Assembly: GCF_002210295.1 (NCBI RefSeq)
Contig: NZ_MWQH01000002.1
Coordinates: 124,001-188,000 of the forward strand
Origin: Fibrobacter sp. UWB5
GTDB lineage: Bacteria > Fibrobacterota > Fibrobacteria > Fibrobacterales > Fibrobacteraceae
Direction: 5' to 3'
Length of the DNA stretch: 64,000 nucleotides
The number at the start of each line of letters is the position of its first letter. Positions within the stretch are counted from its first letter, which is position 1. The notes below the pieces were generated by a model. That model saw only the letters and a list, made by a program, of their open reading frames with translations. It was not told the origin of the DNA and did not search any database. A program made the translations under genes and the position numbers. This document shows positions 1 to 64,000 of this stretch, in pieces.

Positions 1-50
1 TGTGGGATAAATCCCTTGTTTTTACTGTACAATAAAATACGGGGCTAAAA

Positions 51-1151
51 TTAGAAAAGTTTGAAGACTAAATCAACGTTGCCGTACCAGTTTAGGCCGC
101 TAATGTCGAATTTATTGTCGCCAAAATTGGCCATTCCGGCTCGTAATTCAATTCCGAATATGCCTGGCGAAACGCTGCCACCGCCAAAATACCGGGCTCC
201 CGTAATGCCGGCGGTGTAGCTGTAGGAATAGGCGTTGGCCATTCCCTTTCCGAACTTTTCCTTGTAACTTTTGTCATCATCTTCGGGAAGTTCGATGGCG
301 TGCAGCTTAAAGCCGCCGTACACGGCGATTTCGTAGTCATAAGAGTAGTAGAGTTTTGCCCGGAGCAAGGTTTCGACGGCGGTGTAGCTGATGTCGTTCT
401 TGGAATAGGTAATGCCCGACTGGACGACGTCTTCTTTGTAGGGGTCGGTAAAGAGGATGCCTCCGATGCGGAACTCGGCGCAGTAGCTGCCGAACAGGCA
501 ATATCCGAAGCCGATGTCGAAAATAGGACCGGGATTCAGCTTTTCATTGGCTCCATTACTGAAGAATTCTCCGCCGAAACCCATGAAAAAGATTCCGTGG
601 CTTTTATGAAGGGTCTCTTGTTGCGGCTTTATATAGAAGAATTCTTCCAGGAAAGTTCGCTGGTCTTCGTTGGTAATCTTGTCGAGCTGCAGCTGAACAA
701 ATCGTATGCTTTGGTCCTTAAAGGAGGAAAGATCCAAGAAACAGTAGTAGACGATTATCCGGACAAACGCGGCGTCCCCGGCCGAGAGTTTTTTCAGGTC
801 TTTGTCCCATTCGCTACTTGCGAGGTAGGCGTAGATTTTTTCGTAAAAGTTGGGGTTGCTCCAGCCGAATTCCGAGAGTCGCCCGAATGCCGTGCGGTAC
901 ACGTTTATGGATCGGGCGTAGCTTTCTCTGATGACGTCTGTGTTGGCGAGGGCTTTGAAATCTTTTTGGAGCAGGTAGTTGCCCATGGCTTGATCGAAAT
1001 AGGGGACTACTTTAGTTTCTTTTTGCGTTGTAACGCCCCAGCCCCATTCGTTGCCAGCTTCGAACTTTGTTGCGTCGGCGGATTGTGAATAAATGAAAGC
1101 ACAAAGGAGTAAAAGAAAAACTTTCTTGAAAATGCTAGCGCGGTTCGCCAT
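51..1151 (-). CDS. Exported protein with beta-barrel-like C-terminal domain, unknown function
   Basis: 366 residues. The N-terminus has a basic start and a hydrophobic stretch (about residues 8-25, VFLLLLCAFIYSQSADA), a good signal peptide. The second half is rich in glycine and aromatic residues in alternating strands and ends in LVFKLF; a terminal Phe is typical of outer-membrane beta-barrels. The N-terminal half looks helical. Its start codon lies inside the 3' end of the gene at 1135-2880 (17-bp overlap), so the two are probably translationally coupled. The larger neighbour has the same general plan, suggesting distant paralogues. No family name is recognised; outer-membrane location is an inference. 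Confidence 0.75.
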   Translation of the reverse strand: MANRASIFKKVFLLLLCAFIYSQSADATKFEAGNEWGWGVTTQKETKVVPYFDQAMGNYLLQKDFKALANTDVIRESYARSINVYRTAFGRLSEFGWSNPNFYEKIYAYLASSEWDKDLKKLSAGDAAFVRIIVYYCFLDLSSFKDQSIRFVQLQLDKITNEDQRTFLEEFFYIKPQQETLHKSHGIFFMGFGGEFFSNGANEKLNPGPIFDIGFGYCLFGSYCAEFRIGGILFTDPYKEDVVQSGITYSKNDISYTAVETLLRAKLYYSYDYEIAVYGGFKLHAIELPEDDDKSYKEKFGKGMANAYSYSYTAGITGARYFGGGSVSPGIFGIELRAGMANFGDNKFDISGLNWYGNVDLVFKLF

Positions 1152-2880
1152 ACTTTAGTTTACTCCTATCGTAGAATTGTAACAATGGCGTGAGGGTGAC
1201 GGTGACTAATCCTCCGTCACTATCCTTGACGATATTGGTGTAGTAATTGCTGATGCTTGCGATGAGTCTTAAGCCAACGCGGAAATGTCCGTCGTCCTTG
1301 TATTTGCTGAAATAGAAATCAAATGCAGTGCCGAAATGGAGGCCGATTCCACCATGGGTTTTCAGGGGCTCGGCGACATCTTTTTCTTGAAGGTCGCTGA
1401 TGAGAATTGTCGGGCCTATGTAGATTCTGTTATCGATATAGGAGGTAGAAAAGGTGCGGTAGCCGGCATAAATGTCTATGAGGAATAAGTTCTGGTATTT
1501 GTTGTCATTGAGGTAATCGGATTTAATGATTCTGCTGTTGTAGCCGCCGCCGAATTTCTTGTAGAAAAATTCCAGGGATAGGTCGAAGGTTGGGTTGTGA
1601 GCGAAATCGTAGCTGTATGCATCGCCGAGACCCCAGGAAATGCCGCCGCCAATGCCCCATTGAATGTTCCACACGACTCCGTAATCTACGTAGAAATAGT
1701 CGGTGATAAAATTCCACTGTTCGATTTTCTTGATACTGTCTGCACTCGCTTGTATAAGACCGTTCATTTCGCTTTGGTCGTTTGACGCAAGTGATGCAGC
1801 GAAAACTCGCCAGAAGGCGCGGTCGCTGGAACTGCGGTCAGATAGCGCCTTTTCCAGTTCGCCGGAATGGTACATGGCCCTAAGGGAATCTTGCAACATT
1901 GTGTGAATGGCCACCTCTTCGTCATCTGCATAAGGGGTGCTATAATAGCCGCAATCGGTATAATCTTCGAAGGTGCCCATGTAGGCGCTGAATAGACGCT
2001 TGGTGTTGCAATTGAAATCTGATGGGCGACTGTAAAAAAAGCGGTTTTCCGCAGAAACTAGGAATGAATCCAACTTGGCCGTATTGAGGCGGATTGCCTC
2101 CTTGTCGCCCATGGCAAGGGCCTCCTTGATTCGCTCCTTGTAAACCAAGCTCATGTTCTTGTAGGTTTCTATTGTGTATCGGTTTGGCAAAAATGATACT
2201 GGCAACTTCGCAATGGAATCAATGGCTTTAAATTCGTCACTTTCGATTACTCGCGAGTGTCCGTCTTCAAAAAAAATTCTTTCGAGAGCGGGGTGAACGC
2301 CCTCTGTGGAAAAATCCGCCAATAACTTTGGTGGGTTTGTTGCAAGAACGGGGCCTGAATGGACGAGGTAGGTGCGCGAGATGGTGTCTGCGTCAGCTTC
2401 GGGATCTTTCCAGGTTTTTGTGTGGCGGTCGTAAATTTTTTTGATTCGGTATTCAATCTTGATGAGTACGTACCACGTGGAATTGCTGGCGTTGGTGAAT
2501 GCTCTTTTAAGGTCGGGGGGAACGGAGTCTAGTTTGCTCTGCGATAAATCGTATTCTTTTTTGTACCATGAATAGAAATTTCTTTCTTGCTCAGTAGTAA
2601 TGGTTTTATTGAGCCAGGAGTAGATTTTCCCGTTAAAGAAGGATTGCTCCGCTAAAGTCTCGATTTTCTCGGCGTTTCCCCAGAAAACGAATCCGGTGTC
2701 GCTGTCTAGCTTTTCTTGCAAGGTCATTCGGAGGGAATCGGGGAGCTTTTCCGCATGGGAGGAATCATTCCAGTCTTCGCATGGACGAGGTTCAAAGAAA
2801 CAGTGGCCAGGCTCGGCGTGCAATAAAGTCGCCGTGCAAAGCGCTACAATAAAGATGATTCCTAAACTAACCCTATGCAT
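1135..2880 (-). CDS. Large exported protein with C-terminal beta-barrel-like domain, unknown function
   Basis: 581 residues with a clear signal peptide (MHRVSLGIIFIVALCTATLLHA). The middle is charged and helical. From about residue 400 the sequence turns into Gly/Tyr/Phe-rich strands resembling an outer-membrane barrel (GGGISWGLGDAYSYDF). It is first gene of a two-gene leftward unit with the 366-residue protein that overlaps its stop codon. Host chromosome, not prophage. I do not recognise a named family. Confidence 0.75.
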   Translation of the reverse strand: MHRVSLGIIFIVALCTATLLHAEPGHCFFEPRPCEDWNDSSHAEKLPDSLRMTLQEKLDSDTGFVFWGNAEKIETLAEQSFFNGKIYSWLNKTITTEQERNFYSWYKKEYDLSQSKLDSVPPDLKRAFTNASNSTWYVLIKIEYRIKKIYDRHTKTWKDPEADADTISRTYLVHSGPVLATNPPKLLADFSTEGVHPALERIFFEDGHSRVIESDEFKAIDSIAKLPVSFLPNRYTIETYKNMSLVYKERIKEALAMGDKEAIRLNTAKLDSFLVSAENRFFYSRPSDFNCNTKRLFSAYMGTFEDYTDCGYYSTPYADDEEVAIHTMLQDSLRAMYHSGELEKALSDRSSSDRAFWRVFAASLASNDQSEMNGLIQASADSIKKIEQWNFITDYFYVDYGVVWNIQWGIGGGISWGLGDAYSYDFAHNPTFDLSLEFFYKKFGGGYNSRIIKSDYLNDNKYQNLFLIDIYAGYRTFSTSYIDNRIYIGPTILISDLQEKDVAEPLKTHGGIGLHFGTAFDFYFSKYKDDGHFRVGLRLIASISNYYTNIVKDSDGGLVTVTLTPLLQFYDRSKLKYGEPR

Positions 2881-3068
2881 GAAACCGAGAATTCCCTTTT
2901 AGCAAAACTTAATAAAGTTTGATTTGAAAAACAAGAAAAATTGAGGGCTCGATATCCTTATTCCAACTTGGAATAATAAAATGTTTACAATCGCTGGTCT
3001 GGCGGGAGGCCGTGTTTGTATCTTGGAGGTGGGACGGGTGTTCGCCCCAATTACAAGGGAGGTCCATC

Positions 3069-3512
3069 ATGAAAAGCGTAAAGTGGATGTTGTTTGTAAT
3101 GCTGGCCGTTCTGGTATCGACCTCTTTCGCTGCCAGGAAGGTTAAGTCAAAGTTGGGAGACATCGATGTCACAGCCCAGAAAGGTGGTGGCGCGGTTGTC
3201 TGCACCGCTCACTTCGAAGACGAACTGACGATTCTCAAGGATTCCGACACGGAGGTTCTTGTGAAGGGAAGTTGCGGTCAGGGGTGGGTCGCGAAATCAA
3301 AAATCGAATATGTGGCGCAAGGCCCTGGTGACAAAACGATTACCATCGACGAATACAATATCCAGAATTGGATTGACAATCTGTCGGTATTCGATGTTCA
3401 CGTGGATGATGTCGAGGACTTCGAAGGAGTTACGATTGACCGTGACTTTAGAGAATACTTGACTTACACGATTGATCGCGAACAGACTGAAATGCATAAT
3501 GGTGAAAATTGA
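3069..3512 (+). CDS. Small secreted protein, unknown function
   Basis: 147 residues from the ATG at 3069, chosen because GGGAGG sits 6 bases upstream and the protein then begins with a textbook signal peptide (MKSVKWMLFVMLAVLVSTSFA). An upstream in-frame ATG at 3012 would add 19 residues without a ribosome site. The mature part has two cysteines and an SH3-like strand pattern (LKDSDTEVLVKGSCGQGWVAKSKIEYV), reminiscent of bacterial SH3 domains; this is a guess from pattern only. Monocistronic, divergent from the gene pair to its left. Confidence 0.7.
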   Translation: MKSVKWMLFVMLAVLVSTSFAARKVKSKLGDIDVTAQKGGGAVVCTAHFEDELTILKDSDTEVLVKGSCGQGWVAKSKIEYVAQGPGDKTITIDEYNIQNWIDNLSVFDVHVDDVEDFEGVTIDRDFREYLTYTIDREQTEMHNGEN

Positions 3513-3582
3513 TCGTCAAACATGGAGGTGTTAAATCCGTAGAATAATCCCTGCGCAAGCGGGGATTTTCTATATTAGGGGC

Positions 3583-4479
3583 ATGAGTTTGATAAATACC
3601 ATAGTCGTTGCAGGTGGTACCCACGGTAACGAACGGACGGGGGTTCGCCTTGTCCAGAAATGGATGGAACACCCAGAGTGTTATAATTCGCTCTGTAACG
3701 CCAAGGTGGATTTGGTGCTTGCTAACCCCGAAGCGGTGCGCTTGAACCGCCGCTATCGCGATCATGACTTGAATCGCGCTTTTTCGCAGGTGTGTTTGGA
3801 TACGACGGTGGATTCGAAACTGTATGAATTCCGCCGCGCAAAAGAACTGAATGCTTTGTACGGCCCGAAGGGGGCCGCCACCAAGACGGACCTGCTTCTG
3901 GATGTGCACAACACTGGCTCGAATATGGGCAACTGCCTGATTCTTTCGGCGCGTGACCCGTTTACGATGCGTGCCTCGGCGGTGCTGACGCAGGAATTCA
4001 AGGATGCTTGGATTTATTACCAGCCCGAAGAACGCTCTGCTTCGCCGTATTTTGGAACGGTAGCGAAGGCGGATGTGTGTATCGAGATTGGCCCGCAACA
4101 GCATGGAACGCTGGATGCCGCGATTTTCGAGGAAACGGAACGCCTGGTGAAGCGTTACCTGGAACTTGCCGAGGAATGGAACCGCGGCGAATTGCAGAAA
4201 CGCCCGCCGATTAAGGTGGATGTGTACACCCAGTTCAAGGATTTGGGGTACCCCAAGCCGCAGGGCGGTGGCCCTATTCAGGCGATGATTCATCCGGAAT
4301 TGATGGGTCGTGACTATCGCGAACTCAAGGATGGCGACAAGTTGTTCCGCACGTTCGACGGCGAAGATATTTTGTACCATGGCGAAAGCCCGGTGTATCC
4401 GATTTTCATTAGCGAGCCTGCGTACTACGAAAAGGATATCGCGATGAGCCTCACGGTGAAAAGCGTCGAGGAATGGTAG
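3583..4479 (+). CDS. Aspartoacylase / succinylglutamate desuccinylase family zinc carboxypeptidase-like deacylase
   Basis: 298 residues, the usual length for the AspA branch of the M14-like deacylases. The metal-binding signature GGTHGNE is at residues 12-18 (His and Glu ligands), followed by the substrate arginine region and a second histidine in LLLDVHNTGSN. The ANPEA and RDHDLNR segments also match aspartoacylases. Such enzymes hydrolyse N-acyl amino acids, giving aspartate plus carboxylate in the founding member; the exact substrate cannot be read from sequence. Cytoplasmic, no signal peptide. The next gene starts about 50 bases downstream on the same strand. Confidence 0.85.
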   Translation: MSLINTIVVAGGTHGNERTGVRLVQKWMEHPECYNSLCNAKVDLVLANPEAVRLNRRYRDHDLNRAFSQVCLDTTVDSKLYEFRRAKELNALYGPKGAATKTDLLLDVHNTGSNMGNCLILSARDPFTMRASAVLTQEFKDAWIYYQPEERSASPYFGTVAKADVCIEIGPQQHGTLDAAIFEETERLVKRYLELAEEWNRGELQKRPPIKVDVYTQFKDLGYPKPQGGGPIQAMIHPELMGRDYRELKDGDKLFRTFDGEDILYHGESPVYPIFISEPAYYEKDIAMSLTVKSVEEW

Positions 4480-4530
4480 TTTTAGACGAGAGAACGCCGC
4501 TGCGCGGCTACAGACGAGAGACGAAAGAAT

Positions 4531-5175
4531 ATGAGCGAAGAAAATGAAGAACTGAAGGAAATCTCGGGTGAAGAACGCCTGAAAAATTTCATGGAATTGG
4601 TGCAGAACCAGAAGAATGAACCGTGGGATTCCCGCCTTTCGGATATTCTGGATGCATTCGAGGATTTCTTGACGTTTCGTCCGGAACCGCCGCAGGAATG
4701 GCAGGACACCTACGCCAAGAGCGGTAAGGAATTTGACTACTACCAGATTGTGTTGCCGCAGGATTTCCAGGACCCGTATGAAGACGACCTGGGCAATATC
4801 CGCAGACTCCGCAACGAGTTCGAACGTACGCCTTCGACGATGGCGCTTGAACATGAACTGGTGAGCCGCAACTACTTTATTTTCGAAAACGGCCACGCCG
4901 AAGCGATTCCGGCCCCGCGCCCGATGCTGATGCTTGAAAGCAAGGACCGCGAAGACGACGAAGAAGAGCAGGAAGGCGACATTACGTGGGATTGCTGCAT
5001 TTCGATTTTCCCGGACGGCAGCTACATTGCCTACAACCTGAATCACGATGACGAAGAGGAGCTCGGCGAAGACTTTAAGGCCGAATTCGACAAGCATATC
5101 GATGTGCTTTCGAAGTTGCAGTTGGTGATTCCGGTGGAAGGCCGCGACTACGGAATTTTGAATAGCCGCTGCTAG
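4531..5175 (+). CDS. Acidic protein of unknown function
   Basis: 214 residues, strongly acidic, with runs of Asp/Glu (for example DREDDEEEQEGD). There is no signal peptide or membrane segment, so it is probably cytoplasmic. A WDCCISIFPDGSYIAYNLN stretch looks like a small beta meander. It lies between the deacylase and the HAD hydrolase in the same direction with short gaps, so co-transcription is likely. The short gap before it (4485-4528) contains a GCCGC-TGC-GCGGC hairpin flanked by two copies of AGACGAGAG. No family recognised. Confidence 0.7.
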   Translation: MSEENEELKEISGEERLKNFMELVQNQKNEPWDSRLSDILDAFEDFLTFRPEPPQEWQDTYAKSGKEFDYYQIVLPQDFQDPYEDDLGNIRRLRNEFERTPSTMALEHELVSRNYFIFENGHAEAIPAPRPMLMLESKDREDDEEEQEGDITWDCCISIFPDGSYIAYNLNHDDEEELGEDFKAEFDKHIDVLSKLQLVIPVEGRDYGILNSRC

Positions 5176-5190
5176 GCTACGTTTGAGTCG

Positions 5191-6135
5191 ATGACCCAAT
5201 TCGAAACAGAAATCTACCTGCGGTATAAGCAAATCATTGAATCGCAGGGTATGGGAGCGAGTGCGCTCGCGGGTGACGAGTCGCCTGCGCCGCAACGCGT
5301 GCGCATGGAAGATTTGCTGGACCGTTACGATGCTTTCTGCTTTGACGGTTACGGTACGCTTTATAACCGCGGGAGCTTTGTTTACGAGGGGGCGCTGGAT
5401 TGGTTCAGAGCTCTTCGGCGTGAGGGTAAATCTGTTCGCTTAATAACGAACGCTGCGTCTGACGTTGATGAGGTTTTGGCGCGTGATGCTGATAAAAGAG
5501 GATTTGATTTTTCTACGGAAGAAACGGTCTCCTCTGGAAGTTTATTGCGTGATCTCGTTAAAGAGCTGAGGTCTTTAGGCAAAGCGATTCGCGAAGTATA
5601 TTACATCGGGCGCGAAACGGGCAAGCACGTGCTAGAAGACTGCGGGATTACGGCGGTGGCGCTTGATGCGGAACCTGCCGAGCCGATTGTCGCAATTTCT
5701 TCGGCGAAGGATACTCCTGAAAGCTATGCGCAAGCGGTCAAGATTTTGAAGCGCCCGAGCGCGATGCTTCTGGTGCTGAATTCCGATGCTTGGGCGCCGA
5801 AGATTCCGGGGGACGACGGTGTGACTGTGCGCGAGCCGGTGTCGGGTGCGCTTAGCGAAAGGTTGCGCCGCGATTCCATGTGCGAGGCGAATGGTGGTGC
5901 TGGCTGCGAGACTTTTTATTTGGGCAAGCCTTTCCCGGCGATTTGGGAGAAGGTCAAGCGGAGTCTGCCCGAGGGCTCTCGCGTGCTGATGGTGGGCGAT
6001 ACCTTGGGCACGGATGTGCTTGGCGCAAAAGTCGCGGGCTTTGATTCGGCGCTTGTTGTTGGGCGCAATGTGCCGGCGGATGAACTTGAGGCGGATGAAA
6101 AGGCCTTGGGAATTAGGCCGGATTATTACTTGTAA
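5191..6135 (+). CDS. HAD-superfamily hydrolase, subfamily IIA-like
   Basis: 314 residues. HAD motif I is FDGYGTL (nucleophile Asp52), motif II is the LITNAAS stretch near residue 87, and motif IV is MVGDTLGTDVLGAK near residue 266. The residue two after the nucleophile is Tyr rather than Asp, as in DxYGT haloacid-dehalogenase-type motifs, so classical phosphatase acid catalysis is uncertain. The cap between motifs II and III resembles NagD/pyridoxal-phosphatase-type enzymes. Codon use changes noticeably between about 5400 and 5590 (more AT-ending codons) relative to the rest, a possible recombined patch. Confidence 0.75.
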   Translation: MTQFETEIYLRYKQIIESQGMGASALAGDESPAPQRVRMEDLLDRYDAFCFDGYGTLYNRGSFVYEGALDWFRALRREGKSVRLITNAASDVDEVLARDADKRGFDFSTEETVSSGSLLRDLVKELRSLGKAIREVYYIGRETGKHVLEDCGITAVALDAEPAEPIVAISSAKDTPESYAQAVKILKRPSAMLLVLNSDAWAPKIPGDDGVTVREPVSGALSERLRRDSMCEANGGAGCETFYLGKPFPAIWEKVKRSLPEGSRVLMVGDTLGTDVLGAKVAGFDSALVVGRNVPADELEADEKALGIRPDYYL

Positions 6136-6138
6136 TTA

Positions 6139-6375
6139 TAAAAGGGTTTGTTAACCCACAATATTCCTTGCTTACGCAAGGTTGTGAGTTAACCCTACGG
6201 GCTCAATGCTAATGAGCGGGAAAAGGGTTTGATTCGTCGTCAGTCTCCGCTTTGCGGCTGACGACTCACCCTACGGGCTTACCGCTTGTGCGGTAAGTCC
6301 TAAATTCTTTTCACGAGCTTGCGCCCACAAAAGAATTTAGTCGAACCCTCTTCGAGGGTTCTTAGAAACCCTTCC
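6139..6375. repeat. Array of small hairpins with repeated ends, next to tRNA-Gly
   Basis: Two units start with AAAAGGGTTTG (6140, 6220) and end with ACCCTACGGGCT (6192, 6268). Each encloses a different hairpin (CCTTGC..GCAAGG; CGTCAG..CTGACG). A third hairpin GAACCCTC-TTC-GAGGGTTC lies at about 6343-6362. The 17-base GAGCGGGAAAAGGGTTT at 6214-6230 is an exact copy of the tRNA-Gly 3' end at 6424-6440. No gene is visible here. Confidence 0.6.
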
Positions 6376-6380
6376 CGCCA

Positions 6381-6420
6381 AAAACAAAAGACCAGGTCTT
6401 TGACCTGGTCCTTTTGTTTT
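6381..6420. terminator. Bidirectional intrinsic terminator
   Basis: A near-perfect 18-bp stem (ACCAGGTC / GACCTGGT plus AAAACAAAAG / CTTTTGTTTT) with a TTT loop. It serves the leftward tRNA-Gly and possibly transcripts coming from the left. Confidence 0.8.
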
Positions 6421-6424
6421 TTAG

Positions 6425-6497
6425 AGCGGGAAAAGGGTTTCGAACCCTCGACATCGACCTTGGGAAGGTCGCGCTCTACCAACTGAGCTACTCCCGC
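6425..6497 (-). tRNA. tRNA-Gly (anticodon CCC)
   Basis: A 73-nt cloverleaf on the minus strand. Acceptor GCGGGAG pairs with TTCCCGC with one wobble. The D arm is AGCTCAGTTGGTAGAGC. The anticodon stem CGACC/GGTCG encloses the loop TTCCCAA with CCC at 34-36, and the T arm is GAGGGTTCGAAACCCTT. CCA is not encoded. Confidence 0.93.
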
Positions 6498-6588
6498 GAG
6501 TGTTGCTAATTTAGAAAAAATACGGTGTTTGTAAAGGGGTTAGGCTCTTTGGGCGTGTATATAGGCTCGATTTTTCTATCATTGTAGC

Positions 6589-7137
6589 ATGCTTAAGTTT
6601 AAATTGATGATTGCGTGTGCAGCAGTTGCGCTTGTCTCGGCGGGGTATGCCGGAGAAAAGTCCATGTGGACTAAATTTGTGGAATTCTTTAGCCCGACAT
6701 CCGAGGTGGAGGGCGAAGGCCCGCTGTATGATCAGGTTCGCGAGTTGGACCGCAAAATCAATCGTGTGGAAGGCAAGTATGCCCGTGAACGCCGTCCGAT
6801 GACGAAGGAACGCTATAAGAAAGAACTTGTTCAGTTGCGTGAAGAACGTGAGGCCTTGATGAAAAAAATCGAAGCTGAAGAAAAGAATAAGGGCAAGTCT
6901 TCGGCCGTCGCAAAGTCAAGTTCTTCTGTGAAGGCCGCGAGTTCGTCTTCGCAGGCTGTTTCTTCTGCGGCACAATCTTCTTCAAGTGCAGACGCTGCGG
7001 TTGCTGCTACCTGCAAGCCGGATACGGTGTATGTCCGCGACACGGTCGTGGTGCATGACACGCTTTATGTGATGCTTGCTCCGAAACCGGAACCTGCTCC
7101 GCAAGCGGATTCTAGTGCGGCTAAAGAAAAGAAGTAA
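6589..7137 (+). CDS. Exported coiled-coil protein with serine-rich tail, unknown function
   Basis: 182 residues. A signal peptide (MLKFKLMIACAAVALVSAGYA) is followed by a charged helical segment (about residues 48-100, likely coiled coil). Then comes a low-complexity Ser/Ala linker (about 104-135) of the kind common in Fibrobacter envelope proteins. A short DTVYVRDTVVVHDTLYV strand repeat and a proline-rich, lysine-ending tail close the protein. Its stop is 2 bases before the sfsA start, so the two are probably one operon. Function unknown. Confidence 0.7.
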   Translation: MLKFKLMIACAAVALVSAGYAGEKSMWTKFVEFFSPTSEVEGEGPLYDQVRELDRKINRVEGKYARERRPMTKERYKKELVQLREEREALMKKIEAEEKNKGKSSAVAKSSSSVKAASSSSQAVSSAAQSSSSADAAVAATCKPDTVYVRDTVVVHDTLYVMLAPKPEPAPQADSSAAKEKK

Positions 7138-7139
7138 TC

Positions 7140-7871
7140 ATGCGTTACGCCAATATCGTCAAGGGACGGTTCATTTCTCGGCCTAACCGCTTTATTGCCC
7201 ATGTTGAAATTGATGGCGTCGATACGGTTGTTCATGTTAAGAACACAGGCCGTTGCAAGGAATTGTTGGTGCCTGGGTGCACGGTGTATTTGGAAAAATC
7301 CACGAATCCTGCCCGCAAGACCCCGTACGATCTGGTGACTGTAGAAAAGAAAGTGAAACGCAATGGCCGGATCAAGCCTATGCTGGTCAATATGGACAGC
7401 CAGGCTCCCAACAAGGTGGCGGGGGAATGGATTCAGGCCCATGAGGAATTGTTCCCGAAGCTGTCTTTTGTGAAACCGGAGTACACCTTCGGAAAATCTC
7501 GGTTTGACTTTTATATTGAATTCGGGAAACACAAGATGTTCATCGAGGTGAAGGGCTGTACCTTGGAATTTGATGGACATGCCTATTTCCCGGACGCTCC
7601 TACGGAACGAGGGGTGAAACACCTGACGGAATTGACGGAGATTCTGCGGCAAAAACGCTGCGATGACGATGGAACTCCCTATGAATGCGGCATTCTGATC
7701 TTGATTCAGATGAAGGGGTGCCATTGCTTTTCGCCTTACGATGTGGCTCAGCCGGAATTCGGTGAAGCGTTGCGCAGGGCGCGGGATGCTGGCGTCAAGG
7801 TGTTTGTCTACGACTGCAAAGTGACGCCTCGGACCTTGATTGCCGATGCGCCTGTAGCTCAGGAATTGTAG
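7140..7871 (+). CDS. sfsA: SfsA family nuclease (sugar fermentation stimulation protein A homologue)
   Basis: 243 residues, matching SfsA length. Typical family segments are present: an N-terminal OB-like part (GRFISRPNRFIAHVEIDG, VKNTGRCKELL), then a nuclease-like core with SRFDFYIE and FIEVKGCTLE (D..E-x-K pattern), FPDAPTERGVKHL, and a late Tyr/Asp strand (VFVYDCKVTPRTL). In E. coli the protein was first linked to maltose metabolism and later to nucleic-acid binding; its physiological role remains unclear. Cytoplasmic. It follows the exported coiled-coil gene directly. Confidence 0.93.
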   Translation: MRYANIVKGRFISRPNRFIAHVEIDGVDTVVHVKNTGRCKELLVPGCTVYLEKSTNPARKTPYDLVTVEKKVKRNGRIKPMLVNMDSQAPNKVAGEWIQAHEELFPKLSFVKPEYTFGKSRFDFYIEFGKHKMFIEVKGCTLEFDGHAYFPDAPTERGVKHLTELTEILRQKRCDDDGTPYECGILILIQMKGCHCFSPYDVAQPEFGEALRRARDAGVKVFVYDCKVTPRTLIADAPVAQEL

Positions 7872-7877
7872 TTCCTG

Positions 7878-8735
7878 TTAGTCGTTAATTGTAAATCCGC
7901 GGCGGAAATTCTCGATGAGGCAACAGCTGATGCTGACATCGGTTTCGTATTCGGGAATGTCTTCGCGCTTGACCCACAGGGCTTCGGAAAGTTCTTCCTT
8001 TTGCATGTGGATGGTGTCGTCGCCATCGAGTTCAGCGGTAAAGCCTGCGATGAGAGAGTCGCTAAAGGCCCACGGCTGCGAACTGAAATAGCGGACGTTT
8101 TTCACGCGGAGTCCCGCTTCTTCCATGACTTCGCGGTGTACGGCCTGTTCCAGGCTTTCACCGACTTCGACAAATCCAGAAATCAAGAAAAGTCTCGGGT
8201 TCGGATTGTCGATGTTGTGCGCCATCAGGAGCTTGTCGCCGTTACGGACGGCCACAATCACGACGGGCGAGATTCTCGGGTAAACGACATTGCCACATTT
8301 GGGGCAAATAATGGATCGCTCGTGGTCACCGCGAATGGTCACGTTTCCGCAACGCCCGCAGAACTTGTTCAGCGATTCCCAATGAGCGATATGAGCGGCG
8401 GTGGCGCCACCCATTCGTTCTACGGGATTCATGCCGCGGAAGGTGCGGTTGCCCATGTATTCGTAACCGGCAGGGGCTTCCGCTTCGACTGTTGCCTTGC
8501 TGTCGTCTAAAAAGAAGGCTGTGTCGTCAATGCTGAAAAGGTAATGGCCTTCGAAGTCGGCGAGTGCTTTGCCTTCGAGCGCAAGGAGTTCACCGACTTG
8601 CGGAATAACATAGCCTTCGCCACTCTTTTTGAGAAGCGTCTTGGAACCATTGTAGCGAATGACAAAGTCGGTGACCTTGGGGTCAACGACTTTGAATTCG
8701 TTATTGAATTTGTGCGGAGCGATTTCGTGAATCAC
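7878..8735 (-). CDS. nudC: NAD(+) diphosphatase / NADH pyrophosphatase (NudC-like Nudix hydrolase)
   Basis: 285 residues. After an N-terminal NUDIX-like domain comes a zinc ribbon with four cysteines (CGRCG...CPKCG, about residues 126-146). The Nudix box has GFVEVGES followed by REVMEEAG, and a NudC-type SQPWAFSDSLIAGF segment follows it. The enzyme cleaves NAD(H) to NMN(H) and AMP and can remove NAD caps from RNA. It is the last gene of a leftward run with speA (4-base gap) and carboxynorspermidine synthase; a functional link with polyamines is not obvious. Confidence 0.92.
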   Translation of the reverse strand: MIHEIAPHKFNNEFKVVDPKVTDFVIRYNGSKTLLKKSGEGYVIPQVGELLALEGKALADFEGHYLFSIDDTAFFLDDSKATVEAEAPAGYEYMGNRTFRGMNPVERMGGATAAHIAHWESLNKFCGRCGNVTIRGDHERSIICPKCGNVVYPRISPVVIVAVRNGDKLLMAHNIDNPNPRLFLISGFVEVGESLEQAVHREVMEEAGLRVKNVRYFSSQPWAFSDSLIAGFTAELDGDDTIHMQKEELSEALWVKREDIPEYETDVSISCCLIENFRRGFTIND

Positions 8736-8738
8736 GAT

Positions 8739-10637
8739 TTATTCCAGATACGTGTAACCGTACAGGCCGCCGCGATAGATGTTCAGGAATTCCTTGCCTT
8801 CTTGCAGGGTAATCTTGCCTTCCTTCACGGAGCGGGAAACCCAGTTTTCCATGGTGCGTACGAGCGCCTTGTCGCTGAAGTTCACGTAGTCGAGTACGTC
8901 TTCCACGGATTCGCCGTCAATCACCTTGTCGATTTCGTAGCCGCCCTTGTCGTTGCAAACGATGTGGACTGCGTTGGTATCGCCAAAGAGGTTGTGCAAG
9001 TCGCCGAGAATTTCCTGGTAAGCACCCACGAGATAGACTGCGATGTAGTACGGCTCGCCGTTCTTGAGTTCATGCAGCGGAAGTGTGCGGCTTACGTCGC
9101 CACCGCGTACGAACATGTCGATTTTACCGTCGGAGTCGCAAGTGACGTCCTGGATTGTTGTTTCTACAGTCGGTTCTTCGTTCAGACGCTGGATCGGCAT
9201 GAGCGGGAAGACTTGGTCTACGCCCCAGCTGTCCGGCAGGCTCTGGAACAAACTGAAGTTGCAGAAATACTTTTGGGCCAACAGGCGCGGAAGTTCGCTG
9301 AGTTCGTAAGGCGGGTGACGCAAGTCCTTGGCGAGCAAGTCCACTTTGCGCACAATGCTCCAGAACAAGCGTTCGCACATGGCGCGGGTAGGCAAGTCGT
9401 AATCGCCGACCTTGAAACCGTTGAGCACGTCGTCGTTCAGCTGAATGGCGTCGTGCCAGCTTTCGAGCAGGTTCTTGGGAGTGAGACCCTTGTAGATGCC
9501 GTAAAGGTCCTTCAGTGCATCGGGAGCGTCGTCGTTAATTTCGTGAGTGTTCTCGTCGAAGAACGCCTGGCCCGCAGTTTCAAGCACGTTGAATACCAGA
9601 ATGGAATGGTGCGCTGCAAGAGCACGGCCCGATTCTGCGATGATGTTCGGGTGTGCGACACCGCCGTTTTCGCAGGCTTCAAACATGGCGTACACCACGT
9701 CGTTCGCATATTCCTGAATGGAGTAGTTCACCGAGCTGGCGTTAGAGCTGCGGGTGCCGTCGTAATCCACGCCGAGACCGCCGCCCACGTCCACGAATTC
9801 AAGGGCCATGCCCATCTTCTTGATTTGCACGTAGAACTGCGAAACTTCACGAAGGCCGCTCTTGATGTGGCGAATGTTGGTAATCTGGCTACCCAAGTGG
9901 AAATGGATGAGCTTCATGCAGTCTTCCATCTTCTCTTGCTTGATGTAGTCGAGAGCTTCCAGCAATTCAGAACTGTTCAGACCAAACTTGCTGTGGTATC
10001 CACCGGATTCTTCCCACTTGCCGCTACCGGAGCTGGCGAGCTTGATGCGAATACCGATGTTCGGACGCACGCCGATTCGACGGGAAAGTTCCACCACCAG
10101 GTGGAGCTCGTTCATCTTTTCGACGACGATGAAAATCTTCTTGCCCATCTTCTGTGCAAGGAGCGCAAGTTCGATAAAGTCTTCGTCCTTGTAGCCGTTG
10201 CAGATAATCAACGAATCCGGGTTGTCCATGTTCGCAAGCACGGCATGGAGTTCCGGCTTGGAACCGGCTTCGAGACCGATATTGTACTTTTTACCGTGAC
10301 TGACGATTTCTTCCAAGACCGCGCGCTGCTGGTTCACCTTGATCGGGAAGATGCTGTAGTAGCTTCCGTTGAAACCGTATTCCTTGCGGGACTTGTTGAA
10401 GCATTCGTTGATCTTTTCGATGCGGCTGTCCAGGATATCCGGGAAACGAAGCAACATCGGAGTAGAAACGTCGCGGAGCGAAAGTTCCTGCACGAGTTCG
10501 TACAGGTCAATGTCCGGGCCGCCATCCTTGAGCGGGTGCACCGTAGCGTGGCCCTTCTCGTTGATGTCAAAGTAATTTACGCCCCAACCTTTTACGTTGT
10601 AAAGGTCGCGGGAATCGTCAATGCGCCATTTTTTCAT
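8739..10637 (-). CDS. speA: Biosynthetic arginine decarboxylase (PLP-dependent)
   Basis: 632 residues, the expected size for SpeA. Visible landmarks are the PLP-lysine region (FPIKVNQQRAVLEE), the GLEAGSKPEL and HFHLGSQ segments, FVDVGGGLGVDYDG for phosphate binding, and the second active-site cysteine in VTCDSDGKID. It converts arginine to agmatine, the first step of polyamine synthesis without ornithine. The carboxynorspermidine synthase gene lies directly upstream in the same direction with an 11-base gap, so the pair forms a polyamine operon. No carboxynorspermidine decarboxylase is in view. Confidence 0.95.
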   Translation of the reverse strand: MKKWRIDDSRDLYNVKGWGVNYFDINEKGHATVHPLKDGGPDIDLYELVQELSLRDVSTPMLLRFPDILDSRIEKINECFNKSRKEYGFNGSYYSIFPIKVNQQRAVLEEIVSHGKKYNIGLEAGSKPELHAVLANMDNPDSLIICNGYKDEDFIELALLAQKMGKKIFIVVEKMNELHLVVELSRRIGVRPNIGIRIKLASSGSGKWEESGGYHSKFGLNSSELLEALDYIKQEKMEDCMKLIHFHLGSQITNIRHIKSGLREVSQFYVQIKKMGMALEFVDVGGGLGVDYDGTRSSNASSVNYSIQEYANDVVYAMFEACENGGVAHPNIIAESGRALAAHHSILVFNVLETAGQAFFDENTHEINDDAPDALKDLYGIYKGLTPKNLLESWHDAIQLNDDVLNGFKVGDYDLPTRAMCERLFWSIVRKVDLLAKDLRHPPYELSELPRLLAQKYFCNFSLFQSLPDSWGVDQVFPLMPIQRLNEEPTVETTIQDVTCDSDGKIDMFVRGGDVSRTLPLHELKNGEPYYIAVYLVGAYQEILGDLHNLFGDTNAVHIVCNDKGGYEIDKVIDGESVEDVLDYVNFSDKALVRTMENWVSRSVKEGKITLQEGKEFLNIYRGGLYGYTYLE

Positions 10638-10648
10638 TTCAGGTCTCT

Positions 10649-11923
10649 CTAGTCAACGAGGACGGGATTGAAGTTTTCCTGCCAGGGGAGGCCGTACTTG
10701 GTGAGGGCTTCCATGAACGGATCCGGGTCGAATTCTTCGACGGTATGCACGCCCGGCTTGTTCCACTTGCCGGTGAGCACCATCATGGCGCCGCACATGG
10801 CCGGAACGCCAGTGGTGTAGGCGATAGCCTGGCTGCCGAGTTCCTTGTAGCATTCCTGGTGGTCGCAGACGTTGTACAGGTAGTAGGTCTTGTCCTTGCC
10901 GTCCTTCTTGCCCTTGAAAATGCAACCGATGTTGGTCTTGCCGACGGTGCGGGGGCCGAGGCTTGCCGGGTCCGGCAACAGAGCCTTGAGGAACTGGATA
11001 GGCACGATGTCCTGACCTTGGAACTTGATGGGCTGGGTGCTGAGCATGCCCACGTCTTCGAGGCAGCGCATGTGGTCGAGGTAGCTCTGACCGAACGTCA
11101 TGAAGAAGCGGATGCGCTTCACGCCCGGAATGTTCTGGGCGAGGGATTCGATTTCTTCGTGGTGCAAGAGGTACATGTCCTTCTGACCGACCTGGTCGAA
11201 GTTGTACACGCGCTTGATGCTCATGGCCGGAATTTCAACCCAGTGGCCCTTGCCGTTTGCGTCGGTATCCCAGTAGCTACCCGGGGCAGAGACTTCGCGG
11301 AGGTTGATTTCGGGGTTGAAGTTGGTTGCGAACTTGTAACCGTGATCGCCACCGTTGCAGTCGAGAATATCGATTTCTTCGATGGTGTCGAATTGGTGCT
11401 TTAAAGCATAGGCGCAGTATGCCTGGGAAACACCCGGGTCAAAGCCCGAACCGAGCAGAGCCGTGAGACCGGCCTTTTCAAACTTTTCTTTGTAAGCCCA
11501 CTGCCAGCTGTAGTCGAAGTAGGCGCTGAAACCCTGTTCCTTGCAGCGCTTGTCGTAGACCTTGCGCCATTCCGGATCGTCGATGTTTTCGGGTTCGTAG
11601 TTAGCCGTGTCCATGTAGTTCACGCCGCATTCCAGGCAGGCGTCCATAATGGCCAAGTCCTGGTAGGGGAGTGCGATGTTCATCACGAGGTCCGGCTTGT
11701 ATTCCTTGATTAGAGCAGAGACATTCTCGGCCTTGTCGGCGTCGACGGCTGCAGTCGTAATGACCGTCTTTGTATTCGGGCGGAGTTCCTGGGCCAGCTT
11801 TTCGCAGTTTTCGCGATGGCGGCTTGCGATACAGATTTCGCTAAAAACTTCGCTGCAGGTGCAGCACTTCTTGATAGCAACTGTGGCAACGGCGCCACAA
11901 CCGATAATCAATGCTCTTGCCAT
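10649..11923 (-). CDS. Carboxynorspermidine synthase (saccharopine dehydrogenase-like)
   Basis: 424 residues from the ATG at 11923; an ATG 18 bases upstream lacks a ribosome site, whereas GAGGA precedes 11923. The N-terminal Rossmann loop is ALIIGCGAVATVA. The body carries family segments such as MDTANYEPE and LLGSGFDPGVSQAYCAYA. The enzyme condenses L-aspartate semialdehyde with a diamine and reduces the product to carboxyspermidine or carboxynorspermidine. With SpeA downstream this indicates the alternative spermidine route. Cytoplasmic. Confidence 0.93.
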   Translation of the reverse strand: MARALIIGCGAVATVAIKKCCTCSEVFSEICIASRHRENCEKLAQELRPNTKTVITTAAVDADKAENVSALIKEYKPDLVMNIALPYQDLAIMDACLECGVNYMDTANYEPENIDDPEWRKVYDKRCKEQGFSAYFDYSWQWAYKEKFEKAGLTALLGSGFDPGVSQAYCAYALKHQFDTIEEIDILDCNGGDHGYKFATNFNPEINLREVSAPGSYWDTDANGKGHWVEIPAMSIKRVYNFDQVGQKDMYLLHHEEIESLAQNIPGVKRIRFFMTFGQSYLDHMRCLEDVGMLSTQPIKFQGQDIVPIQFLKALLPDPASLGPRTVGKTNIGCIFKGKKDGKDKTYYLYNVCDHQECYKELGSQAIAYTTGVPAMCGAMMVLTGKWNKPGVHTVEEFDPDPFMEALTKYGLPWQENFNPVLVD

Positions 11924-12069
11924 TTTTTGTTTGTTCCTCATTTGTTGAGAGTTAATCCATCGGGATGGCGATCCCGGTAGAGTATGTTGACTGATTAAAA
12001 TTTAGAAAAAGGCGAGTGTCATTGCAAAGCGCTTGCGCTATGAAATGGCGAACGGCCACTTGCAGTCTT

Positions 12070-12107
12070 AAAAAAAGAAAGGCGGCTTCTATGAGAAACC
12101 GCCTTTC
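12070..12107 (-). terminator. Intrinsic terminator of the split tRNA gene
   Basis: Stem GAAAGGCGG (12077-12085) / CCGCCTTTC (12099-12107) followed on the minus strand by a T run. It sits just past the 3' end of the tRNA(CAU) half gene, so it is the host's original terminator. Confidence 0.8.
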
Positions 12108-12108
12108 G

Positions 12109-12161
12109 TGGGACCTCCGGGACTTGAACCCGGAACCCGCGGGTTATGAGTCCGCTGCTCT
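12109..12161 (-). tRNA. 3' half of host tRNA(CAU), left junction of the prophage (attL)
   Basis: On the minus strand: core AGAGCAGCGGACT, anticodon CAT, loop AA, stem CCCGC, T arm CCGGG-TTCAAGT-CCCGG, acceptor AGGTCCC and discriminator A at 12109. Joined to the half at 63652-63685 it makes a 74-nt tRNA whose acceptor stem pairs (GGGACTT with AGGTCCC, one wobble). The phage-supplied 5' flank (GGGACAGGGC, about 12162-12171) lacks most of the D arm, so this junction is not a normal tRNA. Elongator Met or lysidine-type Ile2 cannot be told apart. Confidence 0.85.
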
Positions 12162-12199
12162 GCCCTGTCCCGCGTAGATACTGGGTTTTCGATTAACGT

Positions 12200-12217
12200 C
12201 TCACAAAAAGCTCACAA
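12200..12217. repeat. Integrase arm-type repeat, left copy
   Basis: CTCACAAAAAGCTCACAA, identical to 63439-63456 near the right end. An inverted partial copy (GAGCTTTTTG) lies at about 12270-12279. Placement a few tens of bases from both cores fits arm-type binding sites of a tyrosine integrase. Confidence 0.75.
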
Positions 12218-12363
12218 TTTAAAACCCTGTTTTTGCCTTAAAAAGCCCACTTTTTGTGACCTGGTTTTGAGCTTTTTGCTCATCCCCAGACGTCAAAAAT
12301 TTACAAAAAATTAACAGGTTGAACCAGGGGGTAAAGACCGTCAAAATTTTTTTTGTACGGCCA

Positions 12364-12392
12364 TTGACAAACCTAACTAAATTAGGTATATT
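12364..12392 (+). promoter_or_regulatory. Early rightward promoter with an operator in its spacer
   Basis: TTGACA (12364-12369), 17-bp spacer, TATATT (12387-12392): a near-consensus sigma-70 promoter. The spacer holds the palindrome ACCTAA-CTAAA-TTAGGT, also found at 30397 and 48934. It should drive the small genes from 12429 to 14484 under control of a repressor. Confidence 0.8.
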
Positions 12393-12428
12393 AAGTAGTG
12401 AACAAAAGAGCACTAAAACTATTTAAAA

Positions 12429-12539
12429 ATGACCATAATGTTGACTAGAAATTTGATGATTCCAGACGGGAAAAAACGACTTTCGATTCAATCCATCGAG
12501 GCTCGCCAAACGGCGAGCCTCTCTTTTTTTGAGAGGTAA
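12429..12539 (+). CDS. Possible 36-codon leader peptide spanning a terminator
   Basis: ATG at 12429, MTIMLTRNLMIPDGKKRLSI..., stop TAA at 12537-12539 inside the ribosome-binding region of the next gene. The reading frame runs through the terminator hairpin at 12498-12530, so its translation could affect hairpin formation. No clear ribosome site is seen for this start, so it may be chance. Confidence 0.35.
   Translation: MTIMLTRNLMIPDGKKRLSIQSIEARQTASLSFFER
12498..12530 (+). terminator. Strong hairpin terminator ahead of the early operon
   Basis: Perfect 10-bp stem GAGGCTCGCC/GGCGAGCCTC with AAAC loop and a T run. It lies between the promoter at 12364 and the first gene at 12544, so early genes need readthrough, antitermination or attenuation. 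Confidence 0.85.
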
Positions 12540-12543
12540 AACC

Positions 12544-12948
12544 ATGAGCTACGACTACCATGAAAACATCAAGGACGACTGCGTGACGGCCATCAAGGAA
12601 TACCTTGGGTATCACGACGTGAAGGGAATGTCCAAGGAAACGCTGAAAGAGAAATTCCGCGATGCGTTCTGGGTTGACGATTCCGTCACTGGCAACGCTT
12701 CGGGTTCCTATACGTTCTCCAGCTATGAGGCAGAGCAGAATATCGCGGGGAACTGGGACTTGCTTGGCGAGGCCATGACCGAGTTCTGCTGCGAGTGCAA
12801 CGCCATCGAGAAAGGCGCCGAATGGGCTGATGTGACGATTCGCTGCTACCTGCTTGACGAGGGCATCGAAAAGGCGATGGAGGAACTGGAAGAAGAAATC
12901 GAAAAAGCGATTGAAGAAGAACCCGAAGATGAAAGCGCGGAGGCATAG
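12544..12948 (+). CDS. Phage early protein, unknown function
   Basis: 134 residues from the ATG at 12544, preceded by GAGAGG. Acidic, with an SVTGNASGSYTFSSYEAEQNI motif that I recall from small proteins of gut phages and conjugative elements, followed by a C-terminal Glu-rich helix (MEELEEEIEKAIEEE). No catalytic motif. It is the first gene of a compact rightward run of six small genes; short gaps suggest one transcript. Function unknown. Confidence 0.6.
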   Translation: MSYDYHENIKDDCVTAIKEYLGYHDVKGMSKETLKEKFRDAFWVDDSVTGNASGSYTFSSYEAEQNIAGNWDLLGEAMTEFCCECNAIEKGAEWADVTIRCYLLDEGIEKAMEELEEEIEKAIEEEPEDESAEA

Positions 12949-12950
12949 CG

Positions 12951-13184
12951 ATGGAAAGGGCGAATGTGAAAGAACAGCTTGAACGGATGATGAACGAGTT
13001 CAATCTGAAATCCGACGAACTTCAAAAGATGGCGGAGAAAAGCGTCAACGGCACCATGGAAAGGTACACGCTGGCGCAAGCCGACACAGCAGCGGCGAAG
13101 CTGCTCGCGCTCAAGGAAGTCGCCTTGAGGCTTGGTTTCGCAGTTGTTTACGATGCAATTCAAAACAAGTGGACACTAACCTAA
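12951..13184 (+). CDS. Small phage protein, unknown function
   Basis: 77 residues, mostly helical and charged (MERANVKEQLERMMNEFNL), without motif or signal peptide. Starts 3 bases after the previous stop. Only gene context supports it. Confidence 0.55.
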   Translation: MERANVKEQLERMMNEFNLKSDELQKMAEKSVNGTMERYTLAQADTAAAKLLALKEVALRLGFAVVYDAIQNKWTLT

Positions 13185-13195
13185 AGGAAAAAACA

Positions 13196-13573
13196 ATGAA
13201 GATAAAAGCATACCTAATCGACGTTATCAACGAGACCCACAAGGCCGTTGAAATTGAAAACAAGCTCGCGGACTACTACCGTGAATTGCAGTGTACCGTG
13301 ATTGACATTCAGGAACGGAAAATCGGCAAGAAGGTCTTCGACATTATCTGCGACGACGAAGGTCTTTTCAAGCAGCCAGCGAAAATCAGTGCCATCGACA
13401 ATCTCGGTTCGCCTATGTTTGTCGGCAATCTCCTGGTCGTAAAAAATAAGGACGGAGAGACTACCACATTGAGCGACGAAGATGTATATTACGTTTCCGA
13501 ACATGTGGAAAAACTTTGTACCAAGCTGTTTCCGAAAGGCTACCCGATGCTGACGCAGGTCGAATATTGCTAG
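13196..13573 (+). CDS. DUF3846-like phage protein
   Basis: 125 residues from the ATG at 13196 (AAAGGA upstream). The pattern KAYLIDV...FDIICDDEGLFK...ISAIDNLGSPMFVGNLLVV matches my memory of the DUF3846 group, which occurs in phages and mobile elements and has no assigned function. Same operon as its neighbours. Confidence 0.6.
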   Translation: MKIKAYLIDVINETHKAVEIENKLADYYRELQCTVIDIQERKIGKKVFDIICDDEGLFKQPAKISAIDNLGSPMFVGNLLVVKNKDGETTTLSDEDVYYVSEHVEKLCTKLFPKGYPMLTQVEYC

Positions 13574-13584
13574 GAGGGCTGAAC

Positions 13585-13758
13585 ATGAATTTGAAAATCG
13601 GAGACAAGATTGAAATTCTCGAAATGGTAGGCGAACCCCAGTACACGGGAAAGGTCGGAGTCGTTGATTTTATTGACGACGCTGGTCAAGTGCATGGAAG
13701 CTGGGGAGGCTTGGCCGTCCAACCTGAACGCGACAAAGTTCGGCTGCTGGAGGGGTGA
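13585..13758 (+). CDS. DUF4314-like small beta protein
   Basis: 57 residues from the ATG at 13585, preceded by AGGAGGG. The fold-like pattern KIGDKIEILEMVGEPQYTG, then DFIDDAGQVHGSWGGLAVQP, resembles DUF4314, small beta proteins found in phages and plasmids. Function unknown. The stop overlaps the start region of the next gene. Confidence 0.6.
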   Translation: MNLKIGDKIEILEMVGEPQYTGKVGVVDFIDDAGQVHGSWGGLAVQPERDKVRLLEG

Positions 13759-13760
13759 CG

Positions 13761-14171
13761 ATGGCGGAAGGACAGCTGGATTTCTTTTCCATCCTGGATT
13801 CCGCAAGCGAAGCGAACAACGCAAGGCCATGGTGTAAATCATGGCTTTGCGCCCGTAAGAACGATTGCGGAGTCTATGTGGAGAATGTGCAGACATTCAG
13901 GCAGGGAGAGGGCTACAGGCGCTATGTGGAGCTGAAATGCGCCCTCGACTATCCGAAAGTCTATTACGCTTGCAGCATCCAGGACAGAATTTCCGGGCGC
14001 GGCTCGCCGCTAGATGCCGATGGAGATTACTGCTTCGACGTGTTCGACGGAATCGCGGACGTGGAGAAGAAGGTACGCGGCTATCTGACGCGCTGTGCGT
14101 CGGGCTACGAGGTGAACCGTTCCTGGATAGATGGCGTGGTGAACATGCTCAAGAACAGCTTGCAGCAATAG
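13761..14171 (+). CDS. Phage protein, unknown function
   Basis: 136 residues from the ATG at 13761 (a GTG at 13755 is possible). Contains several cysteines in its first half (WCKSWLCARKNDC) and a C-terminal helical part. Starts 2 bases after the previous stop. No recognised family. Confidence 0.55.
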   Translation: MAEGQLDFFSILDSASEANNARPWCKSWLCARKNDCGVYVENVQTFRQGEGYRRYVELKCALDYPKVYYACSIQDRISGRGSPLDADGDYCFDVFDGIADVEKKVRGYLTRCASGYEVNRSWIDGVVNMLKNSLQQ

Positions 14172-14202
14172 TGCAAAAGCTATTTTTAAAGCGAGGCAAA
14201 CA

Positions 14203-14484
14203 ATGAATTACAGAACTCTGTGCAGCTTTTACAAGGGCGAGAAGGAATGTCCCTTTGAAGCTGGGAATGGAAACGCTGGGAAATTTTGGATGGCGGAACG
14301 GTTCGTCTGTGAGGAATACGCGCAGACCGTCGAGAAGCAGGTCAAGACGGATTTCTTCCGCATGGTTGCAGCCTACATTTCCAAATGGGCGCCCTACGAT
14401 TATCCCGACCTGATACGCGACTACCTGTCGAAGTCCGATGCCGATGAAAAAATCAAGGCTCAAGTGAAAGCGATGTATCTCTAG
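14203..14484 (+). CDS. Phage protein, unknown function
   Basis: 93 residues. GCGAGG lies 6 bases before the ATG. The N-terminus has two cysteines (LCSFYKGEKECPFE) and the rest is helical. Last gene of the early operon; a hairpin terminator follows at 14489. Confidence 0.55.
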   Translation: MNYRTLCSFYKGEKECPFEAGNGNAGKFWMAERFVCEEYAQTVEKQVKTDFFRMVAAYISKWAPYDYPDLIRDYLSKSDADEKIKAQVKAMYL

Positions 14485-14488
14485 TCTT

Positions 14489-14523
14489 AGGCGGCAGTAG
14501 GAGCCGCCTTCGGTCTCTTTTTT
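14489..14523 (+). terminator. Terminator of the early operon
   Basis: AGGCGGC / GCCGCCT stem with a 7-base loop, then TTCGGTCTCTTTTTT. Confidence 0.65.
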
Positions 14524-14540
14524 GCACAAAATATGATTTG

Positions 14541-14569
14541 TTCACTTGAAAAAATCCGATTTTTACTAT
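14541..14569 (+). promoter_or_regulatory. Probable promoter of the intron-bearing tRNA
   Basis: TTCACT (14541-14546), 17-bp spacer, TACTAT (14564-14569), ending 11 bases before the tRNA 5' end. Confidence 0.55.
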
Positions 14570-14579
14570 CTTTGCGCTC

Positions 14580-14890
14580 GGAGCCTTAGCTCAATCGGTT
14601 AGAGCGTCGGACTCATAAAAATTGTGGCACCAGCTTGAAAGAGTTGGATGCGAATGGGAAGAAATCGGTGAAACCTAACCAGCGGCAACGCTGCACGGCA
14701 ACGCCGAGCCGAGCCAGGGGTACACTCCTGGAAGGTGTAGAGACTAGCGGAGCAGTAGAGCCTGCTTAATGACCGCACAAGCCTCCCACGTCTAAACCCG
14801 CAAGGGCATGGCGAAGACATAGTCCACGGAGGTGCGAAAGCATCACAAACGTAAACCCGTTGGTTCCCGGTTCAAGTCCGGGAGGCTCCA
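14580..14890 (+). tRNA. Prophage tRNA(CAU) split by a group I intron
   Basis: The 5' exon starts at 14580: GGAGCCT acceptor, D arm GCTC-AATCGGTTA-GAGC, anticodon stem TCGGA and loop CTCATAA with CAT at 14614-14616. The 3' exon ends at 14890: T arm CCCGG-TTCAAGT-CCGGG, acceptor AGGCTCC (perfect pairing) and discriminator A. Between them about 235 nt show a group I core. The anticodon stem is weak: TCGGA against CCCGT leaves A31-C39 and T27-T43 unpaired. Either elongator Met or tRNA-Ile2 is possible. Its own promoter and terminator flank it. It could replace the host tRNA(CAU) broken by integration. Confidence 0.85.
14617..14851 (+). ncRNA. Group I intron (IC3-like, resembling the Azoarcus tRNA-Ile intron)
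   Basis: The 5' splice site after CAT fits an internal guide GTGG at 14624-14627 (C-G, A-U, U.G pairs). Conserved core pieces are GAAACCTAA (14670-14678), GGCAACGCCGAGCC (14697-14710), AAGGTGTAGAGACTA (14732-14746) and GACATAGTCC (14816-14825); AGACTA and TAGTCC form P7. A GNRA hairpin GGTGC-GAAA-GCATC forms P9. I recall nearly the same blocks in the Azoarcus intron. The 3' end is uncertain: tRNA geometry puts the exon at 14854, but the nearest possible terminal G is 14851. No ORF inside. Confidence 0.85.
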
Positions 14891-14894
14891 CGAA

Positions 14895-14925
14895 AGAGGA
14901 TGAGTTGGAAAACTCACCCTCTTTT
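14895..14925 (+). terminator. Terminator after the intron-bearing tRNA
   Basis: AGAGG-A-TGAGTT / AACTCA-CCCTCT stem with GGAA loop, then TTTTTG. Confidence 0.8.
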
Positions 14926-14940
14926 TGTTTATCTTTAGGG

Positions 14941-14990
14941 TTGACCGAATCGGTTATTGGTGTTATATTATAAATAACCGATTCGGTTAT
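14941..14990 (+). promoter_or_regulatory. TetR-type promoter with two operators
   Basis: TTGACC (14941-14946), 17-bp spacer, TATATT (14964-14969). Palindromes ACCGA-A-TCGGT (14944-14954) and AACCGA-T-TCGGTT (14976-14988) flank the -10, consistent with autoregulation by the TetR-family protein encoded next. Confidence 0.8.
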
Positions 14991-15013
14991 TTCGTTGAAA
15001 GGCAGGGATCAAA

Positions 15014-15631
15014 GTGGAAAAATTTTTGGCGCTGACGGAAGAAAAGAAAATGACGATCCTGAACGCAGCACTTCAGTGCTTCGGAAAATTTGGTTATGAA
15101 AAAGCATCCGTCAATGATATTGCAGTGGCTGCTCATATCTCCAAGGCATCCATGTTTCAGTATTTCGGAAGCAAAAAACAGCTCTATATTTATCTGCTGG
15201 AATACTGTAAAAAGGTCATTGAAGAAATATTTGAAAAAGCACATCTGGATTCCAAAACGGATTTGTTCGACAGGATCCTGGCATCCAGCCGCATGGAAAT
15301 GGAGAGCTTCCAAAATCAGCCCTTCACCCTGCAGTTTATTACCAGCGTCTGGGAAGAAACTTCTCCCGAAGTAGCCGATGCGCTGGTGATTCTGACAGAG
15401 GAAGCCTGCAGCTTCAGAAACGATATGGTTCTTCGGGAGGAGGACGCTTTGAAATTCAAAAACCCGGAGGATGCCCGGCCGGTATTTCAGATGCTGCTTC
15501 TGATGGGCGAGGGATATGCGGCCCGGTACCGTGGGGCAAATGCTTTTGACTTTGAGACCGTCATGGATGATTTTGAGAAGAACATCGCAATTCTGCGGAA
15601 AAATTTTTATAAGGAGGAGTATCTGAAATGA
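15014..15631 (+). CDS. TetR/AcrR family transcriptional regulator
   Basis: 205 residues, GTG start at 15014 after a GGCAGGGA ribosome site. The N-terminal helix-turn-helix is typical of TetR (ILNAALQCFGKFGYEKASVN, then ISKASMFQYFGSKKQLY). The C-terminal part is a ligand-sensing domain. Its stop overlaps the start of the ABC ATPase gene (ATGA), so it heads the exporter operon and probably represses it through the paired operators at 14944 and 14976. The ligand is unknown. Confidence 0.92.
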   Translation: MEKFLALTEEKKMTILNAALQCFGKFGYEKASVNDIAVAAHISKASMFQYFGSKKQLYIYLLEYCKKVIEEIFEKAHLDSKTDLFDRILASSRMEMESFQNQPFTLQFITSVWEETSPEVADALVILTEEACSFRNDMVLREEDALKFKNPEDARPVFQMLLLMGEGYAARYRGANAFDFETVMDDFEKNIAILRKNFYKEEYLK

Positions 15632-16515
15632 GCGAGCCAATCATTGTTTTGGAAAAGCTGACCAAGCACTATGGGAAACATCGGGGAATTGACGGACTTA
15701 GCTTCTCTGTTGACCAGGGCGAGTTTTTCGGCTTCATTGGCCCAAACGGTGCGGGAAAATCCACCACCATCCGCACCCTGATGGGCCTGATCCATCCCAG
15801 CGGCGGCAGCGCATCTATTTTCGGCCTGGACTGCCAGACCAAGGCCAGTGTCATTGCCAGAGATGTGGGCTATCTTCCCAGCGAAAACAGCTATTATGAA
15901 AACATGAAGGTGCGGGAACTGCTGCAATACAGCGCAGACCTGTACGGCATGAATTGCGAAACGAAAATGTATGAGCTCTCCGAGCGCCTCAATCTGGATC
16001 TGACCCGGAAAATCGCAGACCTGTCTCTGGGCAACAAGAAGAAGGTGGGGATCGTGTCTGCCGTCATGACCTCGCCCAAGCTGCTGATCATGGACGAACC
16101 CACCAGCGGCTTAGACCCGTTGATCCAGCAGGCTTTCTACGATATTCTGAAGGAGGAGAACAGCCGGGGAACCACCATTTTCTTCTCCTCCCATGTCCTC
16201 AGTGAGGTGCAGAAGCTGTGTGACCGGGTGGCGATCTTAAAAGAGGGCAAGCTCGTGGGCATTCAGTCCATCCGAGAGCTGCGGGAAAGCGGCTATAAAA
16301 AGGTCAGCCTTACCGCTGAAACGGCCATCCCCCGTGAGTTCTGGGGCCTGCCCGGCATTGCCAACTACACCGAGAGTCCTGACAAGACCTCTGTTTCCTT
16401 TGTGTATAACGGCAATATCACGGCGATCATTGACAAGCTTCACCTGCTGCATTTGGACGATGTGCTTTTGGAAGAACCCTCTTTGGAGGAGATCTTCCTG
16501 CACTACTATGCGTAA
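15628..16515 (+). CDS. ABC transporter ATP-binding protein
   Basis: 295 residues. Walker A GPNGAGKST (residues 38-46), a degenerate signature LSLGNKKKVG, Walker B LLIMDEPTSGLDP and the switch histidine SSHVLSEVQ are all present. It has the layout of ABC-2 type exporter ATPases (drug, bacteriocin or lipid export). It is second in the TetR-ABC-permease-permease operon and starts within the TetR stop. Cytoplasmic, expected to work with the two permeases that follow. A Clostridial origin is inferred from sequence style. Confidence 0.93.
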   Translation: MSEPIIVLEKLTKHYGKHRGIDGLSFSVDQGEFFGFIGPNGAGKSTTIRTLMGLIHPSGGSASIFGLDCQTKASVIARDVGYLPSENSYYENMKVRELLQYSADLYGMNCETKMYELSERLNLDLTRKIADLSLGNKKKVGIVSAVMTSPKLLIMDEPTSGLDPLIQQAFYDILKEENSRGTTIFFSSHVLSEVQKLCDRVAILKEGKLVGIQSIRELRESGYKKVSLTAETAIPREFWGLPGIANYTESPDKTSVSFVYNGNITAIIDKLHLLHLDDVLLEEPSLEEIFLHYYA

Positions 16516-16528
16516 GGAGGTGTCAGGC

Positions 16529-17323
16529 ATGGTCATTTTGAAATATGAACTGAGAAGGCATCGAACCTATATCCTGGGCTGGGCCATCGCCTTGGCTGCG
16601 TGCATCTTTTTCATGACACCGACTTATTACAGCTTTCTGGATGCGGCCTCCGTGGAACTCTTTGAAACCATGGGCACCACGGACTTTTACAGGAGCGTCG
16701 GCGTATCGATGGAATACCTGACCTCTCCGCTGGGTATTTACGGGTTCCTGACCAGCTTTTTCATGATTGCCTCCGGCGTTTTCGGGATGCACTTCGGCAT
16801 TTCCATTCACACCAGAGAATGTACGGAAGGAACCTCGGAATACCTGTTTACAAAGCCCTTTCCCCGGAAAGCAATTTATTGGGCAAAGGCATGGACGGTG
16901 TTTGTCGGCGTGGCGATCGTGGGTGCGGCGTATCTGCTGGCTTCCCTTTTCGCCATGGCAACATTCCGTTCCGGAACTCCTTGGGGAGAGTTTTTCCTGA
17001 TTGCCCTGTCCCTGACCCTTGTGACGCTGTTCTTCGCTGCAATGGGGCTGATGGTGGGAGTTTTGTTTTCCCGCAACCGCAGTCCGCTGCTGACTGCCGG
17101 TTTGGTTGTGTTCGTTGAGTATTGCATTACCAGCTTCTCCAACATCGTCAGTAACCGGGCTATCAGTTTTCTGTCTCCCTACTCGTTCTTCGGAGCCGCC
17201 GAGATCTCCAAAGCCGGCTTCTATGACCTCCGGTATCTTGGGTGGTGCGTGCTGCTGTTTGCCTTGTTTTTGGTGCTTTCTTACGGTGTCTTTCTGAAAA
17301 AAGACATTCAGTTCCGCAGCTAA
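16529..17323 (+). CDS. ABC-2 type transporter permease, first subunit
   Basis: 264 residues from the ATG at 16529, preceded by AAGGAGG. About six hydrophobic segments are visible, starting with YILGWAIALAACIFFM, and a cytosolic GTSEYLFTKPFPRKAIYWAKAW loop characteristic of ABC-2 permeases. The same TSEYLFTKP motif recurs in the next gene, so the two permeases are related and probably form a heterodimer with the ATPase. Inner membrane exporter. Confidence 0.88.
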   Translation: MVILKYELRRHRTYILGWAIALAACIFFMTPTYYSFLDAASVELFETMGTTDFYRSVGVSMEYLTSPLGIYGFLTSFFMIASGVFGMHFGISIHTRECTEGTSEYLFTKPFPRKAIYWAKAWTVFVGVAIVGAAYLLASLFAMATFRSGTPWGEFFLIALSLTLVTLFFAAMGLMVGVLFSRNRSPLLTAGLVVFVEYCITSFSNIVSNRAISFLSPYSFFGAAEISKAGFYDLRYLGWCVLLFALFLVLSYGVFLKKDIQFRS

Positions 17324-17335
17324 GGAGGTGTGAAC

Positions 17336-18121
17336 ATGAAAACATTGATTAAAAATGAATTCCGCCAAACCAGAAGACTTTTGCTGATCTGGCTGGGAAT
17401 CATGCTGCTTCTGTGCGGTTTCTGCTATTTTGAGCTTCTGTCCCTACGGGACAGTCTGGATGAAATGGCAGCGATGGTCAGCCAATTTCCGAGACTGATC
17501 ATGATCATGTTCGGAGTCAAAGGCGACTTGACGACATCCACCGGCTGGTATGTGTGCATCTATTTCTGGGAGGGACTGCTGGCGTTTCCTTATGCCATGT
17601 CTTTGGGACTGTCCTGTGTGGCAAGGGAAAAGAAATTCGGAACATCGGAATACCTGTTCACAAAGCCTGTGAAGCGGAAAACCATTGTTCTGGCGAAGGT
17701 GATCGTTTCGGCAGTGAACCTGCTGGTGTTCGCCCTGTTCAGCGGCGTGTGTAATTATTTCACGATCGTTCTTCCTTTGGGCGGTCTGGATCAGCCGGGA
17801 GCGGTGCTTTCCACAACGATGGGAATGTTCTTTACCCAGACTCTCTTTTTTGCCCTGGGTCTGCTGTTTTCCAGTGTGCTTCGATCCTATAAGGCTGCGG
17901 TGCGGACAGGAACAATTTCCATGCTGGCTGCCTATGGGTTGGCCTTTACTGCCGAGTACACAGGAAATCATTTCCTGGACTACCTGACCCCATTGCGTTA
18001 TTTTGATGTGTACGAGGTAGCACTGCACGGTTTCCACCTTCCCTATCTCGTCTTAACGATCGTTGTGGCAGGTATTTGTGTCGCAGCTGCCCTGGATCAG
18101 TGGAAACGGCGGGAATTGTGA
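17336..18121 (+). CDS. ABC-2 type transporter permease, second subunit
   Basis: 261 residues from the ATG at 17336, with AAGGAGG 8 bases upstream. Six hydrophobic segments are visible and the same loop motif (GTSEYLFTKPVKRKTI) as the first permease. Last gene of the exporter operon. TetR-controlled exporters of this build often handle antimicrobial compounds; the substrate here cannot be read from sequence. Confidence 0.88.
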   Translation: MKTLIKNEFRQTRRLLLIWLGIMLLLCGFCYFELLSLRDSLDEMAAMVSQFPRLIMIMFGVKGDLTTSTGWYVCIYFWEGLLAFPYAMSLGLSCVAREKKFGTSEYLFTKPVKRKTIVLAKVIVSAVNLLVFALFSGVCNYFTIVLPLGGLDQPGAVLSTTMGMFFTQTLFFALGLLFSSVLRSYKAAVRTGTISMLAAYGLAFTAEYTGNHFLDYLTPLRYFDVYEVALHGFHLPYLVLTIVVAGICVAAALDQWKRREL

Positions 18122-18179
18122 TGTTACATGAATCGTGTATCTTGAAAACAGCAGCTAACGATATATGGAGGAAATATTT

Positions 18180-18542
18180 ATGTTACGGCCAAAAGAAATA
18201 GTATGTAAATGGGTAGATGCCTTTAACAACCATGATGTAGAGGCAATTATGAGCTTGTACCATGATAACGCAACCAATCATCAGGTGACCAATGATCCCG
18301 TGATTGGGATAGATGCAATCCGTGAAATGTTTACAGCAGAATTTGCCACTGCCGATATGACTGCCATTGTAGAGAATATCTTTGAAGATGGACAGTGGGC
18401 GATTTTAGAATGGAAGGACCCTCTGGGACTGCGGGGATGCGGCTTCTTCCATGTTGTGAATGGTAAAATTCTGTTTCAGAGAGGATATTGGGATAAGCTG
18501 TCTTTTCTGAAGCAGCATAATTTGCCTATTGAATCGTTGTGA
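18180..18542 (+). CDS. SnoaL-like / NTF2-fold protein
   Basis: 120 residues from the ATG at 18180; GGAGG lies 8 bases upstream, so an ATG at 18165 is less likely. The pattern CKWVDAFNNHDVEAIMSLYHDNATNH, then a closing GFFHVVNGKI strand and RGYWD, is typical of the SnoaL/NTF2-like fold (small ligand-binding or isomerase-like proteins). Same foreign block as the exporter, separate by 58 bases. Specific function unknown. Confidence 0.8.
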   Translation: MLRPKEIVCKWVDAFNNHDVEAIMSLYHDNATNHQVTNDPVIGIDAIREMFTAEFATADMTAIVENIFEDGQWAILEWKDPLGLRGCGFFHVVNGKILFQRGYWDKLSFLKQHNLPIESL

Positions 18543-18580
18543 AAAGGTGAACAGAGCACGAAGTTGAAGGAAGGGCGAAA

Positions 18581-18691
18581 ATGGAGCGAGGAAGAATTAT
18601 TGTAATTACAGGCCCTCCGGGAACTGGAAAATCGACAGTATGGATGCCATGGAAGGAATATTCTTCTTCGTCGATGCGGGCGGCTTCCTGA
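18581..18691 (+). pseudogene. 5' fragment of a P-loop kinase/ATPase gene
   Basis: MERGRIIVITGPPGTGKSTV is the start of a P-loop nucleotide kinase-like protein with Walker A. Homology-like sequence stops after the P-loop and the frame soon ends in unrelated sequence. The following bases (about 18640-18690) read on the minus strand as QEAARIDEEEYSFHGIH, a fragment of something else. A rearranged remnant. Confidence 0.55.
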
Positions 18692-18699
18692 AGCCAAAC

Positions 18700-19005
18700 A
18701 TACAGGTCGTTGCTCTCTGGGTTACAAGGAAGCTCTGAACCACGCCTCTGACGATACAATGCGTACAAGAGAAAAGAGGGAAAGACCGCTGACAGCATTA
18801 AAAAAGATGCAATTTTTTCACAGCATACTTTCCGAACCATGTGTGGTGTATGGCACCGCATTTCTCAGCAACACAATATACCAAGTTCGAGGCGGAGAGT
18901 CTATTGAAATAAAAAAATCCGAGGAAGAGAATATCTCTCTGCCTCGGATTTTTCGTTTCATCCCTCAATCGGCTGGTGTAGTACCTTCAATTTCAAGATG
19001 TCCCT
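18700..19005. other. Rearranged remnant DNA without a supported gene
   Basis: About 300 bases between the kinase fragment and the methyltransferase fragment. Short open frames on both strands have no recognisable domain. Only the hairpin at 18913-18953 is notable. Confidence 0.5.
18913..18953. terminator. Bidirectional hairpin terminator
   Basis: AAAAATCCGAGG / CCTCGGATTTTT, a 12-bp perfect stem with A and T tracts on both sides. Confidence 0.75.
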
Positions 19006-19019
19006 GTGCGGACACGCCC

Positions 19020-19401
19020 TTCGGTTGTCGCTTTTGATTACAGCAAAAAAATGATAGAATTGGCTAAAAGACGGCAATCACAATATGCAAAACAAATTGA
19101 ATTTTGTGTGGCGGATGCGACCGATAGAAAAAGTATATTAGAATTAAAAAGAAATCGAGCCTTTACGAAAGCAGTTTCTAATATGGCAATTATGGATATT
19201 ACGGATATTGAACCACTTCTTATGGCTGTTTATGAACTGTTGCAGGAAAGCGGAATTTTTGTCTTTGCAACGCAACACCCTTGTTTTGTCACGTTGACTG
19301 AAAAATATATGACACCGCACAGTTACTATGATATAGCGATTGAAGGGCAACCGAAAGAGCAGATTTATTATCATCGTTCCATACAAGGTATATATGGATA
19401 A
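19020..19401 (+). pseudogene. Internal fragment of a SAM-dependent methyltransferase
   Basis: VAFDYSKKMIELAKRR is motif II region of a class I methyltransferase. The SAM-binding glycine loop (motif I) that should precede it is missing; unrelated sequence lies upstream of about 19020. The 3' end also stops early, after YYHRSIQ. Both ends truncated, so not functional. Part of the foreign block. Confidence 0.65.
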
Positions 19402-19549
19402 AGACTTGGAAAAGCTCATGGAAAAATATAACGTTCCATGCAAAGTCAAGAAAGTCAAAAAGCAAACTTTAGACTTGAATCCTCAAGATAAAGTCATTGA
19501 CTGCGATTATGTTGACCCGGCTGGTTTTCCCCATTGGGACAAAGATTAA
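19394..19549 (+). CDS. Short ORF at the right edge of the cargo block
   Basis: 51 residues (MDKDLEKLMEKYNVPCKVKK...PHWDKD), lysine- and aspartate-rich, no ribosome site visible. It begins where the methyltransferase fragment ends, so it may be the 3' remnant of a phage gene cut by the cargo. Not recognised. Confidence 0.35.
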   Translation: MDKDLEKLMEKYNVPCKVKKVKKQTLDLNPQDKVIDCDYVDPAGFPHWDKD

Positions 19550-19574
19550 ATCTTGAATGTCATAAAGGCCCTTT

Positions 19575-20393
19575 ATGCTAAAGAAATTTCTTTCAGTGTA
19601 TCTCCTTTTATCTGCTTGTCTTTATGCAACGGATTATGAGTGCATAGAGCTTTATGGAGATTATAGAGTTGTAATTGAAGGGACTAAAAATACAGCGAAT
19701 CAAGTCAGTACAAAACGTTATTCAAGCTATAAATCCTGCAATCGTGATTTGGAAAATTACCTAAATGGTAAAAAGACTCCTATCGCATACGAGTGCATAG
19801 AACTTTATGGGGATTACAGAGTCGTGCTCGAAGGAACTAAAAATCCAGCAAATCAAGTTAGCTCAAAACGCTACTCAAGCTATAAATCCTGCAATCGCGA
19901 TTTGGATAATTACCTAAATGGTAAAAAGACTCCCGTTGAATATGAGTGCATAGAACTTTACGGGGATTTTAGAGTTGTGCTTGCGGGAACTAAAAATCCG
20001 GCAAATCAAGTTAGTTCAAAACGTTATTCAAACTATAAATCCTGCAATCGCGATTTGGATAATTACTTAAATGGCAAAAAGACTCCCGTTGAATACGAGT
20101 GCATAGAACTTTATGGAGATTTTAGAGTCGTGCTTGCGGGAACTAAAAATCCGGCAAATCAAGTTAGCTCGAAACGCTACTCAAACTATAAATCCTGCAA
20201 TCGCGATTTGGATAATTACTTAAATGGCAAAAAGACTCCTGTTGCATACGAGTGCATAGAACTTTATGGGGATTACAGAGTCGTGCTCGAAGGAACTAAA
20301 AATCCAGCAAATCAAGTTAGCTCATTGCGTTATACCAGCTATGGGTCTTGCAATAAAGCCTTGAATGAATACTTGTCTAAGCAAAGACAATAA
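19575..20393 (+). CDS. Secreted protein of five 51-residue repeats
   Basis: 272 residues. A signal peptide (MLKKFLSVYLLLSACLYA) is followed by five consecutive units of about 51 residues. Each starts YECIELYGD and contains GTKN.ANQVS, RY..Y.SCN and YLNGKKTP. Each unit has two conserved cysteines (positions 3 and 35), suggesting a small disulfide-bonded domain. Units 3 and 4 are nearly identical also in DNA, so copies have expanded or been homogenised recently. It is AT-rich and convergent with the late operon. A prophage moron or lysogenic conversion gene is plausible; no family recognised. Confidence 0.75.
   Translation: MLKKFLSVYLLLSACLYATDYECIELYGDYRVVIEGTKNTANQVSTKRYSSYKSCNRDLENYLNGKKTPIAYECIELYGDYRVVLEGTKNPANQVSSKRYSSYKSCNRDLDNYLNGKKTPVEYECIELYGDFRVVLAGTKNPANQVSSKRYSNYKSCNRDLDNYLNGKKTPVEYECIELYGDFRVVLAGTKNPANQVSSKRYSNYKSCNRDLDNYLNGKKTPVAYECIELYGDYRVVLEGTKNPANQVSSLRYTSYGSCNKALNEYLSKQRQ
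19634..20390 (+). repeat. Five tandem 153-bp coding repeats
   Basis: Each unit encodes YECIELYGD...KKTP. Starts are near 19637, 19790, 19943, 20096 and 20249. The last copy is divergent at its end. Confidence 0.85.
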
Positions 20394-20400
20394 TCTGCAA

Positions 20401-23067
20401 CTAGAGCTTCTCCAGCTTGCCGTTTTTTATGTAAAAAACCTCTGTTCCGATGGATTTCCACTTTTGGGCGAAGCCTAGATACTTGGACTTCGCCTTTTCT
20501 GTTAGGTCGTAAGGGAACGTCAGCGACTCCACGCAATCGACCGTCACATCGCCGTGAAATTGCAGTTCAAGATAGCTGCTGATGTTGTCGCTGCGGAATT
20601 TCGTCATGTCGTTCGTCTGCGTTCCCTTCACTGGCAGCTTGCTTTCATACATGTCGTCGTAGGAAACCGCTTTCGGGTCGGTGACGAGACTGGGCTGGTA
20701 TCTTTCGCTTAGGCTGTCGCCAGCCGTCCATGTGCAGGTCACTTTGTCCTTCTTGAAACGTACCGCGACATTTCCGTATTGGGTGGCGCGGTTGTGCGTC
20801 GTCGCCTCACGTAGCTTGTCATGGTCGAGAAGGTTGCCGTACTTTTCGTACTGCGAGATATTGAGCTGGTTCGCCTTTTCCGTTGAACCCAGGTCAAAGA
20901 GCTTGTGTGCTGCGGATAGTCTCAAATGGCTCTGCTTGATTGAACCGTCCGCGTTTAGCGACGGGCCGCTATACCCGCCGGAGCTTCCTGTCTCGAAGGT
21001 GTTTTTGAAATGGCTGTTGAAAACCTTTTCAAGCAGGTCGTCTTCTATGTGCATCCCCAAGTCGTGCTTCTGGAACAGCTCGCGCATCGTCGCCTCGATT
21101 TCTGCGGCGTGTTTCTTTGTCGCCGAGCCGTAGTAATGTCCCTTCTTATATTTCTCGATGGCTGTATCAAGGTGTCCGAGCGTGGGAGGCAACTTGTCGC
21201 CCTTGAGGGCGCGAAGGTCGTCGATGCTGATGTTTGTCGAGAACGGGACGCTTGAGCCGGACTTGATGCCAGCCTTGATTTTCTTGAGGCGTTCGAGTCC
21301 TTCCTTGTACTCGATTTCCTTCCTTCTCGTTTCCGCTTTCTTGAGCAGTTCCTTGATTTCCGTTTTCGCGGCGTTGTCGCCCCTGGCGATAAGCGCGTCC
21401 ATGTCGCTGGTGAGTTTTTTCAGAACTGCGGACTTGGGGTGATTCTTGAGGAATATCTTGATGGAGTCCACGCGGCCAAGTTCCGTTTCCCAGTCGATGA
21501 GGCGTTCCACTTCGGCGAGAGCTTTCTTGTAAGCATCCTGTGCCACCTTCCAGCTTGCATACTTCTTGTGTTTTTCAACCCAGTCGATTTCAAATTCCAG
21601 GTCGTGCTTTTTGCCAGCGAGCGAGCTGCCCATGCCGTCGAGCTTCTTTCTTACGGATTCGTTGACGGTGATGGCGGTTGAATAGTCGAAGTCCCTTGCC
21701 GCCTGGAACGGGTCTGCAAGGTACGTGCAGCCCTTCAATGTGTCCAGACTCGTTTCGAGCTTTCGGGAGAGCTTTTTCATGTCGCTGTACGCCTGTTTGC
21801 CGCCCTTCTGCAAGGCTTTTTCCAGTTCGCCCATTTCGGGTAGGCCCTTGATGCCGTTCGCGTCCTGCAAAAGCCTGTGCGCTGTCTGTCGCGTATCGAG
21901 CCTTTCCTGCAATTCCTTGCGAATTGCTGCGATTTCCTGCGAAGTCCTGCGGGAATGTCGCTGTTCGGCGGCTTCCTTGAGCCTGCGCCTTGACTTGCGT
22001 TCGTCCCAGCGTTTCTGAATGTCCGCGATTTCCTCGGCGCTTCGGACATGGCGCTTTTCTGCCGCCTGTTCCAGCCTTTGACGGCTCAAAAGCTGCATTT
22101 GCTCGTTTTTGAGCTGTTGCAGCTGTTTTTCCTGCTCGGCGATAGATTGTTCCACCTTGTGAAGGTTTTCGCCCGTAGAAGCCTCTGTACGCTGTTCTGC
22201 GCCCTTTTCCTGTTCGGGACGTTCCTTGACCTCGTATTTTCCATCGATTTCGGGGTCCCACGCGACCATGGAGCAGCGGCACTGAAAATCTTCGCCCGGA
22301 TTTCCGTGGAACATCGAGAGGGTTCTTTCTTTTTCGACCAGGCCGTCGGGCGTTTCCTCGTAATAGACGTCCGGGTTGTCCAGGCTACAGATGAGGCCGT
22401 TCAGGTGCGTGTGCGTTTCCCTGTCGCGACCGTCCAAGGTCGTGAGCCATACATAGTAGCGGATGCCCAGCTGCTTGTACGTCGAAATGCTCGCTGCGGA
22501 ATTGAGTTTGGCGGTCTCTGTTCTCGCGATGAGTTCTGCACGGTGTTTCGTTTCGGCGGGGAGCTTGGCGCGGATGGCCGCTTCAAGTTCCCTCTTGTTC
22601 CAGCCCTTCATCTTCGCCTCGGTGGCGATACGGGAAATGTCCGCCTTGGCGTCGCTTTCCGCACTGATGCAGAGCTGCAGGAAGTTCTTCTTCCACGCCT
22701 CGAAAATCTCGTCTTTAGCCGGGGGTGGAAAATAGGGCTGTCCGACGGTCATTTTGGCGTACTCGCTGAAATTCCAGCCGTTCTTGACGCCGACCGCATC
22801 GGCAAGCGAGGAAACCTTCTTGACAAATTCGGGGGGCAGCTCCGCAGCGGCTTTCGTCAGGTCGTCAATGTCGTCCGTGAAGCCACGGAGCGCAAGCTGG
22901 ATGTTTTCTTCCAGGGCACGGAGAAATTCTTCCCGCGTCGCGCGTTCAAGGTCTGCCTCGATGGCGCTGGGATAGAACTGGTGAGCGTTGAACACGGGCC
23001 TGCGTCCGCGTTTCTTCTGTCCGAGTCGTTCCACGTTCTTGACGAAATTTACGAAGCTGCCAGCCAT
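20401..23067 (-). CDS. MuF-type minor head protein with long C-terminal extension (possible toxin)
   Basis: 888 residues, far longer than a plain SPP1 gp7 / Mu F protein. Residues about 1-270 carry the minor-head domain, with ARTETAKLNSAASISTYKQL, LDGRDRETHTHLNG and the closing FHGNPGEDFQCRCSM motif. A long charged coiled-coil stretch follows (about 285-630). The last 200 residues form a separate globular domain with YGNVAVRFKKDK, TWTAGDSLSERY and YLELQFHGDV strands. MuF proteins of temperate phages are known to carry polymorphic toxin domains; here the toxin idea is an inference from architecture. It follows the portal gene, the usual position. Confidence 0.8.
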   Translation of the reverse strand: MAGSFVNFVKNVERLGQKKRGRRPVFNAHQFYPSAIEADLERATREEFLRALEENIQLALRGFTDDIDDLTKAAAELPPEFVKKVSSLADAVGVKNGWNFSEYAKMTVGQPYFPPPAKDEIFEAWKKNFLQLCISAESDAKADISRIATEAKMKGWNKRELEAAIRAKLPAETKHRAELIARTETAKLNSAASISTYKQLGIRYYVWLTTLDGRDRETHTHLNGLICSLDNPDVYYEETPDGLVEKERTLSMFHGNPGEDFQCRCSMVAWDPEIDGKYEVKERPEQEKGAEQRTEASTGENLHKVEQSIAEQEKQLQQLKNEQMQLLSRQRLEQAAEKRHVRSAEEIADIQKRWDERKSRRRLKEAAEQRHSRRTSQEIAAIRKELQERLDTRQTAHRLLQDANGIKGLPEMGELEKALQKGGKQAYSDMKKLSRKLETSLDTLKGCTYLADPFQAARDFDYSTAITVNESVRKKLDGMGSSLAGKKHDLEFEIDWVEKHKKYASWKVAQDAYKKALAEVERLIDWETELGRVDSIKIFLKNHPKSAVLKKLTSDMDALIARGDNAAKTEIKELLKKAETRRKEIEYKEGLERLKKIKAGIKSGSSVPFSTNISIDDLRALKGDKLPPTLGHLDTAIEKYKKGHYYGSATKKHAAEIEATMRELFQKHDLGMHIEDDLLEKVFNSHFKNTFETGSSGGYSGPSLNADGSIKQSHLRLSAAHKLFDLGSTEKANQLNISQYEKYGNLLDHDKLREATTHNRATQYGNVAVRFKKDKVTCTWTAGDSLSERYQPSLVTDPKAVSYDDMYESKLPVKGTQTNDMTKFRSDNISSYLELQFHGDVTVDCVESLTFPYDLTEKAKSKYLGFAQKWKSIGTEVFYIKNGKLEKL

Positions 23068-23070
23068 GTT

Positions 23071-24312
23071 CTAGTCCTTTACGGAAATGTCCCAGGAATG
23101 TCCGTTCTTGAAGATTCCCTCGCGGATGCTCTGCTCGTCTATCGCGCCCATCTGATAGTAGATGTTGAGCATTTCCGCCTGCATCTTCATCGCTTCGAGC
23201 TTTTCCTTTACGGACATTGTAGTGACGGCGCCCCATTCAAATTCCGAACAGACGATGCCGCAGTTCCTTTCCGAAAGGTCGGCGATGAGCGAACAGGCGG
23301 GGCGGTAGATGTAGCGGGAACGCCAGCTTTCCACAAGTTCCGCGTATGCCTTGGAGTCGCCCTCGTTCGTCTGGGCGAGTCCAGTCGCGCTTTGGCCGAA
23401 AAGGATGCTCACGGGGATTCTCGAATCCGCGCAGACGAGGTTCATCGCCTTTTGAAGAACTTCGGGCAGTCCCGAAAAGTTGTGGCTTAGGATTTGAAAC
23501 TTGTCGTTCGCGCCGGAGAATACACCACGGAATGAACTCATGGAAACCTTTACGAGGCTTATGAGCTGCTGTGCGTCTTGTATTCCGCAGTCGGGCTTTG
23601 AAAGCATTTCGTTGAAGCCCTCAAGCGAGAAAAGCATCACTCCCGTTTCCGTCGCCATGTTGACGATGGACGCGACGACGTTCGCAAGGTTCTTCAAGCT
23701 CTGTTCGCACGCTTTCAGCGCAGGCATACCGAAGAACCTTTCCCTTATGGGTATTCCCTGGAGAATGTCGGGGACAATTTTTCCGTGAATGACCGTGCAG
23801 CGCGACGGGTGTATTTCGATGCGCTTGTTATCAAGAAGGACGACTCGGTAAACCTTGGGCGTGTCGCCCTGGAAATCTGTCGGCTGGAACTCCACCTTGC
23901 CAGCGCTGTAAACCCGGTATTGCGAAATCTTGCGATTTGAAGGTGCCGGGCGCTTGAGTTGTTCGATGTCGTACTCGTTTTCGTATTCCGAGACAATCAG
24001 GGCGCCTCCCGTGAGACGCTGGTATTCGCCAGCGAGCTGTAGCGCCTCGAAAAGCCCTACGGCGGAAGCCTCCTTGAATACCTTGCCCGAACTGTCGCCA
24101 GTGATGGTGACGGGTTCCTTGAAAGCCGTTTCGGGGACGCACTCGACAATTCGTGCGGCGATGCCGTCCTGCACCTTTATTCGTGCAAGTTCGACAATAT
24201 CCGTTCCCGCATAGGGATTGACGAAAGTGCTTTCCGTCTTGTCGGTGTCCCTGCGGCCCATTCCCGTTACGAAATTGCCGTAGGCGCCGTCCCTTATCTT
24301 TGCAGTTTCCAT
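23071..24312 (-). CDS. Phage portal protein (DUF1073 type)
   Basis: 413 residues. Segments such as YAGTDIVELARIKVQDG, GGALIVSEYENEYD, SRCTVIHGK and SRIPVSILFGQSATGLAQTNEGDSKAY match DUF1073-family portals, which form the dodecameric ring at the capsid vertex through which DNA is packed. It is placed between terminase (upstream) and MuF protein (downstream), 3 bases from the latter, the classic packaging cassette order. Confidence 0.9.
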   Translation of the reverse strand: METAKIRDGAYGNFVTGMGRRDTDKTESTFVNPYAGTDIVELARIKVQDGIAARIVECVPETAFKEPVTITGDSSGKVFKEASAVGLFEALQLAGEYQRLTGGALIVSEYENEYDIEQLKRPAPSNRKISQYRVYSAGKVEFQPTDFQGDTPKVYRVVLLDNKRIEIHPSRCTVIHGKIVPDILQGIPIRERFFGMPALKACEQSLKNLANVVASIVNMATETGVMLFSLEGFNEMLSKPDCGIQDAQQLISLVKVSMSSFRGVFSGANDKFQILSHNFSGLPEVLQKAMNLVCADSRIPVSILFGQSATGLAQTNEGDSKAYAELVESWRSRYIYRPACSLIADLSERNCGIVCSEFEWGAVTTMSVKEKLEAMKMQAEMLNIYYQMGAIDEQSIREGIFKNGHSWDISVKD

Positions 24313-24326
24313 GATTTATTCTCCTT

Positions 24327-25736
24327 TTAGATGAAGCTGATAAGGCCCGTCCCCATACCAGTTGCCAAGTAGTTGAGAGCCTGCGTGGTGGAATCCACGC
24401 GGTCATCGTGCGGAGCGCTTGGAAAAGAAACCAGTTCGTCGATGTAGTCGCGAACCCAGGGATGTTCTGCATCCTGCTTGGGTATATAGACGTTTCCCGC
24501 CTCGAACAGCGGGCTTACCGCAAAGGCTCGCGCTTCCTTTGAACCTTGCGGTGTGAAGGGAACGATGCCGCTAATCTTGTTGCGTAACGCACTTATAATT
24601 GCGGGGCCGTTCGCCTTGTCTTCAATGATTTTACGGATTGCCTTGGGGTGCTTCTCGCTCATACGCTGGAAAGCACGGATGCTCGAAACAAAGTCCATCT
24701 TGGCGCATACGCAGTCAATGAGGTAGAAACGCGCCCCGACCTTTCCCCAAACGGTTCCCGCTACGTTATCACTTGATGCGCTGTCCGTGAAGGTGAAGTC
24801 CCAGCTTTGTATAATCTTGTCGAAAACCTTGGGCAAGATTTCGTACTGTTGTAGCCATTCGCGCTTGATGATGCTTCCGCCGACTGGTGCGGGGTGCTGC
24901 TGGTAGAGTGCGTTCCAGTCATAGCTTCCCACGTTGATGCGGATTTTTTCGAGCATTTCAAGCGGGTATCTTTCCGGGTGCAGCGCCTCGCCGATTTTGC
25001 GGTGTGGTTCGTCCTTCTCGGCTATCGCGGGATAGTTTATGACCGTCCACTGGTCGCCATCGCCCTGTTTCATGGCGTTGAGCAGGCGCCCCGCCAGGTC
25101 GTCTTCATGCCAACGCGTAAGCGTGACGAGGACTCCCCCGCCCGGAGAAAGTCGAGTATATGCGGTAGATGTGTACCAGTCCCAAATCCTGTCTCGTATG
25201 GTGATGCTGTTCGCTTCCTGCCTGTCTTTCAGCGGGTCGTCGATGCCGAGGATTTCGCAGCCCATACCCGTGATACTTCCGCCGATACCCGTGCTTCTGA
25301 AACTGCCTTTCCTGTTGGGGATTTCGATTAGGTTTGTCGAGCGCGTGTACTTGCTTCCTCGCGGCGGCAAGGTCGTTCGCGGAAATATGCGGTGGTATTC
25401 GTTGCTTTCCATGATGCGCTGCACGTCCTTGTTTACGCGTCTGGAAAGCCCGTCGCTATAGCTGCACGCCATGAAGGAAATGTCGGGATTTACACCGAAG
25501 CACCACGCCGGAAAATGCTTGCTTACAAGTTGGCTCTTGCCATGTCGCGGCGGCATGGTGAGAATGAGACGGGGACTCTTGCGTTCCATTACGTCGGTGT
25601 AGAAACGCATGAGGCGAGCGCAGATTTCACGGTGGACCCACCCGATGCTGTAATTCGGCATCGTCGCCTTTACAAAGGCAAGAAGGTTTGTCCTTGCGAG
25701 CTGTTCAATCTGTGGTGTCATTCTCGTAAATGCCAA
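24327..25736 (-). CDS. Terminase large subunit
   Basis: 469 residues. ATPase motifs: a Walker-A-like PPRHGKSQ near residue 62 and an acidic Walker-B region GIDDPLKDRQE. The C-terminal nuclease domain has WDFTFTDS with an RNase H-type aspartate and IIEDKANGPAI. It powers DNA packaging and cuts concatemers. The start overlaps the 3' end of the small-subunit gene by 32 bases; an internal ATG at 25721 is an alternative start. Confidence 0.93.
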   Translation of the reverse strand: MAFTRMTPQIEQLARTNLLAFVKATMPNYSIGWVHREICARLMRFYTDVMERKSPRLILTMPPRHGKSQLVSKHFPAWCFGVNPDISFMACSYSDGLSRRVNKDVQRIMESNEYHRIFPRTTLPPRGSKYTRSTNLIEIPNRKGSFRSTGIGGSITGMGCEILGIDDPLKDRQEANSITIRDRIWDWYTSTAYTRLSPGGGVLVTLTRWHEDDLAGRLLNAMKQGDGDQWTVINYPAIAEKDEPHRKIGEALHPERYPLEMLEKIRINVGSYDWNALYQQHPAPVGGSIIKREWLQQYEILPKVFDKIIQSWDFTFTDSASSDNVAGTVWGKVGARFYLIDCVCAKMDFVSSIRAFQRMSEKHPKAIRKIIEDKANGPAIISALRNKISGIVPFTPQGSKEARAFAVSPLFEAGNVYIPKQDAEHPWVRDYIDELVSFPSAPHDDRVDSTTQALNYLATGMGTGLISFI

Positions 25737-26157
25737 GTTCCCGCGCCTGCCTCTTTATCTCGCTCAATTCGTCGGGCGTGGGGATTTCTCCGTTTGTGTC
25801 GATGTTTACCGCGTCGGGGTTGTCAACCATCCTGTCGAGCATCTTGCGCTTTGCGCGTGTCAGCTTGGAATCTTCCGTTTCCTCCGCTATGTCGAACACG
25901 AAACGCGCCGCCTTGATGTTGCCGGAAAGAGCCATGCCACTCATGACCGAAATGATTGCGGCGCGAAGCTCGATGGGTTTCTCCACCTGGATTCCGATGC
26001 TTCGGAGCGATTCCTTCAAGCGTCCTTCGGACAGGCGAAACTTTGTCCCGAGAACGTTTCTCGCGACCTCCCGCGCCTCCTTCGCTTTCAGCTTGCTCCT
26101 TGAAGACGCCAAGCCTCCGAGCTTGCCGATGGCCCTCATGTCCTGGGAATCTGCCAT
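25705..26157 (-). CDS. Terminase small subunit-like protein
   Basis: 150 residues, basic helical N-terminus (RAIGKLGGLASSRSKLKAKEAREVARN) and a middle segment on the pattern of phage small-terminase proteins, ending in an acidic tail. Its place directly before the large terminase and the 32-base overlap support the call; the sequence alone is only suggestive. It would recognise the packaging site in the phage DNA. Confidence 0.65.
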   Translation of the reverse strand: MADSQDMRAIGKLGGLASSRSKLKAKEAREVARNVLGTKFRLSEGRLKESLRSIGIQVEKPIELRAAIISVMSGMALSGNIKAARFVFDIAEETEDSKLTRAKRKMLDRMVDNPDAVNIDTNGEIPTPDELSEIKRQARELGIYENDTTD

Positions 26158-26160
26158 ACA

Positions 26161-26376
26161 TCAGTCGTTCCTCAACTCCTTCCACCAGCGCAGAAAATCG
26201 GGCCAGTAAACGGTCATGCGTCCGCGCTTGCAGCTTCTTCTCACGGGCATACCGCGGGTATGCACCCAGTCATAGACCGTGAAGTGGTTGAAGCCGATTT
26301 TGTCGGCCACCTCCTTTATCGTGAAGTAGCCCGGTTTAGGCGTGATTAGGTCTTTGTTTAAGATTTTGTTCCCCAT
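26161..26376 (-). CDS. Small MerR/excisionase-type helix-turn-helix protein
   Basis: 71 residues. GYFTIKEVADKIGFNHFTVYDWVHTRGMPV followed by MTVYWPDFLRWW is the winged helix-turn-helix pattern of Xis, AlpA and the lambda Nu1 N-terminus. It lies 3 bases upstream of the small terminase gene, which makes a role in packaging-site recognition more likely than excision. A second such protein sits near the integrase (61131). Confidence 0.75.
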   Translation of the reverse strand: MGNKILNKDLITPKPGYFTIKEVADKIGFNHFTVYDWVHTRGMPVRRSCKRGRMTVYWPDFLRWWKELRND

Positions 26377-26401
26377 ACAAAGTTTTTCCTATGTTGTGGA
26401 T

Positions 26402-26953
26402 ATGGCTATCACGGATTTCGAGGGATTGAGAAAAAGGTTTGACGCTCTAAAGAAGCTGAACGAAAAGACCATTCTATCGGGCTGGATAGATGGAAACGGG
26501 ACTGCACGGAAAGCGAAGGAAAATCTCGATTACAGAAAAAAGACGGGAAAGCTGACTCCCGCATTGAGGGAACCCGCTTCCAATTCGTTGATAGCGAGAA
26601 CGCTGAATTACGGCCGTAAGGAAGGGACGACGCTTGAGGGCGTCCACTACCCGGAAATTCCGGCAAGGCCCTTCCTGCGTTTTGCCATGGAACGGTTTCG
26701 CGCCATCATGCCGAAACTTGAACGCAAGTATCTCCCGCAGATAATCAACGGCGAAATGACCGTCCAGACGATGTGCGAGGAACTGGGGATGCGCTTGAAG
26801 GACTGCATCACGCTCGCGATGCGCGACAGCGAAAAGTACGAGCCGCTGCGCGATGCTACCGTGCAGGCGAGAATCAGGCAGGGACGGCCCAGTGCTACTC
26901 CGCTTATCGACACGCATCAGCTTATAGACTCCGTGACATTCGAGGTCAAGTGA
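26402..26953 (+). CDS. Neck / tail-completion protein, HK97 gp10-like, on the opposite strand
   Basis: 183 residues from the ATG at 26402; a longer frame from 26342 has no ribosome site. Family-like segments are LIARTLNYGRKEG, IPARPFLRFAMERF and PLIDTHQLIDSVTFEVK, as in HK97 gp10 / virion morphogenesis neck proteins. It is the only virion gene on the plus strand inside the leftward late block. Its 3' end overlaps the end of folE by 37 bases, convergent. How it is transcribed with the late genes is unclear. Confidence 0.7.
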   Translation: MAITDFEGLRKRFDALKKLNEKTILSGWIDGNGTARKAKENLDYRKKTGKLTPALREPASNSLIARTLNYGRKEGTTLEGVHYPEIPARPFLRFAMERFRAIMPKLERKYLPQIINGEMTVQTMCEELGMRLKDCITLAMRDSEKYEPLRDATVQARIRQGRPSATPLIDTHQLIDSVTFEVK

Positions 26954-27480
26954 GTTTTGAAGGCGCCGCTTGAGAAAAGCGTACGCGTGACCATGTTGCA
27001 GTTCTTCGCACCCCTTGCCGTCACGCAGGCGTGTTTCGCCTCGATACGAACTTCTACGTCCTTGCTTCCAGTCGCAAGCATGATTACCTCGGCAATGTCG
27101 CTGCCGATTTTCTCCTGAAGCTGCAAACGCTTTCCAACCATTTCGGAAATCCTTGCAAACTTGGAAAGCCCGAGAACTTTCCCGTGCGGGATATAGCGGA
27201 TTGAAACCTTCATGTCGTACATGAGGGCAAGATGGTGTTCGCAGTGGCTAAAAATCGTTATGTCGTCAACGGAAACGATTTGGCCGTCCGCATCCTGCTT
27301 GAAGCACTTGCCGAACTTTTTTGCAAGCTGTGCGTTCGTGTAGTTTTGACCTTCGAACATTTCAGCGTAGTATTTCGCGACACGGCGCGGCGTGTCCCTT
27401 AAACCTTCTCGGTCGGGATTGTCATTCAGCGCCTCAAGAAGCTGCCGTACAAGCTGTTCAATCTTCTTCGTCTTTATCAT
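26917..27480 (-). CDS. folE: GTP cyclohydrolase I
   Basis: 187 residues, close to the catalytic core of FolE. Zinc ligands are Cys80 and His83 in FSHCEHH and Cys152 in EAKHACVTARG. NPDREGLRDTPRRVAK and GLSKFARISEMVGKRLQLQE are family signatures. It converts GTP to dihydroneopterin triphosphate, the first step toward preQ0. It is the last gene of the operon ParB-DpdA-QueC-QueE-QueD-FolE; its start overlaps queD by 23 bases. In this setting it serves DNA modification rather than folate. Confidence 0.95.
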   Translation of the reverse strand: MIKTKKIEQLVRQLLEALNDNPDREGLRDTPRRVAKYYAEMFEGQNYTNAQLAKKFGKCFKQDADGQIVSVDDITIFSHCEHHLALMYDMKVSIRYIPHGKVLGLSKFARISEMVGKRLQLQEKIGSDIAEVIMLATGSKDVEVRIEAKHACVTARGAKNCNMVTRTLFSSGAFKTHLTSNVTESIS

Positions 27481-27799
27481 ATTGCGCCAGGTTCCCCTCG
27501 CTTTCCTGAATAACGACCTTGTGGCAGAACGGCACCTGGTCGCAAATCCATTTCGCCATATTCTCGGCTGTCGGGTTAAAATCCACCACGTCGTTGATAT
27601 AGGCGTGGTCGAGCTTTTCCATGATTATCTTCTTGATGTGCGTGAAGTCGATAACCATTCCGTCCTTGTCGAGTGTTTTGCTCTTGCAGAAAATGGTCAC
27701 AAGCCAGTTATGGCCGTGAAGGTTGCTGCACTTGCTCGGATAAGGGAGTTCCAGACGGTGCGCTCCCGAAATTTCCAGTCTCTTGCATACTCGATACAT
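27458..27799 (-). CDS. queD: 6-carboxytetrahydropterin synthase
   Basis: 113 residues, the normal size. Zinc histidines His14, His28 and His30 (the latter two in LHGHN) and the catalytic Cys24 are present, as is DHAYIND. It converts dihydroneopterin triphosphate to 6-carboxy-tetrahydropterin. Located between queE and folE in the same operon. Confidence 0.95.
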   Translation of the reverse strand: MYRVCKRLEISGAHRLELPYPSKCSNLHGHNWLVTIFCKSKTLDKDGMVIDFTHIKKIIMEKLDHAYINDVVDFNPTAENMAKWICDQVPFCHKVVIQESEGNLAQYDKDEED

Positions 27800-27853
27800 T
27801 GCTTTCTCCTATGGGAATGGGCAGGAAGAAACCCGCCCTTGAAACGAAACAGG

Positions 27854-28423
27854 CTACTCGATACCGATGAACTTGTGCCATTGAAGCGAGAGAAGCCAGC
27901 TGGGATTTTCTTGCACCAGCTTTATGCAGTGATAGAGGTTTTCCTTGACGAGGTTGTCCCCGTCGAAGCATGGGCTAAGGCACATGCGTTTCGCTGTCTT
28001 ACACGGAGTAGGCAGCGGGTCGCCAGCCTTTATGACGAAACGCAGTTCGTCGATATTGTCCGGCTCGATGCGCGAAGTCTTGGGACTACAGACGATGTAG
28101 TCGATGCCCTGCGGAACCTTGTGCGTTCCGTTTGTCTCGATGGACTTGTACCAGCCATCAAAAGCCTTTATGAGTTCGTCGTCCAGCTGCAAGGTGGGTT
28201 CACCTCCGCAGAAGGAAACGCTCCTGCAATTTCCCGCGATGGAAAGACAGGTCTGAATAATCTGTTCGGCGGTCATTTCGTCGAAGGGTTCATGGTTTGT
28301 GTCGCAGAAGGGACACTTCATATTGCATCCGCTGAAACGCACGAATACCTGCGGCGTTCCTACGCGCTTTCCTTCGCCCTGGATGCTAAAGAATATCTTG
28401 TTTATTCTGTAGATTTTCTGCAT
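27854..28423 (-). CDS. queE: 7-carboxy-7-deazaguanine synthase (radical SAM)
   Basis: 189 residues, a compact QueE. The radical-SAM cluster is C33-x3-C37-x2-C40 (SGCNMKCPFC), preceded by the QueE-typical FFSIQGEG segment, and followed by FCGGEPTLQ for SAM binding and IETNGTH. It rearranges 6-carboxy-tetrahydropterin to 7-carboxy-7-deazaguanine. Its start lies 2 bases from the queC stop. Confidence 0.95.
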   Translation of the reverse strand: MQKIYRINKIFFSIQGEGKRVGTPQVFVRFSGCNMKCPFCDTNHEPFDEMTAEQIIQTCLSIAGNCRSVSFCGGEPTLQLDDELIKAFDGWYKSIETNGTHKVPQGIDYIVCSPKTSRIEPDNIDELRFVIKAGDPLPTPCKTAKRMCLSPCFDGDNLVKENLYHCIKLVQENPSWLLSLQWHKFIGIE

Positions 28424-28425
28424 GG

Positions 28426-29085
28426 CTATTTGCCTCCCTGTGCCAAGGCGCGTTCACGCTGCTTGCAGCTGTCGCACTTGCCACAATGTGTCGAGCCGTT
28501 CTTGTAGCAGCTCCATGTGTTCCGTTCGTAGTCTATTCCCAGCTTGCGGCCAATCTTGACGATTTCTGCTTTGCTTACTGTCGAGAACGGGGCGTGAATC
28601 CTTACCTTGAAATTCGGGGACGTACCGACGTTTGCAGCCTTTTCGAACGACTTGATGAATGCGAGTGTGTCGTCGTAATACTGGCCGCTTGCAAGCCCGT
28701 TGAAGCCACCGTAAATGTCGTTTATGCAGTTGACCTCCGCGAACATGACCGCGTAGGAAAGCAGGATGCCGTTTCTGAACTCCACATAGCTTGTGGGAGT
28801 CGCTGAATCAATCTGCTCGAAACTGCGGTTCTCGCTTATCTTGGAACGGGAAATGAGGGAACACCTGCTTCCCGCAAATCCGAGGTCGATGGAAACGATT
28901 TTGTAGGGCTGTTTCAGCCGCTTCGCGTTGGATGCCGCAACCGCGATTTCCTTGCGCAGACTCTGCTTGTAGTCGAAGATAAGGCAGAAAACCTTCTTGC
29001 CCTGCTTCGTCAGCTGTTCCAGAACTGTCGTGCTGTCGATGCCGCCCGAAAGCAGCAAGATTGCGTCACATCTTGATTTTTGCAT
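28426..29085 (-). CDS. queC: 7-cyano-7-deazaguanine (preQ0) synthase
   Basis: 219 residues from the ATG at 29085, giving a start just before the PP-loop LLSGGIDST (residues 11-19). An earlier in-frame ATG at 29127 would deepen the overlap with the DpdA-like gene. The C-terminal zinc site is present (C..CGKCDSC). It converts carboxy-deazaguanine with ATP and ammonia to preQ0. No amidotransferase domain is fused, so this is ordinary QueC rather than Gat-QueC. Confidence 0.94.
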   Translation of the reverse strand: MQKSRCDAILLLSGGIDSTTVLEQLTKQGKKVFCLIFDYKQSLRKEIAVAASNAKRLKQPYKIVSIDLGFAGSRCSLISRSKISENRSFEQIDSATPTSYVEFRNGILLSYAVMFAEVNCINDIYGGFNGLASGQYYDDTLAFIKSFEKAANVGTSPNFKVRIHAPFSTVSKAEIVKIGRKLGIDYERNTWSCYKNGSTHCGKCDSCKQRERALAQGGK

Positions 29086-29806
29086 ATTGCATTGCCTTGA
29101 ACCATTGTTGTTTGTTGTGGAAGCCAAGAGTTTTCTTGTTCTTCTTGAATTTCTTGGGGAGCGAGACGACCTTCATTACACCATCCTGGAACACGAAACA
29201 CGTCCCGTATCTTTCGCCGAGGCTCCATGTGCTTGAGTCGCTGCTGTAGAAATGGAACTTGCGCAGAAGCCCCCAGTTCGTGCATCCGAGTGCGTGAACC
29301 TTGGAGCCGTTTTCTGCTGCCGTGTCGAGGAAGTAGTGAAGTGGTTTCCAGTCGTTCGCCTTGAGCCATTTGCTCGATGCTGTAAATCCGCTAAGCGAGA
29401 GCGCGACATAGGGGTAGTTCTTCACCATGTCAAGCCATCCTTCCTTCTTGCGGCCTAGATGCCAAACGGGGATGCTTTGCTTTCCCGTTGCGCGTTCTAT
29501 GCGGTTTCGGATTTGCTTGACCTTGTCTATGCCGACGATTTCGTCAATGTCCATTTCGATGAAATGGTCGATGTGTGCGCCCTTTATCCATTCGATGTAG
29601 CTGTCGATATAGCTGTCGTCAATTTTCTTGCCGCTTGCCATCGCCGTGAAGGCGCCGCTGTCCGCGATGAAGTGGTTGAACTCGCGAACATCGTTTCCCA
29701 TCAACGAGCTTTTATATTCAAAGGACGTAAGGATATTGAGTTCCTTCTTCGGGAACTTTGTGTAGAAATCTCCTACGAGTCCATCTGTCGCCATGTGTAG
29801 AAGCAT
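29066..29806 (-). CDS. DpdA-like DNA 7-deazaguanine transglycosylase (phage TGT-like)
   Basis: 246 residues, shorter than tRNA-guanine transglycosylases (about 375). TGT-like landmarks: FIADSGAFTAM (residues 46-56, matching the SDSGGFQ substrate loop), an acidic strand FIEMDIDEIVG (82-92), SGFTAS and VHALGCTNWG (matching HVLGIG). The CxCxxC zinc site of tRNA enzymes is absent, which fits a DNA-acting relative. Phage DpdA proteins swap guanine in DNA for a 7-deazaguanine. Overlaps queC and is coupled to the ParB-like gene (TAATG). Confidence 0.85.
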   Translation of the reverse strand: MLLHMATDGLVGDFYTKFPKKELNILTSFEYKSSLMGNDVREFNHFIADSGAFTAMASGKKIDDSYIDSYIEWIKGAHIDHFIEMDIDEIVGIDKVKQIRNRIERATGKQSIPVWHLGRKKEGWLDMVKNYPYVALSLSGFTASSKWLKANDWKPLHYFLDTAAENGSKVHALGCTNWGLLRKFHFYSSDSSTWSLGERYGTCFVFQDGVMKVVSLPKKFKKNKKTLGFHNKQQWFKAMQYAKIKM

Positions 29807-30276
29807 TATTTCTCGAAGGTTTTTCCGCAGTGGGGGCAGGTGATGGTCTTGGGTTTCTTCTGTGGATTTTCTTCATCCGTCAGGAAACTGTCGAAATCCA
29901 CGTTCTCGTTCGGCAGGAATCCGAACTGTTCCAGGTCAAAGGCCGCTTCTCCGAGGAACGAAAGTTCCTCGTTGAGCTTCTGGAAATCCCAGCCGCTAAA
30001 TTCCGAGACTTTGTTGTCAGCGAGGCGGAATGCCTTAATTTGATTCGGGGTCAGGTCGTCAGCGACGATGCAGGGGACTTTTTGCAGTTCCAGCTTCTGC
30101 GCGGCGAGATAGCGTGTGTGTCCCGCGACGATTACGTTTTCCCTGTCGATGATGATGGGAACCTTGAAACCGAACTCGGAAATGCTCGCGGCCACCTTGT
30201 CAACTGCCGCCTCGTTGTTGCGCGGGTTATTCTCGTATGGCTTCAAAAGCCCGATTTCGACTTCCCGAATTTCCAT
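29806..30276 (-). CDS. ParB/Srx-fold protein heading the DNA-modification operon
   Basis: 156 residues. The N-terminal ParB-like domain includes LLKPYENNPRNN and the signature IVAGHTR (residues 49-55). A C-terminal zinc knuckle CPHCGK closes the protein. Phage ParB-fold proteins can act as nucleases or DNA-sequence recognition factors and are found beside DpdA in other phages. As first gene of the operon it may guide the transglycosylase; this is inference. The same CPHCGK motif begins the small protein at 30430. Confidence 0.85.
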   Translation of the reverse strand: MEIREVEIGLLKPYENNPRNNEAAVDKVAASISEFGFKVPIIIDRENVIVAGHTRYLAAQKLELQKVPCIVADDLTPNQIKAFRLADNKVSEFSGWDFQKLNEELSFLGEAAFDLEQFGFLPNENVDFDSFLTDEENPQKKPKTITCPHCGKTFEK

Positions 30277-30429
30277 AAAATTGAATCCTATGCAAAAGAA
30301 TTGAATAGAATTTAATACTTTTTTGAATAAAATGCAATAAATTTTGCATACAATTCAATTTTTCTTTGATTATACCTTTACAAAATCGGCAAATAAACCT
30401 ATCTTGATTAGGTAAAATGGGAGAATCCT
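30277..30429. promoter_or_regulatory. AT-rich divergent control region of the modification operon
   Basis: Contains ATTGAAT motifs in both orientations. The 13-mer AGAATTGAATAGA (30298-30310) also occurs at 57847-57859 beside the repressor gene. On the right is an ACCTAT-CTTGA-TTAGGT site (30397-30413) followed by TAAAAT, like the early promoter at 12364. Confidence 0.6.
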
Positions 30430-30594
30430 ATGCCAGCAAGGTGTCCGCATTGCGGAAAAATTCTTACGGACGCGGAAGTGCGTTCAATCCATTCGCAGAT
30501 GATTGGGAGCCGTCCCAAGCCCACCAGCGCCGAGAACGGCAAGAAGGGCGGAAGGCCCAAGGGCGCAAAAAACAAACCCAAGGAAAAAGAATAA
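30430..30594 (+). CDS. Small zinc-knuckle protein
   Basis: 54 residues, MPARCPHCGKILTDAEVRSI and a basic tail GGRPKGAKNKPKEKE. The CPHCGK motif repeats that of the ParB-fold protein across the divergent region. Phage proteins with GGRPKGAKNKPK tails are common but uncharacterised. It lies 12 bases after a -10-like TAAAAT, so any leader would be very short. Confidence 0.6.
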   Translation: MPARCPHCGKILTDAEVRSIHSQMIGSRPKPTSAENGKKGGRPKGAKNKPKEKE

Positions 30595-30598
30595 GAAG

Positions 30599-30886
30599 CT
30601 ATTTCTGCGCTTCCATCTTTCCCCTGATAAACGAAACATCGCTCTTTATGTCGGAAAGAGTCCCCTTGAGGATTTCCGATTCCCGTTCCACTTTTGATGT
30701 TCGCTGCTCGATAAGTTCGATGCGTGTTTCCATCTTGGCCATGGAAACGGCGTTCCTTTCCGAACCCTCGTTTACTTCGCTGTGGCTCTTGACATAGGCT
30801 GTAGTCGCCGAAGCAAGTGCGATGAGCGCAAGGATGAGGGGCTTCAACATTTCGCGCCATTTGGCGCTGTCCTTTCTAGTTGTCAT
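30599..30886 (-). CDS. Membrane-anchored coiled-coil protein, possible lysis protein
   Basis: 95 residues. One hydrophobic segment near the N-terminus (LKPLILALIALASATTAYV) and a long coiled coil (about residues 45-95). This layout matches XhlA-type or spanin-like lysis helpers placed after tail-fibre genes. No endolysin or second holin is adjacent, so the role is a guess. Confidence 0.5.
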   Translation of the reverse strand: MTTRKDSAKWREMLKPLILALIALASATTAYVKSHSEVNEGSERNAVSMAKMETRIELIEQRTSKVERESEILKGTLSDIKSDVSFIRGKMEAQK

Positions 30887-30896
30887 GCCGTTCTGC

Positions 30897-31886
30897 CTAA
30901 TTCAAGGAAGTCCACACGGGATAATTGTTCGAGTCCTTACCCCTGTAGATAAATTGTTTGCTGTTTCCGGGCTCAATCGATGCGATATGATGCGACCGCG
31001 TTGTATCGCTTGCCTGATAGACGATGATAGGGTGGTTTACGGGTGTTCCGCCTCCGTACTTGCCTGTATTGGTGACAAGTACGACTTCGCCGACTTCATG
31101 GCTGGTTGAGTTTAGCGTGAAATCATCGTTTCCTTCGTAGCCGTATGTTCCAGGGCAAACGGCAGTATAGTATTCAGACGGTATGCCGGATGTGCAGTGG
31201 CTTTCGCAGTTTGTCATGGAACGATACTGTCCCTGGCTTGCGTCTCCGTCGGACTGTTCCAGCGGCGTGAAATTGAGAATAAGCTGGTCTGTGGAGAGCT
31301 TCTTTATAGTTGCCAGTCCGCTTATGGACAAGACCTGGGCGGAGATATACTGCGTCGTAAGCGCTATCATCGTAATCTTCGTCGTTCCGCCCGGTCCCTT
31401 GATTTCGAGGCCGCTTGGCCCAAGCTCTGATGTATAGAGATTGTGTGTTGCAGTGCTTCCACTTTTGGCGATAAATTTTCCGCTAGAGGTAATATCTCCA
31501 TCGAGATTGATGGAATGGTCTATCACAAGCTCGTTCGTGGAAGCATTGACGGAAAGTGTGACAGTATGATTGGAGTTCCTAAGCGTGAGCGAATAGGCGG
31601 AAAGAAAGGTCGTTGTCACCGCCTGTTTCCCTATTTCTGTAGTGCCACCCATGCCGGAAACAGTCACGCCGGAGGGAGTAATGGTTGTAGTGTCGGGATG
31701 GTTTCCTATGCCGACGACGGTGATGTTCTTGAAAACGCTTTGCAGAAAGTCGCGCAGTTTTTCAAGCGATAGTTTCCTGTCCCTGTCGGAGTTCAGGCCC
31801 TGCACGATGTAGAGAAGGTCGTTGAGGGTAAGATTGTCCGCTTCTTCAAGCAGCGGTACCGTGGTTATGTTTTCTTCCAGTTCCAT
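30897..31886 (-). CDS. Probable tail fibre protein
   Basis: 329 residues with AAGGAG before the ATG. The N-terminus is helical and the middle is beta-helix-like with repeated Gly/Thr strands (TITPSGVTVSGMGGTTEIG). The C-terminal part contains Cys residues and a GTYGYEGNDDFTL strand. Place downstream of DUF2612 and the next protein suggests receptor binding. Family not recognised. Confidence 0.6.
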   Translation of the reverse strand: MELEENITTVPLLEEADNLTLNDLLYIVQGLNSDRDRKLSLEKLRDFLQSVFKNITVVGIGNHPDTTTITPSGVTVSGMGGTTEIGKQAVTTTFLSAYSLTLRNSNHTVTLSVNASTNELVIDHSINLDGDITSSGKFIAKSGSTATHNLYTSELGPSGLEIKGPGGTTKITMIALTTQYISAQVLSISGLATIKKLSTDQLILNFTPLEQSDGDASQGQYRSMTNCESHCTSGIPSEYYTAVCPGTYGYEGNDDFTLNSTSHEVGEVVLVTNTGKYGGGTPVNHPIIVYQASDTTRSHHIASIEPGNSKQFIYRGKDSNNYPVWTSLN

Positions 31887-31901
31887 GAAACGCTCCTTGA
31901 A

Positions 31902-32765
31902 TTAGACAGTGCTTGCGCCGAACGAGACGAAAGGAATCTTGCTCGCTGTGTTGAAAATGCCGTTCAGCGGGTCAACGAAATAAATCTTGTTGCCGACTGT
32001 CGTTTCCAGGTTCTGACGCAGCGTGTAGTCATACTGGTAGTTGTAATTGGTTCTGTCCTTGGCGGCAAGCTGGACTCCTACAGACCAAACTTGAACGATG
32101 TAGCGCGTGTTCCGCTTTATCGTCAAGGCGCCCTGCCTCATTTCAATCATGTCGAAAGTGCAGAGCTCCGTCGAGCTGTCGAAATCGACGCCGTAGTGAC
32201 GCAGCCCCGTGTGTCCGAGCAGGTTTCCTTCCGTGTCGAAAACGCCGATGCAGAGGCAGGCGTTATTCGAAGCAAGCGTTCCTGCAAGCGCGATGGTGCA
32301 TTTTGAAATGGAACCCTGGGCGTCCGATATTCTCATGCTCTGGTATATCTTGGCGTTGCAGTAGTCGAAAGTTTCGCCCTCAACGTCGCCCCAGACAAGT
32401 TCTTCTGCGCCCTGCTTGAGCTGGTATGAACCGTAGTTGCTCGTTTCGCTGTCTATGTCCGATTCCGGCAGCGTCGCAAGTTTCGGGTCGCTTTCTCCCG
32501 TCAGGTTCACGCCTATTCGTAGAGTGCCGTTTAGGGGCGTGAGCGTGATTGCGTCACCATCGGGAACGAGAACATTGGCGAGAAAACCCGCCTCGTCGCC
32601 CTGCTGGACGCAGACCTTGTGGTCGCTTGCTCCGACTCCTTCCAGTTCACTCAAGGCAACCTTGTAGGTATGGCCAAGGATGCTTACGGCAAAGTACCCG
32701 CCCTGTTTGAGGGCTTCGAACGTATTTGTGTCTAGCTCTAGGATGGTGGTATTTTCTTCTGCCAT
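31902..32765 (-). CDS. Tail-tip / fibre-associated protein, unknown family
   Basis: 287 residues from the ATG at 32765 (AGGAGA upstream), which just overlaps the end of the DUF2612 gene. The sequence is beta-rich, with a middle segment like carbohydrate-binding or fibre-base modules (YQSMRISDAQGSISKCTIALAG). Position between baseplate wedge and fibre genes is the main support. Confidence 0.55.
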   Translation of the reverse strand: MAEENTTILELDTNTFEALKQGGYFAVSILGHTYKVALSELEGVGASDHKVCVQQGDEAGFLANVLVPDGDAITLTPLNGTLRIGVNLTGESDPKLATLPESDIDSETSNYGSYQLKQGAEELVWGDVEGETFDYCNAKIYQSMRISDAQGSISKCTIALAGTLASNNACLCIGVFDTEGNLLGHTGLRHYGVDFDSSTELCTFDMIEMRQGALTIKRNTRYIVQVWSVGVQLAAKDRTNYNYQYDYTLRQNLETTVGNKIYFVDPLNGIFNTASKIPFVSFGASTV

Positions 32766-32773
32766 GGATTCTC

Positions 32774-33391
32774 CTATAAGACGATGCACTTGCCGTCTTC
32801 GGTCATTATCCGTTGCCCTGTTTCTGTCGTGAGATAGTTGTTCTCGATTACGCTTTCCTCAAGTGCGACGGTCACTATCTTCTTTTGCGGATGCTGTACT
32901 GTCGCGAGGAACCTGTTTGAACCAGCCAGCTTCAATCCAGCAGCGGGGAACGCAAGAACGCCAGCAGGCGCCAGCATTTGAAGCACACGGCGTCGTAGCT
33001 GCCTGCCTCGCGGAGTATAGACGAAAAAGATGGCGGGACATTCGTCAAGGAAATGCGGGTTCGCGTCGCCCGAAAGGTCACGGGCGTTTTCAATGATATT
33101 GTTCGGCGTTCCTGCGGAGTTTTTCTTGAAGGAAATCTTGAGACGCGCCTTGTACATTTCGTCCGTCTCGCCGGGTTGTCGCGGGATGTTGCGGAACTTT
33201 CCGATAAGGTCGAGCCATTCACCTTCCGCCTCGTCGATGTTCGCGAAGTTGGAAAGCCTGAACGCGCTATCCTCCAAATCCTGAAAGCTGGAAAAGACCT
33301 TCCTCAAGAGCGAGAGAAGGTTTGTGGAGTCCCTGTACTGCGTGATTACAAGGTGCTGGATATGTTGCCATAAGTCCGTGATGTGCTGCAT
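32774..33391 (-). CDS. Baseplate protein, DUF2612 family
   Basis: 205 residues. The N-terminal LWQHIQHLVITQYRDSTNLLSLL and the EGEWLDLIGKFRNIPRQPGETDEMYKARLKI block match DUF2612, the equivalent of gpI in contractile tails. It connects the baseplate wedge to fibres. Directly follows baseplate J. Confidence 0.82.
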   Translation of the reverse strand: MQHITDLWQHIQHLVITQYRDSTNLLSLLRKVFSSFQDLEDSAFRLSNFANIDEAEGEWLDLIGKFRNIPRQPGETDEMYKARLKISFKKNSAGTPNNIIENARDLSGDANPHFLDECPAIFFVYTPRGRQLRRRVLQMLAPAGVLAFPAAGLKLAGSNRFLATVQHPQKKIVTVALEESVIENNYLTTETGQRIMTEDGKCIVL

Positions 33392-33400
33392 GGCGGTTTC

Positions 33401-34384
33401 CTAGCTTACGAGCGTGACCGTGATGTTTTCTGCCGTGATGGAAACAATCTTGTCTTCGTCTATTGGGACACGCTCGTCTGTCCAGTGGCGCGGATTGTCC
33501 ACGCTTGCGACCGTGACCGTGATGGATTCGATGCCCGGAACATTGCTGTAGATGGGGGCGCTGATTCTTTGCGGTATCAGGTCCTTTCCCGAAGTGTATT
33601 CCATCTTGGCCCATTCGCAGACGACATTCTTTATGACCTGTTCGTAGTCGGACGGCAAGGTTTCTTCGTCATAAACTGTAAAGTCGATGCGAACCAGGTA
33701 GGAAACGCCCTGGATGAAGCTGAACTGGACCTCTTGAAGGAAGCCGCTTACGTCGCGAGCTTCGCCGCTGTTGTTGCCGTAGCTCTGTATGCCTGCGGGC
33801 TTGCAGTTCCAAATCTTTTGTGCGATGAAGTTCTGGACGGTATGGGCGCGCGTGCTGTCGTCGAGAATGGCCTGCCAGTCCTTATCGGACGGGTCAATAT
33901 CCTCTGTGCTGAAAGTGGCTGGGACGAATATCACGAAAGAATGGGCGGGGATTCCGCCGACGGTCTCGTTCTTCGTGTTTTCCTTGAAGGTGATGCCGTC
34001 CGTGATGTTCTCTTTCAGGTAGGTCGTCATTCCGTCGGGAGTCGCCAAACCGTCGAAAGTCGCAGTCTCTATGCGCTGTCTTAGGGATTCGTCCGTTTCG
34101 CCCTCGTTTCGTGCAAGTCCCGCGATAGATGCGAGCATATCCAGGAATGTTCCCGTCGCCGTCGAAACGTCGATGTTCGCGCCGACGGTCTGTATCACCT
34201 GTGCAAGCTCCGTGTACATGTATGCAAGCAGGTCAACGAACATGCCGTCGGGAGAGGACGGCTCCAGGTTGATAGAGGCGCCAAACACCTCCGTAAAGCT
34301 GGTGGCGATGGCTTGACGGATTTCGCGGTAGCTCTTGATGGAGATTCCCGATATAGAGTCCACAATGACTGCGTTTATCGCCAT
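33401..34384 (-). CDS. Baseplate J-like protein
   Basis: 327 residues. The N-terminus (EIRQAIATSFTEVFGASINL, SPDGMFVDLLAY) and AGLARNEGETDESLRQRI are hallmark segments of the baseplate J / gp47 family. A wedge component of contractile tails. Preceded by the gp25-like gene with a 2-base gap. Confidence 0.92.
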   Translation of the reverse strand: MAINAVIVDSISGISIKSYREIRQAIATSFTEVFGASINLEPSSPDGMFVDLLAYMYTELAQVIQTVGANIDVSTATGTFLDMLASIAGLARNEGETDESLRQRIETATFDGLATPDGMTTYLKENITDGITFKENTKNETVGGIPAHSFVIFVPATFSTEDIDPSDKDWQAILDDSTRAHTVQNFIAQKIWNCKPAGIQSYGNNSGEARDVSGFLQEVQFSFIQGVSYLVRIDFTVYDEETLPSDYEQVIKNVVCEWAKMEYTSGKDLIPQRISAPIYSNVPGIESITVTVASVDNPRHWTDERVPIDEDKIVSITAENITVTLVS

Positions 34385-34386
34385 CG

Positions 34387-34737
34387 CTAGAAATCCCCGT
34401 TGATGGTTCTGCCGTCGATGCTCTGGACGCTGAATTTTCCAGTAAGGTTTCTTCCGTCTGTTGCGAGGTCTATCGCGATTACGGATTTTACGCCCTTGAC
34501 CGCCTCGATTTTTTCGCGAATGATGCGCTGGGCTACGTCGAGGTGTGAAACGGGTAAACCGGCTATCTTTTCAAGCCAGGGAACGCCGTGTTCGATGTTG
34601 GTGAACGCTTCCCCTTCTTCCGTCTTTAACAGGCAGAGAACAGCCTGCCGCACCTTTTTGGCGATGTTGCCGATACGGCAGATGTGGTCGCCATCAAGGA
34701 AAATGTCGTGGGAATTGTCAAGGGCCATTTCATTCAT
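34387..34737 (-). CDS. Baseplate wedge protein, gp25/gpW-like
   Basis: 116 residues. NIAKKVRQAVLCLLKTEEGEAFTNIEHGVPW matches the conserved gp25-like lysozyme-fold region. Last genes of the tail operon order: spike, then an interrupting trio of rightward genes, then gp25, J and DUF2612. Confidence 0.8.
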   Translation of the reverse strand: MNEMALDNSHDIFLDGDHICRIGNIAKKVRQAVLCLLKTEEGEAFTNIEHGVPWLEKIAGLPVSHLDVAQRIIREKIEAVKGVKSVIAIDLATDGRNLTGKFSVQSIDGRTINGDF

Positions 34738-34835
34738 CAGCCCGTAAACTAGATACGCTTTGGCGTGGGGCGTGAATTATGCCAAATCAACCCAAAAGAC
34801 ACCAAAAGAAGGGCTGAATTATTCTGATTTACGCC

Positions 34836-34863
34836 TTGCGAACCTGTGCGAATTGAGTATATT
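34836..34863 (+). promoter_or_regulatory. Promoter of the rightward moron at 34892
   Basis: TTGCGA (34836-34841), 16-bp spacer, TATATT (34858-34863). Its own promoter on the strand opposite to the late genes is typical for a lysogenically expressed moron. Confidence 0.6.
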
Positions 34864-34891
34864 TTGAAGAAAGAAAAAAGGCTCTGAACAA

Positions 34892-35158
34892 ATGACGACC
34901 ACGCTTTACGAGAATATCACCAAGAAGCTCAAGCTGGAAAAAGGAACGTACAGCTGGGCTAAAGATTATTTCTCCGCATGGCATAGGAGTAAGGTTGGCC
35001 TTTTGGATGATGCCATCGAAAGCTATTCTGACGGTGTGCCTCGCGCCGTGTTTGACAAGCACCTAGTCGATGAAGCGGAAACAATAGCCAAGTTCACGAC
35101 GATGCGTGAACTACTGCTTCACATCGCGAAGATAGCCGAAGCGGAAGGCTTCGTTTAG
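34892..35158 (+). CDS. Moron protein, unknown function
   Basis: 88 residues, helical, no signal peptide or known motif (MTTTLYENITKKLKLEKGTYSWAK). It is read against the late genes and has its own promoter, so it is probably expressed in the lysogen. Confidence 0.55.
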   Translation: MTTTLYENITKKLKLEKGTYSWAKDYFSAWHRSKVGLLDDAIESYSDGVPRAVFDKHLVDEAETIAKFTTMRELLLHIAKIAEAEGFV

Positions 35159-35293
35159 TGGAATTTAGAGAATGAAAGAAAAAGGCATTGCTGCTTGCAA
35201 CGCCTAATTATCGTAAAAAACACCTAAATAGGTGTATCAGCAGAAAAAACATTATGAATTTTGGGGTGAAATAATTTTGCTATATTCTTTAAT

Positions 35294-35842
35294 ATGTCAA
35301 AAACATTAGTTGCCATTTTATTTCTTGCGATGTTTTCCTTTGCTCAATTTGCGGAGGTTTTTACTTCTGCAACAAAGGCTCCCAAAGGTTGTATAAAAAG
35401 AGGAAATTTGGTTAAGTGTGCGGTAAAAGAAACTAGAGGTGCTGGAAAAATTTATAGTGCCAAAACGCATCGTGTTTATTGGTATTATCCGAAAGCCGAA
35501 GGTCAAACAGAGATGTTCGCGATAAATCAATGTGATTCTATTGTCGTCATGGTTGATATAGAACTTGCTGCGCAAGCTTTGGTTGCTGTTGCTTCGGGAG
35601 ATACTCTAACTGCAATAAAGAATAGTGTTTTAGCAGAACAAGCCATGATAAATGGTGATTACACTTTAATGTGCAATCAAACAAGTACAAAAAAATTAGA
35701 GGTTTTTTGCCAACCCGATGGAAGACGCGCTTATATTGTGAAATACGATGAATTGGGAATAGAAAAGAGCAAGGAAATTAAAATTACGAATAACCCAAAT
35801 TATTGTACGGAGCAATTCCAAAAAGTATTTAACGGGAAATAG
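35294..35842 (+). CDS. Secreted moron protein, unknown function
   Basis: 182 residues with a signal peptide (MSKTLVAILFLAMFSFAQF). Several cysteines and AT-rich codons set it apart from neighbours. Read against the tail genes, between spike and gp25 genes, so it is an insertion in the baseplate cluster. No ribosome site is obvious. Family not recognised. Confidence 0.55.
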   Translation: MSKTLVAILFLAMFSFAQFAEVFTSATKAPKGCIKRGNLVKCAVKETRGAGKIYSAKTHRVYWYYPKAEGQTEMFAINQCDSIVVMVDIELAAQALVAVASGDTLTAIKNSVLAEQAMINGDYTLMCNQTSTKKLEVFCQPDGRRAYIVKYDELGIEKSKEIKITNNPNYCTEQFQKVFNGK

Positions 35843-35897
35843 AAAAAAAATTATCAATCTGTTTGTTTTTTTACTTACATTTTCGAAGGAGCTTGAT

Positions 35898-36131
35898 ATG
35901 GCGTTTACTGAAGAAGAATTAAATGCAATGAGTGATGAAGAATTGCAAAAGGAATTTGAAACCATTGGAAGGTATTTAAAGCAACATCATGTAGATGCAG
36001 AAAAGAATCGTAAGGTTCCGATGGATAGAAAAAAAATGATAGAACAAATTCAACATCACCAGTCTATTCAAAGAATGACAAAAAATAGATGTGATGTTGG
36101 TTCTGAAATTATTAAAAGAACATCCAAATAA
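35898..36131 (+). CDS. Small charged moron protein
   Basis: 77 residues, acidic N-terminus (MAFTEEELNAMSDEELQKEF) and basic helical C-terminus. GAAGGAGC lies 9 bases before the ATG. Third rightward gene of the insertion. Unknown function. Confidence 0.55.
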   Translation: MAFTEEELNAMSDEELQKEFETIGRYLKQHHVDAEKNRKVPMDRKKMIEQIQHHQSIQRMTKNRCDVGSEIIKRTSK

Positions 36132-36155
36132 GAAAATATATGCGCCCTTAGTTCC

Positions 36156-36833
36156 TTATGGTGCAAGCGGTTGAGGCCCGGAAGGAGCGCCCTGGGCCGC
36201 TGTCGGGTGCATATGTTTGCTGAAAGTGAGCGTCGGCGTGGCAAAATCCGAGCCTTTGACCTTGCCGCTTGCCTCAATTTCTCCATCGCTCGCGATGTTC
36301 CCGCCGCTTGAAATATCCCCGTCCACATCCAGCTTGCCCGTAATCAGGACATTCTCGGCATCCAGCTTCACCTCGCTCGCCTTGATGGTCACGTTTCCTT
36401 CGCGGTCGATGTTTATGACCGTAGTCGCGCTTTCCTGGATGCGTCTGAAAGGGATTGCCAAAAGGTTGAGCAGGTCGTTTCCTGAAAAGCTCACGGGGTC
36501 GTAGGCGGCTTCGTTCCATTTCTCTTTTTTCCAGTTGCGAATGTCCCTGCTGGAGCTGATGCAGAGAACGGTATCGCCTTTGTCAAGTTCATATTCAATG
36601 TGGACGGTCTTTGTCCCTGCCCATAGCACGGGAACATTCTTTATCACCATGAGCTTGCCGTCCTTCATGTTCGGCTCCATCTGCATATTGCGCAGACAGT
36701 TCCTCACGCTGGGGCGTACATTGACTGTCCCGTCGTCGTTGACGCTCTCGATGGCGGCGGGAAAAGCCGTCTCGAAATCTTCCATCTTGTTATCGAAGAA
36801 GCTGTCTAGCAGTTTCGCGATGCTGTTGGCCAT
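36156..36833 (-). CDS. Baseplate spike protein, Gp138/gpV-like
   Basis: 225 residues. An OB-like N-terminal domain (FPAAIESVNDDGTVNVRPSV) leads into a repetitive beta-helix (ENVLITGKLDVDGDISSGGN) and a His-containing tip KHMHPTAAQGAPSGPQP, the metal-binding apex of membrane-puncturing spikes. The start overlaps the stop of the hub gene (TAATG). Confidence 0.88.
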   Translation of the reverse strand: MANSIAKLLDSFFDNKMEDFETAFPAAIESVNDDGTVNVRPSVRNCLRNMQMEPNMKDGKLMVIKNVPVLWAGTKTVHIEYELDKGDTVLCISSSRDIRNWKKEKWNEAAYDPVSFSGNDLLNLLAIPFRRIQESATTVINIDREGNVTIKASEVKLDAENVLITGKLDVDGDISSGGNIASDGEIEASGKVKGSDFATPTLTFSKHMHPTAAQGAPSGPQPLAP

Positions 36834-37831
36834 TACCAGTTCACCTCCCTCGCGTCACATTCGACGGTGAAGTCGCTGCCCATGTTGGAACCTCTGAAAG
36901 TACATTCCGTAATGATGAAGTCGCCCTTTATCGCCATTGAACCTACGCTGTCGTAGGAGTCGCCCTTGCTTGAGTCCATGCGAACGAATACGTTCGGCGC
37001 GTACTTGGGCGAGATAAGCGCTGTAAAGTGGATTTTGCGCGTGCGGTCTATTTCCTTGCTGGGCTTCTTCTGTTGGTTGGGTTCGTCCGCCTCGCTCTGC
37101 GAGAAAAGATAATAGGACGGGTCGTCCGCGAAGTTGACCTTGTTCAGGCTCTCGTCGCGAATTTCTTCTGCCTGGAGCAATCCGCTTTTGAAGTCCAGCG
37201 TGATTTCCTCCACCTCGATGCTTTTTTCGTCGCTGTTCACCACAATCATTTCGTTATTGTCGAAATAGAGGTGCAGCCCGAACTTGGGAATAAGTATGTT
37301 GTCGCGGAAAGAACAGACCGCCTGCTTGAAGGTGCCGGAAATGCAGAACTCCGTCCCGATGGGCTGGGAAAGCTCCTTCTGGCTTCCGGCGCGTAATGCC
37401 GTTCCCGCATAGTCGCAAAGCTCCTGCAAGCATTTCTTGACGGTGGCGGAGCTGTCGAACTGGATTGCACAATTCAGCCTTGCAAGCTGGTAGAATGTCC
37501 CGCGCGCCGAGACGCAGGTAATGACAAGTTCCACGTCGCTGCCGACGCGCCTGGGTACGGCCATGCCGATTTGCCCGACGAATATGTTGCCGACGGTTTC
37601 ATCCTCGTAGCCAGCCTGGAGCAGTACGCTGTTTCCCTCGCTCATGATGAAGTTTATCGCTTCCGGGGAGGGGTTGTAGATGGTGATGGTCGCCTCGTTG
37701 TCGTACCACTCGATTGAGCGCGTCACCTCGAACTCTATGTCGAACTGGGAAAAGTCCTTCGAGTTTTGCGAGGTCAGGTTTCCGACGGCGAACTTGCCGA
37801 CATACAGGTGGATAATGCGTCCGAAAGCCAT
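36833..37831 (-). CDS. Baseplate hub protein
   Basis: 332 residues from the ATG at 37831, coupled to the preceding gene by TGATG; a longer frame up to 38086 is only overlap. FDIEFEVTRSIEWYDNEATITIYNPSPEAINFI is typical of KPP10-like and XkdQ-type hub proteins, and the remainder is barrel-like. It carries the spike and anchors the tail tube. Confidence 0.78.
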   Translation of the reverse strand: MAFGRIIHLYVGKFAVGNLTSQNSKDFSQFDIEFEVTRSIEWYDNEATITIYNPSPEAINFIMSEGNSVLLQAGYEDETVGNIFVGQIGMAVPRRVGSDVELVITCVSARGTFYQLARLNCAIQFDSSATVKKCLQELCDYAGTALRAGSQKELSQPIGTEFCISGTFKQAVCSFRDNILIPKFGLHLYFDNNEMIVVNSDEKSIEVEEITLDFKSGLLQAEEIRDESLNKVNFADDPSYYLFSQSEADEPNQQKKPSKEIDRTRKIHFTALISPKYAPNVFVRMDSSKGDSYDSVGSMAIKGDFIITECTFRGSNMGSDFTVECDAREVNW

Positions 37832-38175
37832 CAGAGCATCCCCGCCTCTATGAATACGTTTACGTCGTCCTTCGTCAGGTAATGGAGTATATACGCTTTC
37901 CCCAGGTTGTCGTGGTTCAGCGGCTCCGCGCAGGTCTTTTCGCGCTTGAAGATTGCAAGCTCGCCGTTTTCGAGGACGTTGTTGTGGGAACGCAGAAGCC
38001 GCGAATTTGGAACGAGCCTGATGCCGCATCGCTTGCCGTTGACTGTCTCGAAGTCGCCATACCAGAAGCCGTCGCGCCAGTTCCACAAGAGACGGATGTT
38101 GAGCATCGTCCCTTCGATATTCACTTTTTCAACAAGATATGAACCGTTGTTCGTATTCACGGGAATCTTAATCAC
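37831..38175 (-). CDS. Tail plug / baseplate accessory protein
   Basis: 114 residues from a GTG at 38175 that overlaps the stop of the upstream gene (GTGA). Beta-rich with LLWNWRDGFWYGDFETVNGKR, the pattern of the small phage tail plug (cyanophage-like) domain. Position between Dit-like and hub genes supports it. Confidence 0.7.
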   Translation of the reverse strand: MIKIPVNTNNGSYLVEKVNIEGTMLNIRLLWNWRDGFWYGDFETVNGKRCGIRLVPNSRLLRSHNNVLENGELAIFKREKTCAEPLNHDNLGKAYILHYLTKDDVNVFIEAGML

Positions 38176-38927
38176 TGGTAGTCCCTCCCGAGCGATTCGT
38201 CCATCTTCGCCGCCGCTTCCTGTGCTGTCTCGCTCGCGTCGCCCGATACGTTGCCAGCGTTCGCCTTCCTTGACATGGCCTGCTCTGCGGCTGTATTCTG
38301 TTGTGGCGGCTGCGGCGCGTCCCATTCGCCCGTGATGTTGTCGCTCGCGAAGGTGGCTGTGCGTATCTCGCGCAAGGTCATGGAGAACTTGATTGCCTCG
38401 CCGTCCTCCGCGCCCCTGTCCGCCTTTAGGTTCTCAATGACCATTTCCTCATAGACTTCCAGGCTGGTAATGACGCGCACCTTCTTGCGGCTCTTTGCGC
38501 ATTTCGTCAGCACCTCCCACCTGGAAAGAGCAGTGTTCGTGATGGCGGGGGCGTTGTCGATTTCAACGCGGTTTTCTCGCCACGACTTGCCCGTAAGTTC
38601 TCCGTTGTCGTCAACGAATCCGGCGGATGCATTTAGCGGGTGGTTCGTGAACATTCCCGTAATCTTGACCGTGCGGAGCCGCTGCTGCACATGGTCGCTG
38701 ATGGTGGACCCGTTTTCCACGGCATGGTCTGTAATGTCGAAATCCAGTTCGTGGCTTTCGTCAATGAGCAGGTCGAAGGGAATGTTCGTATAGATGTAGT
38801 TGCTGTCCCCGTCCTTCGTGGCAAGGCCAAATTCCTCGTTGCGCATGAACAGCGAGGCGGGAATGGCTCGGGGCGGGTGGCTGTAGCGTGAATACGCCTG
38901 TTGGGCGATGTTGAGTATTCCAATCAT
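38172..38927 (-). CDS. Dit-like tail/baseplate protein
   Basis: 251 residues. An N-terminal beta domain (IPFDLLIDESHELDFDITDHAVENGSTI, VKITGMFTNHP) matches the Dit-like N-terminal domain in this phage group, followed by an Ala/Gln-rich disordered tail. It links tube, tape measure end and hub. Overlaps the tape-measure stop by 4 bases. Confidence 0.75.
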   Translation of the reverse strand: MIGILNIAQQAYSRYSHPPRAIPASLFMRNEEFGLATKDGDSNYIYTNIPFDLLIDESHELDFDITDHAVENGSTISDHVQQRLRTVKITGMFTNHPLNASAGFVDDNGELTGKSWRENRVEIDNAPAITNTALSRWEVLTKCAKSRKKVRVITSLEVYEEMVIENLKADRGAEDGEAIKFSMTLREIRTATFASDNITGEWDAPQPPQQNTAAEQAMSRKANAGNVSGDASETAQEAAAKMDESLGRDYQ

Positions 38928-40846
38928 AGCGCAAGGGCCTTTACGCCCTCGGCGCGTGTCTTGAAGGTCAGCTGGGACTGGAGAAGCGTTCTCAGGTTCT
39001 CCTTTATGAGCTTGGCCATCATGTCGGAATCCGTGGTGATGTTGTTCGTGTAGTCGATGTTGGTGATGTTGGTGTCGCCCTTGGCGCTCTTTGCAGCGGC
39101 CTGCATCGCCTTCTGTATTTCCGCTTCCATATCGACGGGAGTGAAGTTCACTTCGGGAGCCGTGCCGTTTCCGTAGCCGTCGGCGCCCAGGTCTGCGCCC
39201 TTCATCATGTAGGCGTCGTTGAGCTGCTTCTGCGCGTACTTCTTCGCGGCATCCTTGTTCTCGTCGTAATACCGGGCGACATTGTACTTGCGTTGCAGCT
39301 CGCGTGCGGCAAGCGGTATTCCGAGCGTCGCGAAGTCGATGGGCTTTCCCTCGCTGTCGATGAAGTCGCCCTTCTCGTTGACGGCCATTCTCTGCAATCC
39401 GTCCATCTCGACGGGCTGCGTTCCGAGAGCCTGGAAGTCGCGGCGGTATGTGCGCAGAAGGTCGGCGAAGTAGGTGCCGCTTTCCACCTGCTTCTTTACC
39501 TCGGAGGCCCCCTCGATGGCGTTCTGCCGTTCATGTTCCTTCCACGCCTGTTTTATGGCGTTTCCCAGCTTGAAAATCTGTTGCAGTCCCCAGATGGTGG
39601 CGGTAAACAGTCCCGCCTTGAGAAGGTTCTGCCAGTTCTTTCCGAGACCACCAAGGGCGCCCCCGAAGGCCATCGAGCCTTTCGTCGCTGCGTCGAGCAT
39701 CGGGACGGCGTACTTTAGCGCACCGGCAAAGGCCATAGTCTTTATGGGCGCGACGGAAAACAGCTGTAGAAGCGACGCAAGCCCGTCTGCAAAGGCCGAA
39801 ATCGTGCCTATGTTCTCCGATAGGGTCTTGACAAGCGACTTGAGTACGGACGCGAAGCCCTCGAACAGTTTCCTGATGGAGGGGATGTTCGCCTTTACCT
39901 CACGGGCGAGTTCCGCGAACACGGGCAGAAGCTCGCGCCCGATTTCCTCCTTCACGTCGCCGATTTCGTTCTGTAGCTGTGCAATCTTTCCCGCGTCGGT
40001 GTTCGCCATTTCCTTGGCGAAGCCCTTGACGCTCGCGAGTGTCTTTTCCAGCGCCTCCACCTGCATCGTCTCGGTGACGGTTCCGCCCTTCTGCTTAAAC
40101 TTCTGCAATTCCTTGATGGCGGTAGTGTCGAAGCCCTGCTGTTCGAGCGTCATGGTGCCGCGCCCACTCAATGCGGACATGAGCGTCATTGTGTAGCTCT
40201 TGAGCTGGTCTGCACCCACTTCCGCGCCGTTGGTCGTTCTGGCCGTGTAGTCCGCGACAAGCTGCATCATGCGCTTGTTATTGTCCACGTCCTTAATCTT
40301 GTTCGACCATACGGAAGCGGCATTGAGAAGCGCCTCGTCGCCGTACATGGAGTTCTTTTGCAGGTTCGCAGCGAATCGCTGCAATTCGCCAAATCTCGCA
40401 TCCGTGCCGTTGCGCTGCATCTGGAACTTGAGCGCACGCTCGGCCCTGTCCTGCACCTTGAAAAGCTCGACTGTCTGCTTGCCGAACCCGACCAGCTTGG
40501 AAAGGCCCTGGAACCCGGCGTAGGCGGCGACCGCTGCCGAGATTGTGCCCTTGAGCTTGGAGAAGGCGCCGTCGAGCGCGTCCGTCTGCTTCTTGGCCTC
40601 CCTGGATGCGCTTGAAATCTTCTGCGTTTCCTTGGCGGCGCTGGAGGCTTCCTTGCCGATGTTGGCGGTCTCTTTCGCGACCTCGTTGGCGCTGGATGCG
40701 GCTTTGGTGAGGCTTTCGTCTATTTCCCTGTTCGCCGTTTCGCCAGCCCTGCCGAGAGCAGCCTGGAAACGGTCAAGGGACGCGGATAGTTCCGTGTCCT
40801 CGACCTCGAACCGAACTTTCTGTACGAACTCGTTCTCGTCATTCAT
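38924..40846 (-). CDS. Tail tape measure protein
   Basis: 640 residues. Alanine-rich coiled coil at the N-terminus, hydrophobic segments in the centre (about residues 345-425) and long helices. NAASVWSNKIKDVDNNKRMMQLVADYTARTTNGAEV is typical of tape measures. It sets tail length. Its start overlaps the end of the frameshifted tail chaperone by 8 bases, the usual arrangement. Confidence 0.9.
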   Translation of the reverse strand: MNDENEFVQKVRFEVEDTELSASLDRFQAALGRAGETANREIDESLTKAASSANEVAKETANIGKEASSAAKETQKISSASREAKKQTDALDGAFSKLKGTISAAVAAYAGFQGLSKLVGFGKQTVELFKVQDRAERALKFQMQRNGTDARFGELQRFAANLQKNSMYGDEALLNAASVWSNKIKDVDNNKRMMQLVADYTARTTNGAEVGADQLKSYTMTLMSALSGRGTMTLEQQGFDTTAIKELQKFKQKGGTVTETMQVEALEKTLASVKGFAKEMANTDAGKIAQLQNEIGDVKEEIGRELLPVFAELAREVKANIPSIRKLFEGFASVLKSLVKTLSENIGTISAFADGLASLLQLFSVAPIKTMAFAGALKYAVPMLDAATKGSMAFGGALGGLGKNWQNLLKAGLFTATIWGLQQIFKLGNAIKQAWKEHERQNAIEGASEVKKQVESGTYFADLLRTYRRDFQALGTQPVEMDGLQRMAVNEKGDFIDSEGKPIDFATLGIPLAARELQRKYNVARYYDENKDAAKKYAQKQLNDAYMMKGADLGADGYGNGTAPEVNFTPVDMEAEIQKAMQAAAKSAKGDTNITNIDYTNNITTDSDMMAKLIKENLRTLLQSQLTFKTRAEGVKALAL

Positions 40847-41512
40847 TCTTGTTCTTTTCCTTCTGCTTGTAGTACTGGCCCCATGCGCTCCTGTAGTCGT
40901 TCTCCATGTCGATGTAGGCGGCGAAGCTCATCATGCGCTCGAAAGTCCAGTTCTTCTCTATGTCGGAAAGCGGGACACGCGCCGTCTTGACGATTCGCCA
41001 GACAAGCGCGTAGTCGGCGGCGCCTCCCTTGAGCGTGCCTATCTTTCCGAGGGCCTTAATGTCCTTCGCGTCCGCGTCGCTGAACGCATTGACGATTGGG
41101 TTGGAGCTGTTCAGGCTCCATTCTGCTCCGTCGCCGGAGCCGTCACGAAAGGGCTTAGCTTTTCCAGTTTCCACACCTGGAGCATGACCGCGTACATTTG
41201 CGAACGCTTCTGCTCGAAATGCGCGGCGATGGCGTCGAAGCTGTCGAGCGTGACGAACTTCTGCCCCTTGGTGACGACGGTGACTGCGGAAAGCGTCGTT
41301 TCCAGTAGCCACTTGAAATCGGGCGTGGAAAGCTCGGAGAGCGTATTGGCGAGAAGCGCGAAAGCCTCCACGTCGTCGTTTATGTCGAGACCCTGGCGAG
41401 CCATCTTGCCGATAAGCCCGAGAACCTTTCGGTCGAGGTCTATGGCGTCGAAGCCCGTATGGGGAAGAAGCTGGTATTCGTCGGATGCAACCTTGAAGTT
41501 TATCGCTTCCAT
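40839..41512 (-). CDS. Tail assembly chaperone, frameshifted long form (gpG-GT type)
   Basis: About 224 residues if ribosomes slip -1 at CCCTTTC (minus strand, 41153-41147). The zero frame reads CCT-TTC and the new frame CCC-TTT, a canonical X-XXY-YYZ site. The downstream frame continues as ...EWSLNSSNPIVNAFSDADAKD...KEKNKNE to 40839 and has no sensible start of its own. Contractile and siphovirus tails commonly need both forms in a set ratio to load the tape measure. Confidence 0.82.
41111..41512 (-). CDS. Tail assembly chaperone, short form (gpG-like)
   Basis: 133 residues, helical, MEAINFKVASDEYQLLPHTGFDA at the start, matching small tail chaperones between tube and tape-measure genes. 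The zero-frame stop is at 41111-41113, about 35 bases after the slip site. Confidence 0.85.
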   Translation of the reverse strand: MEAINFKVASDEYQLLPHTGFDAIDLDRKVLGLIGKMARQGLDINDDVEAFALLANTLSELSTPDFKWLLETTLSAVTVVTKGQKFVTLDSFDAIAAHFEQKRSQMYAVMLQVWKLEKLSPFVTAPATEQNGA

Positions 41513-41515
41513 CGT

Positions 41516-41923
41516 TTAGGCTCCTTCAAAAGCGGCTTCCGCCTTGACGCGCAGCGTGACGGTTCGCGTTCCGCCGGAGCGTCCCTTGGTGGCGTCGCCC
41601 ATGGACTGAATCCAGCACTGGCCGAGAAGTACGTATGCGCCGTTGAGGTCGGTACAGGCGAAGGGATAGGGCCCGACTTTCGTCGTCTCGTCGGCGACGC
41701 GCAGCGCTTCCAGCTTGGAGAGCTGGGGGCTGGTCTGCATGAAGGGAAGGGTGACGGTGTAGAGCTTGCGCACCATCTTGGAACGTTGAACGCAGCCGTT
41801 GCTGCCCTCGGTAACGTCCCAGTCGTCGCCTTCCTTGGAAATGACGACATCGCCGTTGAAGTGCGTGAGCGCGATGCCCTGGACGGAAATGTTGACCATG
41901 GTGTGGTCGTATGTTCCAAGCAT
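41516..41923 (-). CDS. Tail tube protein, DUF3277 family
   Basis: 135 residues. YDHTMVNISVQGIALTHFNGD, SNGCVQRSKM and YPFACTDLNGAYVLLGQCW are the family pattern (KPP10 structural protein). It builds the inner tube inside the sheath. Follows the sheath gene by 11 bases. Confidence 0.87.
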   Translation of the reverse strand: MLGTYDHTMVNISVQGIALTHFNGDVVISKEGDDWDVTEGSNGCVQRSKMVRKLYTVTLPFMQTSPQLSKLEALRVADETTKVGPYPFACTDLNGAYVLLGQCWIQSMGDATKGRSGGTRTVTLRVKAEAAFEGA

Positions 41924-41934
41924 TTTCTAGCCTC

Positions 41935-43047
41935 CTAGAGAGTGACCGTCAGTTCGACGTTCTTTACGGTGTTGATGGAGTTCATGCGCGAGTAGCGTCC
42001 CTTGACAAGCGGCAGGTTTCGGGCCTGCACGTCCGCGCTGTAGTTTGTCTTGAGGTAGTCGTAGGTCTGCACCTTGACCGTGTAGCCGTCCATGATGTAC
42101 TGGTGGTCGGTATCTGCGGCCTTGGAGAATACCTGGAGGATTGAGGCGGCGACCGAGTTGATGCCGCTGTCGTCATAGTTGACGCCGAAGCCGTCGTTCG
42201 CCTCGCCGAGCAGCGAGTAGATTTTCGTCTGGACATTGAAGCGAATCCAGTCGTCCTTGGCGATGTTGTCGATGAAGCTCGCGGGGGACTGTTCGCCCGT
42301 GCTGTCGAGAAGGACAGTCTTTCCCGCAGTCGCGCCCATGAAAAGACGCGCCTCGCCAGCGGCGACCGTATAGACGTTGATGCAGTCCGAAACGAGCGCG
42401 TCGTACTGGGACTTGGTATAGGAATCGTATTCCACGCCCTTGACCTTCTTGTGGGCGAAGCTGCCACGCGCCGAGTCCAGTGCGCAGCGGTTCGAGACGA
42501 GTGCCGCAGCGAGGTTCCCTGCTCCCGCGTGCTGGTAGAGTGCCACGCGGTCGCTGGTGCTCGCGACAAGCGCCTGGGCGAGCGCCCTGATGGAGGCGAA
42601 GTCCGTGGAGGTGTCGTTGAGTTCCAGGTGGACAATCTTGAAGTTCGCGCCGAGATAGCCGTTCCAGCCGCCGTTTCCCGTGAAAGCGGACGCGGAGGGG
42701 ATTGAGCTGTCACCGAACTTGGCGACGATGTGGTAGAAGTTGAGTTTGGCGGCTTCCGCAGCCTTTACCGCGTCAAGGGCGTCGGAGAAGGAGTCCGCGT
42801 TGATGGCGACGATTTTCGCGGGGCAGGCGTCCTGTGCGAACGCGCTCTCGACCATGCCGTAGAGCAGGGAGTCCGTGCCGAAAACTTCCGCATCCTCGGC
42901 GGATGAACATTCGAGGAAGTCGGGCGGGTTTTCCGCCTCGCTGGAGGCGGGGCCTACCAGCGCAAGCGTGTTCACGCTTGTCGTCGAGACGGTTGAAATC
43001 GCCTCGTTTATGCTTATCTTGACGATTGAGTCGATTATCTGGGCCAT
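41935..43047 (-). CDS. Tail sheath protein, DUF3383 family
   Basis: 370 residues. IDSIVKISINEAISTVST, ALVGPASSE and the C-terminal GRYSRMNSINTVKNVELTV match DUF3383 sheaths. Its presence shows a contractile tail. Confidence 0.88.
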   Translation of the reverse strand: MAQIIDSIVKISINEAISTVSTTSVNTLALVGPASSEAENPPDFLECSSAEDAEVFGTDSLLYGMVESAFAQDACPAKIVAINADSFSDALDAVKAAEAAKLNFYHIVAKFGDSSIPSASAFTGNGGWNGYLGANFKIVHLELNDTSTDFASIRALAQALVASTSDRVALYQHAGAGNLAAALVSNRCALDSARGSFAHKKVKGVEYDSYTKSQYDALVSDCINVYTVAAGEARLFMGATAGKTVLLDSTGEQSPASFIDNIAKDDWIRFNVQTKIYSLLGEANDGFGVNYDDSGINSVAASILQVFSKAADTDHQYIMDGYTVKVQTYDYLKTNYSADVQARNLPLVKGRYSRMNSINTVKNVELTVTL

Positions 43048-43055
43048 TTTGCCTC

Positions 43056-43526
43056 CTAGATGGGTTGCAGTTCCAGCGGGTGGACGGTCTCAATCCGTTC
43101 AATGCCGGAGGGTGTCTTGTCGATGAAGTTGAGCGTTGCCGTGAAGCGCCATTGGCGCACGTAGAAGTCGCCGTCGTAGGTGTCGATTTTCTCGATATTG
43201 GTGAAGTCCCAGACCGTGAAGCCGTTGTTCCGGGCGTATTCGATAAATGCGGGGAGCTGCAATTCGTTGCGAATTGCCCTGAGCGTGTCCCCGTCGCCTT
43301 CAACCTCGACGAAATGGACTGTCGCGACCTGCGAAAAACGGTAGTGGTGGTTTCCGGGCGGGGGCGTGAACTTCTCGCCATATTGGCGGACGCCGTCAAT
43401 GCCGACGGAAACGTATGTGCCGACTGGCGCGGCGCTGTTCGTCGGACTCTTGACAAACGGCGCGGAAAAATCCGCGCTGTCGTTGAAGTACTTGCAGATT
43501 GCGCCCTTGAGTTCGTCAACGGTCAT
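43056..43526 (-). CDS. Tail terminator / neck protein (LIC_12616-like)
   Basis: 156 residues from the ATG at 43526, which overlaps the stop of the preceding gene (ATGA). Beta-rich with GDTLRAIRNELQLPAFIEYARNNGFTVW as in tail terminator proteins of this phage group. It caps the tail tube below the head. Confidence 0.72.
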   Translation of the reverse strand: MTVDELKGAICKYFNDSADFSAPFVKSPTNSAAPVGTYVSVGIDGVRQYGEKFTPPPGNHHYRFSQVATVHFVEVEGDGDTLRAIRNELQLPAFIEYARNNGFTVWDFTNIEKIDTYDGDFYVRQWRFTATLNFIDKTPSGIERIETVHPLELQPI

Positions 43527-43894
43527 TGCAGTCCTTTCGGGACTTGTGCCGCAGGAACCTTGCAAGCGATATACTTCCAATGAGTAATCTTAGGAAGGTT
43601 TCCAAAGACAAGTTCATCCGTAATTTCATACCAAAAGCCTCCCTGTTTCACGTAGCCGATTGCTTCCGTCCCTTCCTGTGTTCTTGCCGCGAGCCTTTCG
43701 CTGGAGTAGATTTTGACGATGCCCGTATTCCTTCCGCCCTCCTGGTAGGCAATCGCTTCTTCGCCCGTGACGGGCTGTATCGTGCCGCGCACCGTGCGCG
43801 TCGTGAATGTCCCTTCGACCATGTTCCCGAAGCTGTCCAGCGTTGGCTTGGACATTTCGTGATAGGTGAATGTCCTAGCGAATAGGGTGGCCAC
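43523..43894 (-). CDS. Head-tail joining protein
   Basis: 123 residues from a GTG at 43894, chosen for GAGGG seven bases upstream; an ATG at 43855 is the alternative. SKPTLDSFGNMVEGTFTTRTVRGTIQP is the look of small neck proteins. It overlaps the DUF4054 gene by 20 bases and is coupled to the tail terminator. Confidence 0.65.
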   Translation of the reverse strand: MATLFARTFTYHEMSKPTLDSFGNMVEGTFTTRTVRGTIQPVTGEEAIAYQEGGRNTGIVKIYSSERLAARTQEGTEAIGYVKQGGFWYEITDELVFGNLPKITHWKYIACKVPAAQVPKGLQ

Positions 43895-44285
43895 CGCAGA
43901 ACCCTCGTAGAGGAATGCCGCCCGTGACTTGCGGACGCGGCGAATACTGTTTCTTGAGAAGGAGGAACTGTTGCCCGAAGCTGGTAGAGGAAAGCCAGCC
44001 GTCGTCGCCCTCCGATTTCGTCGAGCCGAAGGAAACGGCAATGTCGCCCTCGCGCTTGCTCGCTATGGCCCCAGCCTCGCCGTCGCTTCCACGCGCTTCC
44101 AGTGCCGCGATGTGCGCCACCATGAGCGAAAGCGCATAGACGTAGGCTTTCTTGAAGTAGCAGGCGCCTACGTGATGCGACGCGCCAAGAATCCATGCGT
44201 CGAGTCTCGGACTCTGTGCGTATTCCTGGGGCAGGTAGGCCACCAGTTCAGCCTTCTGCTTGTCGTCTATGGGAAGCGGAATCAT
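43875..44285 (-). CDS. Head-tail connector protein, DUF4054 family
   Basis: 136 residues from the ATG at 44285, overlapping the preceding stop (ATGA). HHVGACYFKKAYVYALSLMVAHI and the conserved AIASKREGDIAVSFG, TSFGQQFLLLKKQY segments match DUF4054 neck proteins. Confidence 0.82.
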   Translation of the reverse strand: MIPLPIDDKQKAELVAYLPQEYAQSPRLDAWILGASHHVGACYFKKAYVYALSLMVAHIAALEARGSDGEAGAIASKREGDIAVSFGSTKSEGDDGWLSSTSFGQQFLLLKKQYSPRPQVTGGIPLRGFCGGHPIR

Positions 44286-44641
44286 AGGGCCGTTGCTCCC
44301 TTTTGCTGTTCCTGCTGTTTCTTCTTCGCTTCTTCCCATTCGGCGTCGAACTCGTCCAGTTCAGTCCGTCTCGCGGCAGCAGCCTTCTTTACGGAGCTGT
44401 TGGGCTTCTTCTGCGTCCTTTCAATGTCGTCAACGACCTGTCGCGTGCTTGCCCTGGAAATGGCGCTCGCCGCGACGTTGGCCGTGACTTTATGCTCGAA
44501 AACGAGTTTGCCGGAATCGCGCAGCGCCCTAATGACAGGGTGGGTCTCGTCGATGCTGCCGTCCGCGACTATGTTGGAGCCGGGAAGAAGCAGGATAGAG
44601 CCGATGTGGACTGTTCGTTTCTGGTTGTTCATTACGAGCAT
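44282..44641 (-). CDS. Small head-associated protein
   Basis: 119 residues. A short beta N-terminus (TVHIGSILLLPGSNIVADGSI) and a long basic/acidic helical tail with Lys/Gln repeats. GAGG lies 8 bases before the ATG. Between capsid and DUF4054 genes; function unknown. Confidence 0.6.
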   Translation of the reverse strand: MLVMNNQKRTVHIGSILLLPGSNIVADGSIDETHPVIRALRDSGKLVFEHKVTANVAASAISRASTRQVVDDIERTQKKPNSSVKKAAAARRTELDEFDAEWEEAKKKQQEQQKGATAL

Positions 44642-44743
44642 AGTGAGAGCCTCGAAAGTGCGGAAAAAGGAAGCTCCACCGCCCCGCGCAGCAAAGCTAC
44701 GGGCGTTGCGGGGTGATGGAGCCGTTTGGGGACGGATGGATTC

Positions 44744-45661
44744 TTACAGGCCGTCGGCGTATGCGACGGCGTTGATGTTCTTGAACGCAACACCGCCGAT
44801 TCTCGCGTAGCAGGGAACCATGTAGTGCAGCGATTTCTTCTGCGGTTCATCCTGCTTGAACGGGATGGGGATGCAGCGCGTAAGGACACTGGGACTGTAC
44901 TTGTAGATAACGGCTCGCGTGGTGCCGCCTTCGCCAGCTTCGTCCAGCTTGGCACATTCTTTCCAGTTGACAAGTCCCTGGCTCGCGAAAACCTTCTTGA
45001 GGTATTCGAGGACGGTCAAGTCGCCGCCCTTCTCGTCCTTCGGGGTAGTGGACAGATAGACGAAAGCGTCGTGGGGCAACAGAACCGTGTCGGCCTTGAT
45101 GGTGCGTCTGGTGTTGTTGCGAACGGTGTCAATCATGGCCTGGAATGTGGCGATGATTTCGAGCAGCGTCTTACCCTTGATGGAAGTGCCGCCGCTTGCG
45201 CCAGTAGGCACGATTACCATCGGCACGTTGGCGTTGTTGAGGAAGCCCGTGGTGTTCGCGTCCTTGTCGCCGACAAACAGCACCTCGTCCACCTTTTCGT
45301 CAATCTTGCGACGGGCCGTTTCAGCCTCGTCACGGGAAAGGTCGATTCCGGCGGTGAGCCACTGCATGAGTTCAAATTCGCTGTAGCCGTAGGACACGCC
45401 GTATTCGCGAATGTCATTGGTCTTGAGTTCCAGCGCACGGGAAACGGGCGGCAAGTCTTCCGCATAGTCCGAAATGAGCTTGGCGACGCCCATTTCGGAA
45501 AGAACCTTGTAGGTCCAGGTGCGGAGCCACTGTCCTATTCCAGCCTGGGGAGGAATGAACGAGAGCGCGTCAAGGGACTCGCGTTCCAGTCCGTAGGTCT
45601 CGTTGATAATCTGGTTGAACAGACGGGAGAGTTTGTTCAGTTCGCTATCTTGAAAAATCAT
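44744..45661 (-). CDS. Major capsid protein, DUF2184 family
   Basis: 305 residues. Segments GIGQWLRTWTYKVLSEMGVAKL, RALELKTNDIREYGVSYGYS and the C-terminal MVPCYARIGGVAFKNINAVAYADG match DUF2184, an HK97-fold capsid group of KPP10-like myoviruses. Strong AAAGGAG ribosome site. Confidence 0.9.
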   Translation of the reverse strand: MIFQDSELNKLSRLFNQIINETYGLERESLDALSFIPPQAGIGQWLRTWTYKVLSEMGVAKLISDYAEDLPPVSRALELKTNDIREYGVSYGYSEFELMQWLTAGIDLSRDEAETARRKIDEKVDEVLFVGDKDANTTGFLNNANVPMVIVPTGASGGTSIKGKTLLEIIATFQAMIDTVRNNTRRTIKADTVLLPHDAFVYLSTTPKDEKGGDLTVLEYLKKVFASQGLVNWKECAKLDEAGEGGTTRAVIYKYSPSVLTRCIPIPFKQDEPQKKSLHYMVPCYARIGGVAFKNINAVAYADGL

Positions 45662-45673
45662 GCCTGTTCTCCT

Positions 45674-46441
45674 TTATGCGATTTCCAGTTCAGCGAGTCC
45701 GCCGTCGGCAGCGTCGCTCTTGAAGGTTCCGCCGACGATTGCCGTGCCGTCGGTCGAAGTGGCCGTGAAAGCGTTGTTTGTGTTGTTGACGTAGGCGGCA
45801 TCCCCGGAAACGACCTCGCCGAGAACGCGAACCCAGATGCGCCCCTTCTTGAGCACATTGACTGTCATTCCCGCCTTGTAGGAGTCGTTGAACATCGTTC
45901 TTTGGGCGATGCCGATGAACACGCCAGCGGACTCTGCGGAGGCGCCAGCAGTGACCTGGTTTACGTCGCCGCCAAAGCCGCAGTCCTCGCTATATTCGGC
46001 GCTGAACACGTCGGCGTTGGCTTCCGCGCCAGCAGTCTTTGCCGTTATCGTGAGCTTGGTTTCGCTCGCCTCGGCGCTGTAGTCGCTTTCGCTGTCCCAG
46101 GCGCTTGCAAGGGCCGTGAGAAGGGATGCAACGGTGGATTCGCTGGTGACGTTCGCCGTGGCTACGGTTTCGCCATCAACCTTGACCGAGACGGTGCCGG
46201 TGCTTGCCGTGGTCATTACGGGTTCGAGTTCGAGAACACGGGCTACGGCCTCGCTGCCTGCTGGCTGGTTGACATAGACCTTTCCAGCTTCGCCAGCGAC
46301 ACCTTTCTTTGCCCAGAGCGCAAATCCGCCCTCGCTGTCCTTATCTTCTTGGAGGATGCCAGTCTCGATGGAGTGCGTTACGAACGGGAACGCAAGACCG
46401 GGGGCAGCAATAGCCCCGAACGGGGTAGTTTCAAATGCCAT
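45674..46441 (-). CDS. Capsid cement/decoration protein (Gp24-like)
   Basis: 255 residues, beta-rich. The N- and C-terminal thirds (ALWAKKGVAGEAG, GIAQRTMFNDSYKAGMTVNVLKKG) match the structural cement proteins next to DUF2184 capsids. A Ser/Thr-rich insert of about 90 residues in the middle looks like an extra Ig-like surface domain. Confidence 0.75.
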   Translation of the reverse strand: MAFETTPFGAIAAPGLAFPFVTHSIETGILQEDKDSEGGFALWAKKGVAGEAGKVYVNQPAGSEAVARVLELEPVMTTASTGTVSVKVDGETVATANVTSESTVASLLTALASAWDSESDYSAEASETKLTITAKTAGAEANADVFSAEYSEDCGFGGDVNQVTAGASAESAGVFIGIAQRTMFNDSYKAGMTVNVLKKGRIWVRVLGEVVSGDAAYVNNTNNAFTATSTDGTAIVGGTFKSDAADGGLAELEIA

Positions 46442-46444
46442 GGT

Positions 46445-46975
46445 CTAGCCCTCCTTCTTGATGGATGCGGAGTTGATTTTCTCGTTCATGGCATTGAAAG
46501 CCGCGTCGGTGTCGAGAGCGTCGTTGAGCTTTTCCATGCTGGGAGCGAACGGGGAACTTTTCTGTGCGGAGTCGCCGAGCTTCTGCATGGCGGCTTCGTA
46601 GGCGCCCTGGAGGTAGTCGGCGCTCTTTCCGTCAAGCACCATTTCGGGGTAGGCTTTCTTGATGAAGGCTCCCTTGATGGCTTCCACGGAATCCTGGGCC
46701 TTAATGTCGATGCCGAGCTTCTGCGCCTTGGCGATAAAGGCGACCTTCTCGTCAACGAGACGGGCGATTTCCTTTTCGTCCTTGAGCGATGCCTTGAGCT
46801 GGTCGCGTTCGGTGATGGCTGCATCCCTGGCTGCGGTCATGGCGTCAAGCTGGGATTTGAGGGCCTTGTTGGATTCGATTGCGCTGTCACGCGCCTTTTC
46901 AGTCTCGTGGAGCGTGTAGATGACCTTTTCATCGGCCTCGTATTCCGCACCGTCGATAATGAATTTTCTACCCAT
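46445..46975 (-). CDS. Nested scaffold protein from an internal start
   Basis: 176 residues, in frame with the protease gene. The ATG at 46975 (MGRKFIIDGAEYEADEK) has a strong GGAGAA ribosome site 8 bases upstream inside the protease coding region. This recalls lambda C/Nu3, where the scaffold is also made separately from an internal start. Confidence 0.75.
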   Translation of the reverse strand: MGRKFIIDGAEYEADEKVIYTLHETEKARDSAIESNKALKSQLDAMTAARDAAITERDQLKASLKDEKEIARLVDEKVAFIAKAQKLGIDIKAQDSVEAIKGAFIKKAYPEMVLDGKSADYLQGAYEAAMQKLGDSAQKSSPFAPSMEKLNDALDTDAAFNAMNEKINSASIKKEG

Positions 46976-47563
46976 GGTGTTTTCTCCTGCCCGTTGGCGG
47001 GCGTTTTCGTTGTCGCAAAAGATTCGGTCGAAGTCGGAGCTGTCGCCGATTCTGAAACGCACACCGTCCCCAGCGCGTCCCTCGCGTACAAGCGCGATAT
47101 GGTTGCAGCGGATATTCTTCATCACCTCGTCGTAATCGACGCCCTGCCAGTTGCCGCTGTCCTTGTAGAGTTCGGCATCGTAGCCGCATGAAACGGCGCG
47201 GACATGGCCATCAAGCATTTCCCTGATGGCGTCGGCATCCGTGATTGTCATTGTGACATAGGCGTTCAGCCCGTCCCAGCTTGCGTCGTTGGCGGTGAAT
47301 CCGACCTGGAGCTTCTTCGCGTTCTCCGGGGAAACGTCCTCCATCGGGTGGAGCAGGGTGACGGGCTTGCAGTTGAGTGTTGAAATGCTGTCTTGAGCAG
47401 AAACTTCCGTGACCGGGCGCAGCCTGCGCTTCAAACCTTCGGCTGTTCTGTAGCTGAACACGCCAGCACCAGTGACGCGGATTTTGCCCGTGAGATACCC
47501 TTCGGGGGTACGGGTGAAAACCGTCTGGTCGAAGTCCTTATAGTCGCGGAACGATTCGTTCAT
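46445..47563 (-). CDS. Prohead protease fused to scaffold, DUF2213 family
   Basis: 372 residues. The protease part (about 1-195) has NCKPVTLLHPMEDVSPENAKKLQVGF and VRAVSCGYDAELY, typical DUF2213 motifs. The rest is a coiled-coil scaffold (about 197-372). First gene of the leftward head-tail operon. Confidence 0.88.
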   Translation of the reverse strand: MNESFRDYKDFDQTVFTRTPEGYLTGKIRVTGAGVFSYRTAEGLKRRLRPVTEVSAQDSISTLNCKPVTLLHPMEDVSPENAKKLQVGFTANDASWDGLNAYVTMTITDADAIREMLDGHVRAVSCGYDAELYKDSGNWQGVDYDEVMKNIRCNHIALVREGRAGDGVRFRIGDSSDFDRIFCDNENARQRAGENTMGRKFIIDGAEYEADEKVIYTLHETEKARDSAIESNKALKSQLDAMTAARDAAITERDQLKASLKDEKEIARLVDEKVAFIAKAQKLGIDIKAQDSVEAIKGAFIKKAYPEMVLDGKSADYLQGAYEAAMQKLGDSAQKSSPFAPSMEKLNDALDTDAAFNAMNEKINSASIKKEG

Positions 47564-47718
47564 GTCGCCAAAACTAGCGGCAGGAACGCTCTACAAGGCG
47601 TTTTCGCCTAAAGGCTTATAAACAGCCCCAAAAACACCAAAAAACGCGCTACAAGCGCGGTATGGAAGAAATCGGATAGATTGGAAAAGTCTTATATTGT
47701 TTTTGAACGAGGTAAGCC

Positions 47719-48102
47719 ATGCTGACGGAAAACTATAAGGACCACTGGGTCGCAAAGTTCATCGACTACGATTTTCCATTGACGGAAAAGCAGTATCGGA
47801 TATTCTGTCACGGCTTTAATGCTGACTGGGACCATCGCTACGAATCCATTTCCGTGGACGGTTGGCATTACGTTTATCGTTCGGGCTTTTGGCTTGAAAA
47901 AATCCGCTATGTCAAACAGAAGGACGGAATGTACCATATAACGGAACACTACGTCAAAGACTCGAAAGAGTCCGGCTTAGGTCAAACATGGCTTGAGGAA
48001 GTGCTATTCCACGGTGCCTGGGAAGAACCCCTGTTCACGGCAGAGGAAATCGAGGCTCATTTGAAGAAGTGGGAAGAAAACAAAAAAGCCCAGTCGAAAT
48101 GA
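47719..48102 (+). CDS. Moron-like protein, unknown function
   Basis: 127 residues, aromatic-rich (DGWHYVYRSGFWLEKIRYV), no signal peptide. ACGAGG lies 7 bases upstream of the ATG. Rightward gene just upstream of the leftward head operon. No family recognised. Confidence 0.6.
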   Translation: MLTENYKDHWVAKFIDYDFPLTEKQYRIFCHGFNADWDHRYESISVDGWHYVYRSGFWLEKIRYVKQKDGMYHITEHYVKDSKESGLGQTWLEEVLFHGAWEEPLFTAEEIEAHLKKWEENKKAQSK

Positions 48103-48123
48103 CCGGGCGATGATTGGGGAAAA

Positions 48124-48582
48124 TTATTTGCTTGGCAAGTTCATCGGGTATTGGTACATACATTCCTTTATGCGACCATCCTCAATATCTTTTGTAAAGT
48201 CCTTTAATTTATAATCCATTTTCTTGTGCCATAAATCAAAGGCGTAGGTGTAAGCATATTTTCCTTGGAAGAAGAATACTCTTACCTCAACGGCTCTCCC
48301 AAGGTCTCCAACTTTCGGAGAATTGCATATCATGAACCATGCAGCCTTGTTTCTTGCAGGTTCCCAGCATTTATCACTCGTCGTGAACTGTTCCGATTTC
48401 GGGTTGAAAGAAACGGAACAAACATCACTCTCGAATGTGTAAGTTGATGAGTTTTTATTTATTGACGCGCTGCTTTTGCCAAACAACTTGATTCCCGTAA
48501 AAACGAGAAGTGTAATTACTGTTATCGTAACGAGTGTGAGAATCCAGAGCTTTGTCGGCGTAAGTTTTGTGTTTGGTTCCAT
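48124..48582 (-). CDS. Membrane-anchored protein, unknown function
   Basis: 152 residues with a single N-terminal transmembrane helix (LWILTLVTITVITLLVFTGI) and an extracytoplasmic domain containing four cysteines. Convergent with 47719-48102. Possibly a superinfection-related or conversion protein; no evidence beyond topology. Confidence 0.6.
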   Translation of the reverse strand: MEPNTKLTPTKLWILTLVTITVITLLVFTGIKLFGKSSASINKNSSTYTFESDVCSVSFNPKSEQFTTSDKCWEPARNKAAWFMICNSPKVGDLGRAVEVRVFFFQGKYAYTYAFDLWHKKMDYKLKDFTKDIEDGRIKECMYQYPMNLPSK

Positions 48583-48666
48583 ATCCTAAATATAACCTCA
48601 AAGAACCGGTTCTCTATTATGCCAAATAAAGGCAAGGTCATTTTGCGGGTTTATCCGCTATGAGAT

Positions 48667-48864
48667 TTAGCGCATTAGCTCCCTATACAGGGTCACGCTG
48701 GCCCTCCACCAGGTCTGCCAACAGACGAAAATGTCGTTGAAGCCATTTTCCTTTATGTGCTTGTAGTTCCTTACGAAAAAGAACGCTGCAAACACGATGC
48801 AGAGCTTTATGAAAAGAAGGATGCGGAGCATCCAGACCATAAGCCAAATTTTGTATTCGTTCAT
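48667..48864 (-). CDS. Small membrane protein
   Basis: 65 residues from the ATG at 48864 (MNEYKIWLMVWMLRILLFIK...). One long hydrophobic segment, then a basic and tryptophan-rich tail. Longer frames upstream run into the regulatory region and are unlikely. Could be a holin but there is no lysis partner. Confidence 0.45.
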   Translation of the reverse strand: MNEYKIWLMVWMLRILLFIKLCIVFAAFFFVRNYKHIKENGFNDIFVCWQTWWRASVTLYRELMR

Positions 48865-49151
48865 AATGGGACGTAAGCTAGTAAAAAGTTGGCTCCTAGC
48901 GTGCAAACAGTTGTTGCTTAATGAATGAATAAAACCTAATTTGGTTAGGTTTAATAAGTGTTTTTTTACAAAAAAAGCTCTCTTTGACATTTTGTGACTT
49001 GAAATTGAATATAAATTGAAAAAAATCAAAGAAAATTCAAAAAAATCATGAATGTGTTAAACAGAAAAATTCTATCTATAACGGCGAACCCCAAGTGCTG
49101 CTTGGGTTCCGGTCAATTCGTGCCCCTTTTGTCCCTGTAAGGTGTTTTTAA
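48865..49151. promoter_or_regulatory. Control region ahead of the helicase / restriction-modification block
   Basis: AT-rich, 287 bases. Contains ACCTAA-TTTGG-TTAGGT (48934-48950) followed by TTTAAT, the third copy of the promoter-spacer palindrome. Further right are ATTGAATATAAATTG (about 49004) and a hairpin GAACCCAAG/CTTGGGTTC (about 49084-49111). Confidence 0.55.
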
Positions 49152-52073
49152 ATGGAAGCCAACGAACAACAGCGTCTCGTCATTGAGTCAACTGAATCGC
49201 CTCTTTTGGTGATTGCTGGCCCAGGTGCGGGAAAAACTAAGACTCTTGTTGATAGGGTTCTCCATTTGATTATAGACAAGAATGTTCCCGCTGAAAACAT
49301 CCTTGTGGCTACATTTACCGAAAAAGCAGCCAAGGAACTCGTTACCCGTATTTCAAATCAGGCATTGAAACTTGGGAAAACAGTGAATATTTCCGATATG
49401 TATGTGGGAACGCTCCATTCGATTTTCTTGCGTTTCCTTGAAGAATACAGACAGCATACAGGCTTAAAGCGGAACTACAGGGTTCTGGACGATTTTGAAC
49501 AGAAATACACGATTTATCAAAATCACAAGCTGTTTGACAAAATTCCGAATATTGGTTTACTCACCAACGATTCCTTTGGCTGGAATTTAGCGGATAGAAT
49601 TGCAGGGCTAGTAAACAAGGTCGCAGAAGAAAATCTTGACTTGGATAAAATGTCCCAATGCAAGGAAAGCGCCCTTTTGCCTATCCTTGCCGAAGTGACT
49701 AAGGTTTATCGTGCAATGTTGAATGCCGATAATTGCCTGGATTTTTCTCTCATTCAGACGCACATGTGGAAAATGCTGGATGATGAGTATGTCCTTGAAG
49801 ATATTCGCAAGCGCATCCAGTACATGATGATTGATGAATATCAAGATACCAATCGAATCCAGGAAAACATCCTTCTAAAGATTGCCGCGCCAGCGAATCG
49901 CATCTGCGTTGTGGGTGACGATGACCAGGCTCTTTACCGTTTCCGTGGTGCTACGGTAGAAAACATCCTTCGTTTTCAAGATAAATTCCCTGCTGGTGTA
50001 TGTAAGAAAATTGAGCTAACAAAGAACTATCGCTCGCACCCCGATGTAATTGATTTCTATAACCACTGGATGCAGAATACCTATGAGGATAGAAATGAAA
50101 CGGGGTCATGGCAGGGCAGAAACGGGACAGAACGTTACCGTCACGAAAAAGTTATTGAAAATGCGGGAAAACAAAACCGCGAAAATACGTCATATCCAGG
50201 CGTAATCAAGGTAATGGGTGATGGCATTGAAGCCTGGTATGAAAGGTTCTACGAGTTCATTTGCAGGTTGAAAGAATCTGGGAAATTGAAGGACTACAAT
50301 CAACTTGCGCTGCTCTGCCGTTCTGTCAAGAACGAGCGTATTGCAGGGCTTGCAAGGTTCCTCGAGTCCAAGGGCGTGCCAATTTTTTCGCCCCGTTCGG
50401 ATATGTTCTTTGAACGTCGCGAAATCCGCCTTGTCATAGGCGCCTATGCGTTCCTGTTCCCAGACCTGGTCAATGCATATCTTAGAACGAACAACTCTTC
50501 AGAAAGAGCTGTTTGGCGATACTACGATGAGTGTGCCGTGTATTTCGGCAATGAACTGCGAAGCAATAAGGAGAATAAGCGGCTTCAAGTCTGGGCTGTT
50601 TCTAAGTCCAGGGAGCTGGCTTTTTTAAAGGAGAATACGAATTATACCTTCGCAGACCTTTTCTATGAAATGCTGCAATTCCCTTTGTTTAGCAAGATGG
50701 TGAATGTTGACCTCAATAGCGGAATGCAGGATTTACGGCCCATTTACAATCTTGCCCTGTTCAGTCGCCTTATTACCAAGTTTGAGTATTTGAACAATAT
50801 CATCGTGTTCAAGCCAGAATCCTTGAAGAAAGATGTAAAGGCCCTGTTCAATTACTACCTGAATTTCCTTTATGACGGCGGCATCGGGGAATATGAAGAT
50901 TTCGACATGATAACTCCGAGTGGATGCGTGAGTTTCATGACAATTCACCAGAGTAAGGGATTGGAGTTCCCGATTACCTGTGTTGCATCGTTGGAGTCGC
51001 ATCCGACTAGGAATTTTACGCAGATTGATGAAGATATTCAGAATTTCTATTACGGTGAACAAAGTTATGAGCCGTTGGAAAGAATGAAATACTTTGATTT
51101 TTGGCGCCTCTTCTACACGGCTTTTAGCCGAGCACAGAATTTGCTGGTGCTGACTGGTGTGGACAATACGGAAACAAGAGGAAGGTCAGAACATTCAAGC
51201 CCATCAAGATATTTCGCGAATGTCTATCATCGTGCGAAAAATTGGGCAGAAATTTTTGATGGTGATAACTGCCTTGCCGACTTTGATACGGTGAAAGCAG
51301 CCAATGTGAAGCATGAGTATTCTTTCACCAGTCATATTTTGCTTTATGAAAACTGCCCTGTTCAGTATAAGTTTTTCCGTGAGCTGGAATTTACGCCCGT
51401 AAGAACGACTGCCGTCATGTTCGGTACGCTTGTTCATCAGACGATTGAAGATGTGCATAAGGCTGTTTTGGAAGGCCACCCAGAAAGGGTCACGGACGAC
51501 AACATTTCTTTCTGGATGCAGGAAAACTATAAGCAGCTTGCAAAAATGAACGGCTTGTATCTGCGTGAGTCTGCTTTGAGGGTGATTAAGAAGCACGTAA
51601 AAAACTATGTGGAATTTGCCCAAAGGGACTGGAGTAAAGTTAAGGACGCGGAAGTTCCCGTAACGCTTCAAAAGGACGATTATATCCTTGAAGGAAAAAT
51701 AGACCTTATTCGTGGTGAGAAAGATTCGGTCGAGATTCTGGACTTTAAAACAGAAAAGAAGCCGAACATGAATAGCGAAGATGGCCGAGAAAAGTTACGC
51801 CGATATAGGCGCCAGCTGGAAATTTACGCCCATATAATCGAGCAACGGTATGGAAAGAAGGTTAGTAAGATGCACCTTTACTATACTGGGGCGGAAGATG
51901 AAAGCCCGTTTATCACCTATGACTTTAATAGAACCTCCATTGTACGAACCATTGAAGAGGTAGATGGAGTTGTAAACAAGATTGAAAACAAGGAATTTAA
52001 GATGGACGCTCGCAAGCGTTGTGAAAAGCTATGCGGTGGATGCGACCTCAAGAATTTCTGCAACAGCTTATAA
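49152..52073 (+). CDS. UvrD-type helicase fused to RecB/AddB-like nuclease
   Basis: 973 residues. Superfamily 1 helicase motifs: IAGPGAGKT (21-29), MIDEYQDTN (near 227), GDDDQALYRFRGA, TKNYRSHP, TIHQSKGLEF and YTAFSRAQ. The C-terminal PD-(D/E)XK nuclease shows GTLVHQTIED, GKIDLI and VEILDFKTEKK. Cys near 735 together with C961-x2-C964-x5-C970 form an AddB/Cas4-like iron-sulfur site. It should unwind and degrade DNA ends. It heads a tight operon with type III Mod and Res, suggesting that it finishes off restricted DNA; that coupling is inferred. Confidence 0.92.
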   Translation: MEANEQQRLVIESTESPLLVIAGPGAGKTKTLVDRVLHLIIDKNVPAENILVATFTEKAAKELVTRISNQALKLGKTVNISDMYVGTLHSIFLRFLEEYRQHTGLKRNYRVLDDFEQKYTIYQNHKLFDKIPNIGLLTNDSFGWNLADRIAGLVNKVAEENLDLDKMSQCKESALLPILAEVTKVYRAMLNADNCLDFSLIQTHMWKMLDDEYVLEDIRKRIQYMMIDEYQDTNRIQENILLKIAAPANRICVVGDDDQALYRFRGATVENILRFQDKFPAGVCKKIELTKNYRSHPDVIDFYNHWMQNTYEDRNETGSWQGRNGTERYRHEKVIENAGKQNRENTSYPGVIKVMGDGIEAWYERFYEFICRLKESGKLKDYNQLALLCRSVKNERIAGLARFLESKGVPIFSPRSDMFFERREIRLVIGAYAFLFPDLVNAYLRTNNSSERAVWRYYDECAVYFGNELRSNKENKRLQVWAVSKSRELAFLKENTNYTFADLFYEMLQFPLFSKMVNVDLNSGMQDLRPIYNLALFSRLITKFEYLNNIIVFKPESLKKDVKALFNYYLNFLYDGGIGEYEDFDMITPSGCVSFMTIHQSKGLEFPITCVASLESHPTRNFTQIDEDIQNFYYGEQSYEPLERMKYFDFWRLFYTAFSRAQNLLVLTGVDNTETRGRSEHSSPSRYFANVYHRAKNWAEIFDGDNCLADFDTVKAANVKHEYSFTSHILLYENCPVQYKFFRELEFTPVRTTAVMFGTLVHQTIEDVHKAVLEGHPERVTDDNISFWMQENYKQLAKMNGLYLRESALRVIKKHVKNYVEFAQRDWSKVKDAEVPVTLQKDDYILEGKIDLIRGEKDSVEILDFKTEKKPNMNSEDGREKLRRYRRQLEIYAHIIEQRYGKKVSKMHLYYTGAEDESPFITYDFNRTSIVRTIEEVDGVVNKIENKEFKMDARKRCEKLCGGCDLKNFCNSL

Positions 52074-52084
52074 GGAATCAAACC

Positions 52085-53821
52085 ATGGCAAAATCACAGA
52101 CTGAAATGTTTGAGTTTAATCGGGAACCAATAAAAGGGTTTCCTGAGCTGCGGTGGGCCGGTAAACGCCCTTTTACAGGAACATCTTATTATCCTGCTCA
52201 ACTAAAAGAAACTCATGGACATCCTTCTGATGATGGCTGGATGAATAAGTTATACTGGGGTGATAATTTACAGGTCATGAGCCATTTGTTAAAGGAATGT
52301 AGAGGTCAGGTCGATTTGATTTATATAGACCCTCCCTTTGATTCGAAGGCTGATTATAAGAAAACCATTTCTTTGAGAAATCAAAGTGCAGAAAGTGATT
52401 CTTCCAATTTTGAAGAAAAACAATATGGCGATATTTGGACAAATGATGAATATCTCCAATTTATGTACGAGCGTCTAATTCTCTGTAGAGAATTGTTGAG
52501 TGATAAGGGAAGCATTTATTTGCATTGTGATTGGCATAAAAGCCATTATTTACGCAACATAATGGATGAAATCTTTGGAATTGAGTGTTTCCAGAACGAA
52601 ATTTCATGGTTGTATAAAACAGGTGGAGCATCCAAAACTTGCTGGGCAAGGAAACATGACACACTGCTTTTTTACTCAAAAAAGAATAGTGGGTTTACGT
52701 TCAACCCATTGCAAGAACGGTCATATATGATGCATAAGTATGGCTTTAAAAAAAGTGACTTTAAAATTGACCCTGAAAATGGATTGCAGTATTCAATGGT
52801 ATATTGCCGTGATGTATGGGAAATGCCTTCTGTTGGTTCTGCAACAGACGAACGAGTAGACTATCCGACACAAAAACCAGAAGTTCTTCTTGAACGAATT
52901 ATAAAGGCGTCGTCTAATCCTGGTGATGTTGTGTTTGACTGTTTTATGGGCAGTGGAACAACCCAAACTGTAGCAATGAAACTTGGCCGAAAATTTATAG
53001 GTGCAGATATAAATTTGGGTGCTATTCAAACAACAACAAAAAGACTAATAAGCACAGCGTCTAAATGCATGGCAGACAAAAATTTACTATCCATTCAGAC
53101 ATATACAGGTTTTGAAGTCTACAATGTAAACGATTATGATTTCTTCCGTAATGAACTTGAAGCGAAAAAGTTGATAATCGAGGCGCTAGGAATGCAAGCC
53201 CTCCCAGAAAATAGTCTCTGGGATGCGGAGTTTGATGGTCGAATGGTTGCCATTCTTGGCATAAACAGAATTGCTACAGCTAGCGAGTTTGAAAAGATTG
53301 TTGCCAACATTGATATTTCCAGTTGGCAAAAGAAACAAAATGAAAATCCAGGCAAACCAGTTGAAAAGATTACATTTGTTTGCATGGGCCACGACCCGAA
53401 TTTGGAGGCGATGTTCCATGAAAAAATGGCCAGTTTGGGTTTTGTTGTTGATTTGGAAATAATCGACATCCTTCGTGACAAAAAGGAGTTGACATTTAAA
53501 CGCGATGCTGACGCCAAAATATCTATTGCTAATGGAAAACTCTCTATTGAGCAATTCTATCCGATGAACTTGCTTCAGAAATTGAGCTTCGAAAAGCAGG
53601 ATGTTGAAGATTGGAAGGAACTTGTAGATAGTGTCATGATTGACTGGAATTATGATGGTGTTGCGTTCGCTCCTGCACTTACTGATATTCCAGCGAAGAA
53701 TGCTCTTGTAAAGGGAATTTATAACGTTCCCGAAGATGCAGGCACAATCCATGTGAAAATTACGGACCTCATTAGCGAAAGCTGGGAAGGCTCCTTTAGC
53801 GTAGAAGGGAGTAAGCTCTAA
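52085..53821 (+). CDS. Type III restriction-modification methyltransferase (Mod), adenine-specific
   Basis: 578 residues from the ATG at 52085, 11 bases after the helicase stop. Motif IV DPPF is at 82-85 and comes before the SAM motif FDCFMGSGTT (near 284), the beta-class order typical of type III Mod proteins. The C-terminal 200 residues probably contact the Res subunit. It methylates an asymmetric site on one strand at N6-adenine. The recognition sequence cannot be predicted. Confidence 0.9.
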   Translation: MAKSQTEMFEFNREPIKGFPELRWAGKRPFTGTSYYPAQLKETHGHPSDDGWMNKLYWGDNLQVMSHLLKECRGQVDLIYIDPPFDSKADYKKTISLRNQSAESDSSNFEEKQYGDIWTNDEYLQFMYERLILCRELLSDKGSIYLHCDWHKSHYLRNIMDEIFGIECFQNEISWLYKTGGASKTCWARKHDTLLFYSKKNSGFTFNPLQERSYMMHKYGFKKSDFKIDPENGLQYSMVYCRDVWEMPSVGSATDERVDYPTQKPEVLLERIIKASSNPGDVVFDCFMGSGTTQTVAMKLGRKFIGADINLGAIQTTTKRLISTASKCMADKNLLSIQTYTGFEVYNVNDYDFFRNELEAKKLIIEALGMQALPENSLWDAEFDGRMVAILGINRIATASEFEKIVANIDISSWQKKQNENPGKPVEKITFVCMGHDPNLEAMFHEKMASLGFVVDLEIIDILRDKKELTFKRDADAKISIANGKLSIEQFYPMNLLQKLSFEKQDVEDWKELVDSVMIDWNYDGVAFAPALTDIPAKNALVKGIYNVPEDAGTIHVKITDLISESWEGSFSVEGSKL

Positions 53822-56565
53822 TGGCTAAGAAAAAAGAGTCTGTAATTGAAACGCCGTTTTACCGTTATCTTTGGAATTTCTATTCAAAGAATAAAGGGGC
53901 GATTCGAAGGCACTATAAGGATTTGACTAAGAAAATTCTTGAAAATGCAAATCCCGATAATGCAGGCGCCTTCCTCAGAAGACCTCAATATGAGGCTTTT
54001 GAAATGTATGTGTTCCTTAAAGAATATCTTGATAATCGCTCTCTTGCGGATATTTTCGATGATTGGCGTTATAATCGGGGTGATTTCTGCCTCAATGCAA
54101 CCGATTTGCATGATATTGAAGGAGACCTCTTTGCATCAAGGGATGCAGCATCATTTGATGGAGCTATTAAGCAGTTAAGAAACATTCAGCAGGATTATTC
54201 CAACTATATTTTCTCGCTCACTATGGGAACTGGTAAGACCATTCTCATGGCGCTTTGCATCTTTTACGAATTTCTTCTGTCGAATAAATTTCCCAAGGAC
54301 AATCGCTTTTGCAAAAACGCATTAGTGCTAGCACCTGACACAACTGTTTTGCATTCACTCAAGGAAATTCAAACATTTGACAAGTCAAAAATTTTGGGAG
54401 ACCAGTATGCAAATCTTCTGGATTCTTTCATAAAGTTCCATTTCCTTGATAGTGACGGAATATCGCTTAGTACAGCGGACAATTCCACCCATAATTTGAT
54501 TATTTCTACCAGCCAGAAAATCATTCTCAAAAAGAAACATACGCCCGATTCTGCCGCTGAATCTCTGTTCAAGGATTCCTGGGAAGCAAATACTCAAAAT
54601 AGCGTGAACGCTGATTTATACCAGTTGGACGACGAAAGTGAGCTTATGGCAAATCAGCGTTATACAAAGCTCACACGTTTGCCCCAATTAGGCATCTATG
54701 TGGATGAAGCTCACCATATTGGTGATGAATCCTTAAAAGGCGCCGTTGACCGAACGAGCAAAAAGAGCTTGCGATTGACAATCGACAATCTTGCAGAAGA
54801 ATTGAAGATTTCGGGTTCGAGTGTTGTAGCCTGTTATAACTTTACAGGAACCCCCTATGTAGACAACCATTTGATGCCAGAAGTTGTTTACGAATACGGA
54901 TTGAAAAGTGCAATCCACAACGGCTATCTAAAGGAAGTTGACATTTTCGATTACGATAATGTCAAGTCTGCGGAATTTGTAAGCGAAACAATAAGGCGTT
55001 TCGTTTCGACGCATCGAAATAAGGATGGTGAATTTAAACGCTATGAGGGAATGCTTCCCAAAATAGCGTTTTATGCAGCAAGCATTGAAGAACTTGAAAA
55101 GGAACTGAAACCTGCTGTTGAAAATGCCGTCACCAGCAATGGACTATCCATTGATTCTATTTTGGTAAATGTTGGCGATGACAAATATACCAAGAACGAC
55201 GATATTCGTGAGTTCCAGCTTCTTGACTCATCATCGTCGGAGAAACAGTTCATTCTTCTGGTAGGTAAGGGTAAGGAAGGTTGGAACTGCCGCAGCCTTT
55301 TTGCGGTGGCCCTATTCCGCAAGCCCAAAAGCACGATTTTTGTCCTACAAGCGACAATGCGCTGTTTGCGTTCCATAACGCAAGAACAACTGCGTGGAAA
55401 CGTGTTCCTTTCTTCCGAGAACAAAGAAATTCTCGCAAACGAGTTGCGAGATAATTTCAGAATGTCTGTGGAAGACTTGACTTCAAAACCCTCCCAGTCA
55501 AAACCCGAACGCCGCATTTATATTCGCGAAAAAGTCCCTGTGACGGTTTATGAACGGGTGCCAGAATTTGTTATCACAGAATTAAAACCAGGTCATTTCC
55601 GTCTTTTTGATGAAGACTTCGAAGAATCGAAGTATCACAAAACAGTGGGAAAACACTCTCTTACGAATATAGACAGTGCTACAATTCGTCAAGATGTTCA
55701 ATCTGAAGGCGAACGCCACTTTACCGAATTAAGCCTTGTCGCAGAGTTATCCATCTTCTTGACTCAACACGAAAAAGACCGCGATGATTCCTCCAAAAAT
55801 GTAGCCCGTCATTCTCCTGTAGAAATCCGTGACCTTCTCGATAAGGTTGAAGAAGGAATATCTGTCATCCTGGAAAAGGTAAATTACTCCAATGACATTC
55901 TTTACGATTATGTGATTCCGAAGCTATTCTCAAAGCTGTATGAGGTTAAGTACGAGGAAAGCGAACCGCGTCCAGTCACAAGATATATCGTTAAAGAACC
56001 CCCGTTTGAGAATGTAGATGAATCTGGTCAAAGATTCTACAGGATGCGCTTTGATGATGATGATTTCGTAAGCGATGAATCCACGCTTTACTCGAAGTAC
56101 AATCAAATTAGTGGCAATAAGAAAAGTTTCGACCTTTCCGGCTATGGATTTGATTCGACTTCCGAGAGGGCTTTCTTTGACAGAAATCTTTTCAATAACG
56201 AGAAGATAAAACATATTTGGTTTACTGGTATGCTGACAAATGGACAGTCGGATTTTTATGTTCGCTACATAGACCCGGAAACACATTCGTTGCGTTCCTA
56301 TTATCCAGATTTTCTTGTGGAAATGAATACAGGAGAGTTCTACATTGTTGAAATCAAGGGCGAACACCTAGTTGATACACCAACGACTCAGGCGAAGGTG
56401 GATTATGCGCAGCAGATGTTCAAATCGCATAAGATGCACTATGTATTTATTCCAAGTAAATATGCAAATATGATTCTGCAAGAATTTATTGAACAAAGTG
56501 CAGAAAATTTTGGAATGAAGTCGATTGATGCACCGAGTTCAAGTCTTAATTCTGTATTTACTTAG
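53821..56565 (+). CDS. Type III restriction enzyme Res subunit
   Basis: 914 residues. Superfamily 2 ATPase motifs TMGTGKT (134-140) and VDEAHHIGD (near 295), FTGTPY and a later GKEGWNCRSLFAVALFR segment. The C-terminal nuclease is DFLVEMNTGEFYIVEIKGE (near 830), D-x(n)-E-x-K. ATP-driven sliding or diffusion between head-to-head sites leads to cleavage. The start overlaps the mod stop by one base (TAATG), so 1:1 translation coupling is likely. Confidence 0.92.
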   Translation: MAKKKESVIETPFYRYLWNFYSKNKGAIRRHYKDLTKKILENANPDNAGAFLRRPQYEAFEMYVFLKEYLDNRSLADIFDDWRYNRGDFCLNATDLHDIEGDLFASRDAASFDGAIKQLRNIQQDYSNYIFSLTMGTGKTILMALCIFYEFLLSNKFPKDNRFCKNALVLAPDTTVLHSLKEIQTFDKSKILGDQYANLLDSFIKFHFLDSDGISLSTADNSTHNLIISTSQKIILKKKHTPDSAAESLFKDSWEANTQNSVNADLYQLDDESELMANQRYTKLTRLPQLGIYVDEAHHIGDESLKGAVDRTSKKSLRLTIDNLAEELKISGSSVVACYNFTGTPYVDNHLMPEVVYEYGLKSAIHNGYLKEVDIFDYDNVKSAEFVSETIRRFVSTHRNKDGEFKRYEGMLPKIAFYAASIEELEKELKPAVENAVTSNGLSIDSILVNVGDDKYTKNDDIREFQLLDSSSSEKQFILLVGKGKEGWNCRSLFAVALFRKPKSTIFVLQATMRCLRSITQEQLRGNVFLSSENKEILANELRDNFRMSVEDLTSKPSQSKPERRIYIREKVPVTVYERVPEFVITELKPGHFRLFDEDFEESKYHKTVGKHSLTNIDSATIRQDVQSEGERHFTELSLVAELSIFLTQHEKDRDDSSKNVARHSPVEIRDLLDKVEEGISVILEKVNYSNDILYDYVIPKLFSKLYEVKYEESEPRPVTRYIVKEPPFENVDESGQRFYRMRFDDDDFVSDESTLYSKYNQISGNKKSFDLSGYGFDSTSERAFFDRNLFNNEKIKHIWFTGMLTNGQSDFYVRYIDPETHSLRSYYPDFLVEMNTGEFYIVEIKGEHLVDTPTTQAKVDYAQQMFKSHKMHYVFIPSKYANMILQEFIEQSAENFGMKSIDAPSSSLNSVFT

Positions 56566-56763
56566 AACTTTATCTATTTCCTCTACAATGGGCTGGGCGT
56601 TCTCACGCTTGGCCTTGTTTTTTTCTTTTTTTTCTTCGTCAAGATGCATTAAGAGTTCGACGACCAGTCTATGAATGTGGGTGAGCGTAGGCTGGTCGTT
56701 TCGTGCTATCGCGCGAGGCATACTAGCGATGGCTGATTTAAGATTTGTCATTTTGTAGAACAT
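56539..56763 (-). CDS. Small phage protein, unknown function
   Basis: 74 residues, helical, lysine/glutamate rich (HLDEEKKEKNKAKRENAQP). GGGAGC lies 6 bases upstream of the ATG. Its 3' end overlaps the res gene end, convergent. Confidence 0.55.
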   Translation of the reverse strand: MFYKMTNLKSAIASMPRAIARNDQPTLTHIHRLVVELLMHLDEEKKEKNKAKRENAQPIVEEIDKVLSKYRIKT

Positions 56764-57295
56764 AATAGCTCCCTATATGTTGATTGGTTAGGGAATGATA
56801 ACTTATGATTTCATTTTGCCGTGCAAACAAAAGTTGGCATTTTGTGAAAAAAAAGGAGGCGCCTCACTTGACAGCTTCTGCAATTCGCAAGCAATCGCAG
56901 CCGTTCCCGCCGTTTCGCTTTTGTTCGCTGTGCAAAACGCTGCAAGCGCCTCTTTGCTCCGGGCCGTTAAAATGTTCACCCGATGGCGCCGGATAGCGTG
57001 CAAGACGCTGCACGACCTTGCAGGGGGGGGGGCTAAAGTTGCGAAATTTCGCATTTTTCGAAAGTGTCACGAATTGACAGAATAATTTTTTATTTTTTCC
57101 GCTGCTCAAGTCGGGACGGAAAAAATCCCCTTCGATATCTATATCGCCCTCAAGCTCATTTTCCTTTTTTACCGCGCTGTTGCGTGAGTTGAGTATGAGG
57201 TTTTTATATATCAATATCTCCACAATTACGGAGTGAGTCCTACTCATACTCCTACTGTTAATCATTCTCCTATTACTACTACTGATATAATAGGG

Positions 57296-57371
57296 TTGCA
57301 AGTTTTTGTCGCGACTTGAACCCGTTTGTTATGCCTGGGTTCAAGCGTTTGCAAATCGTTGCGACTTGCAA
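57296..57371. repeat. Nested inverted repeat, possible origin or structured RNA
   Basis: Inner arms CTTGAACCC (57315-57323) and GGGTTCAAG (57337-57345), outer arms TTGCAAG (57296-57302) and CTTGCAA (57365-57371). GCGACTTG occurs twice (57311, 57361). AT-rich sequence lies just left. Confidence 0.55.
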
Positions 57372-57381
57372 AAGTTCCCAC

Positions 57382-57404
57382 AAAAAAAGGCCCCGAACAG
57401 GGCC
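57382..57404 (-). terminator. Terminator of the repressor gene
   Basis: Minus strand GGCCC-TGTTCG-GGGCC followed by TTTTTTT, 41 bases past the repressor stop. Confidence 0.75.
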
Positions 57405-57444
57405 AAAGGACTGCTTATGCCTAAGCTAAAGGAACACGGGGAAA

Positions 57445-57768
57445 TTACCCTTGTTGGTCTTCAGAACTTTCATCTTTTAGACGCAGACTGCGAAGCCCGT
57501 TGCGTACGATTAGAGCGCATTCCTCCGGAGTCAGCACAACCTCGCCCCGAAACTCCGCAGCGTGACGAGTCTTTATCGCCTCCCAAAGTTCAGGAGTGAA
57601 AAGCTCGTCGATTCCCATGCCGATTTCCAGTAGTTTCTGGCAAATGTCGTAGCTGGGAGTCGCCTTGCCTTTCTTCCAAGCGGTGACGCTTGAGGCGTTG
57701 AGTCCCAGTTCGTCGGCCAGGGTGCTGGCCGTCTTGTTTGTTCTGTCAAGGTATTTTTCAACGTTCAT
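57445..57768 (-). CDS. XRE-family (Cro/CI-like) repressor
   Basis: 107 residues. Helix-turn-helix STLADELGLNASSVTAWKKGKATPSYD (residues about 15-41), typical Cro/CI family. No peptidase domain, so not a LexA-like self-cleaving repressor. It is divergent from the rightward replication/recombination genes, the usual place of a lysogeny repressor. The shared intergenic region contains ATTGAAT-type repeats that may be its operators. Confidence 0.85.
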   Translation of the reverse strand: MNVEKYLDRTNKTASTLADELGLNASSVTAWKKGKATPSYDICQKLLEIGMGIDELFTPELWEAIKTRHAAEFRGEVVLTPEECALIVRNGLRSLRLKDESSEDQQG

Positions 57769-57891
57769 GCCATAAATTTAATCAAAAATTGCACAGTATT
57801 CAATAATTTTTAAAAAATTTTTAAAAAATCCCTTGATTTTTTGCTTAGAATTGAATAGATTTTGAATGTAAGGCAAAAGAAATTGAAAAGT
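57769..57891. promoter_or_regulatory. Divergent promoter region of the lysogeny switch
   Basis: AT-rich. ATTCAAT (57808) and AGAATTGAATAGA (57847-57859) face each other; the latter 13-mer also occurs at 30298-30310 beside the modification operon. Confidence 0.6.
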
Positions 57892-58074
57892 ATGCAAAAG
57901 AAAATAAACGGTACGCAAAAAATTTGGCAGGTCGGCATAACGGCACGGGCGAAGCAGGCCCTGGAGCAGCTGGCCAGCGAGAACAAGCGAAAGGGTTTCC
58001 CGGCGAGCCAGGGACTCATTGCCTCAACCTTGATACTTAGGGCTTTTGAACATGGCGAATCCATATTGGGCTAA
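57892..58074 (+). CDS. Small basic protein, possible DNA-binding regulator
   Basis: 60 residues from the ATG at 57892 (a TTG at 57862 is possible). QVGITARAKQALEQLASENKRKG and LIASTLILRAFEHGE resemble ribbon-helix-helix-type proteins. First gene of the rightward operon opposite the repressor, where a Cro-like regulator is expected. Confidence 0.6.
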   Translation: MQKKINGTQKIWQVGITARAKQALEQLASENKRKGFPASQGLIASTLILRAFEHGESILG

Positions 58075-58522
58075 GGTTTCGTTCAGTGACTTTATCAAGC
58101 ACTTCCGAAAAATGACGGATGAACAGATTATCGCCGACGTGAGGGATTCGATGGATGCACTTGAGGATGTTGACGGGACTGGCGACAGTTTCGGGGCGTT
58201 CATGGTGAAATGTTCCAGCGAGAGAATCCAGCAGCGCAGCGAGGTCAACAGGGCGAACGCCCTGGCTGGACACGAAAAACACGGACATGAGATTAGGAAA
58301 GTACAGCCGCCGCGATTGCCGACGACCGAGGAACTTTACGACTTCTGCGCGGAAAAGCACCTCGACGACGCGCTGGGACGCGAGTGGCTGGAGATTACGC
58401 TTTCTAGGGGAGGGAAAACGCGTGAGGGCATGACGATTATGAACTGGAAAGGGGCGGTCACGAACTACGTGGCGGCAAGGCTAAAAACCCTGTCGAAGGG
58501 ACAACAAATGAACAACTACTAA
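58052..58522 (+). CDS. Phage early protein, unknown function
   Basis: 156 residues from the ATG at 58052, overlapping the previous gene by 23 bases. FSDFIKHFRKMTDEQIIADVRDSM and a C-terminal REWLEITLSRGGKTREGMTIMNWKGAVTNYVAARL, which looks like the end of phage replication or DnaT-like proteins (a short helical DNA-binding tail). Not certain. Confidence 0.55.
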   Translation: MANPYWAKVSFSDFIKHFRKMTDEQIIADVRDSMDALEDVDGTGDSFGAFMVKCSSERIQQRSEVNRANALAGHEKHGHEIRKVQPPRLPTTEELYDFCAEKHLDDALGREWLEITLSRGGKTREGMTIMNWKGAVTNYVAARLKTLSKGQQMNNY

Positions 58523-58544
58523 CAACAAAGGGAAACCAACAACT

Positions 58545-59396
58545 ATGAATAATGCAATAGCTACACAATCCAATCCGCAGCAGGTCAACGACGCCCTGCT
58601 GCTTGACTACCTCACCGCGACGACGCCGGGTCTCAACGACCACCAGGTCAAGCAGTTCCTCGCGGTTTCCATGGCGTTCGGGCTGAACCCGTGGAAGAAA
58701 GAAGTTTATGCCGTCACGTACAACAATCGCGACGGCGGAAAGACGATGAGCATCGTCACGGGGTACGAAGTGTACCTCAAGCGTGCCGAAATGAACCCCA
58801 ACTACGACGGCTACGAGACGGAATGGCGCGGCGAGTTCGTCAGGGGCAAGTCCACCAAGAGTGGCAAGAACGGCAACTACAGCGTGGATGCGCTGGTTCC
58901 CAAGGACGGGGACGTGAGCTGCATCTGCCGCGTTTTCCGCAAGGACAGGAAGGTTCCCGTCAAGTGCGAGGTGTTTTTCAGCGAGTACGACCAGGGCAAT
59001 TCCATGTGGCAGAGCAAGCCCAGGGTCATGCTTGAGAAGGTCGCGATTGCGCGTGCGTTCCGCCTCGCTTTCCCCGTAGAGTTCGGCGGGATGCCCTATG
59101 AGAGCGCGGAGCTTTCGCCGGAACAGGGACTTGACCCTGAAAAGGAAATCAAGATTGAGGAAGCGGTGGAAAGGGCGGAAGCCCCGAAGCCGGAACAGCA
59201 GCCGCAGGAACACACGGGCGACCGCAAGGCGAAATTCATCGAGGTGTGCAACAAGATGATTCCCGCCGCGATTAAGGACACGCTCAAGGCGTACAACTGC
59301 CGCAGCCTGGAAGAACTGGGCCTTGACCAGATTGACGGATTCTACCGCGAGGCGAAGCGCGTGGAGGCCGGAATGATGCAGGAGGTGGAGTTCTAA
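58545..59396 (+). CDS. RecT/Bet-family single-strand annealing protein
   Basis: 283 residues. The Bet/RecT pattern is clear: LTATTPGLNDHQVKQFLAVSMAFGLNPWKKEVYAV, VTGYEVYLKRAE, MLEKVAIARAFRLAFPVEF and GGMPYESAEL. It pairs complementary single strands in phage recombination. The acidic tail carries extra residues. Translation of the next gene overlaps its stop (ATGG). No RecE/YqaJ exonuclease is next to it. Confidence 0.9.
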   Translation: MNNAIATQSNPQQVNDALLLDYLTATTPGLNDHQVKQFLAVSMAFGLNPWKKEVYAVTYNNRDGGKTMSIVTGYEVYLKRAEMNPNYDGYETEWRGEFVRGKSTKSGKNGNYSVDALVPKDGDVSCICRVFRKDRKVPVKCEVFFSEYDQGNSMWQSKPRVMLEKVAIARAFRLAFPVEFGGMPYESAELSPEQGLDPEKEIKIEEAVERAEAPKPEQQPQEHTGDRKAKFIEVCNKMIPAAIKDTLKAYNCRSLEELGLDQIDGFYREAKRVEAGMMQEVEF

Positions 59397-60391
59397 TGGA
59401 GGCGACGATGGAAACCGAAGAAGTGATGGAAGAAAAGAATCCCAACGCGCTCGTCCTTATCGACGAGGGAAAACAGTTCGCGGTCAAGACGGACTGCATG
59501 GACCCGGAGGCGCTTTTCCTGGACAAGAAGAACTTTGTCCCGATGCTCAACCAGGTCAAGAAGATTGCGCGTGGGCTGATTGCCGACGTTCACACCGAGG
59601 AAGGGTTCAAGGCCCGCAAGGCGATGAACGCCAAGCTCGCGAAGCTCAAGACCGCCATCGAGGACAGGGGCGCACAGGTCGCCAAGGAACTCAAGGCGAA
59701 GCCCAAGCGCGTCGATGAAACGCGGCGGCTTGTGAAGGAAACGCTCGAAATGCTCCAGAAGGAGGTCATGGCGCCCATCAGGGAAATCGAGGCTAGACAG
59801 CAGGAAATCGTGGAGATTTCCAACATTCCCGCGACGGCCATCGGCTGCAATTCCGAAGGGTGCAGGCAGGTGCTTGAGGCCATCGAAGCTCATGTTCACG
59901 ACGCCAAGTACTGGGACGAAAGCTACCAGGAAGCGATGGACGCCATCAACGACGCGAGGCGCCAGGTCAACGGCATCCTCGCCAGCGCAGAGAAACAGGA
60001 GGCGGAGAAAGCTGAACTGGAACGCTTGAGGGCGAGTCAGGCGGACTTTGAAAAGGCGGCGCGTGAAAAGGCGGAAGCCGAGAAACGCGAAACGGAAGAA
60101 AAACTGCGCAAGGCGCAAGAAGAAGCGGAAACGGCAAAACGCGAGGCGGAAGCGGCCAAGCGCGAAGCTGCGGAAGCACAGAAATTGACCAATGTCGATT
60201 TCGGGGAGGCTGATGCCAAGGCGACACGCGAGGCGATGCTTTTCCCGGACGACGAACGCCAATACCGACGCATGGCGAATCGGGAAGCACTCGAAGACCT
60301 GATGAACTACGGACTTGACGAAGCCGCCGCGAAGCAGCTCGTTACGGACATAGTGCACGGGAAAGTGCGCCATGTGCGGTTTGTTTACTAA
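59396..60391 (+). CDS. Coiled-coil protein linked to RecT (DUF1351-like)
   Basis: 331 residues. The first part (residues about 35-190) resembles DUF1351-type proteins found beside RecT in phages; the middle (about 195-265) is an extreme Glu/Lys/Ala coiled coil. The final segment MANREALEDLMNYGLDEAAAKQLVTDIVHGKVRHVRF is a helical closing domain. It may handle or cap the annealing complex. Overlaps recT by one base. Confidence 0.65.
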   Translation: MEATMETEEVMEEKNPNALVLIDEGKQFAVKTDCMDPEALFLDKKNFVPMLNQVKKIARGLIADVHTEEGFKARKAMNAKLAKLKTAIEDRGAQVAKELKAKPKRVDETRRLVKETLEMLQKEVMAPIREIEARQQEIVEISNIPATAIGCNSEGCRQVLEAIEAHVHDAKYWDESYQEAMDAINDARRQVNGILASAEKQEAEKAELERLRASQADFEKAAREKAEAEKRETEEKLRKAQEEAETAKREAEAAKREAAEAQKLTNVDFGEADAKATREAMLFPDDERQYRRMANREALEDLMNYGLDEAAAKQLVTDIVHGKVRHVRFVY

Positions 60392-60514
60392 GAAAACTCG
60401 CAGCTTTTTCTAACCCAAGCTGCGGCGCTGCTGGTGCGCGAATCGCCAGCGTTCTTTCTTTGACTAACAACAGTTAAGAAATCCAACAACCAATAAACAT
60501 AAAGGAAAAAACAA

Positions 60515-60781
60515 ATGACATACGAAGCAAGAGGAAGGTTCGAAGAAACCTTCGCAAATGTACCGGGCGTGACCGTTTCGGAACTCAAGATTACCTGCGA
60601 CGACCATGCGCACGTTCTGCGCTGGATGGCAGCTGTCGTAAAGGAATGTACGGGCGTCGCACTTGAGGAACGGATAAAGTTCAGCGTCTATGAAAAGATT
60701 GACGACGAACGCGTGAACTCGAAGGAGTATTTCGTTTACGAGGGAGGCGAGAACGTCTCCTGGAACAAGGTGAAGATTTAG
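60515..60781 (+). CDS. Small phage protein, unknown function
   Basis: 88 residues, alpha-beta, with AAAGGA 8 bases upstream. No motif recognised. The 120-base gap before it contains a CGCAGC..GCTGCG hairpin. Confidence 0.55.
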   Translation: MTYEARGRFEETFANVPGVTVSELKITCDDHAHVLRWMAAVVKECTGVALEERIKFSVYEKIDDERVNSKEYFVYEGGENVSWNKVKI

Positions 60782-60829
60782 CCGACCGCTGCATGGTGCA
60801 GGCGGTGGCCTAGATGGATTGAATCGAAG

Positions 60830-61147
60830 ATGGACAGACTGGAAAAGGAACTTGAACAGATAATCGTGATGGAAGATGCAGGGCTTAGCCTACGCTCGCT
60901 CTGTCGCATTTATAAGGAAACCGTGCTGGACGACGAGTCCATGAAGGACTTTCCGCTTGAGGCGAAGCAGTTCGCCGTTGCGGAGAGCCTTACCAAGGGC
61001 TACTGCGGGATAGCACGAAAGTTCGGGTTTAATGATGAAAAGTTCATGTCTGGACTCATGTCAAACTTTATGCTGCCACTTGTGGCCGCGCTGCATTATA
61101 TCGTCACCAGGAATGGTGAAAGGAGTACCGATGAAGATAATCGCTGA
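60830..61147 (+). CDS. Small phage protein, unknown function
   Basis: 105 residues, helical (MDRLEKELEQIIVMEDAGLSL...). Overlaps the excisionase-like gene by 17 bases. No family recognised. Confidence 0.5.
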   Translation: MDRLEKELEQIIVMEDAGLSLRSLCRIYKETVLDDESMKDFPLEAKQFAVAESLTKGYCGIARKFGFNDEKFMSGLMSNFMLPLVAALHYIVTRNGERSTDEDNR

Positions 61148-61397
61148 TGAAGAATTTCTCGACCGAACCGAGGCTGGGAATTTTATCGGGATGGCGACAT
61201 CCACTTTCGACAAGCTGTTGGCAAAAAGCCGCCACGGCAAATTGGTCTATCCGCTGGAAGTTTACCAGCCGGGCGGACGCGGCACTCCGATGTGGTTTAG
61301 CAAGTCCAGGTTGAAGGAATGGCTCAACAATGTCATTTCCAGCGGCGGCATCGCCGTTTGTGCGAGAAAGACGCACTTCACGATGGACGAATTTTAG
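61131..61397 (+). CDS. Excisionase-like winged helix-turn-helix protein
   Basis: 88 residues from the ATG at 61131 (AAGGAG upstream). FLDRTEAGNFIGMATSTFDKLLA, a wing VYQPGGRGTPMWFSKSRLKEWL: the Xis/MerR-type pattern. It is 1.2 kb from the integrase on the opposite strand and the best candidate for directing excision. Confidence 0.65.
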   Translation: MKIIADEEFLDRTEAGNFIGMATSTFDKLLAKSRHGKLVYPLEVYQPGGRGTPMWFSKSRLKEWLNNVISSGGIAVCARKTHFTMDEF

Positions 61398-61419
61398 GAA
61401 GATACCTCCTTGACGCACG

Positions 61420-61455
61420 AAGGCCCTGGCTCATGCCGGGGCCTTTTCTATTTTT
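61420..61455 (+). terminator. Terminator of the early right operon
   Basis: AAGGCCCTGGC / GCCGGGGCCTT 11-bp stem with TCAT loop, then TTCTATTTTT. Confidence 0.85.
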
Positions 61456-61460
61456 GGGTC

Positions 61461-61793
61461 ATGGTCGAGATTGAACACGCATTGAGAAACTACTTGGTGA
61501 ATCCGAACGACTTGGATTTGGGTTTCGCGATGGCTGCTTTGGCTCGAAAGACAAAAGCGCATTATCGCGAACTGGGAGGCAACCTAAAGAAGGAAGCTGT
61601 CACGCTCGGCAAGACCTTCGCAGTTGATTTGAAAATCGGCAAATGGCCCGATGTTCTTGACGGAAAGTTTGAAGACAACTTTAAAACAAAAACCGTTTCC
61701 TTCTTGAAAAAGATAAACGGCGATGTGCATAAGGCTGCGGAGCTGATGCTGAAACAGTGCTTCGACACCGTTGAAAAGAATGTCAAACGGTGA
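61461..61793 (+). CDS. Small phage protein, unknown function
   Basis: 110 residues from the ATG at 61461, just after the terminator. Helical and basic (FKTKTVSFLKKINGDVHKAAELM). Whether it has its own promoter is unclear. Confidence 0.5.
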   Translation: MVEIEHALRNYLVNPNDLDLGFAMAALARKTKAHYRELGGNLKKEAVTLGKTFAVDLKIGKWPDVLDGKFEDNFKTKTVSFLKKINGDVHKAAELMLKQCFDTVEKNVKR

Positions 61794-61814
61794 TTTTTTG
61801 TAATTTATAAAGAA

Positions 61815-62342
61815 ATGAAAACAAACATTCTTTTTCCCATCCTCTTTGCAATATCTTTAGAACTTCTTGTCGGATGCAGTGATTCCGCATCCAGTTCGTC
61901 GGAAGAAAAGAATCCTACGCTATATACTTCGGTGGTTCGTGGAAAGTGTGCGGACGCTTCCTCATCCAGTTCGTCGGATATTGAGAAGAAGATTTCGTCG
62001 CTAATTGTTGGTTATGGTGAACATTCAGCTGTTTATTTAGGCGATTGCAGAGGTTGCTTTGACTTGACTCTTTACGCTTTAGATTATTGTGACGTTTCCG
62101 CTGATGTAGCTTTAGATTTTGTAGATGATACTCTGTTTATTTCTTATGTAAATGTGCAAGAGGCTTCCAAGTGCACCTGTTATTCCTCCCATGATTTCAA
62201 GGTTCCATCAGTGAATTATAGGTATGTCAAATTTAATGAACAAGTTTTTTATGTTGTTGCATCGAACATAAGGGGTGTCTGCTCAAATACAGGGGAATAT
62301 AAAAAAGGTTATTGCGTCGAGAACGGACCGACGCATTTATAG
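61815..62342 (+). CDS. Lipoprotein moron, unknown function
   Basis: 175 residues. Signal peptide with lipobox LLVGC (Cys21), then a Ser-rich spacer and a cysteine-rich domain (eight or more Cys). Prophage lipoproteins at this place often change the host surface or block superinfection; only location supports this. Confidence 0.65.
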   Translation: MKTNILFPILFAISLELLVGCSDSASSSSEEKNPTLYTSVVRGKCADASSSSSSDIEKKISSLIVGYGEHSAVYLGDCRGCFDLTLYALDYCDVSADVALDFVDDTLFISYVNVQEASKCTCYSSHDFKVPSVNYRYVKFNEQVFYVVASNIRGVCSNTGEYKKGYCVENGPTHL

Positions 62343-62375
62343 CAAAATAAGCTCGCTTTCGCGAGCCTTTTTTAT
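62343..62375. terminator. Bidirectional terminator between lipoprotein and integrase genes
   Basis: AAGCTCGC-TTTC-GCGAGCCTT with A and T tracts on either side. Confidence 0.85.
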
Positions 62376-63403
62376 TTCTTGTTGAGAGCCTTTTCCAGGT
62401 CGTCTTGCAGCAGGTGACTGTAGGTGTCCAAAGTCTGGCGCACGTCTTCATGGCGCATCAACTGCTGGACGATTTTCGGGCCAACGCCGGAACGGATAAG
62501 GTTGGAGGCGAAAGAGTGTCTCCACTTGTGATTTGTCGCATCGTCGCTCTTATATCCCGCAGCTTCCACTGCAATTCGCAGCGTTTCGTTGCACCTGTCC
62601 GCATGGTCGAAACGGGCTGTCGCGAACATGCCGTCTTTCAGCTTGCCGTAGCGCTTGATTTCCGCCTTGAGGCGGTCGCTAATCGGGAGGAACGCTTCCT
62701 TGTCGCCTTTGCCGACGACGCGCATCTTTCCGTCCTCCTGGATGCACGACGGTCCAAATCGGCAAGCCTCCGCATGACGCAAACCAGCGAAAGCCATGAC
62801 CGACCAGAACAGTCTAAATTCCGGGTCGGGCGCGTTGTCGAGAATTTTTTCAATCTGGTCGGGAGTCCAGAACGCCTTGGCGCGTTTCGGAACCTTGGGG
62901 AACGCCACGTCGCGGAACGGGTTGTAGTCGCCCAGGTCGTAAATCTTAGCCGCCCACTGGCAGAACTGGCTTGTGCAGCGCACCATTTCGTGCTGGGACT
63001 TGGGCGCGTACCTTTCGGACAGCCACACCGCCCAGTTCGTCGCCTGTTCGGCATCGAAGCGCATGAGCGTCTTGATGCCGTTTGCGTCAAGCCATTCCCT
63101 GAATGTCTTGAGTCGGTACTTGTAAGCGAGGTGAGTCTTGGAGTCGTCGCCCTTGGACGCCGCGACGGAATCCAGGAACTTCGGGAGCGCCTCGTCGAAG
63201 CCCCTGTCCTTCGGCATGAGCTTGCGGCGGATTTCCTCGGGCATGAACCTGGCCGCGTTCATCATGTTCAGCCATTCCTGTGCGTCGCTCTTGCGCTTGG
63301 TTTTAAGGCTTATGTAGGAGAACTCGCCATCCTCCGCGATTCTCCCGTACCATGTAAGGTTGCCGCGATACTTGTACCGCTGCGATATGCTGTAGCTTTT
63401 CAT
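62372..63403 (-). CDS. int: Tyrosine integrase
   Basis: 343 residues. Catalytic set: Arg209 (AGLRHAEA), a lysine in the VVGKGDKEA turn, His292-x-x-Arg295 (NHKWRHSF), His318 (MRHED) and Tyr328 (DTYSHLL). An SAM-like core-binding domain and an N-terminal arm-binding part precede them. Placed at the right end of the prophage, 250 bases from the core. Matching arm repeats lie at 12200 and 63439. Confidence 0.96.
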   Translation of the reverse strand: MKSYSISQRYKYRGNLTWYGRIAEDGEFSYISLKTKRKSDAQEWLNMMNAARFMPEEIRRKLMPKDRGFDEALPKFLDSVAASKGDDSKTHLAYKYRLKTFREWLDANGIKTLMRFDAEQATNWAVWLSERYAPKSQHEMVRCTSQFCQWAAKIYDLGDYNPFRDVAFPKVPKRAKAFWTPDQIEKILDNAPDPEFRLFWSVMAFAGLRHAEACRFGPSCIQEDGKMRVVGKGDKEAFLPISDRLKAEIKRYGKLKDGMFATARFDHADRCNETLRIAVEAAGYKSDDATNHKWRHSFASNLIRSGVGPKIVQQLMRHEDVRQTLDTYSHLLQDDLEKALNKK

Positions 63404-63438
63404 ACAAACAAATCTACTAAAATTTGCCTAAAAGTCGG

Positions 63439-63456
63439 CTCACAAAAAGCTCACAA
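63439..63456. repeat. Integrase arm-type repeat, right copy
   Basis: CTCACAAAAAGCTCACAA, identical to 12200-12217; another CTCACA follows at 63461. Confidence 0.75.
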
Positions 63457-63577
63457 ATGTCTCACATCATACCCGATTTTTGGCGGTTTCTCCCGTCTTT
63501 CGGGAAAAACCATTACAAGCGATGGAGAACCGCGACAGACAGTCCAAATCGCGCCGGAAGCCTTGATTTTACTGATG

Positions 63578-63607
63578 AAAAAGGCCCGGAGGCTTTTGCC
63601 TTCGGGC
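63578..63607 (-). terminator. Terminator inside the right prophage end
   Basis: Minus strand GCCCGAAGGC-AAAA-GCCTCCGGGC then TTTTT. It stops transcription entering from the broken tRNA gene. Confidence 0.8.
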
Positions 63608-63651
63608 TTCCAATGGAGTACTTTCTGAAAATTTTTCGGGGCTGGGTTGAT

Positions 63652-63685
63652 AGTCCGCTGCTCTAACCAATTGAGCTAAAGTCCC
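63652..63685 (-). tRNA. 5' half of host tRNA(CAU), right junction of the prophage (attR)
   Basis: Minus strand: GGGACTT acceptor, TA, D arm GCTC-AATTGGTTA-GAGC, A, and anticodon-stem start GCGGACT, ending in the 13-bp core. After the core the phage sequence reads ATCAACCCAGCCCCG and has no T arm, so no tRNA is rebuilt here. Confidence 0.85.
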
Positions 63686-63728
63686 GATAATGGGCCAAAT
63701 ATAGTCTTTTTTCGGGAAAAATGTTGTA

Positions 63729-64000
63729 TTAAAGGCCGAGTTCGCCGAAAATGAGCAGGTATTTGGAAATGGTCCTGCACCATTCGTAGTGGAATCCACT
63801 GTAGGCGTTTACCACGCACTTGTCCCAGTCGGCCACTTCGGTCTTGTAAACGTTTACGGCGTCTTTAGCACAACGTAACATCTGGTGCGGCGCGTTGGCG
63901 TCATCGACTAAGAAGGCGTTTGCTTCGCCAGCGGTTTCAAGCGAATAGTTGGTGAGCATTGTCGAAACGCCCACGGTGCGGCCCGTCAAGGGAAGTGTGC
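63729..64000 (-). CDS. Host protein, C-terminal part, cut by the window edge
   Basis: At least 86 residues ending FGELGL; the frame stays open to the window end. Contains three Cys and YEWCRTISKYLLIF. No family recognised. It is the first host gene after the prophage. Confidence 0.5.
   Translation of the reverse strand, partial: TLPLTGRTVGVSTMLTNYSLETAGEANAFLVDDANAPHQMLRCAKDAVNVYKTEVADWDKCVVNAYSGFHYEWCRTISKYLLIFGELGL

Follow-up and report, generated by a model that had tools for sequence, protein, structure and literature searches.

Cui et al. 2023 reportedly divide DpdA, a DNA-guanine transglycosylase, into five subfamilies. The route by which DpdA reaches DNA and the role of the ParB-superfamily protein that adjoins it in phages are unsettled in the literature consulted. 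Parts of PMC6884629 describe a group of phages that combine DpdA with the full preQ0 route and lack an amidotransferase; dPreQ0 was measured in two members of this group, where it accounts for about 30% of G. In the same parts of that work, Rosebush and CAjan are the measured dPreQ0 carriers, and phage 9g has a Gat-QueC fusion.

The window analyzed here is the whole stretch of 64,000 nucleotides from Fibrobacter sp. UWB5 (contig NZ_MWQH01000002.1). It contains a contractile prophage of about 51.5 kb, which carries a six-gene operon at 26917-30276 on the minus strand in the order ParB-DpdA-QueC-QueE-QueD-FolE (Table 1). All six reading frames are open. The first-pass annotation, made from the sequence alone, had described a DpdA-like transglycosylase and a ParB-fold protein joined by overlapping starts, and the TAATG at 29806 bears this out. 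DpdA and QueC overlap by 20 nt, given the QueC start at 29085; the TTG start at 29127, which was called mechanically, is less likely. QueD and FolE overlap by 23 nt. The annotation had also pointed to the DpdA phages of Hutinet and co-workers, and the gene content of the operon fits their group without amidotransferase, as set out in parts of PMC6884629. Its view of the carrier as a temperate contractile phage of Fibrobacterota agrees with the sheath and baseplate, the tyrosine integrase, and an empty site in one relative (L057), which joins at the 13-bp repeat 12149/63652. An 18-bp repeat (12200/63439) was considered as the att site and dropped because this empty site favors the 13-bp pair.

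Table 1. Features of the operon and of the prophage around it, in window coordinates.
Feature	Position	Strand	Evidence
Left prophage end, 13-bp direct repeat paired with 63652	12149..12161	.	empty site in one relative
Large subunit of terminase, downstream of operon	24327..25736	-	phrog_38 1.3e-121
FolE, GTP cyclohydrolase I	26917..27480	-	PF01227 3.6e-54
QueD, 6-carboxytetrahydropterin synthase	27458..27799	-	TIGR03367; QueD 4ntm aligned
QueE, 7-carboxy-7-deazaguanine synthase, short, 189 aa	27854..28423	-	radical SAM, phrog_2076, 4njg
QueC, preQ0 synthase	28426..29085	-	TIGR00364; QueC 3bl5 aligned
DpdA, short kind, 246 aa	29066..29806	-	phrog_887 7.6e-40; predicted TGT fold; D49 and D190
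ParB-fold gene, 156 aa	29806..30276	-	PF02195 9.8e-9, phrog_620 1.9e-54
Contractile tail sheath	41935..43047	-	phrog_205 3.8e-29
Major capsid protein	44744..45661	-	PF09950 9e-52
Tyrosine integrase	62372..63403	-	PF00589 3.7e-19
Right prophage end, 13-bp direct repeat paired with 12149	63652..63664	.	empty site in one relative

The reading of FolE, QueD, QueE, and QueC as a full GTP-to-preQ0 route with its key residues in place is upheld by family matches and motifs, with QueE under the NCBIfam cut-off. FolE contains CEHH and HAC. QueD matches PF01242 (8.8e-28) and TIGR03367 (93.1 bits; cut-off 89.25), is alignable to the structure listed for it, and has the motifs C-N-LHGH, LDH, and QESE. QueC matches PF06508 (3.7e-50) and TIGR00364 (153 bits; cut-off 150.3), can likewise be aligned, and carries SGGIDST and four cysteines. 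QueE has a CX3CX2C motif and matches radical SAM (1.4e-10) and phrog_2076 (1.9e-26); the solved QueE 4njg aligns to its residues 4-188, and its score against TIGR04508 is 112.8 bits, below the cut-off of 240. We take the motif residues of all four proteins to be active-site residues. Among the 56 loci with a DpdA of the same short kind and 3.5 kb of sequence downstream, 26 had no QueD in the stretch, and the same number holds for QueE and for FolE.

The 246-aa protein appears to be a DpdA that would use DNA rather than tRNA as its substrate. Pfam, NCBIfam, and PADLOC scans gave no significant match to it, and PF01702 was not found. In sequence searches of the sort that the first-pass annotation had suggested, phage DpdA was matched, through phrog_887 ('queuine tRNA-ribosyltransferase') and through 117 phage records in tblastn (9g at 27.6%, 5e-6), and hhalign against four host TGTs gave a probability of 1.3% with a shallow profile. 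With the predicted model (pLDDT 91.6), Foldseek returned nothing below 0.001, with TGT at 0.005. Neither of these two comparisons was decisive alone; the VIA structural alignment was. TGT structures reached Z 14.2-14.8 over 227-237 residues among the 50 matches listed, with 6ygp at Z 14.8, rmsd 3.5, and 233 aligned residues. The annotation had named a structure outside the TGT/DpdA family as a refutation, and the opposite was found. A structure of bacterial DpdA, 7UI4 (part of PMC12137116), was not among the 50 VIA matches listed, an absence that carries no weight. D49 (DSGAF) and D190 (SSDSSTW), equated with TGT D102 and D280 by motif position rather than by superposed coordinates, are invariant in 49/49 aligned relatives. 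H116 is invariant in these 49 rows as well as in 9/9 rows that include 9g, which would argue against a DpdA2 if, as assumed, H116 corresponds to the His196 missing in DpdA2. The zinc motif CXCXXC was not found in the protein, whose only cysteines are C175 and C203.

The target of the deazaguanine could also be a protein: in type IV CBASS, Cap9 and Cap10 modify one. Cap10 was the top VIA match of the DpdA model among the 50 matches listed, level with TGT, and QueC weakly matches Cap9. However, the hits obtained by sequence were phage DpdAs, and a CD-NTase gene was not seen in the operon, so protein modification is scarcely credible here.

The base placed in the phage DNA is most likely 7-cyano-7-deazaguanine (preQ0), as judged from the genes. 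FolE, QueD, QueE, and QueC would convert GTP to preQ0, and DpdA would exchange guanine for preQ0 in phage DNA, yielding 2'-deoxy-7-cyano-7-deazaguanosine. This nucleoside would block host restriction, and the modified base is probably an armor against it. The first-pass annotation had counted QueF as absent, which is correct for the operon but not for the host cell, where a QueF is encoded (G000:C1:560849) that leaves room for dPreQ1. Another final base, made when host QueF gives preQ1 or when preQ0 is hydrolyzed to the amide, would appear as dPreQ1 or dADG in virion DNA. In the parts of PMC6884629 concerned, Salmonella phage 7-11, which has DpdA alone, had a little dADG, whereas CAjan shows dPreQ0 with dPreQ1 not above the limit; the CAjan host, E. 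coli, has a QueF match. We regard such a different base as fairly unlikely. Additionally, QueF, QueA, and two TGTs are encoded in the host genome, whose sole QueC, QueD, and QueE matches are viral, so the operon might chiefly supply the lysogen with preQ0 for tRNA queuosine. This pathway, however, has no place for DpdA or ParB, and a second, different QueC or QueE is present in 6/7 carriers. A search for an anticorrelation of the prophage with other Que genes gave none. Lysogenic conversion of this type is very unlikely.

The ParB model (pLDDT 87) has an N- and M-domain-like fold. In VIA it is matched best by Noc and by ParB bound to CDP or to a CTP analogue (Z 14-15 over about 122-134 residues), with 7bnr at Z 15.1, rmsd 3.2, and 128 aligned residues. 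In 45 rows, G52 and N88 are invariant and R55 is kept in at least 90%. The protein ends in CPHCGKTFEK, a zinc-ribbon-like tail. ParB most likely encircles DNA in a way that depends on a nucleotide, as a putative CTP clamp, and it may touch DpdA physically while acting as a clamp. It is somewhat doubtful that ParB is instead a DpdB-like ATPase, a nickase, a reader of sequence, or a protein that regulates the enzyme. Parts of PMC6392294 and PMC12839542 place the bacterial DpdB in the ParB superfamily and term it an ATPase, and a part of PMC12783734 describes other phage DNA-modifying enzymes accompanied by ParB-like domains of unknown role. Sulfiredoxin-type ATPases also match the model, at Z about 9-11. 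Nucleotide-bound ParB and Noc, however, match better and over more residues, and the other kind of DpdA adjoins a clamp gene and has a clamp-motif-like C-terminus.

Phage DpdAs are of two kinds by partner, a ParB-linked short kind and a clamp-linked 9g kind. This two-partner rule was not found in the open-licence literature searched. In uncultivated loci, ParB lies directly upstream of the short DpdA in 60/62 testable cases (those with at least 500 nt upstream), and in 48/50 clusters after clustering at 90% identity. The count of 60/62 also held for an HMM whose seeds all came from outside the loci counted. In the two exceptions, the ORF is either longer but free of any ParB match (L110) or a bare one of 206 aa (L112). 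Loci of the 9g type have ParB in 0/81 and a beta-clamp gene close by in 78/83. A further 23 phage records showed ParB near DpdA in 11 and a clamp gene in 12 (one by annotation only); both together were found in 0/23 within the stretch examined. Scans with the DpdAs of Sonali and Cracklewink gave one and two more loci, which were left out of the counts. In the tree, each partner kind is confined to one side of a single branch, and the ParB-DpdA linkage thus reflects conservation rather than repeated invention. A ParB-DpdA fusion was looked for in 76 short-kind loci and was not found.

ParB might also be a mere passenger of the packaging region that adjoins DpdA by chance, as the operon stands immediately before the terminase in the Fibrobacter prophage and in several relatives. 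Nevertheless, ParB accompanies DpdA in phiFN37 and Sonali, where no terminase is annotated nearby, and it is missing from all of the 9g-kind loci counted above. The two genes also overlap in most loci: the closest in-frame DpdA start lies 4 nt within the ParB stop in 45 of the 65 short-kind loci with ParB, compared with 8/130 for the other two frames. A chance association is distinctly unlikely.

The C-termini of the two kinds also differ. Four patterns were tried, picked after viewing three 9g-kind C-termini, and shuffles were drawn from the last 40 residues of DpdA. LF occurs near the C-terminus in 67/71 proteins of the 9g kind and 2/63 of the short kind (shuffle means 4.83 and 2.40). The stricter Q..LF occurs in 4/71 and 2/63 (0.17 and 0.08), Q[ILVMPA]?.?LF in 48/71 and 0/63 (0.49 and 0.17), and Q.{1,2}[LM]F in 48/71 and 4/63 (0.50 and 0.27). 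The last count in the short kind exceeds the shuffle maximum of 2, and the motif is not wholly foreign there. PolA encoded beside DpdA has a clamp-motif-like end in 0/68, which either counts against a simple clamp-motif reading or means that PolA docks through another motif.

Taken as a whole, preQ0 made from GTP, guanine exchange by DpdA in phage DNA, a block to restriction, and ParB as the DNA-loading half form a reading that we consider quite probable. ParB would carry a small DpdA that has no C-terminal extension of the sort found in other DpdAs. There are even chances that a more general rule holds, in which phage DpdAs act only when riding a DNA clamp: the 9g kind would be held by a C-terminal QELF-like peptide on the replication clamp encoded next to it, and the short kind by a ParB-type clamp of its own. 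In that case the Fibrobacter operon would be the minimal ParB form, and other base-modifying enzymes of phages may use ParB in the same way. The split between ParB-linked and clamp-linked kinds makes the question of DpdA loading experimentally simple. The range of predicted 7-deazaguanine DNA is also widened, to a temperate phage whose host genus, Fibrobacter, degrades fiber in the rumen and gut.

Compared with known systems, the DpdA of the operon shares the fold and both Asp motifs of tRNA-guanine transglycosylase and differs in the missing zinc motif. Its ParB has the N- and M-domain fold of ParB/Noc clamps, with a short CPHCG tail in place of the C-terminal dimer domain that chromosomal ParB has. 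The bacterial Dpd defense cluster likewise pairs a TGT-like DpdA with a ParB-superfamily partner, DpdB (parts of PMC6392294 and PMC12839542); it is a defense island with more dpd genes, and the PADLOC scan gave no Dpd-named match. Enterobacteria phages 9g and CAjan share DpdA and preQ0 genes with the operon, but their DpdAs have about 306-317 aa and an LF-type C-terminus, a beta clamp and a DNA polymerase are close, and ParB is not in the stretch. Mycobacterium phage PenguinLover67 and Gordonia phage Sour have a like order (ParB, DpdA, QueC, QueD, QueE, FolE, then terminase), with DpdAs of 329 and 357 aa, compared with 246 in the Fibrobacter prophage, and with other hosts. Both phages, like Rosebush, are presumably siphophages, in contrast with the contractile Fibrobacter prophage. 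In the actinobacteriophage Rosebush, dPreQ0 was measured, as given in a part of PMC6884629, whereas the Fibrobacter base is predicted from genes. The gut phage clone MT835752 (unverified) has ParB-DpdA-QueC-QueD-QueE-FolE-terminase and a DpdA of 247 aa; relative to it, the Fibrobacter operon has QueD and QueE swapped and a DpdA about 35% identical. The operon is a fresh instance of an already known kind of gene set.

The operon is real and complete. The FolE/QueD/QueE/QueC set reported by the first-pass annotation was confirmed by concordant family searches for FolE, QueD and QueC; QueE is short and lies below its NCBIfam cut-off, and a solved QueE could be aligned with it over almost the full length. 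The overlapping starts are also present, as ParB and DpdA share the sequence TAATG, and further small overlaps join DpdA to QueC and QueD to FolE. The QueC loop GFNGLASGQYYDD differs from ETDFSGYPDC, which is found in both solved QueCs.

Genes of the operon in order of reading, from 30276 to 26917
Gene	Place	Strand	Length
ParB	first gene of operon	-	156 aa
DpdA	second gene of operon	-	246 aa
QueC	third gene of operon	-	219 aa, counted from ATG at 29085
QueE	fourth gene of operon	-	189 aa
QueD	fifth gene of operon	-	113 aa
FolE	sixth gene of operon	-	187 aa

The surrounding prophage contains sheath, baseplate, portal, head, terminase, capsid and tyrosine integrase genes, and this content marks a contractile temperate phage, as had been proposed. 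An empty site was found in one relative (stretch L057 of genome G004), in which the left flank up to 12161 joins the right flank from 63644. The prophage is bounded by 13-bp repeats at 12149 and 63652 and, because the flanks meet in L057, the insert between them measures about 51.5 kb. Copies with 89–100% identity occur in five genome records (by title, four Fibrobacter and one Fibrobacterales) and four viral contigs, and DpdA is present in 6 of the 60 genomes searched, including the window's own. Two proteins encoded in a low-GC stretch of the prophage (49152-52073 and 53821-56565) are perhaps a defence pair: a UvrD helicase carrying a nuclease domain of the PD-(D/E)XK type, and one that is ResIII/TnsA-like. 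Also within the prophage bounds, the region 15050-18121 is part of a stretch that failed to align with L053 and L054, two related prophages; it encodes an ABC transporter (PF00005) and a regulator that, on inspection by eye, looks TetR-like. A secreted-looking protein of near-identical repeats (ECIELYGDYRVV...) was seen by eye at 19575-20393.

The 246-aa protein has no significant match in Pfam, NCBIfam or PADLOC. Its DpdA-like character was nevertheless upheld by PHROG 887 (7.6e-40) and by structure, and tblastn matched it in 117 phage records. The structure model, for which an alignment of 49 DpdA rows (the window and viral contigs) served as input, had a mean pLDDT of 91.6. In VIA-align, CBASS Cap10 (Z 15.3) and TGTs tied as the best matches, with TGT 6ygp giving Z 14.8 and an rmsd of 3.5 over 233 residues; Foldseek alone gave a TGT at 0.005 and nothing below 0.001. 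Structure places the protein with TGTs; at the profile level, no link to four host TGTs was obtained. Two aspartates are kept in 49/49 rows, D49 within the motif DSGAF and D190 within SSDSSTW. Matched by motif, they would correspond to TGT D102 and D280, a numbering with which the Y106 and C281 mutants named in PDB titles are consistent. The protein lacks the zinc motif CXCXXC and has two cysteines in total.

QueF had been described as absent, which is true of the operon but not of the host genome (completeness rating 100%), where both QueA and QueF are present. The sole QueC, PTPS-family and QueE matches of this genome are the prophage's own, with the phage protein used as the QueE query. Seven carriers were counted by hand, namely six genomes with DpdA and G062, a genome with a phage-type QueE (86% identical) and an adjoining QueC. 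A second, different QueC or QueE was found in six of them (G005, G008, G030, G035, G036 and G062), the only exception being the window's host. Dependence on the viral route is therefore a peculiarity of this strain and no rule. TGT was found in 41/41 genomes of the genus, with two copies in the window's genome. At least two TGT matches, fragments among them, occur in 29 of these 41 Fibrobacter genomes, and many genomes are without QueC and QueE; one TGT of the multi-TGT genomes perhaps serves queuine salvage.

DpdAs of the short kind, which resemble the window's protein, are linked to ParB. The best 80 of 182 relatives were taken in the viral-contig scan, and 76 loci were counted; four Fibrobacter loci, all with ParB, were left out. 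Of the 62 loci whose upstream sequence reaches 500 nt or more, 60 have a same-strand ParB directly upstream (48/50 clusters at 90% identity, 37/38 at 70%), the exceptions being L110 and L112. The count stayed the same with a broader HMM and with one seeded solely outside these loci. Neither clamp nor PolA was matched in any of the 76 loci within the stretch examined. In 45 of the 65 loci with ParB, four of which have an unplaced DpdA start, the nearest in-frame DpdA start lies exactly 4 nt inside the ParB stop (ATGA or GTGA); the other two frames gave this overlap in 8 of 130 trials. Where 3.5 kb of downstream sequence was available (56 loci), 35 had a QueC match and 30 had one for each of QueD, QueE and FolE, so nearly half may use a host or imported precursor or carry these genes at a greater distance. 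L088, L094 and L131 show ParB-DpdA-QueC with no QueD, QueE or FolE match in the stretch examined.

The contrast set consisted of 83 loci with DpdAs like that of Enterobacteria phage 9g (7 and 76 more from 80 of 183 relatives). ParB was found in none of the 81 with sufficient upstream sequence, and a beta-clamp gene lies close downstream in 78/83 (52/54 clusters at 90%). The C-termini of 71 distinct complete 9g-kind proteins were compared with those of 63 short-kind proteins. LF occurs within the last 15 residues in 67 of the 71 (shuffle mean 4.8, maximum 10) versus 2/63, and a QELF-like pattern, which we take to resemble the bacterial clamp-binding motif QL(S/D)LF, in 48 (shuffle mean 0.5, maximum 3) versus 0/63. 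In L148-L230, the terminal peptide is conserved and the clamp gene adjoins; the neighbouring PolA lacks this peptide. The QELF-like peptide and the adjoining clamp gene together suggest that 9g-type DpdA may dock on the clamp.

Further phage records (n=23; 7 from tblastn and 16 hand-picked for diversity among 60 of 165; two without annotation) comprised 11 with ParB and no clamp and 12 with clamp and no ParB within the stretch examined, the clamp of ZHS being assigned by annotation alone. Ten of the 12 clamp records have LF at or adjoining the DpdA C-terminus, the other two being M39 (which ends in FF) and ZHS (in LW); among the 11 ParB records, one (phiFN37) has LF within the last 15 residues. 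Ten of these 11 carry ParB upstream of DpdA, with a single intervening gene in Cracklewink, Typha, Funsized and StAugustine, and Mufasa8 carries it downstream; the association has thus persisted through rearrangement. When 49 DpdAs were placed in a tree, the ParB and clamp labels fell on opposite sides of one branch (support 95/92), and the partner linkage is therefore old and conserved and was not invented repeatedly. The finer order is unsure because several branches, including the window's, are long. Within 12.6 kb, the phiFN37 stretch (L003) has three ParB-like genes, of which one precedes DpdA and another follows a gene with a PAPS reductase annotation. It also has a queuosine precursor transporter, and none of its genes in the part examined matched the preQ0 route. 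Microbacterium phage Megan (L237) has a tandem pair of DpdA genes behind a single ParB-like gene.

The ParB model (pLDDT 87, lowest at residues 121-140) reached Z 14-15 against Noc and against ParB structures bound to a CTP analogue or CDP, with about 122-134 residues aligned, whereas sulfiredoxin scored lower (Z 9-11). Across 45 family rows, G52 and N88 do not vary and R55 hardly does. Two tail types occur in the family, CPHCGEWFE (the window's type) or a longer IVLEYTEEDY...LLGL. ParB clamps slide along DNA with CTP. From this and the model fit, it is proposed that a DNA clamp serves each kind of DpdA, so that both enzymes would work with one.

Phage DpdA has been described, and dPreQ0 measured in Rosebush and CAjan, in the text of Hutinet et al. 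(2019, PMC6884629); there, dpdA of CAjan is required for the modification, which protects from restriction. The words ParB, DpdB, prophage, temperate and Fibrobacter are absent from its main text. A passage of the CRB2 paper (PMC6392294) presents DpdB as a ParB superfamily member that generally accompanies DpdA, and one in the carboxymethylcytosine paper (PMC12783734) places ParBc domain genes, of unknown role, near another phage DNA-modifying enzyme. The operon's kind is already known; its host and lifestyle are new. The ParB/clamp split of DpdAs was not found stated in the open-licence literature searched, and this partner rule is the element that specialists would not expect.

What the first reader, a model, noticed from the sequence alone, without database searches (positions are those of the whole stretch)
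49152..56565. Helicase-nuclease joined to a type III restriction-modification pair
A UvrD-type helicase with an AddB/Cas4-like iron-sulfur nuclease is packed with mod and res (11-base gap, then TAATG overlap). The arrangement suggests a three-part defence unit in which Res cuts and the helicase-nuclease degrades the ends. I do not know a named system with exactly this trio.
Basis: partly seen in the sequence, partly recalled or inferred. Interest (0 to 1): 0.75.

Follow-up and report, generated by a model that had tools for sequence, protein, structure and literature searches.

The report
Prophage-borne helicase-nuclease plus Type III restriction operon
A prophage carries a three-gene anti-virus operon (a DNA-marking enzyme, an ATP-driven cutter and a helicase-nuclease) that recurs across bacteria; the trio was predicted in 2017 but, as far as I found, never tested, and natural copies in E. 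coli now make it easy to test.

Summary
UvrD-Cas4 helicase-nuclease (49152-52073), beta-class Mod (52085-53821) and Res (53821-56565) form one operon with intact catalytic residues.

It is a real unit. I compared 36 related trios from several phyla. The helicase and its Res occur in the same 5 of 80 same-genus genomes and 4 of 369 genomes of another class; helicase and Mod in the same 3 of 5426 E. coli genomes. Helicase and Res distances correlate at r = 0.965. Other Res lineages checked lack the helicase.

It is probably defence. It fills a prophage cargo slot that in sister prophages holds a Type I R-M or an Ssp-like system. Two E. coli copies differ mainly in Mod's target-recognition domain.

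It is not new in kind. Hudaiberdiev et al. 2017 (PMC5704561) reported UvrD-Cas4 beside Type III Mod/Res and predicted defence. Murray et al. 2021 (PMC8259958) described a parallel third gene in Eco86II; I located it and it is SNF2-type, unrelated.

New here: near-obligate linkage to one Res lineage that PADLOC barely scores, hotspot placement, recognition-domain exchange, and UvrD-Cas4 in the SNF2 slot of Eco86II-like systems. The degradation mechanism remains untested.

The parts
49152..52073 (+). UvrD-Cas4 helicase-nuclease, 973 aa (first gene)
49161..51251 (+). UvrD/PcrA-like SF1A motor region (about residues 4-700)
   Evidence: Pfam; PcrA/UvrD fold Z 25, rmsd 3.6 over 458 residues
51330..52064 (+). 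Cas4/AddB-like PD-(D/E)XK nuclease with four cysteines (residues 727-971)
   Evidence: PDDEXK_1; residues 716-973 match ACE1 (Z 15.0) and Cas4 (Z 13.8); residues invariant
52085..53821 (+). Mod, beta-class DNA methyltransferase, 578 aa (DPPF before FxGSG)
52610..52834 (+). Core of the hypervariable target-recognition region of Mod (residues 176-250)
   Evidence: mean pairwise identity 0.19-0.30 against 0.6-0.8 in the flanks; exchanged between E. coli copies
53821..56565 (+). Res, 914 aa: SF2 motor (GTGKT, DEAH) with C-terminal PD-ExK nuclease
56266..56448 (+). TnsA-like nuclease segment of Res (residues 816-876; D830, E844, K846)
56590..56615 (+). Terminator-like stem-loop closing the operon
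   Evidence: consensus match only
48953..56848 (.). Prophage cargo slot; replaced in a sister prophage by an Ssp-like system, and at the same right edge in another by a Type I R-M system
62372..63403 (-). Prophage integrase (context)
   Evidence: phrog_1; 97-100% identical in sister prophages
58545..59396 (+). RecT-like annealing protein of the prophage (context)

Best explanation
This is a three-gene restriction-modification operon of the UvrD-Cas4 / Type III kind, carried as swappable anti-virus cargo by a prophage. Shown by sequence: three intact enzymes, one operon, a variable recognition domain in Mod only, and conserved linkage. Inferred: Mod reads a short asymmetric site and protects the host by methylation; Mod-Res detects unmodified sites and makes double-strand breaks with the Res nuclease; the UvrD-Cas4 protein loads on the broken or opened DNA and unwinds and degrades it, so that the invader cannot be repaired by recombination or religation. 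The helicase-nuclease is sequence-independent and works with whichever Mod specificity is present.
For: Conserved linkage: 29 distinct trios, all in the order helicase-mod-res on one strand, plus more. Helicase and Res in the same 5 of 80 genus genomes (hypergeometric 4e-8) and the same 4 of 369 genomes of another class (1.3e-9); helicase and Mod in the same 3 of 5426 E. coli. These figures ignore kinship among genomes. Distances helicase-Res r = 0.965, helicase-Mod 0.83, Mod-Res 0.83; best of 4999 permutations 0.44. Catalytic residues of all three invariant in 36-39 relatives except one Mod site in one sequence. Defence context: sister prophages with near-identical integrase carry an Ssp-like set (G101) or Type I R-M hsdR/S/M (G070) at the same place. 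Specificity exchange: E. coli VG888-46E9 and AH21 share helicase 95% and Res 97%, while Mod falls to 0-20% identity in the recognition region. Mod is closest among solved structures to Type III Mods including EcoP15I. Fold of the helicase-nuclease is UvrD plus Cas4, like AddA/RecB/AdnB machines that process DNA ends.
Against: No activity has been measured. The host has its own AddA-like protein (37% identity), which could process ends already. In the analogous Eco86II system the third gene was not needed for methylation and was absent from an active partially purified enzyme (PMC8259958). A few intact helicase relatives (for example Annamia) have no mod/res beside them, so the protein can have other roles. 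Extra genes are often inserted between helicase and mod, so tight translational coupling is not required.
Confidence: 0.62

Rival explanations
1. The helicase-nuclease is a structural part of the restriction complex rather than a downstream scavenger: it is recruited by Mod-Res to unbroken DNA, acts as the translocating or unwinding motor, and cuts as it goes. Type III Res is a switch rather than a processive motor, so UvrD-Cas4 would supply real motor power.
For: Helicase-Res distance correlation is the tightest of the three pairs (0.965), as expected for partners that touch. Eco86II-like systems carry an SNF2 motor in the same 5' place, and Priestia and Athalassotoga carry UvrD-Cas4 there instead, suggesting a slot for a motor. 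Wilkinson et al. 2020 proposed a concomitant unwinding and degrading restriction enzyme for the Bad protein beside a Type III-like Mod (PMC7430649).
Against: Eco86II Mod-Res cut partially without the third protein (PMC8259958). No complex has been modelled or purified. Genes can be inserted between helicase and mod, never seen between mod and res in the aligned trios.
Confidence: 0.25
2. The helicase-nuclease is a repair or recombination enzyme of the mobile element (a RecBCD-like helper for phage or plasmid) that only happens to lie beside mod/res.
For: Most copies lie on phages, plasmids or islands. Divergent relatives sit with DUF1351 and a DEDDh exonuclease in phage-like contexts.
Against: The same trio occurs on unrelated carriers: phages, conjugative plasmids, E. 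coli tRNA islands. Linkage is to one Mod/Res lineage, not to any phage gene. Sister prophages with the same replication genes lack it and have other defence genes in its place.
Confidence: 0.07
3. The third protein protects the cell rather than attacking: it repairs or clears host DNA breaks made by Res at unmodified sites, for instance after operon entry or recognition-domain exchange.
For: Such a role would also give obligate linkage to Res and a mobile lifestyle.
Against: Hosts already have RecBCD/AddAB; a nuclease with a conserved active site is an odd protector.
Confidence: 0.06

Closest known systems
UvrD-Cas4 fusion with Type III Mod/Res (Hudaiberdiev et al. 2017, PMC5704561, Fig. 6)
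   Same: Same protein architecture (UvrD fused to a pfam12705 Cas4-like nuclease), same neighbours, predicted defence role.
   Different: Whether this exact locus was in their set is not known.
Eco86II / BspHIV three-gene m4C Type III systems (Murray et al. 2021, PMC8259958)
   Same: Three genes with an extra ATPase 5' of mod, then res; widespread; role of the third protein unknown.
   Different: The Eco86II third protein is SNF2-type (DrmD-like), has no nuclease motif and no blastp similarity to UvrD-Cas4; its Mod (1040 aa) and Res (1126 aa) are another lineage.
Bad, bacterial DNA2-like helicase-nuclease of Geobacillus (Wilkinson et al. 2020, PMC7430649)
   Same: Fe-S Cas4-like nuclease plus SF1 helicase, gene next to a Type III-like Mod; proposed to be a new restriction enzyme.
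   Different: Described by its authors as DNA2-like, not as a UvrD-Cas4 fusion; no Res mentioned in the passage read. Not compared by sequence here.
AddAB / RecBCD / AdnAB end-processing machines
   Same: UvrD-like motor with RecB-family nuclease; best structural neighbours.
   Different: Those are two- or three-subunit repair enzymes; here one chain of 973 aa linked to mod/res.
Gabija (GajB)
   Same: UvrD-like helicase in defence; PADLOC's GajB models hit the motor region.
   Different: No GajA (OLD-type nuclease) partner; matches cover only the shared motor domain; GajB lacks the Cas4 domain.

Membership tests
UvrD-Cas4 fusion family (PMC5704561) | N-terminal UvrD-like SF1 helicase | tested here: met
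   Pfam 4e-65; PcrA/UvrD fold Z 25
UvrD-Cas4 fusion family (PMC5704561) | C-terminal pfam12705 Cas4-like nuclease with Fe-S cysteines | tested here: met
   PF12705 2e-23; Cas4 fold Z 13.8-15; cysteines invariant
UvrD-Cas4 fusion family (PMC5704561) | Neighbourhood with Type III mod and res | tested here: met
UvrD-Cas4 fusion family (PMC5704561) | Helicase domain falls in the published monophyletic clade | not tested
   Published tree not available here
Type III restriction-modification | Beta-class Mod (motif IV before motif I) related to EcoP15I Mod | tested here: met
   DPPF 82-85, FMGSG 287-291; profile match to 4zcf 1.9e-31 and 6k0w 5e-33
Type III restriction-modification | Res with SF2 motor and C-terminal PD-ExK nuclease | tested here: met
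   ResIII above Pfam cut-off (30.2 against 22.5); D830/E844/K846 invariant; EcoP15I Res 4zcf_C ranks second in Foldseek, E 9e-9, though with low TM
Type III restriction-modification | Res belongs by sequence to a catalogued Type III Res family | tested here: inconclusive
   PADLOC REase_III only 24.7 bits, none for the Phaeobacter relative; no solved relative by sequence
Type III restriction-modification | Needs two inversely oriented sites, ATP-dependent cleavage, single-strand methylation | not testable with these tools
   Needs biochemistry and methylome data
BPTD_3080 family restriction endonuclease (NF046055) | Score above the curated cut-off | tested here: not met
   61 bits against 800; family loci lack the helicase and many have res before mod
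Eco86II-type third gene | SF2 helicase-like ATPase without nuclease motif 5' of mod | tested here: not met
   Third gene here is SF1 UvrD with nuclease; no meaningful blastp similarity to the Eco86II SNF2 protein
Gabija | GajA partner next to GajB | tested here: not met
   Neighbours are mod and res
AddAB / RecBCD | Multi-subunit repair complex (AddA with AddB, or RecB with RecC/RecD) | tested here: not met
   No AddB or RecC/RecD partner in the operon; single-chain architecture

The most novel reading that the evidence does not exclude
The trio is a distinct restriction machine in which a Mod-Res recognition pair recruits a processive helicase-nuclease that unwinds and degrades target DNA, with the third-motor slot filled by interchangeable engines (UvrD-Cas4 or SNF2) across at least two Type III lineages.
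Probability: 0.3. Interest if true: 0.8.

Novelty: new member of a known kind. Interest (0 to 1): 0.52.

Why it matters
Classical Type III enzymes use ATP as a switch and make one cut near a site; they are not thought to degrade DNA. A conserved helicase-nuclease partner would turn a cut into destruction and could work where phages block RecBCD. The Res lineage is barely scored or not scored by PADLOC, so such systems are probably recorded as orphan methylases. The question raised in 2017, what UvrD-Cas4 does in defence, becomes directly testable because intact operons exist in three complete E. coli genomes, two of which differ mainly in the recognition domain.

Tried and rejected
Gabija and DRT-type helicase labels from PADLOC were rejected: they match only the shared UvrD motor. 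BPTD_3080 membership was rejected on score and locus order. Eco86II-type membership was rejected after locating that locus in E. coli NCTC86. Structural search of Res gave only general SF2 hits (EcoP15I Res, HsdR, RadD, Snf2) with low TM and moderate model confidence (pTM 0.49), and no row for its C-terminal nuclease; that is uninformative rather than negative. The first attempts at structure prediction used loci the tool does not accept. Full-text searches for experimental work on the trio found only the 2017 and 2020-2021 papers; subscription journals and preprints are mostly not held. Promoter scan was at chance level.

Full report
OBSERVATION. The helicase gene is 49152-52073 (973 aa), mod 52085-53821 (578 aa) and res 53821-56565 (914 aa). 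The gap helicase-mod is 11 bases with an AAGGA motif spanning the helicase stop, and mod-res overlap as TAATG. A terminator-like hairpin follows res at 56590-56615. Pfam gives UvrD-helicase, UvrD_C and PDDEXK_1 for the first protein, N6_N4_Mtase for the second, and ResIII with a TnsA-like nuclease segment for the third.

ANATOMY. AlphaFold models built on 17-18 relatives gave pLDDT 76 (helicase) and 72 (Res). The first 700 residues of the helicase match PcrA/UvrD (Z 25), and residues 716-973 match Cas4-family nucleases, including an Argonaute-associated Cas4 protein (Z 15) and Cas4 (Z 13.8); AddA, RecB and AdnB are the nearest whole-chain neighbours. Mod has DPPF before FMGSG (beta class) and its profile matches solved Type III Mods including EcoP15I. 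Res has no sequence relative of known structure; its motor resembles HsdR, EcoP15I Res and RadD, and its C-terminal D/E-x-K triad is invariant. Across 36-39 relatives all tested catalytic residues of the helicase, its nuclease and four cysteines, Mod and Res are unchanged apart from one Mod position in one sequence and one contig-truncated helicase. Both nucleases are therefore under selection.

CONSERVATION. tblastn with Res found 28 plasmid records, and the full-length hits are nearly all records that also hold the helicase. Annotated regions from Phaeobacter, Nitrosomonas, Spirosoma, Enterococcus, Vibrio, Tunicatimonas, Blastomonas and an Acutalibacteraceae phage all show helicase-mod-res in that order. 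Viral contigs gave about 17 more. In all, 29 non-identical trios passed length filters, and more came from genome searches. Within the genus, helicase and Res are in the same 5 of 80 genomes. In another class, helicase and this Res family are in the same 4 of 369; a fifth, distant Res (27% identity) has no helicase. In 5426 E. coli genomes helicase and Mod hit the same three. Hypergeometric values are 4e-8, 1.3e-9 and 4e-11; they assume independent genomes, which is not true.

Pairwise distances agree closely: helicase-Res r = 0.965, helicase-Mod 0.83, Mod-Res 0.83, each beyond all 4999 permutations. Permutation ignores relatedness, so this shows inheritance as a unit, not contact. The exceptions are instructive. 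The one Mod-Res pair found without a helicase (L121) has a Res that stops before its nuclease domain, and one locus with pieces of helicase and Res carries an internal deletion (L142). Cyanobacterial helicases without mod/res are partly broken (Geminocystis, Nostoc), but Annamia's is intact.

SPECIFICITY OF THE LINK. The helicase does not follow Type III systems in general. Among the BPTD_3080-family loci fetched none has it, nor do three distant Res loci. More divergent UvrD-Cas4 proteins (24-41% identity) have other partners: an Eco86II-like Mod/Res in Priestia and Athalassotoga, a DUF1351 protein plus DEDDh exonuclease, a fused SF2 helicase part, or a TmtA-like protein with ResIII.

DEFENCE CONTEXT. 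The operon is low-GC cargo (about 0.40-0.43 against 0.50-0.58 around it) in a prophage with head, portal, baseplate, RecT-like and integrase genes. Genomes of the same genus carry prophages with 97-100% identical integrase. In G101 the segment equivalent to 48953-56848 is replaced by a 12.1-kb block of SspA/B/C/D-like and other genes; in G070 the same right edge (56849) is followed by hsdR, hsdS and hsdM. The trio thus occupies a defence slot that other prophages fill with established defence systems. Elsewhere an OLD-family nuclease gene sits inside the operon (L233) and a Cap15-like gene lies nearby (L189).

RECOGNITION-DOMAIN EXCHANGE. Mod is conserved except residues about 176-250. In E. 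coli VG888-46E9 (tRNA-Leu island) and AH21 (selC island) the helicases are 95% and the Res 97% identical, while Mod drops to 0-20% in the middle and returns to 95% at the ends. This is the pattern of a restriction system changing its target, and the helicase and Res stayed almost the same through it.

PRIOR WORK. Hudaiberdiev et al. 2017 (PMC5704561) described the UvrD-Cas4 fusion, stated that its most common neighbourhood is Type III Mod and Res, and predicted a defence role. Wilkinson et al. 2020 (PMC7430649) proposed a restriction role for Bad, a DNA2-like helicase-nuclease beside a Type III-like Mod. Murray et al. 2021 (PMC8259958) reported m4C Type III systems with a third ATPase 5' of mod in over 500 genomes. 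I located the Eco86II locus in NCTC86 (inferred from the gene trio; not matched to a published locus tag): its third gene is SNF2-related, and the Mod and Res are 38% identical to those of the Priestia locus, which has UvrD-Cas4 instead. Klebsiella, Aeromonas and Blastomonas fulva loci have SNF2 in the 5' place and Conchiformibius has it 3'. So one Type III lineage can carry either engine, and one engine serves two lineages.

MECHANISM. Shown: operon, intact enzymes, conserved linkage, defence slot, recognition exchange. Inferred: restriction by Mod-Res followed by unwinding and degradation of broken DNA by UvrD-Cas4. A closer coupling, with UvrD-Cas4 as the motor of the complex, is the main rival. 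Nothing here separates them. The Eco86II finding that the third protein was absent from active enzyme warns that the third protein may only modulate the reaction.

VERDICT. The finding is real and correctly read in outline; it is a member of a kind described in 2017 but, as far as I could find, unnamed and untested. The additions here raise its value as a target for experiment.

Noticed in passing
L211:577-12699 (G101) and L213:1-11187 (G070): Sister prophages carry an Ssp/Dnd-like phosphorothioation set (with an SF2 helicase, a GHKL ATPase and a PLD nuclease) or a Type I R-M system in the slot occupied here by the trio: a prophage defence hotspot.
   Followed up: yes
L210 (G103 contig 1, 204500-224499): A short derivative of the same prophage: integrase end joined directly to the head/portal part (window 61342 next to 25369), about 36 kb missing and the element inverted relative to the left host flank; possibly a satellite-like or deleted form.
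   Followed up: no
window 19635-20354: Internal repeats of about 153 bp within the ORF 19575-20393, seen as offset matches to a sister prophage.
   Followed up: no
L027:6324-7064 and L034:11871-12638: A conserved 246-255 aa protein (59% identity between the two) without Pfam match lies between helicase and mod; other loci have different inserts there (L016, L020, L032, L233 with an OLD-type nuclease, L234).
   Followed up: partly
L029:3776-8829, L139:3566-8616, L031: Divergent UvrD-Cas4 proteins sit between a DUF1351 protein (checked in L029 and L139) and a DEDDh exonuclease of about 460 aa, a different conserved set in phage-like contexts.
   Followed up: partly
L030:7642-11865: UvrD-Cas4 fused to an N-terminal SF2 helicase-like part resembling DpdF (1407 aa in one frame).
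   Followed up: no
L140:8216-20787: UvrD-Cas4 relative followed by a TmtA-like protein, an HTH-IrrE protein, a Mod and a ResIII protein: a larger possible defence set.
   Followed up: no
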